Shown in pieces: positions 1 to 64,000 of a stretch of 64,000 nucleotides of DNA; position 1 is the stretch's first letter; each line of letters starts with the position of its first letter. The translations under genes were made by a program, and so were the position numbers. The stretch is from Verrucomicrobiia bacterium. Its GTDB lineage: Bacteria > Verrucomicrobiota > Verrucomicrobiia > Verrucomicrobiales > DEV007. The notes beneath the pieces are model-generated. The model searched no databases and was not told the DNA's origin. It saw nothing but the letters and a program-made list of their open reading frames with translations. The stretch is from assembly GCA_030427505.1 (NCBI GenBank), contig JAUICH010000003.1, positions 1-64,000 of the forward strand, written 5' to 3'.

Positions 1-15
1 GAGCGGCGCGAGAGC

Positions 16-96
16 ATTTTTTGTCTGGCAAGGCGCCGCGAATGGCATTGGGCCTACCCCCAATAGAGTGAGCGGGAACGAAGCCAGGCGAAAAAT
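16..96. repeat. Imperfect inverted repeat at the window edge
   Basis: ATTTTTTGTCTGGC at 16-29 is matched by the inverse of GCCAGGCGAAAAAT at 83-96 (12 of 14 positions), enclosing about 50 bases with no coding potential. It abuts the repeat at 93-191. It may be the remnant of a second small palindromic element into which, or beside which, that repeat was placed. The left part may continue outside the window. Confidence 0.4.
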
Positions 97-191
97 GGGC
101 CGCGTCTTCAGGTATTCGCCGCTTCGCGGCGCTGAGTTCACTGTCCTTCTTTTCATTTCCGCTCCGTTCTCCAATTTGTCCACACTGCCTA
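93..191 (-). repeat. Dispersed repeat, copy 1 (truncated at one end)
   Basis: Read on the minus strand, this stretch aligns almost base for base with 40402-40500: it starts with the 18-base terminal sequence TAGGCAGTGTGGACAAAT, passes through the internal hairpin CGCCGC-GAA-GCGGCG and ends in GACGCGGCCCATTT. The distal inverted terminus present in the 40.4 kb copy is missing here. The element sits directly downstream of the stop codon of the multiheme gene at 208-4566 and carries no ORF. Confidence 0.8.
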
Positions 192-207
192 GAGCCTAAC
201 TGAGATG

Positions 208-3200
208 CTACTCGCTCTTTTCCTTCGTGGCGTCACCGGCCTGGTCCATTCCCTGGAGGCTCCGCATCCACGCGAACACGGCGTCCCATTGCTGGCGGGC
301 ATTCCCTTCGTAGTAGGCATCAAGGACGGCTTTCTCTTTGTCCACCGTGTAGCGGGGCATGATGGTGGCCGGCTGAATACGCTGGGGGAAGAACATCCAG
401 CGGTGGTAGTAAGACTCACGCAAGCGGTTTCCCGCGATCTGGAAGTTCGGTCCCTGGCCTTCGAAAGCCTGGAGGGCGGGCTGCGCCCCCGCGGCGTGAC
501 AGGTGATGCAGGCGTAGCCGGTCAGCCCTGCAATCTTGCCACCGGTCTCGACCGGGGCAGGATCGGGAGCTTCGGTCCGGGGCGCGGTTTCCAGTTCGCC
601 GGCGGCATGGGCCAGTCCCACGGCCAGCTTGTCCGACCGGCTGGCAAAGCCCGGCATCCGCGTTTCCATCCACGGCCGCACCCGGCCCGCCTCGCCACGG
701 AAAAGCTGGCCCAGCCACTCGGTCCGCAGTTTCTCACCGGCGTAACTGATGTCCGGCAACTGATTGTCGCCCGTGTGACACTCCGTGCATTTCAGCGCTT
801 TCATCTGGCGGCCAATGTACTCATGTGGGGAAGACACCTTGAAAGAGTTTAGGCCCGTATTGCTGTCCGCGTTGCGCAGGGCCAGCAGCGCCTGCTTGTT
901 CTCCAGGCTCAGCCCCAGTTCCGGGGCCTGACCTTCTTCCTCGGAAAGGCAGCCGTGCTGCATCCAGTCCACCTCCCACATGTCGCCCAGGGGCAGGGAG
1001 GGAACGGCGTAACTCTGCTCGCCGCTGTTGTCGTGACACACCAGGCAGCGCTGGCTGACGATTTCTTTTCCCTTCGCGGCATCACCGGGGTGAGTCTTCG
1101 CGACCGCCGGTTGCTTCGAAAGGACATAGGCGGCCAGCGCGTCGGCTTCCTCCTCGCTGAGGCGGACGTCTGGGAAGGTGGTGTCCGGGTGGTGCTTGGC
1201 GGGCGTCAGGAGAAGCTCACGCAGTCCTCCCGGTGTCAGCTTGGCTTCCTCCGTCAGCGGCGCGATCCAGGGTTCCAGGTGCAGTTGGGCCACCAGGGCT
1301 TCACCAGTTTTGACGGCGGCCTCGTCTGTCTTGGGCTCGGGCAGTGGGACATCACCTTTCAGGCTGGCCAGGTAGGCGGCCACATGGGGCGCTTCGTCCG
1401 GCACCAGGCTGGGGCAGTGATCCTCTGGTTGCCGCACCCAGGCTTCCAGCCAGCCCTGGTGCATCCGGCTCCCAATGTTCTCAAAGTCCGGCAGGGTTTC
1501 CTCTAACTCCGGCATCATGCCGTCTCTCCAGAAGGCCTTGGCGTTGTCGGGTTGGTGACAGCGAATGCACTGGGCGGCGGCAAAGAGGTTCCGTCCGGCC
1601 CGGGTGCGTTCCTTTCCTTCCAACACGGCATTGGAAATGTGCCGGAAGGCTTTTGCCGGCACGGGTTCCCAGACAAACTCTTCACCGCTCCACTGAAGCT
1701 GAATCCGGCCGCCGCCTTTCTCATTGCTTTGGAAGCTGCAAAAGATGCTGTGCGAACCCGCGGCCAGGGAAATGGGTTCGGACTCAACCGGTAGGGGACC
1801 GGAGGCGATGGGCTTCCCGTCGATTCGCAGTTCCACGGTTCCTTCGCCCTCCAGCCGGAACCTCAGGTCATCCCGCGACTCCACGAAAACCGTGCCGTCG
1901 AACACCACCTCGAAAGCCCGCTTTGCCCGCATGAAAGGCGTGACCGGCGTGCCCTCGGGCACGGTCAGCGCCAGGCGATCCACCACCACGGCGTCATCCG
2001 TGCTGCCGTAGGCCATGCTCATGATGAGACCTGGGTCACCGATCGGCCCGGTGGGCAACTCGGGCAGATTTTCCAAATCCAGGCCGTGATTTTCGAAGGC
2101 GGGGCGCAAGCCATGCACGGTGTTGTAGATCGTTTCCCGGAAAGGCGTCTTGTCCGCCGCGGCGAGATCCATCTTGATCTCCATCTGCATGGCCAGAGTC
2201 ATTTCCGGGATGTAGAGGAACACCGTCTTGCCATCCTCCAGCAGCTTCGCGGCCCGCACGGTCACCAGATCCACCGCATTCTGAGAACCCTTGGACGGTT
2301 CGCGCAGGGCCAGTTCCTCGGCTTCCGGATCGCGCTTGTCGATGGAGAACCGCCCGGAGCCATACTGCGGTCCCCAGACATAGTTCCACTTGCTGATGCT
2401 GTAGCGCTGCGGGTCTTCTGCTGCTTCTTGATCGAGCGGCGCGGAGAAGCTCACGATCAACCCGTTCTCGTGCGCGTTTAGTTTCTGAGGCAGGGGATTT
2501 CCCGGTCCAAGGTAGCGCACCCGTTGAAATCCGGTGCCGCCATTGGTTTGCCAGCCCCGGAAACCGATGACGTAGAGCTGGCCGTTCTCGGGATGAAAAC
2601 GGGCCCGCATGACCGCGCAGGTGAGGTCTATGGGCAGGCGGTAGGCGCCGCCCTGCACCTGGCCATACACTTCCTCCCGCATGACCCGATAGATAGACGA
2701 CTTCCCATAAGACAGGTGAAGCATCTCGCCCTCGTGCAGCGGGTCCCACTTCCCATTCTCCGGCACCCACACCTGGCTGCCGCTGGAGTTGTCCACGTAA
2801 TAGGGCAGCCACATCAGCGGCTTTTCGTAGTCCGTGGGCGTGCCCGGCAGATTGCGGACAAAGTCCCGTCCATCCCATTCGCTGGGCACCACGCCGTGGA
2901 AGCTGTCTTTCTTGCTCCAGGTAATCTTGGCCCTCGGCACGTAGGAGCCTTCGTTCTCACCCGTGGTGATCTCCCCATTCGGTCCCACGCCGATCCCGCC
3001 CGGCGCGCGCAAACCCCAGGCAAAGCGTTCCAGGGTTTTGCCGTCTGGACTGACCTTTAGGATCGATCCGTTGTGCGGCGTGTTGTGGGCGAAACCCCGG
3101 CCGCCCGCCAGCACGGGCATGGCCTTGGTAAACCAGAAATTCCCCTCGGCATCGGTTTGCAGATCGAAGGTGAACTCGTGGAAACCTTCCGTAATCAAAA

Positions 3201-4566
3201 CATCGTGGTTAAAGCACTCGTAGAAGTCCGCTTCACCATCCTGGTTCAGGTCGTGCAGGCGGGTAATCTGGTCGCGGCCCTGGGTGTAGACCACGTCGTC
3301 CACGATCTTCAGGCCCAGCGTTTGATACAGGCCGCTGGCATAGCGTTTCCAGGTGATGTTCGCCAAGTCGCCATCCACGCCTTCCGCGATCCACACGTCT
3401 CCATTCCAGGTGGAGCAGGCGGCGCGTTTGCCGTCGCTGAAGAAATCGAACGCCCCAAAACGGATCTCCGATTCCCAGGGATTGTCGAAGGGCAGGGGAA
3501 TGGTGTCCACCGCATAGGGCTTCTGGTCTTCGCCCAGCAGGCCACTCACCTGGATGGTTTCGGGATAAATGCCGGGACCGCCTTCCTTCGTCAGAGCCTT
3601 CAGGTCAGGCGTGGGCAGTTGCGCCGGATCCACTTCGTTCTCCGCGTAAACGATCTTGAACGCCGTCGCCGGCGTGCCCGCCGGGATCTTTACCGTGACC
3701 CGGCCTCCTTCCGCCGAATGGTTCAGAGTGACCCCTTCCGGCGCGCCAAAGAGCTGATGCACAATCTTTCTCGGCTCCGCCAGCTCCTTCTTCTCGGCAT
3801 CGGGCTTAGGCGGAATGGGCTTGCCATGGGCATCCACCGTGGCCGGTTGAGAGTCGGGTATGGGGTCGGCGACGAGGATCTCCAGATCTTTGTCCGTGGC
3901 GCCGAGGTCAAAGTGCCGGATCAGGACCGGGGTTTCGCCGGTCATCGCGTAGTCCGGTTTTTCCAGGACCGGCACGCCGCCCACCGTGTAGCTGAGCACG
4001 ACCTGGTTGCCGTTCCGGTAAAGCCCCTGATATTCCGCCCAGGCATCGGGCAGGGGGCCATTGAGATCTTCCCGTGTGTCATCCCAGGCGCCCTCCACGG
4101 CCCAGCCGGGGCCGGTTTCGGTGCCAAAGTAGTAGGCGTCCCGCGCCTCGGGCGTGGCGGAGTTTCCGCCGTGTTTTCCGTCCCAGGGTGTGCCGACAAG
4201 TGCCACCTGACCATCGAAACCGGCGACCATGCGCATGAGCTCGGTATCGAATATCATCGTGGCCTGTTCCTGGCCACCCACCTTGATGGCGATGCCTTTC
4301 AGCACCGCGATGTGCCCGGCTTCTCCATACCAGATAAAGGTGTCCGAAATGAAAGGCCCTGTGTCCATGACATCCGGCCACTGGGCGTCCGGGTTTGCCG
4401 CCACTTTCGCCTGGGTGACTTCGGCCCGGGTTGGGGCACCACCCTCCTGGGCCAGGGAAAACGGCGCGCCGCAGGAAAGCAGGAAGGCCGCGAGAACGCT
4501 GGCGGAAGCAGTCGGCGCGACCCGGAAGGAACCGCGGCGGACACGGAAGGATTGGGCAGTATTCAT
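208..4566 (-). CDS. Secreted multiheme dehydrogenase-like protein (propeller + PA14 + four CxxCH)
   Basis: A 1452-residue exported protein. I start it at the Met at 4566 because a signal peptide (about residues 1-38, ending in a Leu-Ala-Gln cleavage region) begins there; the frame is open 42 codons further up without a better start. The N-terminal part resembles DUF6797. Residues about 250-650 resemble the PQQ-dependent dehydrogenase-like propeller of PVC membrane-bound dehydrogenases. A PA14 carbohydrate-binding module lies at about 865-975. Four heme-binding motifs follow: CIRCH (about 998), CLVCH (about 1172), CTECH (about 1258) and CITCH (about 1350). Family knowledge suggests a periplasmic sugar or alcohol dehydrogenase passing electrons to c-hemes. 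The substrate is unknown; the PA14 module suggests a glycan. The next gene upstream, 91 bases away, also carries a c-heme and may be co-transcribed. Confidence 0.85.
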   Translation of the reverse strand: MNTAQSFRVRRGSFRVAPTASASVLAAFLLSCGAPFSLAQEGGAPTRAEVTQAKVAANPDAQWPDVMDTGPFISDTFIWYGEAGHIAVLKGIAIKVGGQEQATMIFDTELMRMVAGFDGQVALVGTPWDGKHGGNSATPEARDAYYFGTETGPGWAVEGAWDDTREDLNGPLPDAWAEYQGLYRNGNQVVLSYTVGGVPVLEKPDYAMTGETPVLIRHFDLGATDKDLEILVADPIPDSQPATVDAHGKPIPPKPDAEKKELAEPRKIVHQLFGAPEGVTLNHSAEGGRVTVKIPAGTPATAFKIVYAENEVDPAQLPTPDLKALTKEGGPGIYPETIQVSGLLGEDQKPYAVDTIPLPFDNPWESEIRFGAFDFFSDGKRAACSTWNGDVWIAEGVDGDLANITWKRYASGLYQTLGLKIVDDVVYTQGRDQITRLHDLNQDGEADFYECFNHDVLITEGFHEFTFDLQTDAEGNFWFTKAMPVLAGGRGFAHNTPHNGSILKVSPDGKTLERFAWGLRAPGGIGVGPNGEITTGENEGSYVPRAKITWSKKDSFHGVVPSEWDGRDFVRNLPGTPTDYEKPLMWLPYYVDNSSGSQVWVPENGKWDPLHEGEMLHLSYGKSSIYRVMREEVYGQVQGGAYRLPIDLTCAVMRARFHPENGQLYVIGFRGWQTNGGTGFQRVRYLGPGNPLPQKLNAHENGLIVSFSAPLDQEAAEDPQRYSISKWNYVWGPQYGSGRFSIDKRDPEAEELALREPSKGSQNAVDLVTVRAAKLLEDGKTVFLYIPEMTLAMQMEIKMDLAAADKTPFRETIYNTVHGLRPAFENHGLDLENLPELPTGPIGDPGLIMSMAYGSTDDAVVVDRLALTVPEGTPVTPFMRAKRAFEVVFDGTVFVESRDDLRFRLEGEGTVELRIDGKPIASGPLPVESEPISLAAGSHSIFCSFQSNEKGGGRIQLQWSGEEFVWEPVPAKAFRHISNAVLEGKERTRAGRNLFAAAQCIRCHQPDNAKAFWRDGMMPELEETLPDFENIGSRMHQGWLEAWVRQPEDHCPSLVPDEAPHVAAYLASLKGDVPLPEPKTDEAAVKTGEALVAQLHLEPWIAPLTEEAKLTPGGLRELLLTPAKHHPDTTFPDVRLSEEEADALAAYVLSKQPAVAKTHPGDAAKGKEIVSQRCLVCHDNSGEQSYAVPSLPLGDMWEVDWMQHGCLSEEEGQAPELGLSLENKQALLALRNADSNTGLNSFKVSSPHEYIGRQMKALKCTECHTGDNQLPDISYAGEKLRTEWLGQLFRGEAGRVRPWMETRMPGFASRSDKLAVGLAHAAGELETAPRTEAPDPAPVETGGKIAGLTGYACITCHAAGAQPALQAFEGQGPNFQIAGNRLRESYYHRWMFFPQRIQPATIMPRYTVDKEKAVLDAYYEGNARQQWDAVFAWMRSLQGMDQAGDATKEKSE

Positions 4567-4657
4567 GACCAGTGAGAATGGGGCGGTGGGCACACACACA
4601 AAGGGCCGACATAAGCCGGCCCGTTGGGTATAGAGTTCTGTTGGCCGGAGCCGGGGG

Positions 4658-6223
4658 CTACTCCTTCGGGAGACCCAGGTTCCAGGCGTCATACATTTCC
4701 TGGGCGCTCGGCACTTTCAGGGGACGCACGATACGGAAACCCAGCCAAGGCGCGTCGGTGTGGTACCAGATGCTTTTCGGCAACTGTGGGTCCTGTACCT
4801 TCCAGGCTTCCGAAGATTTGAAACGCCCGGCGCTACGCAGGTCTTCGGGATAGTCATACCAGGAACCGCCACGGGCCACGCGGGGGTAAAGGGTGTTCGC
4901 CTTCACCCAGGGAGTCAGCACCGATGCGCTTCCTTCGCGATTGGCGTAGGTGTCGGCGGAGTATTGATCCAGGCACCACTCCATGACGTTGCCGTGCATG
5001 TCGTAGAGACCCCAGGGGTTCGGAAGCTTCTCGCCGACCTTCTGGTATTTGTCCTGCGCGTTGTCGTAGAACCAGCCGTAGTCCGCCAGCTTGGACGGGT
5101 CATCGCCAAAAGAGTAGGCCGAGTTCGTTCCGGCGCGGCAGGCGTATTCCCATTCCGCTTCCGTGGGCAGACGGTAGAAGTGTCCAGTCTGCGCGCTGAG
5201 CCACTGGCAGAATTTGTTCGCCGCGTGCTGCGTCATGGAGATGGCGGGGAATCCTTCCCGGCCCATGCCGAAGCTCATTTCCGTGTAGGGCGTGGTTGGG
5301 CTGGAAACAATGTCCACCGGCGCCGCGTCCGGGGCGATCTTCTCCGGAGAACCGTCTTTGTTCCGGGCCACGTCCGTGATCATGAAGGGCTCGTACATGT
5401 CCCAGGTCACTTCATATTTGCCCATCCAGAAGGGCTCGATCTTTACCTGGTTCTGTGGACCTTCATCGTCGCGGCGGCCTTCTTCGGTGTCAGGACTGCC
5501 CATTAGGAACTCGCCGCCCGGAATGGCCACCATTTCATAGGGCACGCCTGTCTTCGGAATTTCGCTGGCGTAGTCTTCCATCTTATCCTCTTCGGTGACG
5601 GTGGACTCGCCGAGGATCATCTCGCGCATCTGTTCGACCAGTTCCAGGTTGTCCGAGGGACCGCCCGCTTCTTCTTCGCCCGCGGCGCCCGCCAGGCTGA
5701 AACCTTCCGGCCATTCGCCGCCCTGTTCGACCCACATGCGCAGGAAGCCCAGCTCTTTCTCGTTGAAGGGGCCGCCCTTTTTCAGGAGCGGCAGGATGTT
5801 CACTTTGAAATCCATTCGCGGCACTTCGTTGAGCACCACTTCCTCCGGCCACTCGGCGCCGGCTTCCACCCAGCGGTGGAGGATGCTCTGCTGAAGCTTG
5901 TTGAGCTGCTTCTTCGGAGGCATCACCAAATCGTCATCCGCGGGCAACTCGCACATCCACACCACCGCGCTGTTTTCGGTGTCGCCGGGCTTGATCCCGG
6001 GAGCATAGTCACCGCCGCCCTTGAAGGCGTCAGCTTTGGTGTCGATCCGGAAATCGCCCTTTTGCTCTTTGGGCCCGTGGCAGTGGACACAGGAGGCTTC
6101 CAGAATCGGCTTCACATCCCGGGTGAAGTCCACGGCGGTCGCGGAATCTTCCTGGGCGCTGACTGCGGTGGCAGACAGTCCCCAAGCCAGACTCCATAGG
6201 AGGAGGTTGCGAGAAATTCTCAT
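4658..6223 (-). CDS. c-type heme domain fused to FGE/SUMF1-fold domain, catalytic Cys missing
   Basis: A 521-residue exported protein. The start at 6223 is chosen because a signal peptide begins there (residues 1-23, ending VSAQ). A planctomycete-type cytochrome c domain follows, with CVHCH at 45-49 and a distal MPPKK Met. After a linker, residues about 260-500 form a formylglycine-generating-enzyme-like (SUMF1/DUF323) domain with the family's typical GGEFLMGSP entry and a GLYDMHGNVMEW core. True FGEs carry two Cys after the RGGS motif; here RGGSWYDYPEDLRSAGR begins at about residue 451 and contains none. The domain is therefore probably a lectin-like or structural module, as in many PVC proteins, and not the maturase for the two sulfatases nearby. 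It probably forms a transcription unit with the multiheme gene downstream. Confidence 0.85.
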   Translation of the reverse strand: MRISRNLLLWSLAWGLSATAVSAQEDSATAVDFTRDVKPILEASCVHCHGPKEQKGDFRIDTKADAFKGGGDYAPGIKPGDTENSAVVWMCELPADDDLVMPPKKQLNKLQQSILHRWVEAGAEWPEEVVLNEVPRMDFKVNILPLLKKGGPFNEKELGFLRMWVEQGGEWPEGFSLAGAAGEEEAGGPSDNLELVEQMREMILGESTVTEEDKMEDYASEIPKTGVPYEMVAIPGGEFLMGSPDTEEGRRDDEGPQNQVKIEPFWMGKYEVTWDMYEPFMITDVARNKDGSPEKIAPDAAPVDIVSSPTTPYTEMSFGMGREGFPAISMTQHAANKFCQWLSAQTGHFYRLPTEAEWEYACRAGTNSAYSFGDDPSKLADYGWFYDNAQDKYQKVGEKLPNPWGLYDMHGNVMEWCLDQYSADTYANREGSASVLTPWVKANTLYPRVARGGSWYDYPEDLRSAGRFKSSEAWKVQDPQLPKSIWYHTDAPWLGFRIVRPLKVPSAQEMYDAWNLGLPKE

Positions 6224-6399
6224 ATTTCGGGGGCCTAATAAGTGTGAAAGCGCTGGGTTTGCAAGCTTTAGAGGCTCAAAAACCGGCTCATCACTATATC
6301 CCTCTACGGCTTGAGGAGGCAAAAACTTTCGCCCTTCCACCGTCTCGGTGGGGCCTCGAAAGCCGCTTGGAACTCAGTTTCCGGGCCGGAGATTCAATA

Positions 6400-6837
6400 T
6401 TACCGGTAGAAGGACTCCGGCTTTTTCTCCGGCGGCAGCAGGGCGGGACAAAGGAGCGCCAGGGCCACCAGACTCAGGGCGAAGAAAAGGAGGCACTGTG
6501 ATAAGGGCGCACCCATGAACCCCAGCACCAGACCGAAAATCGCACAGGACTCCGCCAGGGCCAGCGACACAATGAAAACGGCGAACGCCGTGGCCACCTT
6601 GGCGGGATCCGCGTGCCACAAGAGCTTCTTGAGCAGGAAGTAGCGGATTCCCAGGGAGAGCGCGACATTGAGAATGGCGAACCCCAGCAGGATGGGACGC
6701 AGCGAACGCCAAGTGGAGTCATCCTCCGCGTCCGGGGCCATCGTTTCGACGAGGCCCATGTACAACAGTACTGCGAATGACAGTCCCGCCCAGATCATCC
6801 ACCAGGTAAGACGGGGAACTTTGGCGGGTGGGTTCAC
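6400..6837 (-). CDS. Small integral membrane protein of unknown function
   Basis: A 145-residue protein with about four hydrophobic segments (near residues 11-28, 46-66, 83-103 and 108-132) and a short polar C-terminus. The start codon is GTG. I do not recognise the family; the arrangement is reminiscent of small four-helix membrane proteins found beside lipid enzymes. It lies 49 bases downstream of the desaturase gene on the same strand, so the two are probably co-transcribed, which hints at a membrane or lipid role. Confidence 0.7.
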   Translation of the reverse strand: MNPPAKVPRLTWWMIWAGLSFAVLLYMGLVETMAPDAEDDSTWRSLRPILLGFAILNVALSLGIRYFLLKKLLWHADPAKVATAFAVFIVSLALAESCAIFGLVLGFMGAPLSQCLLFFALSLVALALLCPALLPPEKKPESFYR

Positions 6838-6886
6838 GGCTCCAATCCTCTCAGAAGAAAACCGGAAATCAAGCCTTGGCGGGCGG

Positions 6887-7984
6887 TCAGTTCGAACCGC
6901 CTTTGGCCGCCGCTTCTTGCTTCTGCTTAAGGCGGTATTCCTTCAGCTTCTTGTAGCCGGTCAGCTTGCGGCTTTCCTCATCCCAGAGCCGGAAATTGAT
7001 CGATTTCAGGCTGGTCCGCATGTCCAGAGTTGGTGCGTTTTGGAACATGGGTTCCGAGTGGTGGGCGCGTTCCAATTCATAGTTGGGAATGCGGGGACTG
7101 AGATGGTGAATGTGGTGAAAGCCAATGTTTCCGGAGAACCACTGGAGAACCTTAGGCAGCTTGTAAAAAGAACTGCCCTCCAGCGCGGCCTTGGCAAAGT
7201 CCCAGTCCGGGCGCCGTTCCCAATACACATCCTCAAACTGATGCTGGACATAAAACAGCCAGACCCCGGAAATGCTGGCCACGCCAACGATGCTAAACTG
7301 AATGATGAGGTAGGCCTTGAGGCCAAACACCAGGGAAAGGCCAACGGCTACCGTGAGCAGGGCCAGGTTGGTAATGTGAACCCAGCGGCGCTCCTTCTTT
7401 CCAGCCTTCTTCTTGGCAAAACGATGCTTGAACAAGAACAGGCCCAATGGCGCGAATAGAAAGAGAACCAGCGGGTTTCTTGACAGCCGGTAGGCAAACC
7501 GCCGCCAGCGGGACGATTCCAGGTACTCCTGGACGGTCAGGGTCCAAACGTCGCCAATACCGCGGCGGTCCAGATCGCCCGCCGTGGAATGGTGCAGGGA
7601 ATGTTCCCAGCGCCAGTGATGAAAGGGGGTAAAGGTGAGCACTCCGGTGATAAAGCCCACGATTTCATTGGCTGCCTTTGTCTTGAAGAACGACCCATGC
7701 GTACAGTCGTGGAAAATGATAAAGGTCCGCACGAGGAACGCGCCGGCCAAAAGGGCGAGCGGCACCACCAGCCACCAAGACACCTGCAGGCAGAAATACA
7801 TCAGAACCCACAGGGCCACGTAAGGAACCACGGTGTTAGTCAGTTGCCAGGTAGCCTTCCAGTTGCAAGACCGCTGATATTTGCGGACGACTTCTCTCCA
7901 GCCGGAAGTCTCTTTCTCTTCGGGACCGGGAGTCTCTTTGGGAAAGCTTTCATAGCCGGATTTGGCGATGGACCGGGTAGTCAT
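6887..7984 (-). CDS. Membrane fatty acid desaturase
   Basis: A 365-residue integral membrane di-iron desaturase (FA_desaturase family). All three histidine boxes are visible: HDCTH at 92-96, HSLHH at 128-132, and HHIHH at 290-294. They are separated by hydrophobic helices (about 50-90, 105-120, 170-187 and 203-245). The family inserts a double bond into acyl chains of membrane lipids using O2 and an electron donor. The box spacing and the sequence around NIGFHHIHH resemble omega-6/delta-12-type acyl-lipid desaturases, but regiospecificity cannot be read from sequence. No ferredoxin or reductase gene is adjacent. Confidence 0.92.
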   Translation of the reverse strand: MTTRSIAKSGYESFPKETPGPEEKETSGWREVVRKYQRSCNWKATWQLTNTVVPYVALWVLMYFCLQVSWWLVVPLALLAGAFLVRTFIIFHDCTHGSFFKTKAANEIVGFITGVLTFTPFHHWRWEHSLHHSTAGDLDRRGIGDVWTLTVQEYLESSRWRRFAYRLSRNPLVLFLFAPLGLFLFKHRFAKKKAGKKERRWVHITNLALLTVAVGLSLVFGLKAYLIIQFSIVGVASISGVWLFYVQHQFEDVYWERRPDWDFAKAALEGSSFYKLPKVLQWFSGNIGFHHIHHLSPRIPNYELERAHHSEPMFQNAPTLDMRTSLKSINFRLWDEESRKLTGYKKLKEYRLKQKQEAAAKGGSN

Positions 7985-8180
7985 GTCTTATGTATCTGGT
8001 TGAATAGGGATGTTCCGCGACCGCTTTCAGCTGATTTACTTTAGGCAGTCTGAATATGAGGAAGACGGAAATGGCTATCACGCCTTACCGAGTAGGTATA
8101 GGAAAAATACTGAGAAGAAAAGAGGGGCAGGAAGGCGGAGGACAAGATAAGAGAAGGCGGGTTAAATTTTGGCTCAATTA

Positions 8181-8211
8181 AAACGCCCCAGCCTGAAAAG
8201 CTGGAGCGTTT
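8181..8211 (-). terminator. Intrinsic terminator of the RRM gene
   Basis: A 12-base stem with one mismatch (AAACGCTCCAGC paired with GCTGGGGCGTTT on the minus strand) and a short loop, followed on that strand by TTTTAATT. It lies 38 bases after the stop codon of the RNA-binding protein gene. Confidence 0.8.
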
Positions 8212-8248
8212 CGTAGAGGTTTTTCGTGTGTTCCGTGCTTTACGAAAA

Positions 8249-8587
8249 TTAGTAGCGCTGTGAGGATCGGCTGTTTTTGCCGCTGCCACGGCGAGCACCG
8301 CCACCGCCGCCGCCGCCGCCTCCACCCGAGCCGTGGGATTCGCGCTCCTTGGCTTCATTCACAATGAGGCTTCTGCCTTGGAAATCCGAACCGTTAAAAC
8401 GGGAACTGGCTTCGCGGGCGCCATCCGCGTCCGACATGGTCACAAATCCGAATCCGCGCGACCGGCCGGTCATTTTGTCGTTTACGAGCATGGCTTCGCT
8501 GACGGTTCCGGCCTGGGAGAAAAGATCTCTAAGTTCGGTTTCTGTGGTGTCGTAGGTCAGATTGCCCACGTATAGTTTGGTTGACAT
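8249..8587 (-). CDS. Single-RRM, glycine-rich RNA-binding protein
   Basis: 112 residues from the Met at 8587, which directly precedes the domain (MSTKLYVGNL); a Met four codons upstream is possible. RNP2 (LYVGNL, residues 4-9) and RNP1 (RGFGFVTM, about 44-51) are intact. The fold is followed by a tail with a run of ten glycines and Arg/Ser, ending SSQRY. The architecture matches bacterial cold- or stress-associated RNP proteins of cyanobacteria and PVC bacteria. It is monocistronic, with its own terminator. A role in RNA chaperoning or mRNA stability is inferred. Confidence 0.92.
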   Translation of the reverse strand: MSTKLYVGNLTYDTTETELRDLFSQAGTVSEAMLVNDKMTGRSRGFGFVTMSDADGAREASSRFNGSDFQGRSLIVNEAKERESHGSGGGGGGGGGGARRGSGKNSRSSQRY

Positions 8588-8825
8588 CGTCTTGTTCAAT
8601 CGAAGGCTTACCTGAGTGGCTGTTCCCGAGAATCGGATTTCAAAATTGCCACTGGGAGCCCGCGGACTTCACCGAAAGAAACTCAACTAGCAACCTACCA
8701 TGCCCTGAAGCGGGCCTTGTGGCTGAATCGTAGTGCCTTGGGCCCCTAAACGCAAGGGGTTTCGGTGTCGCGTATGGTCTACCGTTGAAAACGGGTGTTG
8801 GTGGAGGGACAAGCTCAGGAGGCGG

Positions 8826-11800
8826 TTACCGTTGAATTGTCACATACCCTTCGTTCTTAACGAGTTCTGTCTCCGTTTCGTCGCCGTCTGGCCAACGGAT
8901 GGTGATCTTTACCGGCGCGGTCTCCGCTTCTTTTCCGGATACCTTCGCGGGAACGGCAAAGATCACGTCCGGAGGAGACTGGGTCAGGAAACTTCCCCCC
9001 GCCTGAATCTCGGCGGTCTGATCCGGCAGGCCGGCACAACTGACGGTGACCCGCGCGCCGACGGCGGTGGGGTTGCCCGGCTTGTCCTTCAGGGCCAGTC
9101 GCAGGGGCCGGCCTTTCGCGTTCGGAGCGCGGTTAAGGAAGACCTGGGGATCCTCGTTATTGTTCCCGATGGCGAAATCCGGCAGGGAGTCGCCATTCAG
9201 GTCCGTGACCGCAAGGCTCTTGGCGTCTCCGGGAACGATTAGCCCGCTCTCCGCTGGCCAGAGGGCCCGGAAGGTGCCGTCCCCCTTGCCGAGGAGAAGA
9301 GCACTCAGCCCGCAGTCCATGGGACCGGTTTCCACCTGGGGGCTGAAGGTATTGTGCACCAGGTAAATGTCCGCGTGGCCATCCACATTCACATCCGTGA
9401 TGACCACGCCGTAGCCGGGTGAAAACTGGGCCAGGGTAGGCAAGTCCCGAACCGTGAAGCGGCCTTCGCCATCGTTCAGGAACACGGAGGTGTGGGTATT
9501 GTTCACCTTGTGCCGCAGGGCTTTTTCCAGGAGGCCCACGTCATAAATGTTGGTCAGGGTGGAGAGACCGTAGTTGTGGTAGGTCTGGATCTTGTCCTTG
9601 ATGTAGGGCATGGCCCGGCTGGAGCAACTCAATCCCCGGCGGGGGTAGCAGGTGTCGTGGTCGAAGTGCGCTTCCACGATGTGAGCCTTTCCTGAGTTGT
9701 CGAAATCATTGAAGAAGATCAGCTCCGGCGCCTGCAGGCTGGCGTGGTAGATCGTGTTCGTGCCGAAGTTCGTGGCTACGAAGTCCATGTCCCCGTCGCC
9801 ATCCAGGTCCCGGGCCGCCAGGCCGTTCCACCAGCCCAGGACGTCGGCCAGGCCCGCGGCTTCGGTCATGTCTTCCAGGGTACCGTTGCCCGCGTTCCGG
9901 AAGACTTTCACCGGACCCCAGTCGTGCGCTACGAGGAGGTCGATCCATCCATCCTGATCCACGTCCGTCCAGAGGGAGGAAGTCACCAGCCCTGTTTTCG
10001 AAAGACCGGCACAAACCTCCGCCGTGGCATCGGTAAACTGTCCTCCGTCGTTACGGAGAAAATGGCTGACCGGCACCAGGGGATACTGGCCGGGCACAAT
10101 GCGTGAACCGGCAAAAAGATCCAGGTCTCCATCCCGGTCAAAGTCCGCCGCGGAAATGGCGGCGCCACTGTCCGTGAACTTGGGCAGGGCCGCGCCGGAA
10201 GCGCGCTCGAAGTTTCCGCCGCCCTGGTTCAGGTAGAGGCGATCCTGGAAAACCGGATCGCCGGGCTCGGCTTCCACGCTGCCGGAAACGACGTAGAGAT
10301 CCTGATCGCCGTCGGAGTCGGCATCGAAGAACAGGGCGCCCAGATCTTCGTGTTCTGCGTCAGCGAGGAAGACGTCCTGGGAGCTTAGTTCGAACTTTGG
10401 CTCTTCCGGGGTGCCGTTTCTCAAGTACAACATGCCGGGCAGTCTGGTCGATCCACCCAGGTAAAGGTCGTAGTCGCCATCTCCATCCACATCGCCCCAG
10501 GCCTGGCCGGGACCCAGCTGGGAAAAGGCATGCGGTAACAGGGACTGCCGGGCGAAATCGTCAAACGGCGCTTCCACCTTCCCGGTTTCCTTAAGCAGAT
10601 CGGACTCGGTAAATAGAGGCTCCGGCATCTTCGGTCCGATGGAGGGCATCTCTTTCGGTCCGGGCCCGGTGGGCTCCTGAATGGTATAGCGGAAGCCGGC
10701 TTCCAGGTCCTGGAAAGTTTGCAAGTGTCCGCTCGGCCATAGAACCGTGAGCTTGCTGACCTTTTTCTGATCTCCCAGTCCAAAGTGAATGACCGCTTCG
10801 TCGCAGTCCAGGAAGCCGCTGCTGGGGAGGTTCTGCCGGATCTGCCGCCCGCCGTCCGGCGTCTCGATAATGGCGGTCACGCCCCAGCCGTGGAGATTGC
10901 TGTTGGCCCCCTTGAACGCCAGGATCAGGCGGCCACCTTCCCTGGACTGATTCCGGTAAATGCTGGTGGGGTCCTGAAGATTGGAAACAATCAGATCCAG
11001 ATCGCCATCCGCGTCCAGGTCGCCCACCGTGGCGCCGTAGCTCATGGTCATGTGGGCCAGGCCCCACTCTTCCGAGACGTCGTGGAAATGCAGGTCCCCA
11101 TCGTTGCGGAAGGCCAGGTTCTGTTCGCGGCGTTCGGGGGTGTTCTCGTACCAGTCCCAGTGCGTTTTGCCGATGAGCTTCTGGTGATTCAGCCCGGGCA
11201 GATCGGAGTGATTGAACTGCCGGGGAATGCCATTGGTGAAGAACAGGTCGTTCCGGCCGTCGTTGTCGAAGTCTTCGCCCTTGATGGCCCAGGTCCAGTC
11301 CGTCTTGGCCACATGGGAGAGCAGGGCGGACTCCATGAAACGAGGCGTGCCGGTATTCACATACAGGGCGTTCCGCATCAACTGGCGGGCTCCCGGGGCA
11401 GCCAGGATCTGGTCCAGTCCCGAACCCATTCCACCCATGGAGGCCTTCTGCATGTAGTGCGTGGTGGGGAACATGTCCGCCAGCATGAAGTCGGGCAGAA
11501 GGTCATTGTTAAAGTCCGCCGCCGCCGCGCCCATGGTGAACCAGGTGGTGTGGGGCAGGGTCTCGCCGCCGATCTCGGTAAAGGTGCCGTCGCCTTCGTT
11601 CCGGTAGAAGTAGTCAGGGTCGTGAAAGTCGTTGCCCACATAGAGATCGGGATCGCCATCCACGTCGTAGTCCCACCAGGTGGCGGAGTTTCCGAATCGG
11701 GGATCGGTGTGAATGCCGGCTTCCTCAGTCACTTCGCTGAAGGTGCCGTCTCCGTTGTTGCGCATCAGCCGGTCGGGACGGCCAATCTCGGAATACATGG

Positions 11801-12620
11801 GCTCGCCCTTTTCGTCGTATTCCGTGATGTTGAACCATTTCCGCCACTTCTTGGATAGCTGCTCTCTCCCGTCTTCCATCACCACCGGAATGGCCTCGGC
11901 GGGGCGGCCATGCTCCCGGTAGAGCTGATGGTGCAGGATGTAGACGTCCAAGTCTCCATCCAGATCATAGTCGCAGAACGCGGGCATGACGCAGGCGTCC
12001 TTGAACGCCAGCCCGAAAGCTTCCGCCTTCTCAGTAAAGCTGAGCTTTCCGGTCTCGGCGGATTGATTGATGAAAAGTAAGTTGGGCGAATCGTAATTGC
12101 AGACATAGATGTCCAAGTCCCCGTCGTTGTCGATATCCACCAAGGCGGACCCGACGCTCCAGGACTCGCCGCCATCCAGGCCCAGCGCGCTGGTCACGTC
12201 CTGAAACTGAAAGTCTCCTTTCTGGAGGTAGAGATGATTGGGCCCCGGACCACTCGTCACGAAAAGATCGGGAACGCCGTCCAGATCCACGTCTCCAATG
12301 TTTGCGCCACCGCAGGCGGAGCTGGAATGGTAAGCCCGCTTCAGGGGGTGCGTGATGTCGATGGTATTGACATGTGTGACTCCCGTGTAGTCCGGCGGCA
12401 GCATCTCAAAGAGCGGTCCGTCGTAACCACTGTCTGACTGGGGGCTTTGCAGCGGTGTTTTGGAGATGAGATTCTCCGGTTTGTCCGCCTCGGCATTTGC
12501 GGTCTGAATGGTGGCCTGAGTGAGAGGAAGGAACGCAAGAACCGGCAGAGCGGCCTGAACGATCCATTTTCTGTTGAGGAATCTGGTCGGATTCATGGCA
12601 AGGGGATTGGGTCTGTACAT
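8826..12620 (-). CDS. Secreted VCBS/FG-GAP repeat protein with two ASPIC/UnbV domains
   Basis: A 1264-residue CRTAC1-like protein. The start at 12620 is preferred over the Met eight codons later because AAGGA lies about six bases in front of it; a signal peptide follows. Many FG-GAP/VCBS blades with Ca2+-binding DxDxDG loops (for example DVDLDGVPD and DIDNDGDLD) form two propeller blocks. Each ends in an ASPIC/UnbV domain: the first near residues 570-650 (LTVLWPSGHLQTF), the second at the C-terminus (ITIRWPDGDETETE). Single-domain members are common in PVC bacteria; a tandem one-chain duplication is less usual. A role in surface binding of glycans or proteins is inferred from the fold only. 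It stands alone, flanked by noncoding stretches. Confidence 0.9.
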   Translation of the reverse strand: MYRPNPLAMNPTRFLNRKWIVQAALPVLAFLPLTQATIQTANAEADKPENLISKTPLQSPQSDSGYDGPLFEMLPPDYTGVTHVNTIDITHPLKRAYHSSSACGGANIGDVDLDGVPDLFVTSGPGPNHLYLQKGDFQFQDVTSALGLDGGESWSVGSALVDIDNDGDLDIYVCNYDSPNLLFINQSAETGKLSFTEKAEAFGLAFKDACVMPAFCDYDLDGDLDVYILHHQLYREHGRPAEAIPVVMEDGREQLSKKWRKWFNITEYDEKGEPMYSEIGRPDRLMRNNGDGTFSEVTEEAGIHTDPRFGNSATWWDYDVDGDPDLYVGNDFHDPDYFYRNEGDGTFTEIGGETLPHTTWFTMGAAAADFNNDLLPDFMLADMFPTTHYMQKASMGGMGSGLDQILAAPGARQLMRNALYVNTGTPRFMESALLSHVAKTDWTWAIKGEDFDNDGRNDLFFTNGIPRQFNHSDLPGLNHQKLIGKTHWDWYENTPERREQNLAFRNDGDLHFHDVSEEWGLAHMTMSYGATVGDLDADGDLDLIVSNLQDPTSIYRNQSREGGRLILAFKGANSNLHGWGVTAIIETPDGGRQIRQNLPSSGFLDCDEAVIHFGLGDQKKVSKLTVLWPSGHLQTFQDLEAGFRYTIQEPTGPGPKEMPSIGPKMPEPLFTESDLLKETGKVEAPFDDFARQSLLPHAFSQLGPGQAWGDVDGDGDYDLYLGGSTRLPGMLYLRNGTPEEPKFELSSQDVFLADAEHEDLGALFFDADSDGDQDLYVVSGSVEAEPGDPVFQDRLYLNQGGGNFERASGAALPKFTDSGAAISAADFDRDGDLDLFAGSRIVPGQYPLVPVSHFLRNDGGQFTDATAEVCAGLSKTGLVTSSLWTDVDQDGWIDLLVAHDWGPVKVFRNAGNGTLEDMTEAAGLADVLGWWNGLAARDLDGDGDMDFVATNFGTNTIYHASLQAPELIFFNDFDNSGKAHIVEAHFDHDTCYPRRGLSCSSRAMPYIKDKIQTYHNYGLSTLTNIYDVGLLEKALRHKVNNTHTSVFLNDGEGRFTVRDLPTLAQFSPGYGVVITDVNVDGHADIYLVHNTFSPQVETGPMDCGLSALLLGKGDGTFRALWPAESGLIVPGDAKSLAVTDLNGDSLPDFAIGNNNEDPQVFLNRAPNAKGRPLRLALKDKPGNPTAVGARVTVSCAGLPDQTAEIQAGGSFLTQSPPDVIFAVPAKVSGKEAETAPVKITIRWPDGDETETELVKNEGYVTIQR

Positions 12621-13040
12621 GGCCGTTCCTTGTTGAACAAAGCCTGTTCATGAGCGCACTTCCGCGCTGGGGTGTTCAGATCCTAGACAAAATCAGAGGA
12701 TCGCCGCAAGTCCTTAGAAGCCTCTCATGAATAGGCAAGCCCGGCTCGTGAGGGATTCTTCGCGGTGGCAAGGCCTCGCTGGGCGGAGATGATCGCTGGT
12801 CACGGACCCCAGCGTCAACGAAGCCTTCGGGGAAAAGCGCCACGTCTTTCTTTCTCGCGAGCGAAGCGGGCCTGGCTTTCTCCACCTGATTTTCTTCAGC
12901 CGGACGGGCACTGTTTGTTTGTCAGATGGCTTCTGGCCACCTCTTTTCCGTGAACCTGGTGAAAAGAAGGCTGGATCAGCCACCGGTCCGCGTGCTGATG
13001 GAAACTGAGAAGCAGCAATCCCTTCCCGCCAGAGAGGGGT
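12621..13040. other. 420-base intergenic stretch, no feature recognised
   Basis: Short reading frames occur on both strands but show no family resemblance, no Shine-Dalgarno sequence and no codon pattern like the neighbouring genes. It must contain the promoter of the ASPIC gene (minus strand), but I cannot pick a convincing -35/-10 pair. Confidence 0.5.
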
Positions 13041-13859
13041 TTACTCCACCGCTTCGGGATCCACCGGCTTCCAGTGGATGTTCTTGTAAGCGGCCCGCGT
13101 CTGGAAACTGGCGATGCCCATCGGCGCGCAGAGCTCGATGTCTCCGGGGCGCATGCTGATCTTCCGGCCGTCAACGTCAAGATCCACGTAGTTCTTGTCG
13201 TTGATCCAGGCTTCAATGTGCTCGTCCGTCACGCGTACTCGGATGGTATGCCACACATCAGCCTCGAACCCTTCGATGCTGAGCGTTTCATTTTCGGCCG
13301 CATCCAGGTCGTCGATGCTGGAGATCCCCACGAGGCCACCGCCCCAGCCACCGACAATGAAACTGAAGTGCGTGTCCTTATACGGAAGCGTCAGGCCGCA
13401 GAAGAAATCGTTTCCGCTGATCTTCTTAGCGTCCAGCGTGACCTCGTAGTTCAAAGTGGCGGGGGTTTCCTCGCTCCAGACCACCCCGGTCATGACGGCA
13501 CCAAAGCCGAACTCCAGTTCGCCCTGCTCGTTCACGAAGACTTCTCCCTCACCGCCGAACTGGACGGGCTTCCATTTTCCGAGGGATTTGCCGTCAAACA
13601 GGGCTTTGGATTTATCCTTGGGAGCTGGTTTGGGGCTGGGCGCGGCTTCTTTCTTGGGGGCGGGGGCAGGTTTCGGCTTTTCTGCCTCCGCTACGAGTAT
13701 GGGCGCCGTTTCCACATCTTGAGCTTCATCGGCGGCAATCACCTTTCCTCCGGGCCAGGCCAGGTATCCGGGCACGCCGTAGAAGGTGAGATGAAAGAGG
13801 ACCGGGGCCAGTCCAAAGATAACAATCAGCCAGAAAAGGGAGCGCAGGGAACGGTTCAT
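13041..13859 (-). CDS. DUF1080 (3-keto-disaccharide hydrolase-like) exported protein
   Basis: A 272-residue protein with an N-terminal hydrophobic anchor (about residues 8-30), a Pro/Lys/Ala-rich linker (about 55-85) and one concanavalin-like DUF1080 domain (about 86-268; typical entry ALFDGKSLGKW and exit AYKNIHWKPV). Members of PF06439 hydrolyse 3-keto-glycosides or act as sugar-binding domains. It is 122 bases downstream of the isomerase-like gene on the same strand, and a Gfo/Idh/MocA oxidoreductase lies 6 kb away. That trio fits the oxidation-elimination route for glycosides. The anchor suggests a periplasmic, membrane-bound location. Confidence 0.85.
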   Translation of the reverse strand: MNRSLRSLFWLIVIFGLAPVLFHLTFYGVPGYLAWPGGKVIAADEAQDVETAPILVAEAEKPKPAPAPKKEAAPSPKPAPKDKSKALFDGKSLGKWKPVQFGGEGEVFVNEQGELEFGFGAVMTGVVWSEETPATLNYEVTLDAKKISGNDFFCGLTLPYKDTHFSFIVGGWGGGLVGISSIDDLDAAENETLSIEGFEADVWHTIRVRVTDEHIEAWINDKNYVDLDVDGRKISMRPGDIELCAPMGIASFQTRAAYKNIHWKPVDPEAVE

Positions 13860-13981
13860 GAGATCGGGAAGTAATGGGAATGGGAGGCGTGGTTGGCGGA
13901 CTTTTCCTCTGTGTGAAGTGAAAGACCGGAACGAAACCGGTTCAAGGAGAATTGGCGGACGCCATCACGCCGGAGAGACAA

Positions 13982-14941
13982 CTACATGGCGAAAAGCTTG
14001 TCCATGCGGGACGAGATGTCTTTCAGGCGCGCCAAGTCGCCGCCAGGCACTTCCGCGCTGCCCCAGCCGCCTTCGTATTCGACTTCATCGACCGCTTTCA
14101 TGACCGCCGCCCAGTCGATGGACCCTTCGCCCAGTTCCACGCCGAAGCCTTTGCGGGTGCCGTCGTTCATCATGATGTCCCGGTCGTATTCCTTGATGTC
14201 CAGTTTCAAGATGCGCTTGCCCAGCACGTAGATCCATTGCTCCGGCCAGCCGTAGCGGACGATGTTTCCGACGTCGAAATACCAGCCGATCCACGGGCTG
14301 TCGAAGGAGTCCACAAAGTCCCGCGTCTCAACCGGGCTCATGAAAATGTTATTCCACACATTCTCGCAGGCGATCTTGACGCCGGTTTCCTCGCAGACAG
14401 GGATCAGTTCTTTGAGGGACTTCTGAAGGGTTTCATAGACCCGGTCGTAGCGGTGTTCCGCGTTTACCGCGCCGGGGTAGCAGAGCACGGTGGTGCTGCC
14501 CAATTCTTTCGCCTGACGCAGAGAGGTGGCGAACTGTTCCAGGCCGGATTGACGTTCGCTTTCATCCATGTCGTTGCCGAGCATGCGTCCGACTTTCCCA
14601 CAGACCAGGCCCGGAACTTCCAGGCCGAGGTCTTTCTTAGCCTGTTGAATCTGAGGAATCTCCTCTTCCGCGATGGGACCTTCAAACTCCACCCCGTGAA
14701 ACCCGGCGGCCTTGGCGGCAGCCAGTTTCTCGGCAATGGTCTCGCCTTCTTTAATCATGCCGAACTTGAGCGATTTCCGGATGTTCCGCTCATAGGGTTT
14801 CGCCCCTTCCGCCGCCGCGGCTGGAGACAGATTCAGTAGTTGTGTTGAGGCCCCGGCGGCGGTCATGGCCGCGACGGTGGCGGAAGAAGTGGCCAGAAAA
14901 GACCGGCGGGAAGTAGAGCGGGGAGAGTCGGGGGATTTCAT
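13982..14941 (-). CDS. Tat-exported sugar phosphate isomerase/epimerase-like TIM barrel
   Basis: 319 residues. A twin-arginine signal (SRRSFLA, residues 11-17) and hydrophobic stretch precede an AP-endonuclease-2/xylose-isomerase-like barrel (about 55-319). Visible metal-site features of the family include GVEFEGP, the CENVWNN strand end, and GWYFDVGN with Asp and Asn. The family isomerises or epimerises sugars or inositols, and some members act on 3-keto sugars. Export is unusual for a metabolic isomerase but typical of PVC glycan loci. Transcription probably continues into the DUF1080 gene. The substrate is unknown. Confidence 0.88.
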   Translation of the reverse strand: MKSPDSPRSTSRRSFLATSSATVAAMTAAGASTQLLNLSPAAAAEGAKPYERNIRKSLKFGMIKEGETIAEKLAAAKAAGFHGVEFEGPIAEEEIPQIQQAKKDLGLEVPGLVCGKVGRMLGNDMDESERQSGLEQFATSLRQAKELGSTTVLCYPGAVNAEHRYDRVYETLQKSLKELIPVCEETGVKIACENVWNNIFMSPVETRDFVDSFDSPWIGWYFDVGNIVRYGWPEQWIYVLGKRILKLDIKEYDRDIMMNDGTRKGFGVELGEGSIDWAAVMKAVDEVEYEGGWGSAEVPGGDLARLKDISSRMDKLFAM

Positions 14942-15126
14942 GAATATGGCTGACGGATTGGACCCCGGGGAATCGAGGCTGTTCGGTTTTATTAAAGGGA
15001 ACGGACGTTTGCCAGTTCCAAGTTCTCCGACCCTCAGGCCGTTGCGAATGCCGTGCGTGGGCGGGGCGATCCGGTCACGTCTTCCCGCTATTGAACCGGC
15101 TCGAGGCTTGTCCTAGCCTTGCGCCC

Positions 15127-16527
15127 ATGAAACGCCCCCTTCGGCTGTTGGCCGGTCTAGTTGTTCTGCTCGCTCTTTTCTCGGTTCTGGCTGTGGCCGG
15201 AACGGCTCAGGCTCAGGCTCAGGAAGAGAAACCGAATTTCGTCGTCATCATGGCGGACGACCTTGGTTACGCGGACCTGAGTTGCTACGGCAACACGGAC
15301 TTCGATACGCCGAACCTGGACCAGATGGCGGCGGAAGGAATGCGGTTCACGGACTTCCACTCCAGCGGTCCCGTGTGCAGCCCCACCCGGGCCGGACTGA
15401 TGACAGGCCGCTATCAACAACGGGCCGGGGTCGATGGGGTCATCTACGCCAGCCCCCAACAGAACCGCCACCACGGACTCTTTCCGGAGGAAGTGACATT
15501 CCCGGAGCTTCTCCGCGACGGCGGCGGCTATGCCACGGCCATGACGGGCAAGTGGCACCTGGGCTACGAGCCACGCTTCAATCCGGTGAACCACGGTTTC
15601 GAGTATTTTCGCGGTTATGTCAGTGGGAATGTCTGCTACCAGTCGCACTTCGACCGGATGGGCATCCTGGACTGGTGGAAGGGGGCCGAGATCGCCAACG
15701 AACCCGGCTACTCCACCCACCTCATTACCCAGCATGCTCTCGAATTTCTCAAAGCTCAGAAAGGGTCGGACAAACCCTTCTGTCTCTACGTCGCCCACGA
15801 AGCCCCACACTCCCCCTGGCAGGGGCCTGAAGATCCCGCCATACGCGCGGAAGGCCGGGCGAACGACGATATCCAGCGCGCCTACCGGGAGATGGTTCAG
15901 GAGATGGACAAGGGGGTGGGCAAAATTCTGGCTGAGCTGAAGGCCAGCGGTCTGGACCGGAACACGGTGGTGTTCTTCTTTTCGGACAATGGCGGCACCC
16001 CGACCCGGGAGGGAGCCAATGCTCCTCTAAACGGTTTCAAAGGCAGCTTGTGGGAAGGCGGCCATCGCGTGCCGATGATCGCCTGGTGGCCGGGCAAGAT
16101 TCCCGCCGGTGTGGATAATGAATCGCTAAGCATCACCCTGGACATCATGCCCACCCTCCTCGACCTGGCAGGTGTGGAGGCGCCGGAAGGTCACCACCTG
16201 GACGGGCAAAGCCTGGCTCCGCTGCTGCTCAAAGGAGAGACCTTCCAGGACCGCCGCCTCTTCTGGGGATACGGCGAACGCGCCGCCATGCGCCACGGCC
16301 CCTGGAAACTGGTGATGAATTTTGACGCGGAAGGAAAGAACGAAAAAAAGGCTAAAAAGAACGGTAAAAACCGCGTGCCCGCCACGGCTCTCTTCAACCT
16401 GGCGGACGACCTGAGCGAACAACACGACCTGGCCGCGCAATACGCCGAACGCACCGCCGCCATGAGCGAAAGCATCACCGCCTGGCGGGAAGACGTAAAG
16501 ACCGGCGCGACGGCGCAGCCGGAGTAG
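15127..16527 (+). CDS. Exported arylsulfatase-family sulfatase
   Basis: 466 residues, starting at the ATG at 15127, where a signal peptide begins (cleavage near AQA, residues 29-32); an upstream in-frame ATG at 15091 would spoil it. The metal-binding entry is MADDLGYADL, and the formylglycine motif CSPTR has its Cys at residue 84. The Lys of TGKWHLG and the SDNGG metal site follow. This is a type I sulfatase that needs Cys-to-formylglycine conversion and cleaves sulfate esters, probably on a sulfated polysaccharide. It is divergently transcribed from the isomerase gene, and the 185-base gap should hold both promoters. Confidence 0.93.
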   Translation: MKRPLRLLAGLVVLLALFSVLAVAGTAQAQAQEEKPNFVVIMADDLGYADLSCYGNTDFDTPNLDQMAAEGMRFTDFHSSGPVCSPTRAGLMTGRYQQRAGVDGVIYASPQQNRHHGLFPEEVTFPELLRDGGGYATAMTGKWHLGYEPRFNPVNHGFEYFRGYVSGNVCYQSHFDRMGILDWWKGAEIANEPGYSTHLITQHALEFLKAQKGSDKPFCLYVAHEAPHSPWQGPEDPAIRAEGRANDDIQRAYREMVQEMDKGVGKILAELKASGLDRNTVVFFFSDNGGTPTREGANAPLNGFKGSLWEGGHRVPMIAWWPGKIPAGVDNESLSITLDIMPTLLDLAGVEAPEGHHLDGQSLAPLLLKGETFQDRRLFWGYGERAAMRHGPWKLVMNFDAEGKNEKKAKKNGKNRVPATALFNLADDLSEQHDLAAQYAERTAAMSESITAWREDVKTGATAQPE

Positions 16528-16637
16528 GATGTTGTTGGGGACTATCCAAGCAAAAAACTCCCTGGAATTCGGACCCTTATGTTTACAGGATAAAAATCGC
16601 CGGTGACGAAATTGTGACGCAGCATTTCTTACTTTTG

Positions 16638-16657
16638 AGGTTTGCTATGGCAAACCT
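16638..16657. promoter_or_regulatory. Perfect 20-bp palindrome upstream of the two-gene module
   Basis: AGGTTTGC-TATG-GCAAACCT has two perfect 8-base arms and a 4-base centre, and ends six bases before the ATG at 16664. It could be an operator bound by a dimeric repressor, or an RNA hairpin masking the translation start. An ATG inside it (16647) opens a 13-codon frame ending at 16688 that overlaps the next gene out of frame. Confidence 0.6.
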
Positions 16658-16663
16658 GCCCAA

Positions 16664-16933
16664 ATGGCTAACCCTATTTCTTGGTTAAAGTCCAAATTTA
16701 AAGAAGCTAGAGAGAACTCACCGCCTCTAGGTCTAATCTTACGTGATAAGGATGCTAATACGGAACTTCACCGGTTCCTCCTCCAGACTCTCGATAAAGA
16801 TACAACAACCAAGATCAAGATTGAAGATGAGACCAGCGGGAAGGCTCGTCAGTTTACCGTAGGGATCATCGACTTGAATCCGGCATTCACTTTTGGATCA
16901 ATCGAGACTTCAACGGATCGGGGAGGGGCGTGA
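16664..16933 (+). CDS. Small hypothetical protein, first gene of an AT-richer pair
   Basis: 89 residues, hydrophilic, with no signal peptide or membrane segment and no family I recognise. The N-terminus is lysine-rich and probably helical (WLKSKFKEARE); the rest alternates charged and beta-prone residues. No Shine-Dalgarno sequence precedes its ATG; instead a 20-bp palindrome ends six bases upstream. Its stop is two bases before the start of the next gene, so the two are almost certainly coupled. Base composition is visibly lower in GC than both flanking sulfatase genes, which suggests separate origin. Confidence 0.65.
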   Translation: MANPISWLKSKFKEARENSPPLGLILRDKDANTELHRFLLQTLDKDTTTKIKIEDETSGKARQFTVGIIDLNPAFTFGSIETSTDRGGA

Positions 16934-16935
16934 AT

Positions 16936-17865
16936 ATGGCATTTCCAGCGCTCTGTATTCTGCTCATTGTCTTGCCGGGAATCATCTATCGGCAAGCATA
17001 TACGCGTGGAGCAGTGCCTATCTTCAGGCCGATTGGTACTCGGAGAGAGAACAGCATAAGCAAATACCCCAAAAGCATTCGATCTCTTCCGGAAGAGATC
17101 AGCGCCAGCCTGTTCGCGGCAATCCTGTTGAACGTTATCTGGCTTTCGTTGGCAACGGCAACCGCCAAATCGGGACTGTTCCCCTGGAAAAGCCCACCCA
17201 ATTATGATCAATTTCTCTATTTGATTTATGGTAGCCTGGATGTTTCGAAGGGCCGGTACCACTTGACTTTGCACTATCTCGCCGAGCACCGGCTGGAGTT
17301 TGTGGGGTATTTCTTGAGCCTTTATGCCGCATCTTCAGTGATAGCCCGCTTTGCATTGTGGTTTGTGCGAGCCTTGCGTTTGGATCACCACCTAATGTTT
17401 CTTAGATTGGAGGACCAATGGTTCTATTTTCTCCGTGGGGAAATTTTCTATTTCAGCGAATTTCGGAAATTCGTAAAGATGAAAGACCCGATCAGCGGCA
17501 CCTATGTTTCATTGGTTGTGGATCAAGGCGGCGATCAATATCTATACAAAGGTTTTCTTTGGGACTTCTTTCTTGATCGACATGGCAACCTCGATCGCCT
17601 GGTGTTGCACAATGTAATCCGAAGCCGGTTTATTCCGGAAGAAAAAGGGGAAATCAAATCCGCGAAAGAAGGAGAGAACGGTCCAGTAGATATTCCGATA
17701 ATTGACCGCCGATGGACTTTCGAAAGGGTCTCTAGCCAAATATTCACAGTGAAATATGCTGATTGCAAAACGCTGGCCTGTACCTATTTCTATATCCGGG
17801 AAGACAAGAATGAGAAACCTGTAGAAGGTCAATCAGAAGCGTCTCCCGTTGCGGTAGCAGCCTGA
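16936..17865 (+). CDS. Membrane-anchored protein resembling DUF6338, second gene of the pair
   Basis: 309 residues from the ATG at 16936, which has GGGAGG nine bases upstream; a GTG at 16930 is too close to that site. There are three hydrophobic segments (about residues 3-20 with a characteristic LPG, 60-80 and 120-145), then a soluble C-terminal domain with an SH3-like beta pattern (ISGTYVSLVVDQGGDQYLYKG). The layout resembles the uncharacterised DUF6338 family; this is my recollection of the pattern, not a search result. Gene order, low GC and the palindrome in front suggest a horizontally acquired two-gene module. Function unknown. Confidence 0.7.
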   Translation: MAFPALCILLIVLPGIIYRQAYTRGAVPIFRPIGTRRENSISKYPKSIRSLPEEISASLFAAILLNVIWLSLATATAKSGLFPWKSPPNYDQFLYLIYGSLDVSKGRYHLTLHYLAEHRLEFVGYFLSLYAASSVIARFALWFVRALRLDHHLMFLRLEDQWFYFLRGEIFYFSEFRKFVKMKDPISGTYVSLVVDQGGDQYLYKGFLWDFFLDRHGNLDRLVLHNVIRSRFIPEEKGEIKSAKEGENGPVDIPIIDRRWTFERVSSQIFTVKYADCKTLACTYFYIREDKNEKPVEGQSEASPVAVAA

Positions 17866-17993
17866 TCAATTTTGGGCTTTGACCTCAGGCGGAAGAAAAC
17901 TTCGATAGGACACTCGATTTTCGCTGAACTATCGCTAGGCCCATCGCCGAGTTCACTGGTGACAAGCTTTCCCAGTAGGTTGGAAATGGTATG

Positions 17994-19502
17994 CTACTTC
18001 CCCTCTGCCCGCCATTTTTTCTGCTGGGCAATATTCGTCTCCAAAACCTTGCGGGCGTTTTCGTCGCCTTTCTTGCGGGTAGTCAGATAGACCGCCATGT
18101 CGCTGTCGTAGGCTTTCATGGGTTCGGGGAACTGGCCCTGGTCGTTCGTTCGGGTGATCCAGGTTTCCAGGATCTTACGGTGACGGACCAATTCGTCCTG
18201 ATAGCCGGGATCGTCTGCAAGGTTGGTCAGTTCCCAGGGATCCTTTTCCAGATCGTAAAATTCCTCGGGGGCACGGTTGGGAGCGAAGAGCAGCTTTTCC
18301 GATAGCTCGGGCAGTTTGCCGGAATCGTGCAGTTCGTGGAGGCGGATCAGGATTTCCTTGTGATCCTTGTACCGGTTGGCCTGGAGCATGGGCCGTTCGG
18401 GCAGGAAATTACGGATATACTTGTATCCCGCCGTGCGAACGCTTCGCAGGTGATCGGTGGTTTCGTCGCAACGGTCGCGCGCGGAAACCACGTAGTCCCT
18501 GGGACGGGCCTTGTCTCTAAACAGGGGCCGGGCCTCCATCGTGTCAGGCAGGGGAATGCCCGCCAGGTCGAGCGAGGTCGCGGCGATGTCGATGTGCGCC
18601 ACCAGATCGGTGCGCACTTTTCCGGCCTCAATGCCGGGCCCGGCGATGATCAGCGGTACGCGAATGCCTTCCTCATAGAGGAACTGTTTCCCCCGCGCGT
18701 GGGACACCCCGTGATCGGTTAGGAAGATAACCACGGTATTGTCATACACACCGGCATCCTTCAATTCTTGCAGGATCTGCCCGACCTGTTCGTCCACCCA
18801 AAGGACGCTGTTTAGATACTGCGCCCAGTCTTCCAGGAGCACTGGGTCATTCGGGTAGTAGGGCGGCAGCGTGACCTCCGACGGCGTGACGAGCCGGTCT
18901 TCCGGGATTTCACCGCTCTTGTGCACGTTGCGGTTCTTGCCGCCGGCCAGTTGAATCTGCGCAAAGAAGGGCGTGCCCTCTGGCCGCTTTGTCCAGTCGT
19001 TGCCGTCGTAGAGATCCTTCGGGTACTCGAAGTTGTAGTCCGTTTTCCCAAGGGCGCCCGGCTTGGCTTTCGCCTGCTTCGGGGCGTTGGTGACGTAGTA
19101 GCCGGCCTCCCTGAAATACTCAGGCAACGTCTTGACGGTCTCGGGAAGCTGGATGTGCCATTCGCCCCGGCCGCTGCGGTGGTTGTGCGCGCCGATGGTC
19201 GTCTGATACATCCCCGTGATCATGGCCGAGCGTGAAGGCGAACATACCGGGCAGGTCACAAAGGCATTGTCGAATTTCGTGCCGCGCGCCGCCAGGGCAT
19301 CCACGTTCGGGGTCTGGATGGTGGTTTCGCCGTAGCAGGAAAAGTTTGGTGACATATCCTCCACCACGATCCAGAGGAGGTTCGGTTTCGCCTCTTCTCC
19401 GGCGGCGTTCGCGGACGGAATGGAAACCGTTACGCACAGCGCTGAAGCGACTAACAAAAGTACCAGGAAACGAAACAGGGGATTAGCAGTGGGCAGCATC
19501 AT
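17994..19502 (-). CDS. Exported sulfatase
   Basis: 502 residues with a signal peptide (about 1-33, ending ANA). The metal site entry is VVEDMSPNFSCYG and the formylglycine motif is CSPSR with Cys at residue 87. A second metal site, LTDHGVSHARGK, follows. It differs clearly from the 15 kb sulfatase: CSPSR instead of CSPTR, and an iduronate-2-sulfatase/heparan N-sulfatase-like order, with VEDMSPN in place of ADDLGYAD. The two enzymes probably remove sulfate from different positions. The gene is convergent with the two-gene module and 103 bases upstream of the oxidoreductase gene's end. Confidence 0.93.
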   Translation of the reverse strand: MMLPTANPLFRFLVLLLVASALCVTVSIPSANAAGEEAKPNLLWIVVEDMSPNFSCYGETTIQTPNVDALAARGTKFDNAFVTCPVCSPSRSAMITGMYQTTIGAHNHRSGRGEWHIQLPETVKTLPEYFREAGYYVTNAPKQAKAKPGALGKTDYNFEYPKDLYDGNDWTKRPEGTPFFAQIQLAGGKNRNVHKSGEIPEDRLVTPSEVTLPPYYPNDPVLLEDWAQYLNSVLWVDEQVGQILQELKDAGVYDNTVVIFLTDHGVSHARGKQFLYEEGIRVPLIIAGPGIEAGKVRTDLVAHIDIAATSLDLAGIPLPDTMEARPLFRDKARPRDYVVSARDRCDETTDHLRSVRTAGYKYIRNFLPERPMLQANRYKDHKEILIRLHELHDSGKLPELSEKLLFAPNRAPEEFYDLEKDPWELTNLADDPGYQDELVRHRKILETWITRTNDQGQFPEPMKAYDSDMAVYLTTRKKGDENARKVLETNIAQQKKWRAEGK

Positions 19503-19605
19503 GAGTCACCTTATGGTGGACCGCCAACGCCGCGCCAATGGTTTCCCGTGGCGCGTTTGCGTCGGCGGAGAGGGTGTTTGAGAGAGGTTCCGATGGTCCG
19601 GGGCG

Positions 19606-20985
19606 TCAACCCAGGCTCCAGCCTTCCCGGTATTCCCGTTTCAGGAATCGCTCGGCTTCCGGGGCGTTCGGGATCTTCAGGTTCTTGCTGTCCCATTCCA
19701 GCTTGGTGCCGGCCCGGAAAGCCACGTTGCCCAGGTGATTCGCCTCCGTCAGCGGACCGGAGTATCCGAAGTGGCACAGGGTAGGCGTGCCGTTCTTGAT
19801 CGCTTCGAGAAATTCCACCTGCTGGCCGGGGGAGCTTTCGATGGACATCGGCGGGCGCTCGAAGTCTTTAAATTTCTCCTCGGGCAGGAGAATGTTGTTC
19901 CGGTAGTCCGCCAGGATCATGCCGTCGTCTCCGATGAAGAGCATGCCATTGCCCCACTGCGGGATCTCGCCGTTTTCCCATTGGGGTGGTTTCATGTTGC
20001 CCTGGTACCAGGTCAGGGTGACGGGTGGCAGTTCCCCCCGCTGTCCGTATTCGTACTTCGCGCTCATCGTGGCGGGAGCGATTTCCGGGTGTGGATCGGG
20101 ACCGAAGGCTTCGACCGTGAGGGGCGCGTCGAGTTCCAACGCCCAGAAGGGCAGGTCGTTCCAGTGGCTGCCCAGGTCGGACATGGTACCATTGGCGAAG
20201 TCCCACCAGCGGTACCACATGGGACCCGGCAGGTAGCAGTCGTGATACTCGCGCCACGGGGCAGGTCCGATCCAGAGATCCCAGTCCACAAAGTCCGGCA
20301 CCGGCATGCCTTCCTTTGGGCGGTCCATCACCCACAGCCCGTTCTTCGCCAGCAGAGGATCTTTCGCGGCCTCTGCCTCCTCGCGGGATTGCAGACCCCA
20401 GGAGCGGGAGACCCAGACGTGCACTTCCCGGATGGGCCCCACGGCATTGGCCCGGACCAGTTCCACCACGCGGCGAAAGTTGTCCGTGGCATGCATCTGC
20501 GTTCCCATCTGGGTGGGCACGCCCGCGGCGGCGGCGGCCTCGATCACTTTGCGGCATTCGAAAACGTCCCGCGTAAGGGGTTTCTCGCAGTAAACCGGTT
20601 TCTTCAATTGCAGCGCGGGCAGGGTGGCGAAGGCGTGGGTGTGTTCCGTCGTGGCCACGACCACGGCATCAATGTCGTCCGTCTTATCGTCGTAGAGTTT
20701 TCGGAAATCTTTGTAGATCCGTGCCTTGGGGTGCTTGGCGTGGGCGCTTTCCAGGTTGTGCGCGTTCACGTCACAGAGAGCCACGATGTTTTCGGTGGGC
20801 TCCATTTCCGCCATGTCCTTGGCGCCCCGGCCCCCGGCTCCGATGAAGGCCAGGTTCAGCTTGCTGTTGGGCGAGCGGCTGCTGACAATGGCGGGAAATC
20901 CTAACAAACCCGCCCCGGCGGCGGCGGAAGTTTGCAGAAAACGGCGGCGCGAGGGACGCCAAGGGGTGGGGGATTTGGAGGTCAT
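19606..20985 (-). CDS. Tat-exported Gfo/Idh/MocA-family oxidoreductase
   Basis: 459 residues. The start at 20985 places a twin-arginine signal (SRRRFLQ, residues 12-18) at the N-terminus; the frame extends 77 codons further without plausible content. A Rossmann fold with GAGGRG (49-54) and the family's CEKPLT motif (about 130) is followed by the C-terminal alpha/beta domain. Family members oxidise or reduce sugar hydroxyls using tightly bound NAD(P), which explains cofactor loading before Tat export. Together with the isomerase-like and DUF1080 proteins it could form a 3-keto-glycoside route next to the sulfatases. Confidence 0.9.
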
Positions 20986-21385
20986 ATGCCGAAAGTCTAG
21001 GAGAAGCCCGCCTCCAGGGTCAAGGGAGGGCGGAATCCGGCTCATCACGCAAACGCGGGATGGCGCTATGGGCAGAACCGGCAGGCAGCTTCCCGGAAAG
21101 CACCCGGAGGCGGAGGTTCTAGTGGAAGGACTCTGAATAGGCCCCGGGTCCATGATTGGAAACGCCGGAAAAGCAACCGCCAATCTTAGCATCCGGGTAT
21201 CTTGGCCTGAAAACAATGCCTGCCGGGGTTAAACAATTCCCATTACTACGGAAGTGGCTATAATAAACAAAATTTTTATAATTAAATTTTTATTGGGTCT
21301 CTCGACCGAAAATGGAACAGTCCTATCGTTCTACCCTTAGGGCGTTTTCGCGATTTGCGCCCGCCGCCACACGCCACTTTTTTCG
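20986..21385 (+). promoter_or_regulatory. Divergent intergenic region with AT-rich promoter candidate
   Basis: 400 bases between the oxidoreductase gene and the ankyrin gene. The segment 21220-21297 is far more AT-rich than its surroundings and contains a perfect TATAAT at 21259-21264 on the plus strand; no matching -35 is obvious. It would give a leader of about 115 bases for the gene at 21386. The remainder shows nothing recognisable. Confidence 0.4.
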
Positions 21386-23503
21386 ATGGGAAGGATTGCC
21401 AAGCTCTTGACCGTAGCCCTGCTGATAGGGGGGATCGTTGCCGGTCTCACCACGGCGGACTATTACCTCCGGCGTGAGCCGGTTGGCAAAGCGAAGCGGG
21501 ATTTGCAGTGGGAAGGCGTCCAGCCCAATACTCCCAACGCTCTGGCAGCGGCAGCCACCAACAAGGTGACCACTCTGCAAAACCTGCGCCTGGTGGGTGT
21601 TCCCCTGGAAGCGGCGGATCTGAATGGAGAAACCCCGCTGATGCTGGCGGTGCGGCGGGAGTCGCGTGAGGCAGTGGACTACCTGCTGAGTCTGAAAGAG
21701 ATGGCTTCCACCGTAAATGCCGAGTCTGGCCGGACCGGCCTCACCGCCATGGGCCATGCGCTGAGCCGCCGGGACTACGCTTTGGCGGAACGGCTTCGCG
21801 AACTGGGCGGATCGGTGGATGTTTCTCTGGAAACCGGTCTACCGGCTCTGGTGGAAGCCATTGCGATGGACGACGGCGAACTCCTGACCTATCTGCTGGA
21901 AAAAGCGGGTGCCGGTTTGGAGATGAAAGACGAAAAGGGCATGACGGCACTGGCCCACGCTTTGGAGATGGAACGGGGCGATCTGGTGACGCTGCTGCTG
22001 GATAAGGGCGCTTCGCTGGACGGACTCCGGAATGCAAAGGGTGAAAGCCTTCTGGGGCAGGCCGTGGAGACGGGGAATCATGACTTGGCGGCGCTCTTGC
22101 TGGGCTCGGAAAAGAACGCCGCGGAAATTCGTAATGCTTCCGGTCCGGAGTGGCTCTATGACGCGGTCGATGCCCAGGCCGTGGCCATGGTGGACCTGCT
22201 GCTTTCTCATGAAGCGGATCCTAATCTTGTTCCCAAGGGAGAGGCCATCCCACCATTGATGTTGGCGATCCGTCAGAACTCATTGCCCCTGGTGAGACTC
22301 CTGACCCGGCACGGCGCCAATGTCGAGGGGAGCGCCGTCGCCATATTGGGCTACGAGTCGGGAGACCGGGAGCTACTGATTGCCCTGCTGGGAGGCGGAG
22401 CCGACCCGGATGCCTGTTTTGAGAATGGCGAACGCCTGATCGAGCGGGCCCTTCGCGACCGGAACGCGGAGACCTTTCGCATTCTACTCGCCGCGGGAGC
22501 CCGGGTGGATGATTTGCTTTGGCCCGCCATGAAAGTGGCCAAAGACGAAAGCTACCTGGATGCCCTCCTTGAGGCCGGTGTCAGCCCAGAGTTTTCCGGT
22601 CCCAAAGGCGAGCTTCCGCTCAGCTTTGCCCTCAGAAAAAACCGGTTCGAACTGGCCAAAAAGCTACTCAAGTACGGTGCCGGTCCGAACCTGCAAACGC
22701 CAGAGGGAGAGCCCATGCTGGCGGCTGCCATTCGCGAGGGGAACGAAGGCGTTGCGACGCTGCTGATGGACAATGGAGCGTCCATTGCCGAAGACCTGAT
22801 GGCCGAGGATGGACACACGCTGTTGGAGTGGGCACTGGCTAATAAGATGCCCGAAATGGTGAAGCGGCTCGTGGCGAAAGGGGCGGATGTTTCCAGAGCC
22901 GTGCAGCACCCCGCCGGTGAAGCCTTCCGGGAGAAGTTCAAGAGCAGCACCTTCCGCTACTACTTGGAGAAAGACCGGGGCATCACGCCGCTGATGCTGG
23001 CGGTGGCGAAACAGGATCTGGACTCCGCCCGGGTGCTGCTGGACGCGGGCGCCAAGACCAGCGACTACACGAAGCGGGACTCGATTTGGCCGATCAACAT
23101 TGCCGCCTGGTTTTCGGATGTGCCCATGATGCAACTGCTCCTGGGCCGGAACCCCGATCCCAAGGAACAGGAGCGGGAAATCATCATCGACTTGGGCACA
23201 CAGGAAGCGACTCTCTATGTAAAGGGAGAGGAACAGCTTTCCACCCGGGTCTCTACCGGCAAGAAAGGCTATGGCACGCCGTCCGGCACCTACGTGGTGA
23301 CCAACAAGCACCGGGACTGGACCTCCACGCTGTATGACGCCAAGATGCCCTACTTCCTAAGGCTAAGCTGTAGCGCCTTTGGCCTGCACCAGGGCTACGT
23401 GCCGGACTACCCGGCTTCGCACGGATGCATCCGGGTGCCGGCTGGCACCGCGAAGAAGCTCTTCGAGATGGCGCAACTGGGCGACATCGTGAGGATCCAG
23501 TAG
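21386..23503 (+). CDS. Ankyrin-repeat protein with C-terminal L,D-transpeptidase (YkuD) domain
   Basis: 705 residues. An N-terminal membrane anchor or signal (about 4-24) is followed by roughly a dozen or more ankyrin repeats (about 65-590; for example ETPLMLAVRRESREAVDYLL and ITPLMLAVAKQDLDSARVLL). The C-terminus (about 593-705) is a YkuD domain with the complete active-site signature: His668, His679 and Cys681 in SHGCIR. Such enzymes make 3-3 cross-links in peptidoglycan or attach proteins to it. Fusing the domain to a long, presumably periplasmic ankyrin solenoid is unusual; ankyrins could position the enzyme on a protein partner. No other wall gene is adjacent. The AT-rich region upstream probably holds its promoter. 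Confidence 0.92.
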   Translation: MGRIAKLLTVALLIGGIVAGLTTADYYLRREPVGKAKRDLQWEGVQPNTPNALAAAATNKVTTLQNLRLVGVPLEAADLNGETPLMLAVRRESREAVDYLLSLKEMASTVNAESGRTGLTAMGHALSRRDYALAERLRELGGSVDVSLETGLPALVEAIAMDDGELLTYLLEKAGAGLEMKDEKGMTALAHALEMERGDLVTLLLDKGASLDGLRNAKGESLLGQAVETGNHDLAALLLGSEKNAAEIRNASGPEWLYDAVDAQAVAMVDLLLSHEADPNLVPKGEAIPPLMLAIRQNSLPLVRLLTRHGANVEGSAVAILGYESGDRELLIALLGGGADPDACFENGERLIERALRDRNAETFRILLAAGARVDDLLWPAMKVAKDESYLDALLEAGVSPEFSGPKGELPLSFALRKNRFELAKKLLKYGAGPNLQTPEGEPMLAAAIREGNEGVATLLMDNGASIAEDLMAEDGHTLLEWALANKMPEMVKRLVAKGADVSRAVQHPAGEAFREKFKSSTFRYYLEKDRGITPLMLAVAKQDLDSARVLLDAGAKTSDYTKRDSIWPINIAAWFSDVPMMQLLLGRNPDPKEQEREIIIDLGTQEATLYVKGEEQLSTRVSTGKKGYGTPSGTYVVTNKHRDWTSTLYDAKMPYFLRLSCSAFGLHQGYVPDYPASHGCIRVPAGTAKKLFEMAQLGDIVRIQ

Positions 23504-23588
23504 GATCACGAAACGCTACGCCCTTTCAGGCTGTTTTCTGAGGCGAGCCGAAGCTTATTTGGTAACGGGCCGTTCAGCCTTGCAAAGC

Positions 23589-24947
23589 TTACTCAAGCGC
23601 CTTCCCAGTGATGTGGTGGCTGACGATCTTGTCCAGGTTTGGAGTTTCTTCCGGAAAGGCAATCTTGATCCCAGTATCTTCGCGGTCTGCCACAAACATA
23701 AACAGGCTGCCACTGAGCGGAGTGAGCGTCTCTCCGTTGTACTGGACGATGATTTGGTCCACCGATCCGTTTTTCCGGATCTCTTCGGCGGGCCAGGTCA
23801 CGGCGTAACGCTGACCGGGCTCAGTCTTTAGTCGAATCTCCACCGCGCGCGGGTTGATGGCGGAGACCTCCGCCGTCACTGGTTTGGCAATGGGGAACAC
23901 CCACTTCCGGTTGTTCTTGAGACTGCCGTTGTAGCCAATGATCTGTCCGGGTTGCATGACGAAATGACGGCCCTCAAGAGGCCGGGTCCTGACGGTCGCC
24001 GCGGCAAAGGAGCTCTTTCCGTCGAACCGGACCACGATGTCCGCTTCGTCGGCGACGCCGATGTAGCGGATCTCAAAATCGTAGTCGTCAGCCGTTCCCT
24101 GGATCTCGTCGAGCCCGCTCATCGCATAGCGAATCCCAGCGACGTCGTCAGCGCCAAGCCCTCGTCTGACGCCGCCCAGATCCAGGCTGCCTCCAGTGAT
24201 CATCAGCCCTTCCACATTAGCCAGCGAAAACGCGTTGCTCGCCGCCACCGAGCGCGCGCTCATGGTGGAGAAGACGGAGCCGCTGGGCAGGTCCTCTAGA
24301 TTCCGGCTGTAGGTGGTGGAGTCAAAGACTCCGCTGGTGGGCAGGGTGAAGGGGTTGTTGTCGGAGCGTTTGAAGTAGTTCAAGTTCACATCGTCCCCGC
24401 GAAGGTCGTCAGCGGTTCCACCGACGCCGTCCGGTCCCGGGTCGAGATCAAATTTCCCGTTCGGTCCCATCGCCGAGGCGGTGAATTTCTCTCTTGAACG
24501 GCGGGCACTTGGCTGCGGCCCCAGCGCGGGATGCGCCAGCCCCAGGGTGTGACCCATTTCGTGAGTCAGGACGCCAAAGACATCGGTTCCGTACTCCGCG
24601 GGAATCTCGACTGACGGACTTAGCGAAGCCGAAACCACCAGGCGATCATTCCAGATAGCGGCCGCTTGATTCGCGGAAAACGCGAAATCGGCTTCCAGTT
24701 CCGCAAAGTCGGAGTGAAGCGCGAGGGTTAGCTTCAAAGTTCCGCCTTGCCCGGTGTATCCGGCGGGGTGAACGACCGTGTCCGCGGGCTTCGCTCCTCC
24801 CGCGGTCACGTAGGCAAATCCGTCCGATTCTCTTACAAAACCCGGGAGGCAGCCCGCAACAACGATGAGAAAACCGAGGAAAAGCTTGGGGTTTACCCTG
24901 GTATTTCCCGTCTGGTTTCCCAGAAGTTTTCCGTTTTGCCGCCTCAC
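23589..24947 (-). CDS. Metzincin (matrixin-like) metalloprotease, probable lipoprotein
   Basis: 452 residues from a GTG start. The zinc site HEMGHTLGLAH (residues 129-139) is the full metzincin motif with three His and the catalytic Glu. The N-terminal segment has a VAGC lipobox with Cys33, so it is probably attached to the membrane. The region after the active site carries Asp-rich loops, and a C-terminal beta domain (about 300-452) of unknown type follows. It is the last gene of a close minus-strand run, 24 bases after the c-heme/LRR gene. A role in processing or degrading extracellular protein is inferred. Confidence 0.85.
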   Translation of the reverse strand: MRRQNGKLLGNQTGNTRVNPKLFLGFLIVVAGCLPGFVRESDGFAYVTAGGAKPADTVVHPAGYTGQGGTLKLTLALHSDFAELEADFAFSANQAAAIWNDRLVVSASLSPSVEIPAEYGTDVFGVLTHEMGHTLGLAHPALGPQPSARRSREKFTASAMGPNGKFDLDPGPDGVGGTADDLRGDDVNLNYFKRSDNNPFTLPTSGVFDSTTYSRNLEDLPSGSVFSTMSARSVAASNAFSLANVEGLMITGGSLDLGGVRRGLGADDVAGIRYAMSGLDEIQGTADDYDFEIRYIGVADEADIVVRFDGKSSFAAATVRTRPLEGRHFVMQPGQIIGYNGSLKNNRKWVFPIAKPVTAEVSAINPRAVEIRLKTEPGQRYAVTWPAEEIRKNGSVDQIIVQYNGETLTPLSGSLFMFVADREDTGIKIAFPEETPNLDKIVSHHITGKALE

Positions 24948-24971
24948 TTCCAGGGGGGATTAGGGAAGACT

Positions 24972-25910
24972 TTACTCCATGACCACCCGCGCGTCGGGAA
25001 GCGCCTGGCGAAGTTTCTCGGCACCGCCATCCGTGACGCTGGTTTGCCAGAAGTAGACCGACTTCAGATTGCGAAGCTGGGCGATCTTCGGAAGCGAGGC
25101 GTCAGACACGCTGGTGCCATAAAGGTTCAGGTATTCCAGGTGTTGAAGTTGGGCGATGGCATCGATGCTGGCGTCGGTGATTTGAGTATTGTGCAGATCG
25201 AGGTAAGTCAGCTTGCTAAAGCTGCCAATGATCTTGGCGCTTTGGTCCGTGATCGCCGCTTTGCTCAGGACCAATTCCGTAATGTTGGAACCAATGGAGG
25301 CGAGCTGGGATACGTGAGCGTCTTCGGGACGCATTTCCCCGGAGAGATATTCGACACGCAACAGAGGATTTCCCGGAGCCACGGGAGTGATGGTGGCCCC
25401 TTCCTTGGCCAGCGTATCCAGTACGTCCTTTCCGGCTTCCGTGGCGCCTTTAGCCAGGTTGTCCGCCGCGCTGGGAGCCATCTCCCGTTTCGTCAGCGAA
25501 ACCCCTTCTTCGTTACCCTTCCAGTTTCCGAAGTTGGCGCCCTCCTTGATCCACATGCCGATCGCGAGGATCTGGTTCTTGGTCAGAGGGCCTCCCTTGG
25601 GCGGCATGATGTCGTCATGGTTTTCCGGCAGGGCGATCAGCTCGTAAAGCAGGCTGCCTTCCGGGTCCCCCGGGACGATCACATCTCCACTGCTGCCTCC
25701 CTGTTCGATGGCCAGACGGCCATCCAGGCGAAGACCGCCCTTCGGCTGTTTCTTTTGACCATTCTCTTCATAGGGAGCGCGGTGGCAGTCGATACACTCG
25801 CTCTTCAGAATCGGCAGAATCTGAGATTCGAAGTTGATCTCGGCGTGAACAGAAGCGGTAAGGCCCAGCGCCGCTAAGGCGGCGATGGGCGCGATCAGTC
25901 GTCCAATCAT
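24972..25910 (-). CDS. c-type heme domain plus leucine-rich repeats
   Basis: 312 residues. The start at 25910 gives a signal peptide (1-23, ending VHA); the frame runs far upstream into the DUF1501 gene but has no coding character there. A planctomycete-type cytochrome c domain has CIDCH at 39-43 and a distal IMPPKGGP Met near 120. Residues about 205-312 form leucine-rich repeats of the LTYLDLHNTQITDASI type. The heme domain is the one normally fused to DUF1549/DUF1553 proteins; here it is a separate protein carrying a protein-interaction module. It lies between the DUF1501 and protease genes of the same run. Confidence 0.9.
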   Translation of the reverse strand: MIGRLIAPIAALAALGLTASVHAEINFESQILPILKSECIDCHRAPYEENGQKKQPKGGLRLDGRLAIEQGGSSGDVIVPGDPEGSLLYELIALPENHDDIMPPKGGPLTKNQILAIGMWIKEGANFGNWKGNEEGVSLTKREMAPSAADNLAKGATEAGKDVLDTLAKEGATITPVAPGNPLLRVEYLSGEMRPEDAHVSQLASIGSNITELVLSKAAITDQSAKIIGSFSKLTYLDLHNTQITDASIDAIAQLQHLEYLNLYGTSVSDASLPKIAQLRNLKSVYFWQTSVTDGGAEKLRQALPDARVVME

Positions 25911-25956
25911 GACTTCTCGAAAAAAGGGAGGATTTATTCTGGAGGTGGTTTCCGGA

Positions 25957-27267
25957 TCAGCCAAAGATATCGAACAAGGGCTGTCCGTGGTCAGCCACCA
26001 CAAAGGGACGCTTGGAGGCGGAGTAGATGATCTGCTCCAGCGGCAGGCCCAGCGCGTAGGCGATGGTGGCGTTGATCTGCTTCGGCTCCACGGGATTTTC
26101 GTCGATCCCTTTACCTTTCTTGTCCGTCTTACCGTAAGTCTGTCCGCCACGAATCCCGCCACCGGCAATGACGCAGGAGTAGGCGCGTGGGTAGTGGTCG
26201 CGGCCGTTGTTGTGGTTCCGCACAATGTCTGGCGTTCGCCCAAACTCCGTTCCCAGCACGACAATGGTTTCGTCCAGCATGCCGCGCCGATTCAGGTCCG
26301 CGAGCAGGGCGCTCATGCCCTGGTCCAGGATGGAGGCCTTGTCTTCCACGCTGTTGAAGTTGTCGTAGTGCGTGTCCCAACCGCCCAAGCCGACTTCCAC
26401 GAAGCGCACATTGTGCTCCACGAGACGGCGGGCCAGTAGACAGCCCTGGCCGAAACGGTCCGCGCCGTATTCTTCCACGACGCTGCCGGCTTCTTCGTTC
26501 AGGTCGAAGGCTTTGAGGTCTTCGCTCCGCATCAGCTTCACGGCTTCATAGTAGAGCTTTTGGTAGTCCGCCACCTGGGGCTGCTCGAACTGGTGGTGGA
26601 ACTTCTTGTTCATGGTTTCCGCCAGTTTCAGGCGGGTCTTGAACTCATCCTCTTCCACACCGTAGGGCAGCTTGCTGTCCTGCAGGCCATTGGCGGGTTC
26701 CTGCACCGGCACGGCGGCGAAGGACGTGCCCATGAAACCGGCGTCACCGGTGCCTCCACCCGTCGGGCTGATGGTCACATAGGGCGGGATGGTGGGATTC
26801 CGGCGTCCGGCCAGGCGCACCACCCAAGATCCCATGGAAGGGTGGCGGATGGTGCCACGCGGAGCGTAGCTGCGGTGGATCAGGTACTGCCCTTGTTCGT
26901 GGGCGCCCTGGTTGCTCTTCATCGAGTTGATGACGCACATCTTGTCCGCCTGTCCGGCCAGCTTGGGGAGATACTGGCTCAGCCGGACCCCGTCCGCATT
27001 GGTATTGATGGTTTCGATTCCCCCGTTGATGTCTTCACCTCCGTCCGGTTTCGGGTCGAATGTGTCCACGTGGCTCATACCGCCGGACATGTTCAGGAAG
27101 ATGACAGACTTGGCCGTCTTAGTCCGGCGCGCGGGTTCGCTGGCGGCGAAAACCGTTTCTTCCCCAACAAGTGAGCCCAGCATCGGGGCAAGGGAAACGC
27201 CCAGATACTTGTAGGCGGAATTCACCATGAACTGGCGGCGGGTCAGTTCGTCGAAGTTCGTTTTCAT
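25957..27267 (-). CDS. Tat-exported DUF1501 protein
   Basis: 436 residues with a twin-arginine signal (TRRQFM, residues 9-14). DUF1501 has an alkaline-phosphatase/sulfatase-like fold. Metal-ligand-like motifs are visible: LNMSGGMSHVDTFDPK near the N-terminus, GGWDTHYDN in the middle, and LGTEFGRTP with NGRDHYP near the C-terminus. There is no formylglycine CxPxR motif, so it is not a type I sulfatase. The family almost always accompanies DUF1549/DUF1553 proteins, as here (72 bases downstream of that gene). The biochemical activity is not established. Confidence 0.92.
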   Translation of the reverse strand: MKTNFDELTRRQFMVNSAYKYLGVSLAPMLGSLVGEETVFAASEPARRTKTAKSVIFLNMSGGMSHVDTFDPKPDGGEDINGGIETINTNADGVRLSQYLPKLAGQADKMCVINSMKSNQGAHEQGQYLIHRSYAPRGTIRHPSMGSWVVRLAGRRNPTIPPYVTISPTGGGTGDAGFMGTSFAAVPVQEPANGLQDSKLPYGVEEDEFKTRLKLAETMNKKFHHQFEQPQVADYQKLYYEAVKLMRSEDLKAFDLNEEAGSVVEEYGADRFGQGCLLARRLVEHNVRFVEVGLGGWDTHYDNFNSVEDKASILDQGMSALLADLNRRGMLDETIVVLGTEFGRTPDIVRNHNNGRDHYPRAYSCVIAGGGIRGGQTYGKTDKKGKGIDENPVEPKQINATIAYALGLPLEQIIYSASKRPFVVADHGQPLFDIFG

Positions 27268-27339
27268 GGATCTCAGAGGTGGGATGGTGGCGGTAGGGAT
27301 CGGGGTTCTTTTAATTGGGAGTGACCTGTAGCTCTCTGC

Positions 27340-29358
27340 TTACTGAACGAACAGAAACTCGGAGGTGTTCAGGAGAGTCCAGATGAAGTCTTCGCGGGCT
27401 TTTTCCTCGGTATCCACCTCATCATAGTGCTGGGCCAGGATCACGAGTTCCTCGTCAGTGGGCTCGCGATTCAGGATGGCCAGGTAGAGCCGTTTCACGA
27501 TGTCGCCGGGAGAATCCACGTCCGCGATCGTTTTGTAGATCACCGCGTCCTGGTTTCCGACGATGTTCTGCTGGACGTGGCCGTTGATAAGGGAAAGCAC
27601 CTGCGTGACGTCCGATTCGCGGCTTCCGTTTTCAATGACCTCGCGGTCGGACTGGCCGAAGCGGCGCAGGAAGTGAGAAGCCGGAGCCGGTGAGGGCAAC
27701 TCGGAAGCGCGAACCAGGGAGGGGGAAAAACCCTTCCACTGGGAGTCGTCGATACCAGCCGCTGACGTGATGCCGCCGCTGCCGCCGCCGCCCATCATCA
27801 TGCTGTCTCCTCCGCCGTTGTAGTTGACGGGAATGGAATTAGCCGAGCTGATCTGACCCATCAGGTCGCGGGCGTAGCTCTCGACCTGATCGGCGGTCAG
27901 GCCAATGGTGTCCTGGTAGAGATCGGACATGGTCTTCTGACCCACCAGCACATATTGGCCGCGCAGTTGGATCCAATCCCGGTTGTAGATGCTTTCCCGC
28001 TCGTCCGGAGCCGGAATGGTCAGGGCCAGCATGGAATCCCAAATCTGCTCGGCGGACATGCGCTGCAGCAGACGGCCATTGAAGGCGTAGGGAAGGCCCG
28101 GGTCGTGAGCTTTGGGGTTGGGGCCCAGCTGGTAGGTCCGGGTGTTGTAGAGGATGCGCAGGAACGCTTTCTGGTCCCAGTTCACTTTCGCGATCAGATT
28201 CGCCAGATGCTTCCAGAGTTCCGGGTGGGAAGGGTCCCGCTTGGAGTCCGGATCCGCGTCGAACATGAGGTCCACATTGTCCAGCGGCTCATAGAGGCCA
28301 AAACCCATGGCGCGTTTCCAGAGGCGGTTGGCGATCATCAGGCCGAAGCGCGGATTTTCTTGAGAGGTCAGCCATTCGGCGAATTCGTAGCGGGCGTCGT
28401 CCGCCTCGCGCTTGTCGCTGAACCGCAGGGACTGTCCGAAGGGAGCCTTGGCGCCGACCATTTCGCCCGGATCGCCATCGCTGTACTTGTAGTCCATCGG
28501 CAACTCGATCTGGCCCGTGCCACCGCCTTTGATGCCGTAGCGCCAAATCGAATAGTCGATCATCCGGAGCAGGGCATACATCTCGCTGCGGGGGCCGCCG
28601 TTGCGATACATCATTCCGAGCTTCCGGCGCTCTTCGTAGCCTTTCTCTTCCTCAATGCCCGCGGTGAACGCGGCGGTTTCGAAGAAGTCCATTTGCTCCC
28701 ATTTCGCGAAGGGGTGGTTGTGACACTGCGCGCATTCCATCCGGGTACCCAGGAAGATCCGCATGGTATTGGCCATGTTGTCCAGCGGCATGCCCTTGTC
28801 CCGCTCGTAATAGCCGACCGCGCCATTTCCTTCCGCCCAGCCGCCGCCGGAAGAACCCAGCAGGGCCTTCACAAACTCATCATAGGGCATGTTGTTTTCG
28901 ATCGCGCCTTTCAGCCAGATGATGTAGGAAGCCGCGTTCGTTTGGTTATTGAAAAACCGGGAAGTCGCCCGCAGCACGTCGGCCCAATAGTTATACGTGT
29001 GGCTGTTGTAGCCCGGAGAATCCAGCAGGGTATTGACCAGCCGGGGACGCTTGTTCGGGTCCTGATCTTCCAGGAAAGCGGTGGTTTCTTCGTAGGTGGG
29101 AATCCGTCCCACGATGTCCAGGTAAACCCGCCGCACGTACTGCTGATCCGTGGCCATCGGCATGGGGCTCACATTGTATTGCCGGAAACCATCCCCAATG
29201 AATTTGTCGATCTTGAAAGCTTCCGCTTTTACGAACTGAGGATCGCTGAAGTCCTGCTGAGCTCCACCGCGGGAGTTTAGTTGAGCTTGGGCATTCACGG
29301 CCCCAAAGGACAGGGCGAGAACGCTGAGGATGACAGTCGGGCGCATTTTCATAGACAT
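27340..29358 (-). CDS. DUF1549/DUF1553 exported protein lacking the N-terminal heme domain
   Basis: 672 residues from the Met at 29358, where the signal peptide begins (ending AQA). DUF1549 spans about residues 40-240 and includes the internal CAQCHNHPF heme-type motif. DUF1553 spans about 310-660 (FAEWLTSQENPRFGLMIANR is its typical entry). A Gly/Met-rich loop (GGGDSMMMGGGGSGG) interrupts the second domain. Most relatives start with a planctomycete-type cytochrome c domain, as the 36.7 kb paralogue does. Here that domain is missing and instead encoded by the gene at 24972-25910. It is probably a periplasmic redox-linked glycan or protein catabolism component. Confidence 0.92.
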   Translation of the reverse strand: MSMKMRPTVILSVLALSFGAVNAQAQLNSRGGAQQDFSDPQFVKAEAFKIDKFIGDGFRQYNVSPMPMATDQQYVRRVYLDIVGRIPTYEETTAFLEDQDPNKRPRLVNTLLDSPGYNSHTYNYWADVLRATSRFFNNQTNAASYIIWLKGAIENNMPYDEFVKALLGSSGGGWAEGNGAVGYYERDKGMPLDNMANTMRIFLGTRMECAQCHNHPFAKWEQMDFFETAAFTAGIEEEKGYEERRKLGMMYRNGGPRSEMYALLRMIDYSIWRYGIKGGGTGQIELPMDYKYSDGDPGEMVGAKAPFGQSLRFSDKREADDARYEFAEWLTSQENPRFGLMIANRLWKRAMGFGLYEPLDNVDLMFDADPDSKRDPSHPELWKHLANLIAKVNWDQKAFLRILYNTRTYQLGPNPKAHDPGLPYAFNGRLLQRMSAEQIWDSMLALTIPAPDERESIYNRDWIQLRGQYVLVGQKTMSDLYQDTIGLTADQVESYARDLMGQISSANSIPVNYNGGGDSMMMGGGGSGGITSAAGIDDSQWKGFSPSLVRASELPSPAPASHFLRRFGQSDREVIENGSRESDVTQVLSLINGHVQQNIVGNQDAVIYKTIADVDSPGDIVKRLYLAILNREPTDEELVILAQHYDEVDTEEKAREDFIWTLLNTSEFLFVQ

Positions 29359-29619
29359 CGGGTTATGACGGATCTGGGCGGTTTTCTTAAAATTCAGAGA
29401 ATTCGGCAACAGTAAAATTCGTGGATCCGGGACCAACGGCATCCGGCACGCGGCGATCTCTGGCTGATCTCCACTGGCTTCGGGGGCCTGAGGAAATCTT
29501 GGTGACCAGTATGCCGGATTTACAATGTAATGATCAAGAACGAACTAAGATGAAAAGAAAAGCGGTGGACGAGAGCAAAATTTGCTCAATGAGTGACGCC
29601 CTTCTTGGATGGATTTCGC

Positions 29620-30522
29620 CTAATTCACTTGGAAAGGGAACTCAATCGTCTCTTCGTTCCGGATCGTTCCCGAGGGGGTGGAGAGGTCCAAGTTGAAGGG
29701 GCGGGCCAGGCTGTTGCCCGCCAAGTCTTCCAAAACAGTTCGAACGATCAGGATGTAGCCTCCCGGCGACCAGTGGGTTTCCGGCTTCGAAGGGTGCAGA
29801 AGTAAGGTCTGAGCTTCCGGATCGTATTCTGAAACCAGGTCCAGGGGCGTTGTGCTTGAAGGCGAACCCGCCAGGCGAACGGTGAAACAGGACAGGACCA
29901 GGGCCCGGTCCAGGGGTTCGTCAAAATGGATATGCAGGGCGTCTCCCGGCGTTTGGCTCCGTGGGGAAGTCAGGACCCACCGGGCAGGATCGGGCTGAGT
30001 ATTGTCCATGGGACCAGCCGTGAACTCCTTGGAAACGGGTTCTGAAAGTGGAACGCCCCGTTCGCTGCGCCACTCGCCAGATACTGTCAGCTGGTAGCGC
30101 TTTCCTTCTTCCAGAATCGGGCCGATCTCGACATTCAAATTCACTCCCGGTTTCTGGCGTCCGGGGTGAAACCAGAGGGTTAGCCGGGTGCCGGTCTCGT
30201 CCCACAGTTCCACCTCGCGGAAAGGTTCGGGCACCAGCTTCCCACTGTCCAAGTCCGTCAGAGAGAAGTGCCGGAACACGTCGCCCCGGGCCAAGGGCTC
30301 GGAAAAGTAAAGGTAGAACTTCAGGTGATTGGCCGGCAGCGTGGGAACCGCGGGAAAGATGGCTTCCAGGACAGGGGGCTTCTCTTCCCGGGCGGTGGCG
30401 CCAGTCTGACCGCCGCCGGCCAGGGCAAAGGCGGCTGCCCAACCGGCCCCCAACATGGCCACGACCAGAGCCAGCTTTCCGGGCGCGAAGAAGGAAGGGG
30501 TATGAACGCGGATTCGGCTCAT
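29620..30522 (-). CDS. Exported protein with two Ig-like (SbsA/Big_5-type) domains
   Basis: 300 residues with an N-terminal membrane segment (about 14-36). Two repeats follow the SbsA Ig-like pattern: one near residues 50-165 (NHLKFYLYFSEPLARGDV) and one near 180-290 (DALHIHFDEPLDRALV). These domains are usually structural or ligand-binding parts of surface proteins. No catalytic motif is visible. It starts 19 bases after the propeller gene ends, so co-transcription is very likely; the 261-base gap to the DUF1549 gene shows nothing recognisable. Confidence 0.8.
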   Translation of the reverse strand: MSRIRVHTPSFFAPGKLALVVAMLGAGWAAAFALAGGGQTGATAREEKPPVLEAIFPAVPTLPANHLKFYLYFSEPLARGDVFRHFSLTDLDSGKLVPEPFREVELWDETGTRLTLWFHPGRQKPGVNLNVEIGPILEEGKRYQLTVSGEWRSERGVPLSEPVSKEFTAGPMDNTQPDPARWVLTSPRSQTPGDALHIHFDEPLDRALVLSCFTVRLAGSPSSTTPLDLVSEYDPEAQTLLLHPSKPETHWSPGGYILIVRTVLEDLAGNSLARPFNLDLSTPSGTIRNEETIEFPFQVN

Positions 30523-30541
30523 TGGCCAGAGCCTACTCCCC

Positions 30542-31693
30542 TCAGGGCAGGGTCACCAGTTCCAGGGTGTGGGTGCCGCTTTCCGTTTCGCGCAGGACTA
30601 TTACCTCCGCGTTGTCGAGCTGGCTGACATGAACCGCCCCGAAAAGCTCGTCGATGACTTCGATGCCTTTGGCGTCAGGTCCGCTGGGGGCATTCACATT
30701 CCGGCGGATGGCGTTTTCGTTGGTATCCTCCGGTTCGTCCGCGTCCAGGTACTCCATCTTCACCCGGGCCGCCCAAAAGGCGCTGGGGCCGAACAGGTTA
30801 TCCTTGAAGCGCTGGGTGTTGGTCACCAGCCATTCCTGTCCGTCTTTCACGTAGGTGAACATGTCGCGGGGACGGTTGCCAGAGCCGAGTTCCACCACGC
30901 TGGTGCCCTTGATATTGGCGCCGGACTCGATGTCGGACAGGGGAAACTTCGCGATCGGCGTGCAGGCGAAGGCCCCCACCACGTAAAATTTCCCCGCGCT
31001 TTCGTAGGGAATGAAGGACTGAATGGGCGCCTTGGTTTCCCAACGCTTGTGCGAAACATGATAGGTCTCCGCGCTGAAAAACTCCGCCGTCTGACCATGA
31101 GTGAGCGGAATCGGAATCTGATAGATCTTATTGGCAAACTCTTCCGCGGACTGGCCCGCCACGATAATGCTGAAGTCAGCGAAGGCCAGGTCGGTCACGT
31201 TGCGCAGCTTTCCGGCTTCCGTGGAGGGCAGGGAAATCTTCACATACTCGGCTCTGGAAAGTTCGACTTCGGACACGTTTCCCGCCGCATCCACCGAGAC
31301 CAGGGAGGGCTTGTTGCCTGGCTGAGTGTTTAGGGAAAAGTACACTTTCCCGCTAGCCGGATTCACGGCCATATCCACGATGGTCACCTGCTCGGGAGCC
31401 ACTTCCTTCGCCTTGGCAATGACGGCATCAATGTCCGCAACCGGCTCTTGCAGTCTTTCCGCCGGCCCGGTGTCGCCCGTATCCACCGCGACAATGACCG
31501 CGGCGCGCGGGTCGGAGATGAGCAAGAGCCCGTCCGGACCAAAAGCGATCTTTCCCGCGGAACTCAGCTCCAGGCTGCCTTTCTGGGTGTTTTCAAAGAA
31601 ACGTTCGGCGACTTCTTCGGCCCGAGTCACCGGAGCCATGGAAAGACTAACGAAAAAGAAAATGGGGCCGGCCAGAAACGGAAGGATCTTCAT
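30542..31693 (-). CDS. Exported protein, probable beta-propeller, function unknown
   Basis: 383 residues with a signal peptide (about 1-25, ending TRA). The body is rich in short beta blades of the type GKIAFGPDGLLLISDP and KVYFSLNTQPGNKPSLVSVD, consistent with a six- or seven-bladed NHL/SGL-like propeller. There is no heme motif and no obvious active site. It is the promoter-proximal gene of the six-gene minus-strand run ending at 23589. The 265-base divergent gap upstream should contain the operon promoter, which I cannot place. Confidence 0.75.
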   Translation of the reverse strand: MKILPFLAGPIFFFVSLSMAPVTRAEEVAERFFENTQKGSLELSSAGKIAFGPDGLLLISDPRAAVIVAVDTGDTGPAERLQEPVADIDAVIAKAKEVAPEQVTIVDMAVNPASGKVYFSLNTQPGNKPSLVSVDAAGNVSEVELSRAEYVKISLPSTEAGKLRNVTDLAFADFSIIVAGQSAEEFANKIYQIPIPLTHGQTAEFFSAETYHVSHKRWETKAPIQSFIPYESAGKFYVVGAFACTPIAKFPLSDIESGANIKGTSVVELGSGNRPRDMFTYVKDGQEWLVTNTQRFKDNLFGPSAFWAARVKMEYLDADEPEDTNENAIRRNVNAPSGPDAKGIEVIDELFGAVHVSQLDNAEVIVLRETESGTHTLELVTLP

Positions 31694-31958
31694 CTTAGAG
31701 GCGGGGATGGGGGTTGAAACTGCCGAACAGCTTACGTCGAGGGTTGTTCAGGGGGCAAGTCTTGAACTTGACTCTGTGGCAAGAATGACGAGATCCATTG
31801 AGGTGTTTTTGCAGACTGGCCAAGTCACCTGTCAAAGCATGGAAAGCACCGCCGGATTCTGGGAAACAAATCTTCCGGTTTACAGTGGATGTTTTTGGGG
31901 GCTTTGATTGGAGAGGCGTAGGGCTTCAGCCTGACTGATCTATTCCTGTCCTTCGAGC

Positions 31959-32399
31959 ATGACATTCAATCCCTACACCTCCCCTCAATCGGACCTGGGC
32001 GATGTGATGGCTCAGGGAGCCAGGGAATATCCAGGATTAAACCGGCTTATGTTCTTCCTTACCGGTCTGGGAGCGGTGGTGATTCTGTTTCTCATTGCAT
32101 GGTTTTCAAAGAGCGGGCCGGAAGGCCCTCTGGTTGGTTTGGCCGTTGCGTTCGTTGGTGTCGTCATCAGCGTGCAACGGGTTCGGAATATCGGGTGGAG
32201 CGGTTGGTGGGGCCTCTTGCAGCTAGTTCCCGTCGCGAGTTTCGTCCAGACCATCTTCCTGATTTCCGCGCCCGCGGGCTATGCCGACACAAAGCGATTT
32301 GATACAGCCGGGAAAATACTTCTGGGTATCAGCATCGCCATTGCCATACTGTCAGGACTGGCTGTTTTCTCTTTCGTGGCCTTCTTTCCCAGCGACTAG
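31959..32399 (+). CDS. 'NPYTSP' DUF805-like membrane protein, copy 1
   Basis: 146 residues. The N-terminal NPYTSPQSDLG is the short cytoplasmic motif common to PVC membrane proteins of this type. Three to four hydrophobic segments follow, with the DUF805-like VRNIGWSGWWGLLQLVP loop in the middle. It is about 40 % identical by eye to the gene at 32662. Its stop codon (TAG, 32397-32399) lies inside the left terminus of the MITE-like element at 32396, so the insertion may have fixed the present C-terminus. Confidence 0.85.
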   Translation: MTFNPYTSPQSDLGDVMAQGAREYPGLNRLMFFLTGLGAVVILFLIAWFSKSGPEGPLVGLAVAFVGVVISVQRVRNIGWSGWWGLLQLVPVASFVQTIFLISAPAGYADTKRFDTAGKILLGISIAIAILSGLAVFSFVAFFPSD

Positions 32400-32597
32400 T
32401 GCTCTGACCGCCTTAGAATGATGAGTGCTTGGTCTGAACAAAGAACCGTTGGCAATAGGACGCGACCCGGTCTTTTTGGCTGGAGTCTCCGTTGCTCTTC
32501 AGTCGGTTATGATTCACATAGCCTCCTTCATCGCGCCTTGCTTCCAGCCAAAAATCGTCGCCAATCACCCATCATTTTAAGGCGGTCAGAGCACTAG
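32396..32597. mobile_element. 202-bp MITE-like element with 28-bp terminal inverted repeats
   Basis: The left terminus 32396-32423 and the right terminus 32570-32597 are inverse complements over 28 bases with one mismatch (core GTGCTCTGACCGCCTTA). Both ends are bounded by CTAG, which may be target site or part of the element. A second inverted pair inside (TTTTTGGCTGGA at 32473-32484 and its complement at 32543-32554) lets nearly the whole element fold back on itself. There is no ORF. It sits between two paralogous membrane protein genes. Confidence 0.8.
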
Positions 32598-32661
32598 AAG
32601 GGCTTCGAGTGAAAGCGACCAGTCTACTGCCGTCGGGCCGGGCCCCGAACTGCACGGAATC

Positions 32662-33126
32662 ATGTCCTACAACCCGTACACCACTCCAACCGCTAATTTG
32701 GGAGCACCGGATACCAGAAACACGGACACCTATCCAGGCATCCAGCGGTTCATCTATTTTCTACTGTCGATAGTCGTGGCGCTCCTGACCAACCTTTTTA
32801 GCGTGGCCGCCCGCGACGGTGTTGAAAACCTAGGGAAAAACATCGCGACGTTCTCCGGCGTGGCGGTTTTTCTGGTCGCGTTGCCTATTTCCCTTTGGAT
32901 TTGTTCGCTACGCCTGAAGAATATCGGCTGGAATGGCTGGTGGTGCCTGCTTCAATTAGTGCCCATCGCGAACCTGATTCAAGGCATCTACCTGCTCTCC
33001 GCGCCCACCGGTTACGCACAGTTCAAGCAGTACGACACCGCCGGTAAAGTCGTCGCGGGCATCTGCATCGCTATGATTTTGTTGGGCCTCTTCGGGTTTG
33101 CAAGCCTGTGGATGATTCGCCGATAA
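32662..33126 (+). CDS. 'NPYTTP' DUF805-like membrane protein, copy 2
   Basis: 154 residues with the same plan as the gene at 31959: N-terminal NPYTTPTANLG, hydrophobic segments near 30-50, 65-90 and 130-150, and the LKNIGWNGWWCLLQLVP loop. The two evidently arose by tandem duplication, and a MITE-like element now separates them. No function is known for the family; the loop resembles DUF805. The gene is convergent with glnS, with a 19-base gap. Confidence 0.85.
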   Translation: MSYNPYTTPTANLGAPDTRNTDTYPGIQRFIYFLLSIVVALLTNLFSVAARDGVENLGKNIATFSGVAVFLVALPISLWICSLRLKNIGWNGWWCLLQLVPIANLIQGIYLLSAPTGYAQFKQYDTAGKVVAGICIAMILLGLFGFASLWMIRR

Positions 33127-33145
33127 GGATGCGGGCCGTAACCGG

Positions 33146-34891
33146 TTACCCCCCTTTCACCTTGGCCCAACTGTCCCGCAGGGTAGCGGTGCGGTTGAAG
33201 ACCAGTCTTTCTTCCTCTGGCTTAGCATCCTTGGTGTCCACGCAGAAGTAACCCAGCCGTTCGAACTGCACCCGGTCGCCGGGTTTCAATTTGCCAAGCG
33301 CGGGCTCTAACTGACCGGTGACGGTATGGAGAGAGTCGGGGTTCAGATAGTCGGTGAACTCGCCTTCTTCCGCGTCGGGATTCTCTGAAGTAAAGAGCCG
33401 GTCGTAGAGGCGCACGGTGGCTTCCTTGGCGTGCGCGGCGCTGACCCAGTGGATCGTGCCTTTGACTTTCCGTCCGTCCGGCGGGTTGTTGCCGCCCCGG
33501 GTCTCAGGATCATAGGTAGCCAGGATCTCGGTCACGTTCCCGTCCGCGTCTTTCTTGAAATCCGTACACATGACCCAGTAGCCATAGCGCAGGCGCACCT
33601 CGCGACCGGGTCCAAGGCGAAAGAATTTCTTGGGCGGGTCTTCCATGAAGTCGTCCCGCTCGATGAGCAGTTCGCGGCTGAAGGGTACCTTCCTTGAACC
33701 GGCTTCCGGATCTTCCGGATTGTTCACCGCCTCCATCTCTTCCACCTGGTCTTCCGGGTAATTGGTAATCACCAGCTTCACCGGGTCCAGCACGGCCATG
33801 TAGCGGGGGCAGATCTTGTTCAGGTGCTCGCGCACGGCGTGTTCCAGCAGCGCGACGTCCGTCAGGCTGTTGTACTTGGTCATGCCCACCTTCTCGATGA
33901 AGGAACGAATCCCTTCCGGGGTGTAACCGCGGCGGCGCATGCCGGAGAGAGTAGGCATGCGGGGGTCGTCCCACCCGGCCACCTTTTTCTCCTGTACCAG
34001 GTGCTGGAGTTTGCGCTTGGACGTGATGGTGTAGCTGAGGGTCAGCCGGGCGAATTCGATCTGGCGCGGGGTACTGGGCGTGGTGCAGTTCGCCACGAAC
34101 CAGTCGTATAGCGGCCGATGGTTTTCAAACTCCAGCGAACACAGGCTGTGCGTGATGCCTTCCAGCGCATCCGACAGCGGATGCGCAAAGTCGTACATGG
34201 GGTAAATGCGCCACTTGTCGCCCGTCCGGTCGTGGTGCGCCCGCAGCACGCGGTAGATGGCGGGGTCCCGCATGTTCAGGTTCGGGTGCGCCATGTCGAT
34301 CTTCGCCCGCAGCACGGCTTCGCCTTCTTTGAAACCGCCGTCCCGCATTTTCTCAAAGAGGGTCAGATTCTCCTCCGGGCTCCGGTCGCGGTGCGGGCTG
34401 GGTCTGCCCGGTTCGTTCAAGGTGCCGCGGGCGGCGCGCATCTCCTCGGGCGATTGCTCGTCCACGTAGGCCAGGCCTTTGCCGATCAGTTCCACGGCCC
34501 AATCGTAAAGCTTGTCGTAGTAGTCGGAGGCAAAATAGAAATGCTCGCCCCAGTCAAAGCCCATCCACCGGATGTCTTCCTGGATGGACTGGACGTATTC
34601 CACGTCTTCCTTCGTGGGGTTCGTGTCGTCCATCCGCAGGTGGCAGCGGGCTTCCGTGGCGATGTCCCGATATTCTTCCGCCACGCTGAAGTTCAGGCAG
34701 AAGGCCTTGGCGTGGCCGATGTGCAGGTAGCCATTCGGCTCCGGGGGAAAGCGGGTAATCACACGCCCGCCATTTTTCCCCGCCGCCACGTCTTCCGCGA
34801 TGATGTCGCGAATGAAGTCCCGCTTTCTCGCGTTTTCGGCGGTGGGTTCGGAACGAAGGGCGGGGGACTCGGCTGACGGCGTTTCACTCAT
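33146..34891 (-). CDS. glnS: Glutaminyl-tRNA synthetase
   Basis: 581 residues, from the Met at 34891. Class I synthetase charging tRNA-Gln with glutamine. HIGH signature at 57-60 ([14 protein letters not shown]), the MDDTNP strand typical of GlnRS, the class II-like signature SKRKL for the KMSKS site, and the two-lobed beta-barrel anticodon-binding domain (about 350-575). Length matches bacterial GlnRS (about 555) with a short extra N-terminus. GlnRS is found only in part of the bacteria (the others use GatCAB), so its presence is phylogenetically informative. Monocistronic by position. Confidence 0.97.
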
Positions 34892-35263
34892 GATCTGGGA
34901 TAAGACCACGAATAAGCCGGGAAAGGACCGCTGCGCAAGGGTGGGAGTGAAACGGGGTCTATTTTCCGAAGCCTACTCAGGCGGCAGCGCAGCCATTCCA
35001 CGCGAAAGATAAAGATAGATCGAATGACGTTTGGCCAAGGTGGAGCGCGATCTCCGAGCGCGTTCACGGCAGCAGAGGAAGGCTGCGAAATACCTTTGTT
35101 TGGACATTGCACGTACCTGACGCAGCCTATTCGCTGTCGAGTCAGGCTCCGAATAACCCGCCGGAATGATCCTGCTTGACCGGTTCGCGAGTTCTCCGCC
35201 GAGTCCGGCCCAGACCCCGGAAGGTCGAGGATCACCCCTCGCCGCGGTAGCGAATTACCTGCA
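34892..35263. other. 372-base intergenic stretch
   Basis: Holds the promoter side of glnS and the dispersed repeat at 35041-35112. Reading frames crossing it show no recognisable protein. No tRNA-like cloverleaf was found by eye. Confidence 0.5.
35041..35112 (+). repeat. Dispersed repeat of a second family, copy 1
   Basis: Begins TGGAGCGCGATCTCCGA and ends TTTGTTTGGACATTGC. The same two ends, in the same order and about the same distance apart, occur on the minus strand at 40648-40735; the middle is diverged. The GGAG-CGCGAT-CTCC start is itself a hairpin. Noncoding. Confidence 0.65.
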
Positions 35264-36700
35264 TCAGGCCAGCACGCCCTTCACCACTTCGCCATACACA
35301 TCCGTCAGGCGGAAATCCCGGCCCGCGTAGCGGTAGGTCAGGTGTTCGTGATTGATGCCGAGGAGGTGGAGAATCGTCGCGTGCAGGTCGTGCATGTGCA
35401 CCTTGTCAGATACGGCGTAGTAGCCGTAGTCATCCGTCTCGCCAAAGCTGAGCCCGGCTTTCACTCCGGCGCCCGCCATCCAGATGGTGAAGCCGGCGGG
35501 ATTGTGGTCCCGGCCGTTGCTGCCCTGCACGATGGGAGTGCGTCCGAACTCCGTGCCCCACACCACCAGGGTGTCTTCCATCAGGCCGCGCTGCTTCAGG
35601 TCGGTCAACAGACCGGCAATCGGCTTGTCCACCGCGAGCGCATTCTTCTCGTGACCCTTGCGGAGGTTGCCGTGTTGGTCCCACACATAGGCGGTCGAAG
35701 CCTGCACAAAGCGCACACCCGCTTCGGAAAAGCGGCGGGCCATCAGGCAGCGGCGGCCGAAGTCGTCCGTTTCGTCAGTGCCGATGCCATACAGATCCTG
35801 GATGTAGCCGGGCTCCCCGCTGAGGTCCAGCAACTCAGGCGCCACGCCCTGCATGCGGTAGGCGAGTTCGTAACTCTGGATGACGCCTTCGATTTGCGCG
35901 TCCTGGTGGGAGCGTTCCAGGTGATCGCGATTCAAATCCTGGAGAAACGCCAATTGCCGCTGCTGGAGCCGGGAACTGTCTCCTTCCCGGTGTCCCAGGT
36001 AGCGGATGGTGGCGTCCTTGGTCTTCATGCCGGAGTGGCCGATGGCCGTGGCCTGATGCTCCGCGGGCAGGAAGGCGGAACCGTAGTTCCGGGGCCCGCC
36101 GTGTCCGCGCGGCGGGGTGATGGAGACGAAAGCGGGCAGGTCGCGGTTTTCCGTGCCGAGGCCGTAGCTCACCCAGGCGCCCATGGAGGGCCGCACCAGG
36201 TTGTCCGTGCCGGTGTGGAGCATGCACACCGCCTGACCGTGGGACGTCCCCTTGGTGTGCATGGACTTGATGAAGCACAGATCGTCGATGTGTTCGCCGA
36301 CGTGGGGCCACAGGTCGCTCACCCAGTTTCCGCTTTGTCCGGTCTGCCGGAAGCTCCAGGGAGTTCCCAGGATCTTGCCCTGGGCCCCATCCTTGGTGGC
36401 GTCCAGGTTGCTCAACCCCTCGAAGGGCAGGGGATTGCCGTCTTCCTTGGTGAGCCGTGGTTTGTAGTCAAACGAATCTACCTGAGACACGCCGCCGTGC
36501 ATGAAGAGGAAAATGACCCGCTTTGCCTTCGGCTCGAAATGCGGCCGGCCCACGGAGGGGTAAGCCGTGTTGGCGGCGGAAGCGATCTCGGCGGCCAGGG
36601 TGTGAAAGGCGAGGGCTCCAAACCCGCAGCCCGCGTTCCGCAAGAACGAACGGCGCGACGTGTCCAGAGGAGCAAAACGATGACAGGCGGAAGTCTTCAT
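35264..36700 (-). CDS. Tat-exported DUF1501 protein (second locus)
   Basis: 478 residues with twin-arginine signal SRRSFLRN (residues 15-22). DUF1501 motifs: [26 protein letters not shown] and WGTEFGRTP followed by NGRDHNP. It diverges from the 26 kb DUF1501 in length and linker content, and belongs to a different subgroup. It begins translation after the DUF1549/DUF1553 gene ends 21 bases upstream, the standard PVC gene pair. Probably a periplasmic hydrolase-fold partner of that protein; the activity is not established. Confidence 0.93.
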
Positions 36701-36721
36701 GGAGCAGCGCGGTTCGGTTCC

Positions 36722-39676
36722 TCAGTTCAGGTAGCGGAATTCGGTGGAGGCAAAAAGCATGTGAGCCAGCGAAGCCAGGGCTTCCTCTGGGGACTGGCCT
36801 TCATCGTTGGCCATCTCCCTGACAAAGGTCAGAGCCCGGTCGATTTCGTAGGCGGACGGTTCCCGCGAAAAGGCACGGAGATAGAGGTCGCGCACCTGGC
36901 TTTCCGGGTCGTCAGGTTCGGCCATCCGGAGCTGGCCCGCTAAGTCCCGAGACAGGGAACCGACCAACTCACTGTTCAGCATAAGCAGCGCCTGCGTGGG
37001 TACCGTGGTGGCCTGACGGTTTCCGGTAACCATGTCCGGGTTCGCCATGTCGAAGGTTTCCAGGAAGGGCGGCATGTCGTTTCTCACCATGGGCATGTAG
37101 AGGCTTCGCTTTCTCAGGCCGTCGAGGGTCAAACCGCCGCTCTGATTGGCGGAGTTCGCAATGGCCTGCTCGCCCAAGTCATCCACGGGAGACTGATCGG
37201 TCTCGGGGTCAAGTTGGCCGGACACCGCAAGCAAGGCATCCCGGATCGCTTCGGCGGAAAGGCGCCGCCGGTTCTGTTTCCAGAGCAGGCGGTTCTCCGG
37301 GTCGGCCTGCGCCGCGAGGATTTCCGTGGCCGGGTCGGGATCGGCGGACTGCCGGTAGGCGCGGGAGAGCACGATTTCCCGGACCAGGCTTTTCACCGAC
37401 CAGCCAGATTCGATGAACTGAACCGCGAGCTGGTCGAGCAGTTCCGGATGGGAGGGCCGGTCTCCGAGTTCTCCAAAGTTGTCCACCGTCCGCACGAGCC
37501 CACTGCCGTGCAGGTGGTGCCAGACCCGGTTCACCATCACGCGAGCCGTCAGCGGATTCGCCGGGCTGGCCAGCCACCCGGCCAGTTCCAGGCGGCCGCT
37601 TTCGTTCTCCCCGATCTTGGGCAGATGTTCCCCCGGAAGGCTGGCCACCTGAAGGAACCCGCGCTCCGCCACTGGGCCCAGGTTTCTCACTTCGCCGCGA
37701 ATCCGGATGTTCACGTCACCGGTTTTCTCCCGGTCCTGGGCGGCCATGGCCATGGGCACTTCCGGAGCCTGCTTTTCCAATGCCTTCAGGTCGCCTTCCA
37801 GGGACTTCAGCTTTCCGGAAGCCTCCGCGTAGAGCGCCCGCGCTTTTCCAAAGGGGGAGTCCTGCTTCTCCTTCTCAAGATCCGCCACGGGGATGAACTG
37901 AACGGCGTCGGCAATGATGTAGCCGCGGGTCCCCTCCGTCTTCATCTGGACGAATCCGCTTTTCCCGCCCTCAAAGTGAAAACGCCCCAGAACATCCCAC
38001 ATGCCAGCGATGGGCGGTTGGGTGGATTGATTCACAATCAACGTTTCCTCGCCGCCCGCATGGACCACGGTGACCGGCACCGCTTCGTCCCGTCCGGAAC
38101 TCGCCGCATATGAGATTCTGACTTCATACTCACCGCTTCCGGGCAGGCTGGGCCGCCAGGTGACGGACTTCTTGCCCTTGTCCGCCTTGTTATCGTGCAG
38201 ATAGCCTTCGCCATAGAAATTCGGGCTGTGGGTGGAACTCGTCCAGTCGCCCACCACTTCGGCGTCCTTGTCATCCACCACGACTCCCAGCAACGCGGCT
38301 TCCTCCAGGCCGGCTTCCCGTTTCAGGGCTTCCACTTCCTTGGTGAGAGAGGCGATCTGTTTTTCCAAATCCTGCTTCTCCTCCTGATAGGCCACCAGCT
38401 TCGCCTCCAACTCTGGCGACATCGGCAGTTCCCGCTCGATCCAGCCCGACACATTCACATTCCCCATCCGAATGCCGTGAGCGGTGTAGGTGGAGCGGAA
38501 GATTCCCGCCAGGGCATAGTAGTCCCGCGCCGGAATGGGATCGAACTTGTGGTCGTGACAGCGGGCGCAGCCTAGCGTCATCCCCATGAAGACCCGGCCC
38601 ACGGTGTCGATCTGCTCGTCCGCGATATCCAGGTGCATCTTTTCCTTGTCCCGTTCGGACAACATCTTGGGACCCATGACGAGGAAACCGGAACCAATGA
38701 GCTGCTCGGCCCGTTGGTCCGGGTTGTCGTAGGGCAGGAGATCGCCCGCGATCTGTTCGCGGATGAACTGGTCGTAGGGTTTGTCCGCGTTGAAGGCATC
38801 CACCACATACTGCCGGTAGCGCCAGGCGTTGTGGTAAGTGAGATTGATGTCGCCGCCGTTCGAGTCCGCGTAGCGGGCCAGGTCCAGCCAGTGACGGCCC
38901 CATTTTTCTCCAAACTGGGGCAAAGCCAACAGCCGGTCCGCCGTCGCCGCGAGGGTCCGTTCGGGATCGGCTTCGTAGTCTGAAATAAATTGGCTCAGTT
39001 GTTCCGGGGAAGGCGGCAAGCCGACGAGATCGAAATACAAGCGCCGCGCCAGCACCGCTGCGTCCGCGTCCGGGGCCGGGTGAAAAGTCTTCTCTTCCAA
39101 CTTCGCCAGGATAAAGCGATCCATGTCCCCACGAGGCCAACTGGCGTCTTTCACCGCGGGCGCGGCGTGAGGCTGGGGAGCTTGAAAGGCCCAGAACTGG
39201 CGCCCGGCTTCGATGTCGATCCCTTCGGCTTCCGGCAGGGGAGCCGTGTTCTCATGACGCGGGTCCGGCGCGCCCATTTTGATCCACTTTTCGAAGTCGT
39301 GGATGACGTCTTCGGACAGCCGTTCCTTCGGCGGCATTTCCGGAAATTCGGAGTCGTAGCGCAAGCTCTTGACCAGAATGCTGTCTTCCGGATCGCCCGG
39401 CACCAGGGTGGGTCCGGAGTCGCCTCCGCGCATCATGCCGTCCCTCGAATCCAGGAAGAGCCCTCCCTTCAGCTTTTCAGAGTCCGCGGAATGGCACTGA
39501 TAACAGTGCTCCACCAGCACGGGACGGATCTTGGACTCGAAAAACTCCAGGTGTTCCGGGCTCTTCGCCACCGGATCTTCCGCCCAGACATCCGTCACCA
39601 AGCCAACGGCACACAAAGGAACCGCTAACAGGCTGATCCTATAGGAAAGGGATCTTCTGGTCTGTAGCAAAGGCAA
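36722..39676 (-). CDS. c-heme/DUF1549/golvesin-like/DUF1553 exported protein
   Basis: 984 residues. Planctomycete-type cytochrome c domain after the signal peptide with CYQCH at 58-62, then DUF1549 (about 185-395, with its CARCHDHKFDP motif). A coiled coil (about 430-455) is followed by a golvesin-like beta domain (about 465-605; VTWRPSLPGSGEYEVRISY), and then DUF1553 (about 690-960). It is the fused counterpart of the three-gene set at 24.9-29.4 kb. No ATG is available: the first usable codon is TTG at 39676, where the signal peptide begins, and no Shine-Dalgarno sequence is visible, so the exact start is uncertain. Confidence 0.93.
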   Translation of the reverse strand: MPLLQTRRSLSYRISLLAVPLCAVGLVTDVWAEDPVAKSPEHLEFFESKIRPVLVEHCYQCHSADSEKLKGGLFLDSRDGMMRGGDSGPTLVPGDPEDSILVKSLRYDSEFPEMPPKERLSEDVIHDFEKWIKMGAPDPRHENTAPLPEAEGIDIEAGRQFWAFQAPQPHAAPAVKDASWPRGDMDRFILAKLEEKTFHPAPDADAAVLARRLYFDLVGLPPSPEQLSQFISDYEADPERTLAATADRLLALPQFGEKWGRHWLDLARYADSNGGDINLTYHNAWRYRQYVVDAFNADKPYDQFIREQIAGDLLPYDNPDQRAEQLIGSGFLVMGPKMLSERDKEKMHLDIADEQIDTVGRVFMGMTLGCARCHDHKFDPIPARDYYALAGIFRSTYTAHGIRMGNVNVSGWIERELPMSPELEAKLVAYQEEKQDLEKQIASLTKEVEALKREAGLEEAALLGVVVDDKDAEVVGDWTSSTHSPNFYGEGYLHDNKADKGKKSVTWRPSLPGSGEYEVRISYAASSGRDEAVPVTVVHAGGEETLIVNQSTQPPIAGMWDVLGRFHFEGGKSGFVQMKTEGTRGYIIADAVQFIPVADLEKEKQDSPFGKARALYAEASGKLKSLEGDLKALEKQAPEVPMAMAAQDREKTGDVNIRIRGEVRNLGPVAERGFLQVASLPGEHLPKIGENESGRLELAGWLASPANPLTARVMVNRVWHHLHGSGLVRTVDNFGELGDRPSHPELLDQLAVQFIESGWSVKSLVREIVLSRAYRQSADPDPATEILAAQADPENRLLWKQNRRRLSAEAIRDALLAVSGQLDPETDQSPVDDLGEQAIANSANQSGGLTLDGLRKRSLYMPMVRNDMPPFLETFDMANPDMVTGNRQATTVPTQALLMLNSELVGSLSRDLAGQLRMAEPDDPESQVRDLYLRAFSREPSAYEIDRALTFVREMANDEGQSPEEALASLAHMLFASTEFRYLN

Positions 39677-39936
39677 AACCGAAACTCTCGGGGCCGGGTT
39701 TGGGAGACTGCCAGGCGGCGGAAGCCGCGGATTCTCAAGAGGCTACAGACAATCAAATTCCTTGGGAAGTTCGAAATAAACCTCCAGAATTTCTCAGTAA
39801 GTCACTCCATTTGGGAAGAACGCTCCCTAAGATACAAGATTCGGCGCCCGGGCAGGATCGGCCGGTAGCGAGATTCCGGCCGCATCTAGGACAAAGGAGA
39901 GGAGAAGAAATGAATGCCAAAGGGCCAAAGGGCGAT

Positions 39937-40242
39937 TCAGCGATCCTTGGGCTCGACGGATTTCTTTCGAGCCGGAACTGGAGCGGGAGAATTCGCAGCC
40001 GTTGGTTTGGCAGCCTTCGGGGCTGGTTCCATGTCATGCCAGATGCTCTTGGCATCTGAGCTGTCCCAGCCGCCCGGAGTCCAATAGTCCGGCACTTTGC
40101 CGGGTAGGGTAGGCACTTTTACAGGAGCCGTCCGGCTGGGCTCGGACGCCCCCGAACGGACGGGGAAGTGTCCTTGGAGAATGGCTAAGACAAAGATGGG
40201 AAGGAGTAGAGCAGACGTGTGGTGTTTCAGGCGCAGGGTCAT
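39937..40242 (-). CDS. Small exported protein of unknown function
   Basis: 101 residues: a signal peptide (about 1-32), then a short Pro/Ala/Lys-rich, low-complexity mature part ending in a basic tail. A WTPGGWDSSD segment is the only ordered-looking part. I do not recognise it. Support is the clean signal peptide, GC-typical codon use and an AT-rich promoter-like region just upstream on the same strand. The overlapping frame on the plus strand lacks such features. Confidence 0.55.
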   Translation of the reverse strand: MTLRLKHHTSALLLPIFVLAILQGHFPVRSGASEPSRTAPVKVPTLPGKVPDYWTPGGWDSSDAKSIWHDMEPAPKAAKPTAANSPAPVPARKKSVEPKDR

Positions 40243-40312
40243 GGGTCGGTAGGAAAGGCCGGTGGCAAGCCGGCGGATTGTTTCGTGACCAACCGCAATT
40301 AGGACAATTCTA

Positions 40313-40339
40313 AATTATAGTAATTATGGTAATTATCAA
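40313..40339 (-). promoter_or_regulatory. AT-rich promoter candidate with 9-bp periodic repeats
   Basis: The core AATTAT occurs three times at exactly 9-base spacing (40313, 40322, 40331). On the minus strand TATAAT (40314-40319) follows TTGATA (40334-40339) with 14 bases between them, short of the usual 17. It is 71 bases upstream of the start at 40242. The surroundings (40290-40390) are much more AT-rich than the rest of the window. Confidence 0.45.
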
Positions 40340-40401
40340 ATGGAATTTTCCTGACTCTACATATTTTGCCCTCTTCTTGATGTTTTAGGGCTGCGTTCCT
40401 T

Positions 40402-40514
40402 TAGGCAGTGTGGACAAATTGGAGAACGGACCGGAAATGAAGAAAAGAAAAGAGAACTCAGCGCCGCGAAGCGGCGAATACCCGGAGACGCGGCCCATTT
40501 GTCCACACTGCCTA
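40402..40514 (+). mobile_element. 113-bp MITE-like element with 18-bp perfect terminal inverted repeats
   Basis: Ends TAGGCAGTGTGGACAAAT (40402-40419) and ATTTGTCCACACTGCCTA (40497-40514) are perfect inverse complements. Internally it has an A/G-rich stretch and the hairpin CGCCGC-GAA-GCGGCG. A second copy in opposite orientation, roughly 90 % identical by eye, occupies 93-191 but lacks one terminus. No ORF. Presumably mobilised in trans by a transposase encoded elsewhere. Confidence 0.8.
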
Positions 40515-40647
40515 CTGTTTTTGGAACCGAACGGCCTATAGGTGGCCCTCGACCTCCGGGCGAGGAACTTTGGAACCGGGCGAACGAAGAATAGCGGCTC
40601 TCGGTTTACGGAAAGTGCGATCGAGCCTGAGAAAATGCAGACCGATC

Positions 40648-40735
40648 AAATGTCCAAATAAAGGGAAGGCGTTGCCTTTGGCTGATTTCCTTGAATCTGC
40701 CCGTCCGGCTTGGACTTCGGAGATCGCGTTCCGCC
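40648..40735 (-). repeat. Dispersed repeat of the second family, copy 2
   Basis: Minus-strand reading runs from GGAACGCGATCTCCGA to TTTATTTGGACATTTG and matches both ends of the copy at 35041-35112. It lies in the 544-base noncoding stretch 40243-40786, which also contains the promoter candidate and the 113-bp element; I see nothing else there. Confidence 0.6.
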
Positions 40736-40786
40736 TTTTTGCTGAAAGGCTTGCGCAAGGAACAGAACCGCCACCAACCTCATTCC

Positions 40787-42598
40787 CTAATACCGGAACA
40801 GCGCCCCTAACTTTTTCCCCAGAATCCGCCCCGCGCCAATCAAGGTCACCGCCAGGAACACCATGGCCCAGACGCCCAGCGCGGAGGCCAAGAACTGACC
40901 GTTCCCCAGGGTGCCGAGCAGGGCGTAGATAGCCTTGGTAATCGGATAGTGATCCCGCTGCTCCGCGAGGATGAGCGAGTCGGATACCTCCAGCATGGCG
41001 AAAGAAAAAGCCAGCAGGCCACCGGCGATCAGGTTTGCCATGATCAGGGGCGCCGTGATCTTTCGCAGCGCGGTCAAAGGCGAAGCGCCTAAATTCTGGG
41101 CGGCTTCCTCCAGGGTCACACTGGTCTGTTGGAAACCGGCCGCGGCGGAACGTACCACGTAGGGCAGGCGCCGCACGGTGTAGGCGATGACCAAGAGGAG
41201 AACCGGATCTCCGTCCCGGATCAAGCCACCCAAGAGAAAGCCGAAAATCCCTTTTAGGCTGTTCCATAGTCCACCCAGGAAACCCGGATCGGTCACCGGC
41301 GTTTGCGAGGCGGATTCCCGCGCCAGATCGGGATAGACGAGGAAATCCATGAACTCACCCGGCTGCGTCATGGCCATGTAGCCGAAGGCGATGACCAGGC
41401 CCGGCACCGCCAGGGGCAGCATGGCCACCGCGTCCAGCGCATGGCGGCCGGGCAGCTTCGTCCGCTCCACGACGTAGGCGATTCCCAGGCCCAGCACCAC
41501 GCAGCACAGCATGGCGGCGCTGGCGTACTTCAGGCTGTTCGCGATGGAGGGCACCGTCAGTTCGTGCCCCAGGGCGTCCCGGTAGTGTTGCAGGGTAAAG
41601 GTTTCAGGCAGGATGGTTTGATACCAGTCGCCCGCAATGGAGATAAGGATGACGCCCAGGTGAGGAATGAGCGCCAGAAAGATCACGCAGAGAAACAACA
41701 CCACGCACAGCGCGCCCTGCCAAGGACGGAGCCGGATGGCCTGCCGTCCGATGACGGCCCGGCTTGTCTGACCGCTGAAGTCCGACCGGCCCAGTACCAG
41801 TTTGCTCCCCGCAAAGACCACGGTGGAAAACAGCAGCATCACCACGGCCAGCACGTAAGGAATGGGGTTGTCGCCCAGGTCCTTGATGCCGTCGAAGATC
41901 TGCACGGCGGTCACCCGGTTGAAGTCAAACACCAGCGGCACGCCCAGCTCCGTGAAGGACCACACAAACACGATGGCGCCCCCGGCGAAGATTCCCGGCA
42001 TGGTTAGCGGGATGGTAATGCGCCAGAGCCGCTTCCAGCGGTTCGCTCCCAGGTTCGCGGCAGCCTCCTCCATGGCAGGGTCCAGGTTTGCCAGGGCCGC
42101 GTTCAGGTTCAGAAACACAATGGGGTAGAGGTGCAGAGCGATCATGATGACGATGCCCCACAGGCGGCCCTCGCCCAGCCAGTCCACCGGGGCGTCCAGG
42201 CTCATCAGGCCGATCTTGGAAAGTGCCACGTTCAGGGCGCCGTCAGGACCGAGAATCTGTTTCACGCCAATGGCTCCCACGAAAGGCGGGAGCATCAGCG
42301 GCACCAGCAGCAGCGAACTGAGCAGCTCTTTACCGGGAAACACGTAACGGTCCGCGCAGTAGGCGAGGGGGAACGCAATCAGGAAACTCAGCCCCGTGCT
42401 TAGTACCGCGATTAGTAAGGCGTTCAGAAAGCCCTCCAAGTAGAGCCGGTCCCGGAACACCCATTGCAGGAAATCCAGCGTGAAGTGCCCGTTGTCGTTA
42501 AAGGCTTCCTTCACCGTCACGCCCATGGGCAGGAACAGGAACACCGCAAAGAACAGGGCGGTGAAGACATACACCGCGATGGAGAGGGCGCGGCTCAT
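40787..42598 (-). CDS. Fused two-domain ABC transporter permease (Fe3+/spermidine-type)
   Basis: 603 residues, about twelve membrane helices in two homologous halves, the FbpB/SfuB arrangement of Fe3+ importers. Each half has the EAA loop that contacts the ATPase: EEAAANLGANRWKRLWRI (about 185) and EEAAQNLGASPLTALRKI (about 485). Start overlaps the stop of the binding-protein gene by four bases (ATGA), showing translational coupling. It forms one importer with the next two genes. The substrate could be ferric iron, or phosphonates or polyamines, which use related systems. Confidence 0.92.
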   Translation of the reverse strand: MSRALSIAVYVFTALFFAVFLFLPMGVTVKEAFNDNGHFTLDFLQWVFRDRLYLEGFLNALLIAVLSTGLSFLIAFPLAYCADRYVFPGKELLSSLLLVPLMLPPFVGAIGVKQILGPDGALNVALSKIGLMSLDAPVDWLGEGRLWGIVIMIALHLYPIVFLNLNAALANLDPAMEEAAANLGANRWKRLWRITIPLTMPGIFAGGAIVFVWSFTELGVPLVFDFNRVTAVQIFDGIKDLGDNPIPYVLAVVMLLFSTVVFAGSKLVLGRSDFSGQTSRAVIGRQAIRLRPWQGALCVVLFLCVIFLALIPHLGVILISIAGDWYQTILPETFTLQHYRDALGHELTVPSIANSLKYASAAMLCCVVLGLGIAYVVERTKLPGRHALDAVAMLPLAVPGLVIAFGYMAMTQPGEFMDFLVYPDLARESASQTPVTDPGFLGGLWNSLKGIFGFLLGGLIRDGDPVLLLVIAYTVRRLPYVVRSAAAGFQQTSVTLEEAAQNLGASPLTALRKITAPLIMANLIAGGLLAFSFAMLEVSDSLILAEQRDHYPITKAIYALLGTLGNGQFLASALGVWAMVFLAVTLIGAGRILGKKLGALFRY

Positions 42599-44226
42599 CC
42601 TTCGTTCCTCCTTGAGTCCAGAGCCAGCCGCTCGGCTTCGCGGTATTGGGCCCGAAAGTGCTCCCGCAATTCGCGGGACAGTTCCAGCACTTCCAGCCGG
42701 TCCCCCCGGCGCAGCACTTCATTGATTGGGCCGTTGATCTTTTCGTAGGTAACGGGCGAGAAATCTTCCAGCCTCGTCACGGCAGACTCCGGGAGCCCGG
42801 CATCCACGATGGTTTCCCAGGCGGCGGAAAGTTCCTCGTGTGGTTCCTGGAACACCACGCTGATCGCGAAGCGAATGTTCCCGAAGATGCGGGCGGTCCA
42901 CTCCGGATGGTATTCGAAACGCTTGGCGAGTTCATAGGGTAGCACCTCGGGGTCGGAGGCGTGAGCCAGGTTCTTCTCCACGTAGAAATCTTTCCGGATG
43001 GGCATGCGGCGCAGCGCGGAACGCGCGGGCCCTCCTTTTTCTCCTTTGCGGTAATTCCAGATCTTCTGACCCTCCGGCGACAACACAAAGTCGATGAAAG
43101 CCTGAGCCAGTTCCGGGTTCGGCGCGCCGCGAAGCATGCCGATGGGATCGGCTCCAATGGAGGAACCGCCCTCTGGCGTGTAGTAGTCCACGCGGGAGGA
43201 ACCATCTTCCCGGCGAACCCGCTCGTTAAAGGTACGGCCGTAAAAGTCGATGCTCATGCCGGCGGCGGCGTTTCCCTGGGCCACGTCCAGCGGAATCTTA
43301 GGGGAGTAGTCGGTGAAATAGCGGGCGTTCGCGCAGATGCGCTGAATCAAACGCAGCGCGTCAATCCAGCCTTGGGCTACCGCTTTCTCCATCGCCGCGC
43401 TGTCGTCCGGTGCCGCTCCCGAACGCAACACGGCTTCGTGAATCTTCTGCTGGATGAGCATCTCGAAGGCTTTGGTGACAGAGCCGCTCTTGGTGGGATC
43501 GGCCAGGGCCACCTGTCGGGCCAGCCGCGGATCGCCCAAGTCCTCCCAGGAGGTGAGGGGTCCCTCGATTCCCAGGCGCTCCAGGCTTATCTGATTGGAC
43601 ACAATGCCAAAGGCGGAAAGACAGCAGCCGAACCAGCGGTGCTCGGGGTCATACAGCGTCTCTCCGCTGACTTCCTGGGGAATGACCGCGTCCGTGAACC
43701 AGTCGGGATGCCGTTCGACCACACCGCAGTCCACCAAGTGCCCGGCGCTGGCCTGCTTCTGAAAGTCGTAGGCGCCGCCGCCAAAAAAGAGATCGACCCG
43801 GATGCCCACGTCCGACTCCAGGAAGGCTCGGCGAGCCTGCTCCGCGGGAGTGTCGTCGCCGGGACTGTCATCCAGCGTCAGGCGGGAGTTGTCGAAAGCC
43901 TGGCTGATTTCGCCAGTCCACTCCCGGCCCAGGGAGGTCTTCCAATAGTTCTTAAACGCGGACAGGTAACTCGTTTCGATGACTCTCGAAATCTCGCTGG
44001 TGCCGCCCGGGCTGCGCCAGTCGATCTCCACCGCCTCGCCGGTGGTCCGCTTCATGTAGCGGGCGAAAGCCCGGGAAAACTCGTAACGGATGCTTTCGTT
44101 GTGCGGCGTCAGGATGATGAGTTTCTTTGCCTGAGGGTCCGCGAAATTTACTTCCTTGGGCCGGAGCGCGAAGGGCGCCGCCAGGGTCAGCAGCATGGCG
44201 GCCAGGACTGGAAGGTAGCGGCTCAT
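42595..44226 (-). CDS. ABC transporter substrate-binding protein
   Basis: 543 residues; hydrophobic N-terminus (about 1-21) as signal peptide or anchor, followed by a periplasmic-binding-protein fold of the AfuA/FbpA-like group (LIILTPHNESIRYEFSRAF entry; ADPTKSGSVTKAF hinge). It is about 200 residues longer than typical FbpA; the extra part is C-terminal (after about 400) and helical. Two Tyr near TDYSP and DYYTPEG could be metal ligands, but this cannot be settled from sequence. Four-base overlaps on both sides couple it to the ATPase and the permease. Confidence 0.88.
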   Translation of the reverse strand: MSRYLPVLAAMLLTLAAPFALRPKEVNFADPQAKKLIILTPHNESIRYEFSRAFARYMKRTTGEAVEIDWRSPGGTSEISRVIETSYLSAFKNYWKTSLGREWTGEISQAFDNSRLTLDDSPGDDTPAEQARRAFLESDVGIRVDLFFGGGAYDFQKQASAGHLVDCGVVERHPDWFTDAVIPQEVSGETLYDPEHRWFGCCLSAFGIVSNQISLERLGIEGPLTSWEDLGDPRLARQVALADPTKSGSVTKAFEMLIQQKIHEAVLRSGAAPDDSAAMEKAVAQGWIDALRLIQRICANARYFTDYSPKIPLDVAQGNAAAGMSIDFYGRTFNERVRREDGSSRVDYYTPEGGSSIGADPIGMLRGAPNPELAQAFIDFVLSPEGQKIWNYRKGEKGGPARSALRRMPIRKDFYVEKNLAHASDPEVLPYELAKRFEYHPEWTARIFGNIRFAISVVFQEPHEELSAAWETIVDAGLPESAVTRLEDFSPVTYEKINGPINEVLRRGDRLEVLELSRELREHFRAQYREAERLALDSRRNEG

Positions 44227-45341
44227 CCCGAAACGGTGGGTTTACCGGAAGCCGAAGTCGCGGGCGTGAGCACCACGTCCTCCGCCTTGGCTACGGCGTG
44301 AAAAGAGGTGTAGGTGTCGCGGATGACCCGGCTGGGGTTGAGTTCCGAGATCAAAACGGTTTCGGGCTTAGCACTGGTGGAAAGCGTGTAGTGCGCTGTC
44401 TCTCCCAGGTAAACGGTTTCTTTCAGCGAACCCGCCACGGAATTTTCCGCCACGGTCTTGTCCTGGAGGGAAAAACACTCCGGCCGCACGGAGAGCGAGA
44501 CCGGCGTCCCGCCCGCCGGGCGCCAGTCCGGATTTCCGGGCCGTCCCTTGAAGACACCGAAACCGGTTTCCACCACGTAGAAGCCGCTGGAGTTTTCCGC
44601 CTGCCGGACAATGCCGGGAATCAAGTTTGTCTCGCCTATAAATCCGGCCACCTCCTCGGTATGCGGGCTCCGGTACACTTCCTCCGGCAGTCCCACTTGC
44701 GCCAGCTTGCCCGCCACCAGGATCGCCAGGCGGTCGGCGATGCTCAGCGCTTCCTTCTGGTCGTGCGTCACATACACGGCGGTCAAGCCGAACTCTTTGC
44801 AGATCTTCCGGATTTCCGAGCGCATTTCCAATCGAAGCTTGGCATCCAGGTTAGACAGCGGTTCGTCCAGCAGCAGGCACCGGGGCCGGACCACCAGCGC
44901 CCGGGCCAGGGCCACGCGCTGTTGCTGGCCGCCGGACAGTTCATGAATGCGGCGCTGCGCGTAGCCGCCCATCTGCACCATGTCCAGCGCCTCCGTCACC
45001 CGGTCGCGAATGTCCCGGCGGGGCAGCTTCTGCTGCTCCAGTCCGAAGGACACGTTCTTGAACACACTCAGGTGGGGCCAGAGGGCGTAGCTCTGAAACA
45101 TCATGGCCGTGCCGCGCTGGTGCGGCGGCACGTTCGTCACCGGCTTGTCGTCAAAGCTGATGATGCCGGAGTCCGGCTTCACAAAACCCGCGATGGACCG
45201 GAGCAGGGTGGTTTTGCCACAGCCGCTGGGGCCCAAGAGGAAGAACAGTTCTCCCGGCTCGATCGTCAGCGAGACATCGTCCAGCGCCACGGTCTTGGAG
45301 CCGTAGCGTTTGGTCACATTCTGAAGCTGGATCAAAACCAT
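44223..45341 (-). CDS. ABC transporter ATP-binding protein (FbpC/PotA-like)
   Basis: 372 residues. Walker A GPSGCGKTT (37-45), signature LSGGQQQR (about 135), Walker B LLLDEPLSNLD, and switch His in YVTHDQKEAL. A C-terminal TOBE-type regulatory domain (about 240-372) follows, as in Fe3+ and spermidine importers. First gene of the three-gene importer operon, with a 4-base overlap to the binding-protein gene. The divergent space to the glycosyltransferase-like gene is only 57 bases, and that gene has the same orientation, so read-through from it is possible. Confidence 0.95.
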   Translation of the reverse strand: MVLIQLQNVTKRYGSKTVALDDVSLTIEPGELFFLLGPSGCGKTTLLRSIAGFVKPDSGIISFDDKPVTNVPPHQRGTAMMFQSYALWPHLSVFKNVSFGLEQQKLPRRDIRDRVTEALDMVQMGGYAQRRIHELSGGQQQRVALARALVVRPRCLLLDEPLSNLDAKLRLEMRSEIRKICKEFGLTAVYVTHDQKEALSIADRLAILVAGKLAQVGLPEEVYRSPHTEEVAGFIGETNLIPGIVRQAENSSGFYVVETGFGVFKGRPGNPDWRPAGGTPVSLSVRPECFSLQDKTVAENSVAGSLKETVYLGETAHYTLSTSAKPETVLISELNPSRVIRDTYTSFHAVAKAEDVVLTPATSASGKPTVSG

Positions 45342-45398
45342 CGGTCTCTCGGTGGCAGGTCCGGAAATGAATACGGCTTCTTGATACGCCCAAGCGTC

Positions 45399-47402
45399 TC
45401 AGCGGGAAAGCGAAAGCTTTGCCACCGCGCCGGGGCGGTAGCGATAGACGTAGCGCGTCGTGGCTTCCTGCAGTCCGGGAAAGATCACAGGCGGTTCGAA
45501 GACTTCCGGGTTTTCGAGGAGGTTCATGGTGGTCGGAAAATACTGACGGGCCAGCCCGAGGTTGGCCGTGTTCACATACAGAGGCTTACTTTCAGCATCT
45601 GCCGCGCGCAGCCACTTCACGAAATCCTCCGTGGCCGTGGCGTCATCCGTCAGGTTCAGCAGCCGGGCCGCTGGGTCGTAAAGGCGGGTATGGTGCACGT
45701 AGCCGAGCGTGATGACGTCGTCGATGCCCGGCGCGAAGGGGTTCACCACCTCCCGCATGTGGCGGACGGACTGTTCCAGAAGCTCCACGCCCCGGCTGCG
45801 GTAGAGGTGCCGCTGCGGCTGGCTGAGGAAAAGCAGGGCCGCCAGAGACAACACGGACAAGGCCGCCGAAAGATAAGGACGCCAGCGCTCGGAGATCCGG
45901 AGTCCATAGGGAAACATGACGGCGCCAATGGCGATGATCATCAGAAACTGAGGAAGAAAGCCCACCAGGTACCAGGGGTAGAGCACCTTCCCGCCGATTT
46001 TGGCCTGGAGGATGGTCAGCACGGTGGGGGTCAAAAGGATGGAAAGATAAAAAGCGCGGCGGAGCGAGGTCAGGAACCAGACCAGGCCCATGAAGAAGAG
46101 AGGCGTCAGAAGCGCCAGGGCCGCCATGGAAAGCACCGGCCACTGGTGAATGCGCTCGGCCAAAGTCAGGCTGTTCGGGTTGGCCGCGTCCCATTCATTC
46201 CAGGGCATGCCGGAGGCGAAGAAAGAGAGCGCGTCTTCAATCCAGGGCCATCCGATGTCCCCCTGGGCGCGCGGAGAGGCGAGCCAGAGTTTCAGGGGGC
46301 GCAGGCAGGGGGCCAGCAGTTGGATGACTGCCATCGCGGCCAGGCCATTGGCCACGCCCCAGCGCCAGAGTTGCGGGTTTGTCAGCGGATTCCAACGGCC
46401 CTTTCCAGGACGCCAGGCCAAGAACAAGGCCGCGAGGTTCAGAGGCACGAGAAGATAGAGCGATCCGAGGTGGGCATAGAACAAGAGTACTTCCACGACC
46501 CCAAACAAGAGCCACCAGCGCCACCGTCCGGCGCGAAGTGCTACGATCATGAGCGCGATGGCCAGCGGCGCGAGCAGGAGTTCCAGGGAATAGCCTCGCG
46601 CTTCGACGTCCCACCGAATTAGCCAGGGATGCACGGCGGCGAAAAAGGCGGTCAAAGGGGCGGCACGAAGAAAACCGAGCAGAGCCGCCAGCCAGGCGAT
46701 AACCGCGACGCTGATGATGCCGGAGAGGTAGGAGGGCAAGCGGATGAGAACCGCCGAAAAATAGAACTCGTCCGGCTCGTGAGACTGAGTGCCGAGGGAG
46801 TGCGACAGGCGGGAAAGGACGGAGAACAGGTTGTGGTTGTTCGGACCGTTGTCGTAGTTCCAGATGGTCTTTTGCCATTGGGGCTCCACCAGCTTCAGGC
46901 TGTCGTCATCCTTCCGGTGCACATGACCGACGATGAACCGTCTCGTCGTCGCCTCCTCATCTCCCCACAGGCTGAAGTGGAGCAGGGGATAATTCAGGAA
47001 CGCGGAGAGCCCCATCGCCAGGAGGATGAGCGCGAGGATGAACTTTCGCTCTCGCGGCGAAGCCGGAGATCCAATCTCGGTGTCAATTTTTAAGGCTGAA
47101 TGAGATGGTTGAGATAATCTGGCATTAGTGGGAAAAAAGAAAAGCCCCGTCATCACCACCAGAGACAGGCCCAGATTCAAAACGCAGGCCCACCATTCGC
47201 CCTCCACCACGTAGGCATGCGTGCGCACGCTCTCCTTAGCCTCGCGGGAAAAATCGAGTTCTTCAGACCAGGGATTGGGACCGGCAATCAGGTAAATTAC
47301 CGCGCCGATGAACCAAAGCAGCGCCAGACACCAGACCAGCCGGGCACCGGGAGGCAGAGCTTTCAGGCGTCGAAAGGCGTTGGAAACTAAACGTATCGGC
47401 AT
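45399..47402 (-). CDS. Polytopic membrane glycosyltransferase-like protein (GT39/ArnT group)
   Basis: 667 residues with about twelve predicted helices. The first large loop carries SLWGDEEATTRRF, the acidic motif that in PMT/ArnT-type transferases lies next to the first helix and coordinates the polyprenyl-phosphate sugar donor. Here it follows an extra pair of N-terminal helices (about 20-40 and 75-95). A soluble C-terminal part (about 560-667) follows. Expected role: transfer of a sugar from a lipid carrier to lipid or protein at the periplasmic face. Not assigned to a named subfamily. Confidence 0.8.
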   Translation of the reverse strand: MPIRLVSNAFRRLKALPPGARLVWCLALLWFIGAVIYLIAGPNPWSEELDFSREAKESVRTHAYVVEGEWWACVLNLGLSLVVMTGLFFFPTNARLSQPSHSALKIDTEIGSPASPRERKFILALILLAMGLSAFLNYPLLHFSLWGDEEATTRRFIVGHVHRKDDDSLKLVEPQWQKTIWNYDNGPNNHNLFSVLSRLSHSLGTQSHEPDEFYFSAVLIRLPSYLSGIISVAVIAWLAALLGFLRAAPLTAFFAAVHPWLIRWDVEARGYSLELLLAPLAIALMIVALRAGRWRWWLLFGVVEVLLFYAHLGSLYLLVPLNLAALFLAWRPGKGRWNPLTNPQLWRWGVANGLAAMAVIQLLAPCLRPLKLWLASPRAQGDIGWPWIEDALSFFASGMPWNEWDAANPNSLTLAERIHQWPVLSMAALALLTPLFFMGLVWFLTSLRRAFYLSILLTPTVLTILQAKIGGKVLYPWYLVGFLPQFLMIIAIGAVMFPYGLRISERWRPYLSAALSVLSLAALLFLSQPQRHLYRSRGVELLEQSVRHMREVVNPFAPGIDDVITLGYVHHTRLYDPAARLLNLTDDATATEDFVKWLRAADAESKPLYVNTANLGLARQYFPTTMNLLENPEVFEPPVIFPGLQEATTRYVYRYRPGAVAKLSLSR

Positions 47403-47496
47403 GGCGTGATGCGAAGGCGCCTACTATGCCCCGGGCAACAAGGCGCGCAAAGGGTGAAGCAGCGCAATTCGCCCCGAGTTGCCAGAAGATCGAATG

Positions 47497-48402
47497 CTAC
47501 GCACTCTTTATCATTTGCAGCCACACCACTCCCGCCACGGCCACGACTCCGCCCACCACGGAAAGCCAGGCCGGTTTGTCCTTTTCCGTCAACCAGGCCA
47601 GCGGCATGAGCAGGATAGGCGTGGTGGAAACGATGGCCAGGACAATGGCGCTTTCCAGCGACTCCAAGGCCCATTGAAAGCAACTGACACCCACCACGGG
47701 TCCGGCGAGGGCGGCAGCGGCCAGCCAGAGCAGGGCGGCTTTCCGGGAAGGGGCCTCGTGGCCGGGAATCTTTAACCGGGCCGGACGGCGGATGAAAAGG
47801 ACGGTCAAAAACGCCACCAGCAAACCCGCCAGGACGCGCTGACAAGCTTCACTGATGCCGTTGATCTCCAGGCCCAGGTTCGCTTCCACTTCATGGGCGT
47901 GACGGCTGATCACCGCTCCCAGCCCCTGGCCCAGGCCGGCCACCACGGCGGCGGCGGCGCCGATCTTCACACTGCCATGGCGGCGGGTGGAGGTGGTGCG
48001 TCCGCACAGTGCCAGTGCCACGCCAGTCAGCACCACCGCCGCCGCCAGCAAGCGGGGTGGGGCGATGACCGTGCCCAGCCAGAAATACTCCGCGACTGCG
48101 GCAAAGACGGGCGCCAGGCAGAAATTGATGAGAATTGTAAGACGCGAGCCCAGACGCTCGTATGCCATGAACAGCGCCACGTCTCCCATGCCAAATCCGA
48201 TGAGCCCACTGAAGAACAGCCAGCCAAAAGTGCGCGGGTGCAGGGACTCCGGATACAGAGAGAGCGTCAGCAACACCAGGGCGGCTGACGCCATCACCAG
48301 ACGCCAGAAATTTCCGTGCAGTGCCCCAAAGGTAAACGCGGTCCGCTGCCCGCTGATAGCGGACAGGGCGAAGAGAAAGGTGGTGAGGATGGCACCTATC
48401 AT
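47497..48402 (-). CDS. EamA/DMT-superfamily transporter
   Basis: 301 residues from the Met at 48402, preceded by a weak GGGA; a Met 10 codons upstream lacks any ribosome site. Ten membrane helices in two EamA halves (about 1-130 and 145-300), with typical ends such as VLTGVALALCG and VVGGVVAVAGVVWLQ. Family members export metabolites or amino acids, usually by proton exchange. The substrate is unknown. Divergent from the class IV aminotransferase gene with an 85-base gap that must hold both promoters. Confidence 0.9.
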   Translation of the reverse strand: MIGAILTTFLFALSAISGQRTAFTFGALHGNFWRLVMASAALVLLTLSLYPESLHPRTFGWLFFSGLIGFGMGDVALFMAYERLGSRLTILINFCLAPVFAAVAEYFWLGTVIAPPRLLAAAVVLTGVALALCGRTTSTRRHGSVKIGAAAAVVAGLGQGLGAVISRHAHEVEANLGLEINGISEACQRVLAGLLVAFLTVLFIRRPARLKIPGHEAPSRKAALLWLAAAALAGPVVGVSCFQWALESLESAIVLAIVSTTPILLMPLAWLTEKDKPAWLSVVGGVVAVAGVVWLQMIKSA

Positions 48403-48487
48403 GCAATTCCCATTGGCAATCCCGGGCGACATGCGCCAAAGTTGACGGCTTTACGACGGCCCAAAGCGCCCCATACTTCCGCGATCC

Positions 48488-49390
48488 ATGAGCTTGATGC
48501 AATCAGAGCCTGCCGGTGTCAAAACCATTTCTGCGTCAGACAGTCAGAACGGATCGGCCGTCTGGTGGAATGGCAATCTGGTCGATGCCGCGGAAGTGGG
48601 AATCTCGCCCTTCGATCATGGCATGCTGGTGGGCGATGGTGTCTTTGAAACCATGACCGCCTATGGCGGCGAACCCTTTGCCTGCCGCCGCCACTACGAA
48701 CGGCTCACACACTCCGCCACCACCATGGGGCTGGGCGTTCCGCCCCGCCAAGTGCTGGACGACGCCATGCGCGCCGTGCTGAAGGCCAACGGACTTTCCG
48801 AAGCCCGCATTCGTCTGACCCTCACGAGCGGGGAAGGTCCCCTCGGCTCCGCCCGCGGCCACGCGGAACAGTCCGTGATGGTGGCGGTCTCGCCCATGCC
48901 GGCCTTTGAACTGACCACCAAGGTCGTGGTGGTGCCCTACCTCAGAAACGAAAAGGGCGCTTTGACCGGCATCAAGACCACCTCCTACGGTGAGAACGTG
49001 GTGGCGCTGAAATACGCCAAGGAACGCGGCGCTGGTGAGGCCCTCTTCTCCAACACGGCGGGCCAACTTTGCGAAGGCACGGGCACGAACATCTTTCTGG
49101 TGCTGGACGGGGTGCTGGTGACGCCGCCCCTGGCAAGCGGTTGCCTCGCGGGCGTTACGCGCTCCGTCCTCCTGGACATCTGCAAGAAGGAAGGCATTCC
49201 TGCCGAAGAACGGGACATCCCGATCGAGGACCTGAAGCGGGCCAGCGAAGCCTTCCTGACCTCCACGCTCCGCGAAGTGCAGGGAATCGAATACGCGGAC
49301 GACTATCGCCTTCCCATGGCACCCGGTCCGATAACGGAGCAGCTTGCCAAAGCCTTCAAGGCTCGGGTGGCGGCTGATATGGATCCGTGA
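48488..49390 (+). CDS. Class IV PLP enzyme (aminodeoxychorismate lyase or branched-chain/D-amino-acid aminotransferase)
   Basis: 300 residues, fold type IV. The N-terminal WWNGNLVDAAEVGISPFDHGMLVGDGVFETM is diagnostic (first conserved Arg/Tyr pocket replaced by the family's DHG/GDGVFE). The PLP Lys is in IKTTSYGENVVAL, and LCEGTGTNIFLV precedes the cofactor phosphate site ASGCLAGVTR. The loop near KTTSYGENVVALK resembles PabC (4-amino-4-deoxychorismate lyase), while overall length also fits BCAT/D-amino-acid transaminases. Sequence alone does not decide. No folate gene is adjacent. Confidence 0.85.
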   Translation: MSLMQSEPAGVKTISASDSQNGSAVWWNGNLVDAAEVGISPFDHGMLVGDGVFETMTAYGGEPFACRRHYERLTHSATTMGLGVPPRQVLDDAMRAVLKANGLSEARIRLTLTSGEGPLGSARGHAEQSVMVAVSPMPAFELTTKVVVVPYLRNEKGALTGIKTTSYGENVVALKYAKERGAGEALFSNTAGQLCEGTGTNIFLVLDGVLVTPPLASGCLAGVTRSVLLDICKKEGIPAEERDIPIEDLKRASEAFLTSTLREVQGIEYADDYRLPMAPGPITEQLAKAFKARVAADMDP

Positions 49391-49406
49391 AGTCCGCAAA
49401 GGCGGG

Positions 49407-49694
49407 TCATGTAAAATCAGCGAGCATCTCGCTAACGCTCTGGGTGGTCAGTGGCTCACTGTTTGGAAGGGGGGCGAAAATAGTAGCGCCGGTCAGTTCA
49501 CAACGGGTCACGCCAACAGCCGTTTCCACCATCGGACCCATGGCACGGCGCCTGAAATATTCGGATAGGCTCAAGTGCTCAAGTTTGGCCTGGCGGCGAA
49601 TCTGACCGGCTTCCTCTTCACTGACTTTGAAGCTGAAAGTCTTCACGCGTAATTCCGTATTGTCGGCAGCATTGAAGAGCAAATAGCATCGCAT
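49407..49694 (-). CDS. Orphan antitoxin-like ribbon-helix-helix protein
   Basis: 95 residues. The central part, VKTFSFKVSEEEAGQIRRQAK followed by LSLSEYFRRRAMG, has the beta-strand/helix/helix spacing of ribbon-helix-helix DNA-binding domains. The C-terminal ATIFAPLPNSEPLTTQSVSEMLADFT resembles the short toxin-wrapping tails of antitoxins. No toxin gene adjoins: one side is the convergent aminotransferase gene, 16 bases away, and the other is a membrane protein gene on the opposite strand. It may be a solitary regulator or a relic of a toxin-antitoxin pair. Confidence 0.55.
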   Translation of the reverse strand: MRCYLLFNAADNTELRVKTFSFKVSEEEAGQIRRQAKLEHLSLSEYFRRRAMGPMVETAVGVTRCELTGATIFAPLPNSEPLTTQSVSEMLADFT

Positions 49695-49824
49695 CGTCAG
49701 TGGGCAAGAAACTGGAAGGGTTTGGATGGCTCACCAACTCCTTCGGAGGATCCACGGTCGGCTTCGAATTACCTGCCGAATCTGAATGGAGGTGGCCAAT
49801 CAAGAAATCAACTTACGGATAGCT

Positions 49825-50280
49825 ATGTCTTTGATGGCCGGATCGGTGATGTCAAGTTCGGGACTGGAGGTACTTTACCTCCCACACAGCGGATATACGG
49901 GAGGGGTAATCCTCGTCATGTTTTTAGCGAAGTTCTTGTTCTTGGATCGCTTGGCCAAGCAGTTTCCCAGCCTGAAACCGTTTCGAGTCAGCGCGTTGGC
50001 CACTCTGGTCAATCTCGTGGTGGGATTGTTGATAATTCCATTCCTGCCCCTGAGTGTGGATTCCGGTTCGGGTATGGAGATTCTGAGCTATTATCTGCTA
50101 CACTTGTTCCTTCTCTCAGGTGTCGAGACAGTGGTAATCTGGTGGTTCCCGCGGGTGCTTGACAGGCCGAAACCACCGCCAGGCTTACTATTTGAGAAAA
50201 TTGCTTTCGCGAACTTTGTCGCTTACAGCGTTTCCTTTCTGCTTCTGGCTTGGAGAATGTTTCAAGACCTTCTGGGCTAA
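49825..50280 (+). CDS. Small polytopic membrane protein of unknown function
   Basis: 151 residues from the ATG at 49825; another in-frame ATG at 49786 would add 13 residues, but neither has a strong ribosome site. Four hydrophobic segments (about 27-40, 54-75, 90-112 and 128-148, counted from the second ATG) with little between them. I do not recognise it. The stop codon overlaps the stop of the next gene, convergent, by three bases. Confidence 0.6.
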   Translation: MSLMAGSVMSSSGLEVLYLPHSGYTGGVILVMFLAKFLFLDRLAKQFPSLKPFRVSALATLVNLVVGLLIIPFLPLSVDSGSGMEILSYYLLHLFLLSGVETVVIWWFPRVLDRPKPPPGLLFEKIAFANFVAYSVSFLLLAWRMFQDLLG

Positions 50281-50711
50281 CCAGTCAATCCGCCCAGGAT
50301 CAGCCCCTTCAGCCAATAGGCCACCAGAAACATTCCCACGGCGATGGCGGGAGTGGCGACGGTCATGACGATGCGTTGCCAGATTTCCAGGTCAAAGAGC
50401 CAGCCGTAAACCAGCCAGGCGATAAACAGGGCCAGCAAGATTCCGCCGATAACCGTCGATAGGCTGGCCTCATTCTGAAAGAACGCTAAAGCGACTCCCG
50501 CGGGAACCGCCACGGACATGGAGGTTCCCAAGCTGCGCCACCAATCCATGTCCGAGGAATCCCGCGCGATGAGCCAGACGAGCAAGTGGGTACACCCGTA
50601 GGTCAGCCCCACGAAAAGGTAGAATCCCAGGTCAGTGGGGACCCGGACGAAGACGGCAAGAGCACTTGAGGCATCCTGTGAAGCGAGAGAAAAGATGTCC
50701 GCGAAAGTCAC
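50277..50711 (-). CDS. Small polytopic membrane protein of unknown function
   Basis: 144 residues with about four membrane helices (near 25-45, 60-80, 85-107 and 115-140). Starts with GTG. An unusually perfect Shine-Dalgarno sequence, AAGGAGGTGA (50729-50738 on the minus strand), lies 21 bases upstream, too far for that GTG, and no other start codon lies between them in frame, so initiation here is uncertain. It follows the DUF697/SHOCT gene by 39 bases and is likely co-transcribed with it. Confidence 0.65.
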   Translation of the reverse strand: MTFADIFSLASQDASSALAVFVRVPTDLGFYLFVGLTYGCTHLLVWLIARDSSDMDWWRSLGTSMSVAVPAGVALAFFQNEASLSTVIGGILLALFIAWLVYGWLFDLEIWQRIVMTVATPAIAVGMFLVAYWLKGLILGGLTG

Positions 50712-50750
50712 GGGCGGAAACCTAACGTCTCACCTCCTTTTGGAACAAGC

Positions 50751-51467
50751 CTAAAGACGTTCCAATAACGCGTTCTTTTTCGCCTCGTATTCTTCGTCGG
50801 TCAGAACACCGTCGTCACGCAGTTCGGCCAGCTTCCCGATGGACTCGTGAACTTTCTTGGCGGCTTCGTCGTCAGTTTCGCGATCCAGCTTTGCGGCGAG
50901 GTCTTTGCCCTTTTCCAGGGCGTCATGGTAGGCTTTCTTTGCCCACTCGACATCGAAGTCCAGGAAGTTGCCGCTGGTCTCCAGGTGCCGGGCCACGACG
51001 TGGGCCAGGGCATAGGTGGACGCGCCAGACATGATGGACATGGAGACCCCGCCGAGCGCGGAACCCACGCCCGGAATGGACTTCAGCATGCTGGCGCCCA
51101 GCTTGGCAAAGGTGCTGCCGGTAATCGCGGAAACGAAGGTTTTTCCGGAAGCCTTCGAATAGTCCACGCCGTAGAGGGTGGCGAGTTGCTTGAGAAGATC
51201 GATCTGCACGGCGGTCACCGCGGCAATATCCACTAGGGGAATCGGCAATAGCCCGGCCCCGATGGACCAGATGACATGGGAGCGCACGATCTGATCCAGG
51301 TCCAACTGGCGCTCCGGATCGAGTTCGGTTTCCACGAGCACGGGCGGCATGGTGCCGTCTGCCGGTTCCACGGGCGCGCCCGGTTCGGAACTGGACTCAG
51401 GCGCGGGATCTGATTCCGGTTGGGAACCAGATGAGGAAGAAAAAGGAGGGAGGTCGTCAGAATTCAT
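50751..51467 (-). CDS. DUF697-like membrane-associated protein with C-terminal SHOCT domain
   Basis: 238 residues. A disordered Ser/Pro/Glu-rich N-terminus (about 1-55) precedes a DUF697-like region (about 60-165; VIWSIGAGLLPIPLVDIAAVTAVQIDLLKQL is the family's core with hydrophobic helices). A helical linker follows, and then a SHOCT motif at the very end (IGKLAELRDDGVLTDEEYEAKKNALLERL shape, about 208-238). DUF697 often accompanies or is fused to small GTPases; none is present here. SHOCT mediates oligomerisation or membrane-stress contacts in other proteins. Function unknown. Confidence 0.8.
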   Translation of the reverse strand: MNSDDLPPFSSSSGSQPESDPAPESSSEPGAPVEPADGTMPPVLVETELDPERQLDLDQIVRSHVIWSIGAGLLPIPLVDIAAVTAVQIDLLKQLATLYGVDYSKASGKTFVSAITGSTFAKLGASMLKSIPGVGSALGGVSMSIMSGASTYALAHVVARHLETSGNFLDFDVEWAKKAYHDALEKGKDLAAKLDRETDDEAAKKVHESIGKLAELRDDGVLTDEEYEAKKNALLERL

Positions 51468-51602
51468 CTGTTATGGCGGTCAGGGGTTCTCTGACCGCAA
51501 ACAAACATCGTCCCAAGACCGCCCGTCAGCCATGGTAAAGTGAAGCCAACTTTGTAACTGCCCGCTATCGGGCATTCACCCGTTTCCTGGTTCACCTAGT
51601 AG

Positions 51603-52589
51603 CTACGCCACCTGGTTGGTGGGGGAACCGTCGAGGAAGGCCTGGATATTGGAGACCACCCCCTCCATCAGCTTGGTGCGGGCTTCCCGGGATGTCCAGG
51701 CAGTGTGCGGCGTGACGATCAGATTCGTCAGGCTGGTGTCGAGCAGAGGATTGTCCGCCGGTGGCGGCTCGGAGGACAGCACGTCCAGCCCCGCCCCGGC
51801 AATCCTATTCGACTTGAGGGCTTCGTGCAGATCCGCCTCATTGACCAAACCACCACGTCCGGTGTTGATCAGGATGGCGGTGGGTTTCATCAGGTCCAGA
51901 TTCTCGCGGCGGATGATTTCTGTCGTGTCCGGAGTCAGGGGGCAATGCAGGGAAATGACGTCGCTCTCACGGAAAAACTCCTCATGCGGCAGGCGCGGGT
52001 AGCCGCCGGAGCTACTTTGCGCGGCGCCCGGACGGGCGTAGCCGATGACCTTCATGCCGAAGGCGTCGCCAATCTTCGCCACGGCGGAGCCAATGTCCCC
52101 CAGGCCAATGATGCCGAGCGTCTTGCCAGACAATTCCGTGACGGGGTAGTCCAGCCGGGTAAAGAGAGGCGACTCAGCCCACAGCGCGGCCTCCGCTCCG
52201 TAGCGGTCCACCCGGGTCATCAGGTTCAGAATCAGGGCGAAGGCATGCTGCGCCACGGAGTTCGTGGAGTAGCCGCTGACGTTGCAGACGGTGATGCCGA
52301 GCGACTTGGCCGCTTCTAGATCCACGTTGTTCGTTCCCGTGGCGGTAATCTGGATGAGCTTCAGCCCAGGCAGCGCGGCCTCCATCATGCCCTTGTCGAT
52401 CACGACCTTATTAGTCAGCACGATGGAAGCCCCCTGAATCCGGTCCGCGGTTTCAGACGGAAGCGTCCTTCCGTGCAGAGTCAGACTGCCAAAGGCGCGC
52501 ACGGCATCGAAATCGATGTCCCCGGCATCCACGGAATTGGCATCCAGGAATACGAGAGTTTGGGAGTCTGGAGGGGAAGGGGCGGTCAT
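51603..52589 (-). CDS. D-2-hydroxyacid dehydrogenase (glycerate/hydroxypyruvate type)
   Basis: 328 residues from the Met at 52589; the frame extends 59 codons upstream without family character. The Rossmann motif GLGDIGSAVA (about 155) and the catalytic trio typical of the family are present: Arg in NTGRGGLVN, Glu in SSEPPP and His in TPHTAW. Closest by eye to glycerate/hydroxypyruvate reductases (HprA-like): short, no ACT domain, so not SerA. It reduces 2-keto acids with NAD(P)H. Divergent from the peptidase gene with a 253-base gap. Confidence 0.92.
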   Translation of the reverse strand: MTAPSPPDSQTLVFLDANSVDAGDIDFDAVRAFGSLTLHGRTLPSETADRIQGASIVLTNKVVIDKGMMEAALPGLKLIQITATGTNNVDLEAAKSLGITVCNVSGYSTNSVAQHAFALILNLMTRVDRYGAEAALWAESPLFTRLDYPVTELSGKTLGIIGLGDIGSAVAKIGDAFGMKVIGYARPGAAQSSSGGYPRLPHEEFFRESDVISLHCPLTPDTTEIIRRENLDLMKPTAILINTGRGGLVNEADLHEALKSNRIAGAGLDVLSSEPPPADNPLLDTSLTNLIVTPHTAWTSREARTKLMEGVVSNIQAFLDGSPTNQVA

Positions 52590-52842
52590 GTGAAAGTCAG
52601 GCTGGTCTGTGTAATCAAGGCTATTTCCTCTTGAATGGAAGTAAGCGGGGAAGGGCTCAGCCCCATCATCTTGCTGGAGGAAGGGAGCCCCGTCCACGAC
52701 GATATTCTGGAAAGTGGGGCGAACCAGTTGGCGGCGGGTCGATCCGGAAACTCTTGCCTGGAGCACGGCCTCCAGGGCTGCTCAGCTTGACATGGGCCCT
52801 TCCTATGAAGGATTCTAGCGGTTCAAACCCCCATCACAGATT

Positions 52843-54060
52843 ATGTCAGTTCGAGTCCGTCCGGCTCCCTTCCTCGCCGCCTGCCTTCTTACTTTGTTAG
52901 TCCTTCCCGCCGGTAAGGTTGTCGCCCAGACAGAGTTCGCTTCACGCATCTGGACGGATGTGAATGGAAAAGAGGTGGAAGGCGCCATTCTGGGACTGGA
53001 GGACAATCAGATCCGCCTGAAGACAGCCCAGGGGACTTTCGAATTTTCGATCGACCGCTTGAGTGAAGCGGACCGGGACTTCGCCCGCCAGTGGAAGGCG
53101 GACCAGGCAAAGCCGGCCGCGGAGAATCCCAAGGGCGACAAAGGCCTCGGTAACTTCGAGAATCTGAAGCTGGGCGAATGGCCGGATCTGGTGGAGGCGG
53201 AACTGGATGTCAGCGAAATTGAAGAACTAGGGGAGGTGGCCAGCCGCTACGTCTATCGTAGCCCGAACTTCGAGTTCCGATCCAGCGAGCGTCTCTCCAG
53301 GAGCGTGGTGAGGGAGTTCTCCCGCATTTTTGAGGCGACTTTCCGTTTAGTGAAGGAAATGCCCCTCGGCCTGGATCCCCGGCCGAGCGGCGAGGGGTAC
53401 TACCTGACCTATCTTTATGGTTCCATGTCTGAGTACGCCATGAACGGCGGTCCTCCCGGAAGTGGAGGGTTCTTTCGCCATTCGCCGGACGAGCAATACA
53501 TTGGCGTGCCGCTCCAGTCCCTGGGAGTGCGCAGCACTGGCACGCGATTCATCGTGGATCATGACCGCGAGAGCGATACCCTGGTTCACGAGATTGCCCA
53601 CCAAGTAATGTACCGCTGGCTGCCCGTCACTCCGGTGTGGCTCACCGAAGGCATCGCCGAAGTTGTCAGCAGTCAGGGGTTCAGCAGCAACCGGTTTCGC
53701 CTGACCTCCATGGACCGCGCCATCAAGGATGCCGTCACCAGAGGGCGTGGAGACACTTTCTACATGACCCGCCCGAGTTCCCTGATGACGATGAGCCATG
53801 AGGAGTGGGCTAGAGACCTGACCACCAGCCGTGGCTCCATGAACTACTCGTCTGCCAACTTGCTGGCCTACTACTTCATGCGGCTGGAAGGGGAGGGCAA
53901 TGGCAAAGCCATGGTGGACTACCTGAAAGCCCTAAGCGAGAAAACCCCGGAGGACGAAGCCCGGGATACGCATCTCCTGAAGGGCCGCGGCTACGAAGAA
54001 CTCGAAGGCGATGTATTGGAAGCCTGGCGCGGACTGGGGCTGAAGATCGAGTTTCGCTGA
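52843..54060 (+). CDS. Exported SHD1-domain gluzincin metallopeptidase (DUF1570-like)
   Basis: 405 residues. Signal peptide (about 1-29, ending VVAQ), then an SHD1 domain (about 33-85; RIWTDVNGKEVEGAILG is typical), a common PVC accessory module. The peptidase part has the zinc motif HEIAH (249-253) and the downstream Glu of WLTEGIAE (269/273), giving a His-His-Glu site of the gluzincin/peptidase MA kind. Substrate unknown; presumably periplasmic or extracellular protein. Convergent with the TPR-membrane gene. Confidence 0.88.
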   Translation: MSVRVRPAPFLAACLLTLLVLPAGKVVAQTEFASRIWTDVNGKEVEGAILGLEDNQIRLKTAQGTFEFSIDRLSEADRDFARQWKADQAKPAAENPKGDKGLGNFENLKLGEWPDLVEAELDVSEIEELGEVASRYVYRSPNFEFRSSERLSRSVVREFSRIFEATFRLVKEMPLGLDPRPSGEGYYLTYLYGSMSEYAMNGGPPGSGGFFRHSPDEQYIGVPLQSLGVRSTGTRFIVDHDRESDTLVHEIAHQVMYRWLPVTPVWLTEGIAEVVSSQGFSSNRFRLTSMDRAIKDAVTRGRGDTFYMTRPSSLMTMSHEEWARDLTTSRGSMNYSSANLLAYYFMRLEGEGNGKAMVDYLKALSEKTPEDEARDTHLLKGRGYEELEGDVLEAWRGLGLKIEFR

Positions 54061-54095
54061 GCCGGCGAAAACACGGCTCCCCACGGCAAACCACG

Positions 54096-55379
54096 CTAGC
54101 GTGGCGGTTCCTGCCGGAGCGCGGGGATGTTCCCCAGCCAGGTAGAAAGGACACAGCCGACTAAGGCCAGTAACATCAGGAGAACCACGCCTCCATGAAG
54201 CTCTTTGGAAGGGTAGATCAGGAGGGAGGAGACGAACCCTATCAAACCCGCTCCGTAGGCCAGTCCGGTCAGGAGGCCAAACACCTTTCTGCCCGCTGGC
54301 GAATCGTTGGTAAAGGTCAGCGAGGCGGGCAGAGCGCCCAGGATGAGGGCTCCTCCCAGAAAGCCAAAGGCGGGCATCCCGGCGAAGTAAGCCGTCGCCG
54401 CCGACGCCACTCCTAATAAGAGGCCACCACCTACCAAGATGCCTTCCACGACTTCCTTTCGCTCCAGGGCGTACCGGGCGCGGCGATCCAGCGTGACGAG
54501 AAAGTTTCCCACCCCAGGGGCAAGCCAGACCCAGAACACTACTAGCATATACACCAAGGACAGCGCGCCCGCCGCCAGAGGGTGCACGGCGTTCAATAGC
54601 TTGCGCCCAAACTGAATGCCCACGTACAGCCCAATGATGAGCGCAAAGCGGACCCCGCTGGTAAACCGCTGCATGAAAAAGGTGTATCTCAGGTAAAGGC
54701 GGTAAAGCCAGGACCGGGCCCGGAAGGACTCCAGGAGACTTTCTCGCGCGCCGTCAAAGCGGGGGTCGAGCCGCAGAGTTTCCAGGAAATGCGTTTCCGC
54801 CAGCTTGTGATCGTGACGCCGCAGCGCCGCCCAGCCGGCGTTGAAGTGTGCCGCCGGACTTTCGGGGTCGTCACGAAGTAGGCTCTCCACTTCAATCTGG
54901 GACTCGGCCATCTTGTTCTGGTAGCCCAGAGCCATGGCCAGGAAGTTCTTCGCCAGCGAATTGTCAGCATCCAGGACCAGCGCTTTCTTGGCCCAGGTCT
55001 CCGCGTCCGCCCAGCGTTCCTGGACGAGGTAGGCGTGGGTCTTGATGACATAGGACTCCACGTCCTCGGGATCGATCGCCAGGGCGACGTCCAGAATCTC
55101 GTGGGCTTCTTTGGGCCGTTTCAACAGGCAGAGAATGCGGGCCCGGTGGATGTGATAGGGCGCGTGATCGGCATACAGGGCGATGGCGTCGTCGATGGCC
55201 TGGAGGCTGTCCTTCAGGCGGTTGTCCTGATTCACCAGGCTGACGGAAAGTGCCGCCAGCGCTTCGTGGTTATCTGGCTGGTTAGCCAGGGCCTGTTTGA
55301 AGTAGGTTTCCGCTTCCTCATAGCGGCCTTGCTGGAGAAGCACCCGGCCGTAGTTGAGATGGTCGTCCTGTATTTCCAT
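54096..55379 (-). CDS. TPR protein with C-terminal multi-pass membrane domain
   Basis: 427 residues from the Met at 55379. About five to six TPRs (about 1-195) begin with VLLQQGRYEEAETYFKQAL and continue through DHKLAETHFLETLRLDP. After a basic stretch, seven or so hydrophobic helices (about 220-420) form a membrane domain I do not recognise. TPR solenoids on the cytoplasmic side would recruit a partner to the membrane. The gene follows the TPR-AAA ATPase gene by 28 bases, and TPRs in both proteins suggest that they form a complex. Confidence 0.8.
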   Translation of the reverse strand: MEIQDDHLNYGRVLLQQGRYEEAETYFKQALANQPDNHEALAALSVSLVNQDNRLKDSLQAIDDAIALYADHAPYHIHRARILCLLKRPKEAHEILDVALAIDPEDVESYVIKTHAYLVQERWADAETWAKKALVLDADNSLAKNFLAMALGYQNKMAESQIEVESLLRDDPESPAAHFNAGWAALRRHDHKLAETHFLETLRLDPRFDGARESLLESFRARSWLYRLYLRYTFFMQRFTSGVRFALIIGLYVGIQFGRKLLNAVHPLAAGALSLVYMLVVFWVWLAPGVGNFLVTLDRRARYALERKEVVEGILVGGGLLLGVASAATAYFAGMPAFGFLGGALILGALPASLTFTNDSPAGRKVFGLLTGLAYGAGLIGFVSSLLIYPSKELHGGVVLLMLLALVGCVLSTWLGNIPALRQEPPR

Positions 55380-55407
55380 GCCGCGACGCGCGTTCCGGGG
55401 CCGGTGC

Positions 55408-56844
55408 CTACTTGTTGATGCCCAGGTACTCGAGCACGTCGTCGTAGAAGCCACTCTGGTTGGCGTAGAGGGCGTAGTTCTTAGCGCTCTCGAACCACTT
55501 CCGGGTGGAGGGTTTTACCTGCTTCGCGGTTTTGGCGAGTTGTTTACCGGTGACGGGAACAATGCTGCCGGACTTCATGGCTTCCGCGAGAGCAGCTTCC
55601 ACCGCCTGGTCAAACATGGCTTTGATGTCGGCACCGGAAAAATCCTTGGTCCGCTTGGCCAGAGCATCCAGATCCATGCCGGTCACGGGCTTGCCCTCGG
55701 CCATGATCTTGATGATCTGAGCACGGGCCGGATCGTCCGGTGGCGGCACAAAGATCAGACGGTCGAAACGGCCCGGCCGGAGGAAGGCGGAATCCAGGTG
55801 CCAGGGAGCATTCGTGGCGCCCAGGACCAGCACGCCTTCATTTTCGGCGATGTTCCCGTCCAACTCGGCGAGGAACTGGTTGATCAGCGTGCGTCCGGCG
55901 GAGGTGCGCATGTCTTTCCGGTCCGCCGCCAGGGCATCCACTTCGTCAAAGAACAGCACCGACGGCGCGTGCCGCCGTGCCAGCTCGAAAATTTCGTGCA
56001 GCTTTTCCTCACTCTTGCCGATCCACATGTCCAGGATCTGGTGCAGGCCCACGGAGAGGAATTTCGCCTTGATCTCGCCCGCCGTGGCGCGGCTGATCAG
56101 AGTCTTCCCGCAGCCGGGCGGGCCGTAGAGCAGCACGCCGCCCCCGGCTTTTTTGCCGTAGGCTTCGAAGAGTTCCTTGTTCTGCAGGGGATAGAGGATC
56201 TTCATGCGGATGTCCTCTTTCACCGAGTCCATGCCGCCGACCTTCGCGAAATTCACATTCGTCTTCTCGACGAAATCAAGTTCCAGCTCGTCCAGACTGG
56301 ACCCGCCGCCACGGGGAAAGTCGTCATCATCGTCCTCGTCTTCGTCGTCCTCGTCCCCGTCGGCTTCAGGATCGTAGTAAGCGCCCGCCTGCCAGTCGCC
56401 GGAGGCCTGCGGAGTGATCTTGCCGCCGGTCTCGGGCGTCTTTTTCCCTCCCGCCTGTTCGATGCGCTTCAGCAGGTCGGCATCCGCCAGCGCGGGAAGA
56501 ATGGCGACCGCTTTTTCATAAAACTTGCGGGCCGATTTTCCGTCTCCCTCGCCCAGGGAAAGCTTGCACCGCAGCATCCAGGCGGGGGCGTATTCCGGCG
56601 CTTCCTGGCACAGTTGCTCCAGACGCAGGATAGCTTCGGAAGTCTTCCCATTCAGTTCCAGGATCTGGGCCACGCCCACCCGGGCCTCCAGGTTGTCCGC
56701 GTCCAGTTCCAGGGCGCGCTCGAACTGCTCGCGCGCGTCATCCAGCGAGAAATTCTCCAGGTAAGCCTTCGCCAGCAACAGCACCAGCGGCACGTTATCC
56801 GGAGAGACGGCCAGCGCCTGTTTCAACGATTCAATATCGGCCAT
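55408..56844 (-). CDS. TPR-AAA ATPase with acidic linker
   Basis: 478 residues: three to four TPRs (about 1-125), a linker with an Asp/Glu run (about 159-175), then one AAA+ domain of the FtsH/Cdc48-like clade. Walker A GPPGCGKT (241-248), Walker B LFFDEVDAL (about 296-304), sensor-1 ATNAPW, arginine-finger RPGRFDR and a C-terminal helical lid (DFSGADIKAMFDQA) are intact. There is no protease domain, so it is probably an unfoldase or remodeller. Translation of the downstream TPR-membrane protein begins 28 bases later. A membrane-recruited remodelling complex is inferred; I know of no characterised example with this architecture. Confidence 0.9.
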   Translation of the reverse strand: MADIESLKQALAVSPDNVPLVLLLAKAYLENFSLDDAREQFERALELDADNLEARVGVAQILELNGKTSEAILRLEQLCQEAPEYAPAWMLRCKLSLGEGDGKSARKFYEKAVAILPALADADLLKRIEQAGGKKTPETGGKITPQASGDWQAGAYYDPEADGDEDDEDEDDDDDFPRGGGSSLDELELDFVEKTNVNFAKVGGMDSVKEDIRMKILYPLQNKELFEAYGKKAGGGVLLYGPPGCGKTLISRATAGEIKAKFLSVGLHQILDMWIGKSEEKLHEIFELARRHAPSVLFFDEVDALAADRKDMRTSAGRTLINQFLAELDGNIAENEGVLVLGATNAPWHLDSAFLRPGRFDRLIFVPPPDDPARAQIIKIMAEGKPVTGMDLDALAKRTKDFSGADIKAMFDQAVEAALAEAMKSGSIVPVTGKQLAKTAKQVKPSTRKWFESAKNYALYANQSGFYDDVLEYLGINK

Positions 56845-56965
56845 GGTGTGAATTTGGGTTCGATCCGCGAAGCGGACAATCTAAAAGATTCGAACGGTGC
56901 GGGGCGTGGCGCAGGGCTGATGCGGTTTTGGGAGGAGCGCCGTGGGGCGTGACGGGAGTTTTCCG

Positions 56966-57272
56966 CCAGACAAGGAGATGGGGAGAAGGGAGACAAGGAG
57001 AATTGATGGGGGAGAGCGTCGCGGGGCGGGGCGGGGCGGAAGCTTTCCGCCAGACACGGAATCGGAGCGCAGCGGAGATAGACGGAACGAAGTGAAGTCA
57101 AACAAGGGGAGGGGGAGACAAGGAGAATTTCTGGAGGGGGACGTTTCAGGACGACCGCGGCAGCAGGTTGGCAGAGATATTTCACCTCGGTTTTATAAAC
57201 ACATCGACGAGCGGGAAAGTGCTCCCTTACCAACCTTTCCTTGTCTCCCCTTCTCCCCATCTCCTTGTCTGG
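56966..57272. repeat. Long inverted repeat flanking a purine-rich intergenic stretch
   Basis: The 33 bases at 56966-56998 (beginning CCAGACAAGGAGATGGGGAG) recur inverted at 57239-57272 with only a one-base G-run difference. Between and around them AGACAAGGAGAATT occurs twice directly (56991 and 57116) and TTTCCGCCAGACA twice. It occupies most of the 480-base space between the AAA gene and thiC, which otherwise holds no gene. Origin unknown. Confidence 0.75.
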
Positions 57273-57324
57273 GGGGCCGGCAACGCTACTCCAGCCACGC
57301 ACGCCCCAACACCCCACCACGCCG

Positions 57325-59298
<1,974 letters not shown>

Positions 59299-59480
59299 CT
59301 AGAGACGAAGAAAAGTGGTCGTGTTTCTGCCAAGATCAAAAACGGCCCAGAGAGCAGCGTCGCGTGATGCGGCGGGAGAGCAACCGGAAAATCAAAACGG
59401 CTGCCCGAGGATCTCACAGTCCGAATCCAATCGATGGACGGACAGACAGGAAGGCAGCCAACAACCGGTTCCGGATCGAC

Positions 59481-59577
59481 TCCCTGCGTCGGTATTACCC
59501 GAATCAGGTTCAAAGGGTCTAGCGCCTTCAGAAGCGCAGTCTCAGCCAAAATCCCTCGCGGACGTCAGCTCCCCTGT
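59481..59577 (-). promoter_or_regulatory. TPP riboswitch (THI element)
   Basis: Read on the minus strand: GGGGAGCTGACG opens the element, GGCTGAGA forms the first TPP-binding helix junction, then ACCCTTTGAACCTGAT, GGGTAATACC and GACGCAGGGA close it. All conserved blocks are in order. It precedes thiC and is expected to lower its expression when thiamine pyrophosphate is abundant. The 210 bases between the aptamer and the start codon must contain the expression platform; no clean terminator is evident. Confidence 0.95.
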
Positions 59578-59660
59578 CTGTTCCTATGTGAGGTCAAAGT
59601 AAGGGAGCGAGGGGGGCGGTGTCAAGAGACGGAGGTTGATGGACGCCGGATTGGAAACCC

Positions 59661-61790
59661 CTATTGGTAGATGGAAATTTTTGGGTTTTCCTTTTCGAGT
59701 TTCGCAACACCCTCCGCGCTGACCTGCGTGCTTCTGAGGTCAAGCCAAGAGAGATTGGCGAGGCTGGCGAGAGGGGAGAGATCGCTGACCTGCGTGTTGC
59801 TGAGGTAAAGCTTAGAGAGCTTGGCGAGGCTGGCGAGAGGGGAGAGATCGCTGACCTGCGTGCTTCTGAGGTCAAGCCAAGAGAGATTGGCGAGGCTGGC
59901 GAGTGGGGAGAGATCGCTGACCTGCGTGCTGTTGAGATTGAGTTTCTGCAAGGATTTGCAGCCCGCGATGAACCCAATCTCGGAAATCCCTGACTCTCCT
60001 AAATCTAGTTCAGTTAGCGTCGCAAAATCCGAGGGACTTAGTTCCTCCACCGGCTTGCTCAGAGCTTTTGCCATGGCATTCTGAACGGTAGCTGGTAGAT
60101 CTTCAATCGAACTCTGGCCGTCTCTCGTTCCCTTCTCGCTTGTGATCGAACGGCGAGGCTTCGCAGAAGCCAAGCCTCCTGCCCGGAGGGTTTCCTTTTG
60201 AGCTACGGCTCCCGCGACAGAAACCGAGAAAGGGACCTGCATCAGTTCCCAAAGCAGCTCGTTTCCCAGGAAGTCCACCACACCGCCCTCCGCATAGGTC
60301 GGCTGGCTGGCTCGCAGTTGAAGATACTTGGGATTCCGGCTCAATCCGGTCTCGGTATCCCTTTCCATTCCTTCAGGAACTTCGTCGACGCCTCCATCCC
60401 GAACCTTTCTCGGGACGGGCTCTCCCGTCTTTGCTCCTTCTGGAGTTTCGGAACGCCGCTCCTCCACGGGGCTAAAGCGTTGCATTTCAATAGCGAGGTC
60501 CGACCATTGTTTGAACCATTTTTGTACCTTTGATTGCACCAAGAGGCTTTCCGCGTCTTTAAACCAGTCCCGGATGACTCGCTGAATTAGAAAGATTTGA
60601 ACCCCCTGTGCGAAGCGAAGCTGGTCGCCGCCATCGAGACTCCTGTTTTCGGAGGCGGTATGTCCCCGTAACAGTGCACCGTTTAGAGTGCGTTTTATTT
60701 CTCGGGGATTGTGTTCGGAAATCTTGCGAATCACACTCTCCAACGGCTTCCGGTATGAACTGTCGTCTGAACCCAAATCCGCAAACATGCGCGACCAGTA
60801 CTTTCCGGAGACTCTATCCAGTTCTTCTACCTGAGACTTAAAATAGTCGGCCATCTGCCCTTCGCTGGGCGGAATCTGAATCTCTACTTGGAAGATCTTG
60901 TCGAGATACTTTCGGCTCTTACGCTCATCGAGTCCCGGAGCATGGTCCTCATACGTTTTGCGAACCACTGAATCCACCACGGCCCGATCCAGTCCCACGA
61001 CAAAAATCAGCCGGTCGATATCAAGATAGAGTTTCAACGCCTCAAGGACTTCCAGGGTCACGTCCGGCATGCACCGGTCAAGGTCATCGATGAAGATGAC
61101 CATACGTTCGTCTTTCTCCAGAAATCCTTTAATCCAATTCTTCAGAGTAGATTCGAACTCGTTCAGGAAGGCTTTTTCGGGATGGGAAGCTTTTTGATAC
61201 TCCTCAATAATGTCCCGAAACATTTCACCAGACACTTCTCCAGAAACTCCGGCTGACTTCGGTCCCACGTTGGCGCTGAGCTTTACGTGAGACAGGGCAT
61301 GGAGAAACCCTTTGCCAAGAAACTGTCCAAACATTTTAGCCGCTTCGCTCATACGTCCCAGCGGGTCTTTCTTGGAGAGATTCCGGGTATCGAAACAATG
61401 CAAGATGACCTCGGAAATCAGGCCACGCCAGACATCTTCCCGGGTCCGGTACTTCCAGGGATCGAACCGCACCGGATAGACGACGGGATGCCCTTTCCGA
61501 TCAGTTTTGGACAGATCATTCCAGGCCCGGAGTTGGGTTTCCAACCAGCGCATGGCACTGGTCTTTCCCGTTCCCCAGTCGCCGTAGATGGCTATGGTGA
61601 GAGGGCACACCGTGTTCTTGTGCCGGAGAATATCAAGGGCCGCGCTGAGTTTACTCTCAAAGCCCAGCCTGTCAGGTAACGAAGCGTCTTCTTCAGAGGC
61701 GTGGTCGTTGAGAACCGTCAGGTCCGGTAACATGGCTCCCGGAGGAGTCCGCTTGTCTTGGTCGGGCGCTGTTTTCTTCTTCGCAGCCAT
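59661..61790 (-). CDS. KAP-family P-loop NTPase with C-terminal leucine-rich repeats
   Basis: 709 residues. The KAP NTPase domain spans about 40-420: Walker A GDWGTGKTS (70-78), and Walker B VIFIDDLDRC (231-240) with the family's tandem Asp. KAP proteins are membrane-associated or phage-resistance-linked STAND-like NTPases (PifA type). No transmembrane helix interrupts this domain. A Lys/Arg-rich linker (about 440-580) follows, and then a leucine-rich repeat solenoid (about 589-709) of 22-residue units, LDLRSTQVSDLSPLASLANLSW. A sensor (LRR) joined to a nucleotide switch resembles NLR-like defence ATPases; no effector domain is visible. The 106-base gap to the esterase gene shows nothing. Confidence 0.9.
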   Translation of the reverse strand: MAAKKKTAPDQDKRTPPGAMLPDLTVLNDHASEEDASLPDRLGFESKLSAALDILRHKNTVCPLTIAIYGDWGTGKTSAMRWLETQLRAWNDLSKTDRKGHPVVYPVRFDPWKYRTREDVWRGLISEVILHCFDTRNLSKKDPLGRMSEAAKMFGQFLGKGFLHALSHVKLSANVGPKSAGVSGEVSGEMFRDIIEEYQKASHPEKAFLNEFESTLKNWIKGFLEKDERMVIFIDDLDRCMPDVTLEVLEALKLYLDIDRLIFVVGLDRAVVDSVVRKTYEDHAPGLDERKSRKYLDKIFQVEIQIPPSEGQMADYFKSQVEELDRVSGKYWSRMFADLGSDDSSYRKPLESVIRKISEHNPREIKRTLNGALLRGHTASENRSLDGGDQLRFAQGVQIFLIQRVIRDWFKDAESLLVQSKVQKWFKQWSDLAIEMQRFSPVEERRSETPEGAKTGEPVPRKVRDGGVDEVPEGMERDTETGLSRNPKYLQLRASQPTYAEGGVVDFLGNELLWELMQVPFSVSVAGAVAQKETLRAGGLASAKPRRSITSEKGTRDGQSSIEDLPATVQNAMAKALSKPVEELSPSDFATLTELDLGESGISEIGFIAGCKSLQKLNLNSTQVSDLSPLASLANLSWLDLRSTQVSDLSPLASLAKLSKLYLSNTQVSDLSPLASLANLSWLDLRSTQVSAEGVAKLEKENPKISIYQ
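59721..59918. repeat. Tandem 66-bp repeats coding for leucine-rich repeats
   Basis: Three in-frame copies start at 59721, 59787 and 59853. Copies one and three differ at a single base (a silent Pro codon change); copy two differs at about seven positions. A partial fourth begins at 59919. Each copy encodes one 22-residue LRR. Confidence 0.95.
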
Positions 61791-61896
61791 CGTTAGGCTG
61801 GAATACGGTAGGCTGAGTTTGGAAGCAAGGCTTTCTTATCCAGGAGACTGCTCTTTTGAACCTTTGCAAAACGCTAAAAAAAGTTCGCGGAACTGC

Positions 61897-62961
61897 TCAG
61901 CCCTTCCGGTGCGAAAACAGCCACGGCAGCAACTCCGGCTCGTCATAGGCTTTGGCGGTGCCGCCATGGCCGCCGGTGGGGTAAACGGTGACGCGGTGCT
62001 CGTTGCCGAGCTTTTCGATTTCTTCGTGGGCTTGGTGGTGCCACTTCACGTAGGCGGTGTCGTCTTCGTTATAGAAGAACCAGGTGGGGGCGATGTGGTG
62101 GATGCCGCGGAACTCGTCCTTGCTGGCGGAACCTGCCATGGGGACGGTGGCGGCATAGACATCCGGGTATTCCATGGCGAGGCGGAGGGAGGCGAAACCA
62201 CCCAGGGAATAGCCGGTGACGTAGAGTCGGTGTTCGTCGATGTCCGGCACTTTGGCGGCGAGTTCTTTCACCAGGCTGGTGACGTGGTCGCCGGCGTCCG
62301 GTTCCCGATTGAGGGGGCCCAGGCTCCAGACCTGTTTGGCGGGGCACTGGGGCACCAGGACAAAGCAGGGGTATTTTTCGCGGTTCTCGTCTTTTAGAAA
62401 GAGCAGACCACGATTCACGTTCGGGACCTGCCGGACATTGTCGTCGCCTCCGCTGCCCGCGCCGTGCAAGTAAATGACCAGGGGCAGGGGAGCGCCAGCG
62501 GGCTTGGACTCCGGCGCATAGAATCGAAACACCATGGTCCAGCCGTCGTCATCGGTGAAACGGTAAGGTTTCAGTTGAGCCGTGATGCCGGAGGCGCCGG
62601 AGAGGTCAAGATCGTGCGCGGTCACCCGCGACGTGACCTGGGTGAGGTCCAGCGAATAGGGCTGCGGCGCAAACAGACCAAGCCGCAGAGGGACAGAGGC
62701 CGCCTCACCTGATTTCACCTTTTCATAAGCCGCCTCTATCTCTGGCTGTTCCGCCTTCAGGGCGGCGAGATCGAATTTGTCCCAGGCCACGGCGATGTCC
62801 TCCGCCTCCGGCGTGACGCGCAGGATGAGCCCGTCCAAGCGAGCTTCCTTTACCCCGGCCACGTTCAGGACGCGGCCATTGGCGCCTTTCAGTTCCAGGG
62901 CGGAGGTGGGGGACGCCAAGCCGAAAATCGCCGTCAAAAATAGCAAAACGGTCAGCGCCAC
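61897..62961 (-). CDS. Exported alpha/beta-hydrolase esterase with SHD1-like N-terminus
   Basis: 354 residues if started at the GTG at 62961, which gives a signal peptide (SVALTVLLFLTAIFGLASP). The frame continues to 63225 without better signals, so the start is uncertain. An SHD1-like segment (about 25-80; ELKGANGRVLNV) leads into an esterase/prolyl-oligopeptidase-like hydrolase: oxyanion loop YLHGAG, nucleophile GYSLGG (Ser), and His in GGHGGT near the end. Such dienelactone- or phospholipase-like enzymes act on small esters; the substrate is unknown. It does not overlap its neighbours. Confidence 0.8.
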   Translation of the reverse strand: MALTVLLFLTAIFGLASPTSALELKGANGRVLNVAGVKEARLDGLILRVTPEAEDIAVAWDKFDLAALKAEQPEIEAAYEKVKSGEAASVPLRLGLFAPQPYSLDLTQVTSRVTAHDLDLSGASGITAQLKPYRFTDDDGWTMVFRFYAPESKPAGAPLPLVIYLHGAGSGGDDNVRQVPNVNRGLLFLKDENREKYPCFVLVPQCPAKQVWSLGPLNREPDAGDHVTSLVKELAAKVPDIDEHRLYVTGYSLGGFASLRLAMEYPDVYAATVPMAGSASKDEFRGIHHIAPTWFFYNEDDTAYVKWHHQAHEEIEKLGNEHRVTVYPTGGHGGTAKAYDEPELLPWLFSHRKG

Positions 62962-63195
62962 GGATTGGAAAGCACCAGATGAAATTCCGCGCCCGGAAAG
63001 GTAGAAACATTGGGGGAACACAGCAAGAAACCTAGCAAGGCGGACGGACGGGCTCAAGGCCGATAAGATGGCGGGTTGCCGGGATGGGGGATTGCTGGTA
63101 GGGAGTGCGGCTGCATTCCAAGATCCCTGTAGTAACGCGGAACCCCGCGGGCGAAACCCGGATGACTCCAACACGCGCACTTCACTCCCCAGCCC

Positions 63196-63436
63196 CCGGG
63201 CTGAAAGTCCGGCAGCACAAAGCACAGGTCTTCAGGCCTGTGTTGGGTGCCCTCCCATTTTGCGGGCTGAAGGCCCGCGAGCGAGGGTTCGCCGGGTCCC
63301 GGCGAGTTGGGAGACCCATTGCAGAATTGATTGAGATAGCGGCCATCCGCTCGCGGACTTTCAGCCCGCAATGGTTTTCGGGGGACTTTCCCAGGGTTGA
63401 TACCCTGGGCTTTGTGCTCATGGGCTTTCAGCCCAT
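63196..63436. repeat. Cluster of short palindromes with a shared GGGCTGAAAGCCC core
   Basis: Within the 650-base noncoding stretch 62962-63611 lie at least six hairpins: 63196-63212, 63224-63243, 63262-63278 (GCGGGC-TGAAG-GCCCGC), 63353-63369, 63390-63409 (CCCAGGG-TTGATA-CCCTGGG) and 63420-63436 (ATGGGC-TTTCA-GCCCAT). Four share the core GGCTGAAAG or its inverse. Spacing and sequence are too irregular for CRISPR. They resemble REP-like palindromes; no associated transposase is present in the window. Confidence 0.75.
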
Positions 63437-63611
63437 CTTCAGAGGGAGAACTCTCTGGGCCGGTTTCCGGAAGGGGATTGTCTCGGTCCAAACCCTTTCG
63501 ACAGACTCAACAGATCGAAATTCCGATCATCAGCTGGGATCAGAGGTGAGGGGTTGTCTGAACGTCTGTTCCACAACTCTGCCGGTTCTCAACTAAGTCC
63601 CCGAATCTCTC

Positions 63612-64000
63612 ATGCCCACGCCCCGCTACCACCTCGCCTACGTCTTCGAACGCTTTCCGTCGTTCACGCAGACGTTTTGCGTGCGGGAGATCCTGGAACT
63701 GGAACGGCAGGGGCTGCGGCCGCTGATCTTTTCGATCCGCGACACGCGGGACGAGGCGCAAAAACACTTTCCGCCGGAACTTTACGAGCGCGTTCATTTC
63801 CTGCCGGAAGGCGACGCGCTGGTGGAGGAGGTGAAGCAGATGAAGGCGGACAACCTCCTACCCCAATCCGCAGTGCTGACGCTCCGCCACTGGGGTGAAA
63901 AGGGCGAACGTCCCGACAAACGCCGCGTGCACGAGGCGGCGTGGATCGGCCTGAAGATGCGGGAGGCCGGGGTGTCCTACGCCCACGCCCACTTCGCGGG
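63612..64000 (+). CDS. Glycosyltransferase, 5' part (runs off the window)
   Basis: 129 residues, open at the window's end. YVFERFPSFTQTFCVREILELERQG matches the entry of GT4-type (WcaL/colanic-acid-like) glycosyltransferases, and YAHAHFA at about 122 corresponds to the family's HAHFA motif. It starts with ATG after a noncoding, hairpin-rich stretch. The donor-binding C-terminal half is not visible. Probably a polysaccharide or lipid-sugar transferase. Confidence 0.8.
   Translation, partial: MPTPRYHLAYVFERFPSFTQTFCVREILELERQGLRPLIFSIRDTRDEAQKHFPPELYERVHFLPEGDALVEEVKQMKADNLLPQSAVLTLRHWGEKGERPDKRRVHEAAWIGLKMREAGVSYAHAHFA

Follow-up and report, generated by a model that had tools for sequence, protein, structure and literature searches.

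A run of six consecutive, uninterrupted open reading frames (ORFs) on the minus strand of a Verrucomicrobiia bacterium (Verrucomicrobiales; DEV007) appears to be made up of three modules, each conserved on its own, that lie side by side by happenstance. Its core, a cassette of three genes, would encode an exported two-heme redox unit that is served by a cytochrome in trans and to which we assign no substrate, while a propeller/Ig pair and a protease on either side of it would be bystanders. We put the probability of this explanation, taken as a whole, at roughly 0.6. The run occupies positions 23589-31693 of the window, i.e. of the 64,000-nucleotide stretch that was analysed (positions 1 to 64,000 of contig JAUICH010000003.1, assembly GCA_030427505.1).

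Layout of the run and its three modules

All six genes are present on one strand just where an earlier note on this DNA had placed them, and the run is bounded at both ends by plus-strand genes, one at 31959 and a convergent one ending at 23503. The latter (21386-23503, +) encodes a protein of 705 aa whose many ankyrin repeats are followed by a terminal L,D-transpeptidase (YkuD) domain. Read along the minus strand, module B comes first and comprises an exported beta-propeller protein of 383 aa (30542..31693) and an exported Ig-like (Big_5-like) protein of 300 aa (29620..30522). Module A, the cassette, consists of the genes for a DUF1549/DUF1553 protein (PSCyt2 plus PSD1, without PSCyt1; 27340..29358), a DUF1501 protein with a twin-arginine (RRQF) signal (25957..27267) and a secreted protein combining a PSCyt1 cytochrome c domain with leucine-rich repeats (PSCyt1-LRR; 24972..25910). 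Module C is a single gene for a metzincin-like metalloprotease (23589..24947), the start of which is uncertain (24947 or 24896).

The gap between modules B and A (29359..29619) measures 261 bp and is the largest of the run, the remaining ones being 19-75 bp; its extent follows from the ORF coordinates and from the start codon at 29358, which was picked from an alignment of homologues within an ORF spanning 27340-29442. Because this largest gap falls at the boundary of the two modules, the bystander modules probably have separate promoters. A promoter scan returned no minus-strand promoter-like sites within the run, and terminator-like sites were slightly above shuffled sequences, most of them inside genes or on the opposite strand.

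The earlier note had treated the six genes as one functional set, had called for a survey of their neighbourhoods and had accepted that a lack of the set in every relative would speak against it. With three of the six proteins as queries against 115 genomes of the order, and with ORF-based gene calls in 55 neighbourhoods, we found the full set in none of the 114 other genomes, which is the outcome that refutes it; core A alone is kept. Six genomes (G007, G011, G015, G016, G036 and G045) have an orthologous cassette as well as a distantly related propeller gene, and in each the two lie on different contigs.

Module B has a history of its own. The propeller gene yields no Pfam match, but its AlphaFold2 model (pLDDT 88.9, 21 homologues) aligns in VIA-align to many unrelated propellers with Z of about 13-15.6 and no specific match (best Z 15.6, rmsd 3.4 over 249 residues), so that the identification as a propeller holds at the level of a confident model. 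Homologues, at most 69% identical, occur in 40 of the 114 other genomes. Of the 29 homologous loci that were fetched, 28 have the Ig-like gene, whose Big_5 match (E 1.7e-4) is just below the cut-off, directly after the propeller gene. A module A cassette was never found at these loci, nor did an unfused DUF1549 gene adjoin the propeller homologue; at three of them (L096, L097 and L103), a fused PSCyt1-DUF1549 gene lies a few kb off.

The protease scores 21.8 bits against Peptidase_M10 (matrixin; cut-off 24). Its zinc motif HEMGHTLGLAH (HExxHxxGxxH) is invariant at the motif positions in five homologues, and an invariant methionine (M259) lies about 140 residues past it. Of the description as a metzincin lipoprotein, the first half is in keeping with an invariant motif, whereas the lipobox (VAGC) is found in the window copy alone and is missing in four homologues. 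Homologues of the protease occur in four of the 114 other genomes, with neither module A nor module B alongside. The protease had also been read as a possible hint that protein rather than glycan is the target, a suggestion that we drop: lying outside the conserved unit, it provides no argument for a protein substrate. In genome G007, a protein of another family with a metzincin motif (HEIAHNLGCQH) is encoded directly behind a cassette (L076 4949-7060, minus strand).

A three-gene cassette shared by two phyla

The first protein of module A matches PF07583 with 159 bits (cut-off 29.8) and PF07587 with 103 bits (cut-off 28.5). No PF07635 (PSCyt1) match was found in 27340-29442; this domain sits in 24972-25910 instead, where it reaches 46.6 bits (cut-off 22, E 5e-12) and is joined by LRR_4 (E 2e-9). 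The DUF1501 protein matches PF07394 with E 3.7e-112. PSCyt1 and LRR_8 were matched in all 16 members of the PSCyt1-LRR family, in which the residues of the CxxCH motif (C38, C41 and H42) and the methionine of an MP motif (M101) are invariant, making M101 the putative distal heme ligand. Judging by their Sec-, Tat- and Sec-type signals, respectively, the DUF1549, DUF1501 and cytochrome proteins would all be exported and are hence placed outside the cytoplasm.

DUF1549 is PSCyt2, itself named as a cytochrome domain. The view that the DUF1549 protein of this locus lacks a heme domain is therefore right as regards PSCyt1 but misses a CxxCH motif of its own: ECAQCH lies within its PSCyt2 domain, and all 105 aligned DUF1549 homologues have a CxxCH (CAQCH, CAKCH or CNKCH). 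This invariance changes the reading of the architectures concerned, since fused and split forms both bear two motifs in total, either in one chain (PSCyt1 plus PSCyt2) or one in each of two cassette proteins. With heme sites predicted from these motifs, a two-heme assembly is suggested; genes for cytochrome c assembly are found in the genome. Two Opitutales/Verrucomicrobia loci (L164 and L166) have three CxxCH motifs in the PSCyt1-LRR protein and two in the DUF1549 protein.

How long has this cassette been kept? Behind each of the closest DUF1549 homologues (41-49% identity), which come from two families of the order, DUF1501 and next PSCyt1-LRR are encoded in the same direction whenever the contig extends far enough. 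When the DUF1549 alignment was run against 84,980 species genomes, yielding a sample of at least 80 loci with organism names, the same order and strand proved to extend to at least 39 distinct loci, including that of the window, in Verrucomicrobiales, Opitutales and Planctomycetota. On a quick tree of 105 proteins (LG+G4), the cassette label changes 8 times compared with a mean of 31.7 for shuffled labels, and it fills three clades almost completely. Within these clades, the exceptions are five loci where the contig breaks off soon after DUF1549, plus a pair from Akkermansiaceae (L131 and L132) in which the third gene is truly missing. Flanking genes differ by lineage, meaning that the conserved core comprises three genes, and a conserved fourth gene was considered and rejected on these grounds; in Opitutales, for instance, the flank gene resembles by eye a SufS-type cysteine desulfurase, an ordinary housekeeping function. 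By this distribution, the core cassette is old and common to Verrucomicrobiota and Planctomycetota.

With cytochrome and LRR labels assigned by profiles derived from members of the cassette itself, a PSCyt1-LRR gene lies behind 41 of 83 unfused DUF1549 loci that either have an adjoining gene or reach far enough downstream to judge (three of the 41 being repeat copies), and behind none of five fused PSCyt2 genes with enough DNA in this wider set, a small sample. The other 42 unfused loci have enough downstream DNA and no adjacent cytochrome-LRR gene, a 36-row clade with Prosthecobacter among them, which argues against an obligatory cytochrome in cis; at such loci, it may act in trans or be dispensable. 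The source genome holds 14 matches to relatives of the cytochrome-LRR protein, so its partnership with DUF1549 need not be exclusive.

Fused and split forms

The window also contains the fused form, a PSCyt1-PSCyt2-Golvesin_C-PSD1 protein (36722-39676, minus strand) with its own DUF1501 partner (35264-36700, minus strand). The two loci have PSCyt1, PSCyt2, PSD1, DUF1501 and two CxxCH motifs in common; the fused locus (35264-39676) differs in that everything lies in one chain, without LRRs and with an extra Golvesin_C domain. The window DUF1549 proteins are only 23-26% identical and the two DUF1501 proteins 29%. PSCyt1 occurs in further company elsewhere in the window: one protein (4658-6340, minus strand) joins this cytochrome domain to an FGE-sulfatase (sulfatase-modifying factor) domain. 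A 1494-aa protein (208-4692, minus strand) carries DUF6797 and several cytochrome c domains toward its C-terminal side.

According to the match lists of our searches, the genome has 43 PSCyt2 loci and 54 PSCyt1 sites. PSCyt1 is in the reading frame of PSCyt2 at 34 of the 43 loci, leaving nine unfused, and a free-standing PSCyt1 lies within 4 kb of three of the nine unfused but none of the 34 fused PSCyt2 loci (Fisher p = 0.007; one genome). This pattern of fusion and adjacency suggests a joint action of PSCyt1 and PSCyt2, be it in cis or in trans. Such fusion-type evidence would link PSCyt1 with PSCyt2; the LRR as the element that holds them together lies beyond it.

Two propositions of the earlier note thus stand: that fused and unfused forms coexist, and that the unfused DUF1549/DUF1553 protein comes with a separate LRR-bearing c-type cytochrome, an association kept across two phyla. 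A third, that the protein has been divided at this locus, does not. The proximity of both forms, within 10 kb in the window, might suggest breakage of a fused gene on the spot, yet an identity of 23-26% argues against the split copy being a fused one that broke, and a split clade spanning two phyla refutes a local event; we regard such a breakage as barely conceivable. Going by the same comparisons, the split proteins make up an old subfamily.

Clues to the fold of the DUF1549/DUF1553 protein are few. Its AlphaFold2 model is poor (pLDDT 61), and a Foldseek search with it returned nothing below E 0.2, nearly all matches being phycobilisome linkers. Residues ~70-96 of the window protein (27340-29358, minus strand; RRVYLDIVGRIPTYEE), at the start of DUF1549, resemble residues ~619-646 (KRLYLAILNREPTDEE), at the end of DUF1553, where the C-terminal copy has a weak, sub-threshold match to DUF4214; the two segments may be copies of one helical unit repeated within the protein. 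As for DUF1501, the best matches of its profile to the PDB are mostly sulfatases, at E values of 0.3-1 that are not significant but would fit the distant sulfatase/alkaline-phosphatase-like fold generally ascribed to it. A DUF1501 match also lies within 1.5 kb of 16 of 20 DUF1800 loci in these Verrucomicrobia (L209-L228). Counting DUF1800, there are thus two or more alternative partners for DUF1501. Homology between DUF1549/DUF1553 and DUF1800 was suspected because of this common partner and was rejected for want of proof (hhalign P 0.002, probability 5-13%, with two alignments pairing different regions). The DUF1800-DUF1501 gene pair has been described (PMC5122149) and resembles the cassette in that DUF1501 has a conserved neighbour, but differs from it in that, by profile comparison, DUF1549/DUF1553 is not reliably homologous to DUF1800.

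Another precedent is found in the main text of He et al. (2017, PMC5615132), according to which freshwater Verrucomicrobia carry a PSCyt2/PSD1 gene adjoining a conserved unknown gene, an arrangement first known from Rhodopirellula baltica (work cited in PMC5615132); He et al. suggested carbohydrates as the substrate from carbohydrate-binding modules and sulfatase neighbours. Our cassette is like these genes in its domains, in the constant family of the PSCyt2 neighbour (here DUF1501), in the many copies per genome and in a nearby sulfatase gene (here 17994-19502), and unlike them in that PSCyt1 resides in a separate LRR protein encoded by a third gene. Such a cytochrome-LRR third gene is absent from that main text, and our literature search found no account of one.

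A candidate mechanism and its rivals

If the run is composite, the three core proteins would act together in the periplasm as a two-heme redox unit, with one heme in the DUF1549 protein and one in PSCyt1-LRR. The latter would be the electron-transfer subunit in trans, filling the role that the N-terminal PSCyt1 domain may have in the fused paralogues, with its LRR as a contact surface and DUF1501 as a hydrolytic partner. The LRR is a possible docking element. More specifically, PSCyt1-LRR could be a dedicated subunit that docks via its LRR onto an unfused DUF1549/DUF1553-DUF1501 enzyme, such that fusion and LRR assembly would be interchangeable, a refinement that we put forward tentatively and consider somewhat improbable as it stands.

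The main challenge to such a unit is that DUF1549/DUF1553 and DUF1501 might be the functional pair, with the cytochrome-LRR protein as no more than a frequent neighbour, either a general electron carrier of the periplasm or a surface protein unrelated to them. Its absence from about half of the unfused loci, its widespread, multi-copy relatives and the pairing of DUF1501 with DUF1800, both at our own loci and in PMC5122149, would all fit. However, its gene takes the same position in three clades of two phyla, and PSCyt1 is usually fused to PSCyt2 elsewhere while free-standing copies lie near unfused ones only; we deem a functional pair rather unlikely on balance. The other challenge concerns the run as a whole, since all six genes could form one functional operon in this lineage, a recently assembled protein-processing unit for which the propeller, Ig-like protein and protease were recruited to a redox cassette. 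An uninterrupted single strand between opposite-strand genes, short gaps with one exception and the metzincin-motif protein behind the G007 cassette, albeit of a different family, speak for it. Yet the set is found in no other genome of the 115, the outer modules are conserved without the core, the exceptional gap of 261 bp separates the propeller/Ig pair from the cassette, and a single metzincin across the 38 other cassettes may be a chance occurrence, leaving a single operon distinctly unlikely in our view. We thus continue to favour a composite run whose three-gene core would be the functional unit.

Genomes of Planctomycetota and Verrucomicrobiota each encode DUF1549, DUF1553 and DUF1501 dozens of times, with no function that we know of. 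The unfused three-gene version is easier to express and dissect than the fused giants, and it makes heme binding, binding of the parts to one another and oxidation or hydrolysis of substrates directly testable. Should the docking proposal be true, there would be two interchangeable routes, covalent fusion and LRR-mediated assembly, that bring a second heme to the same enzyme.
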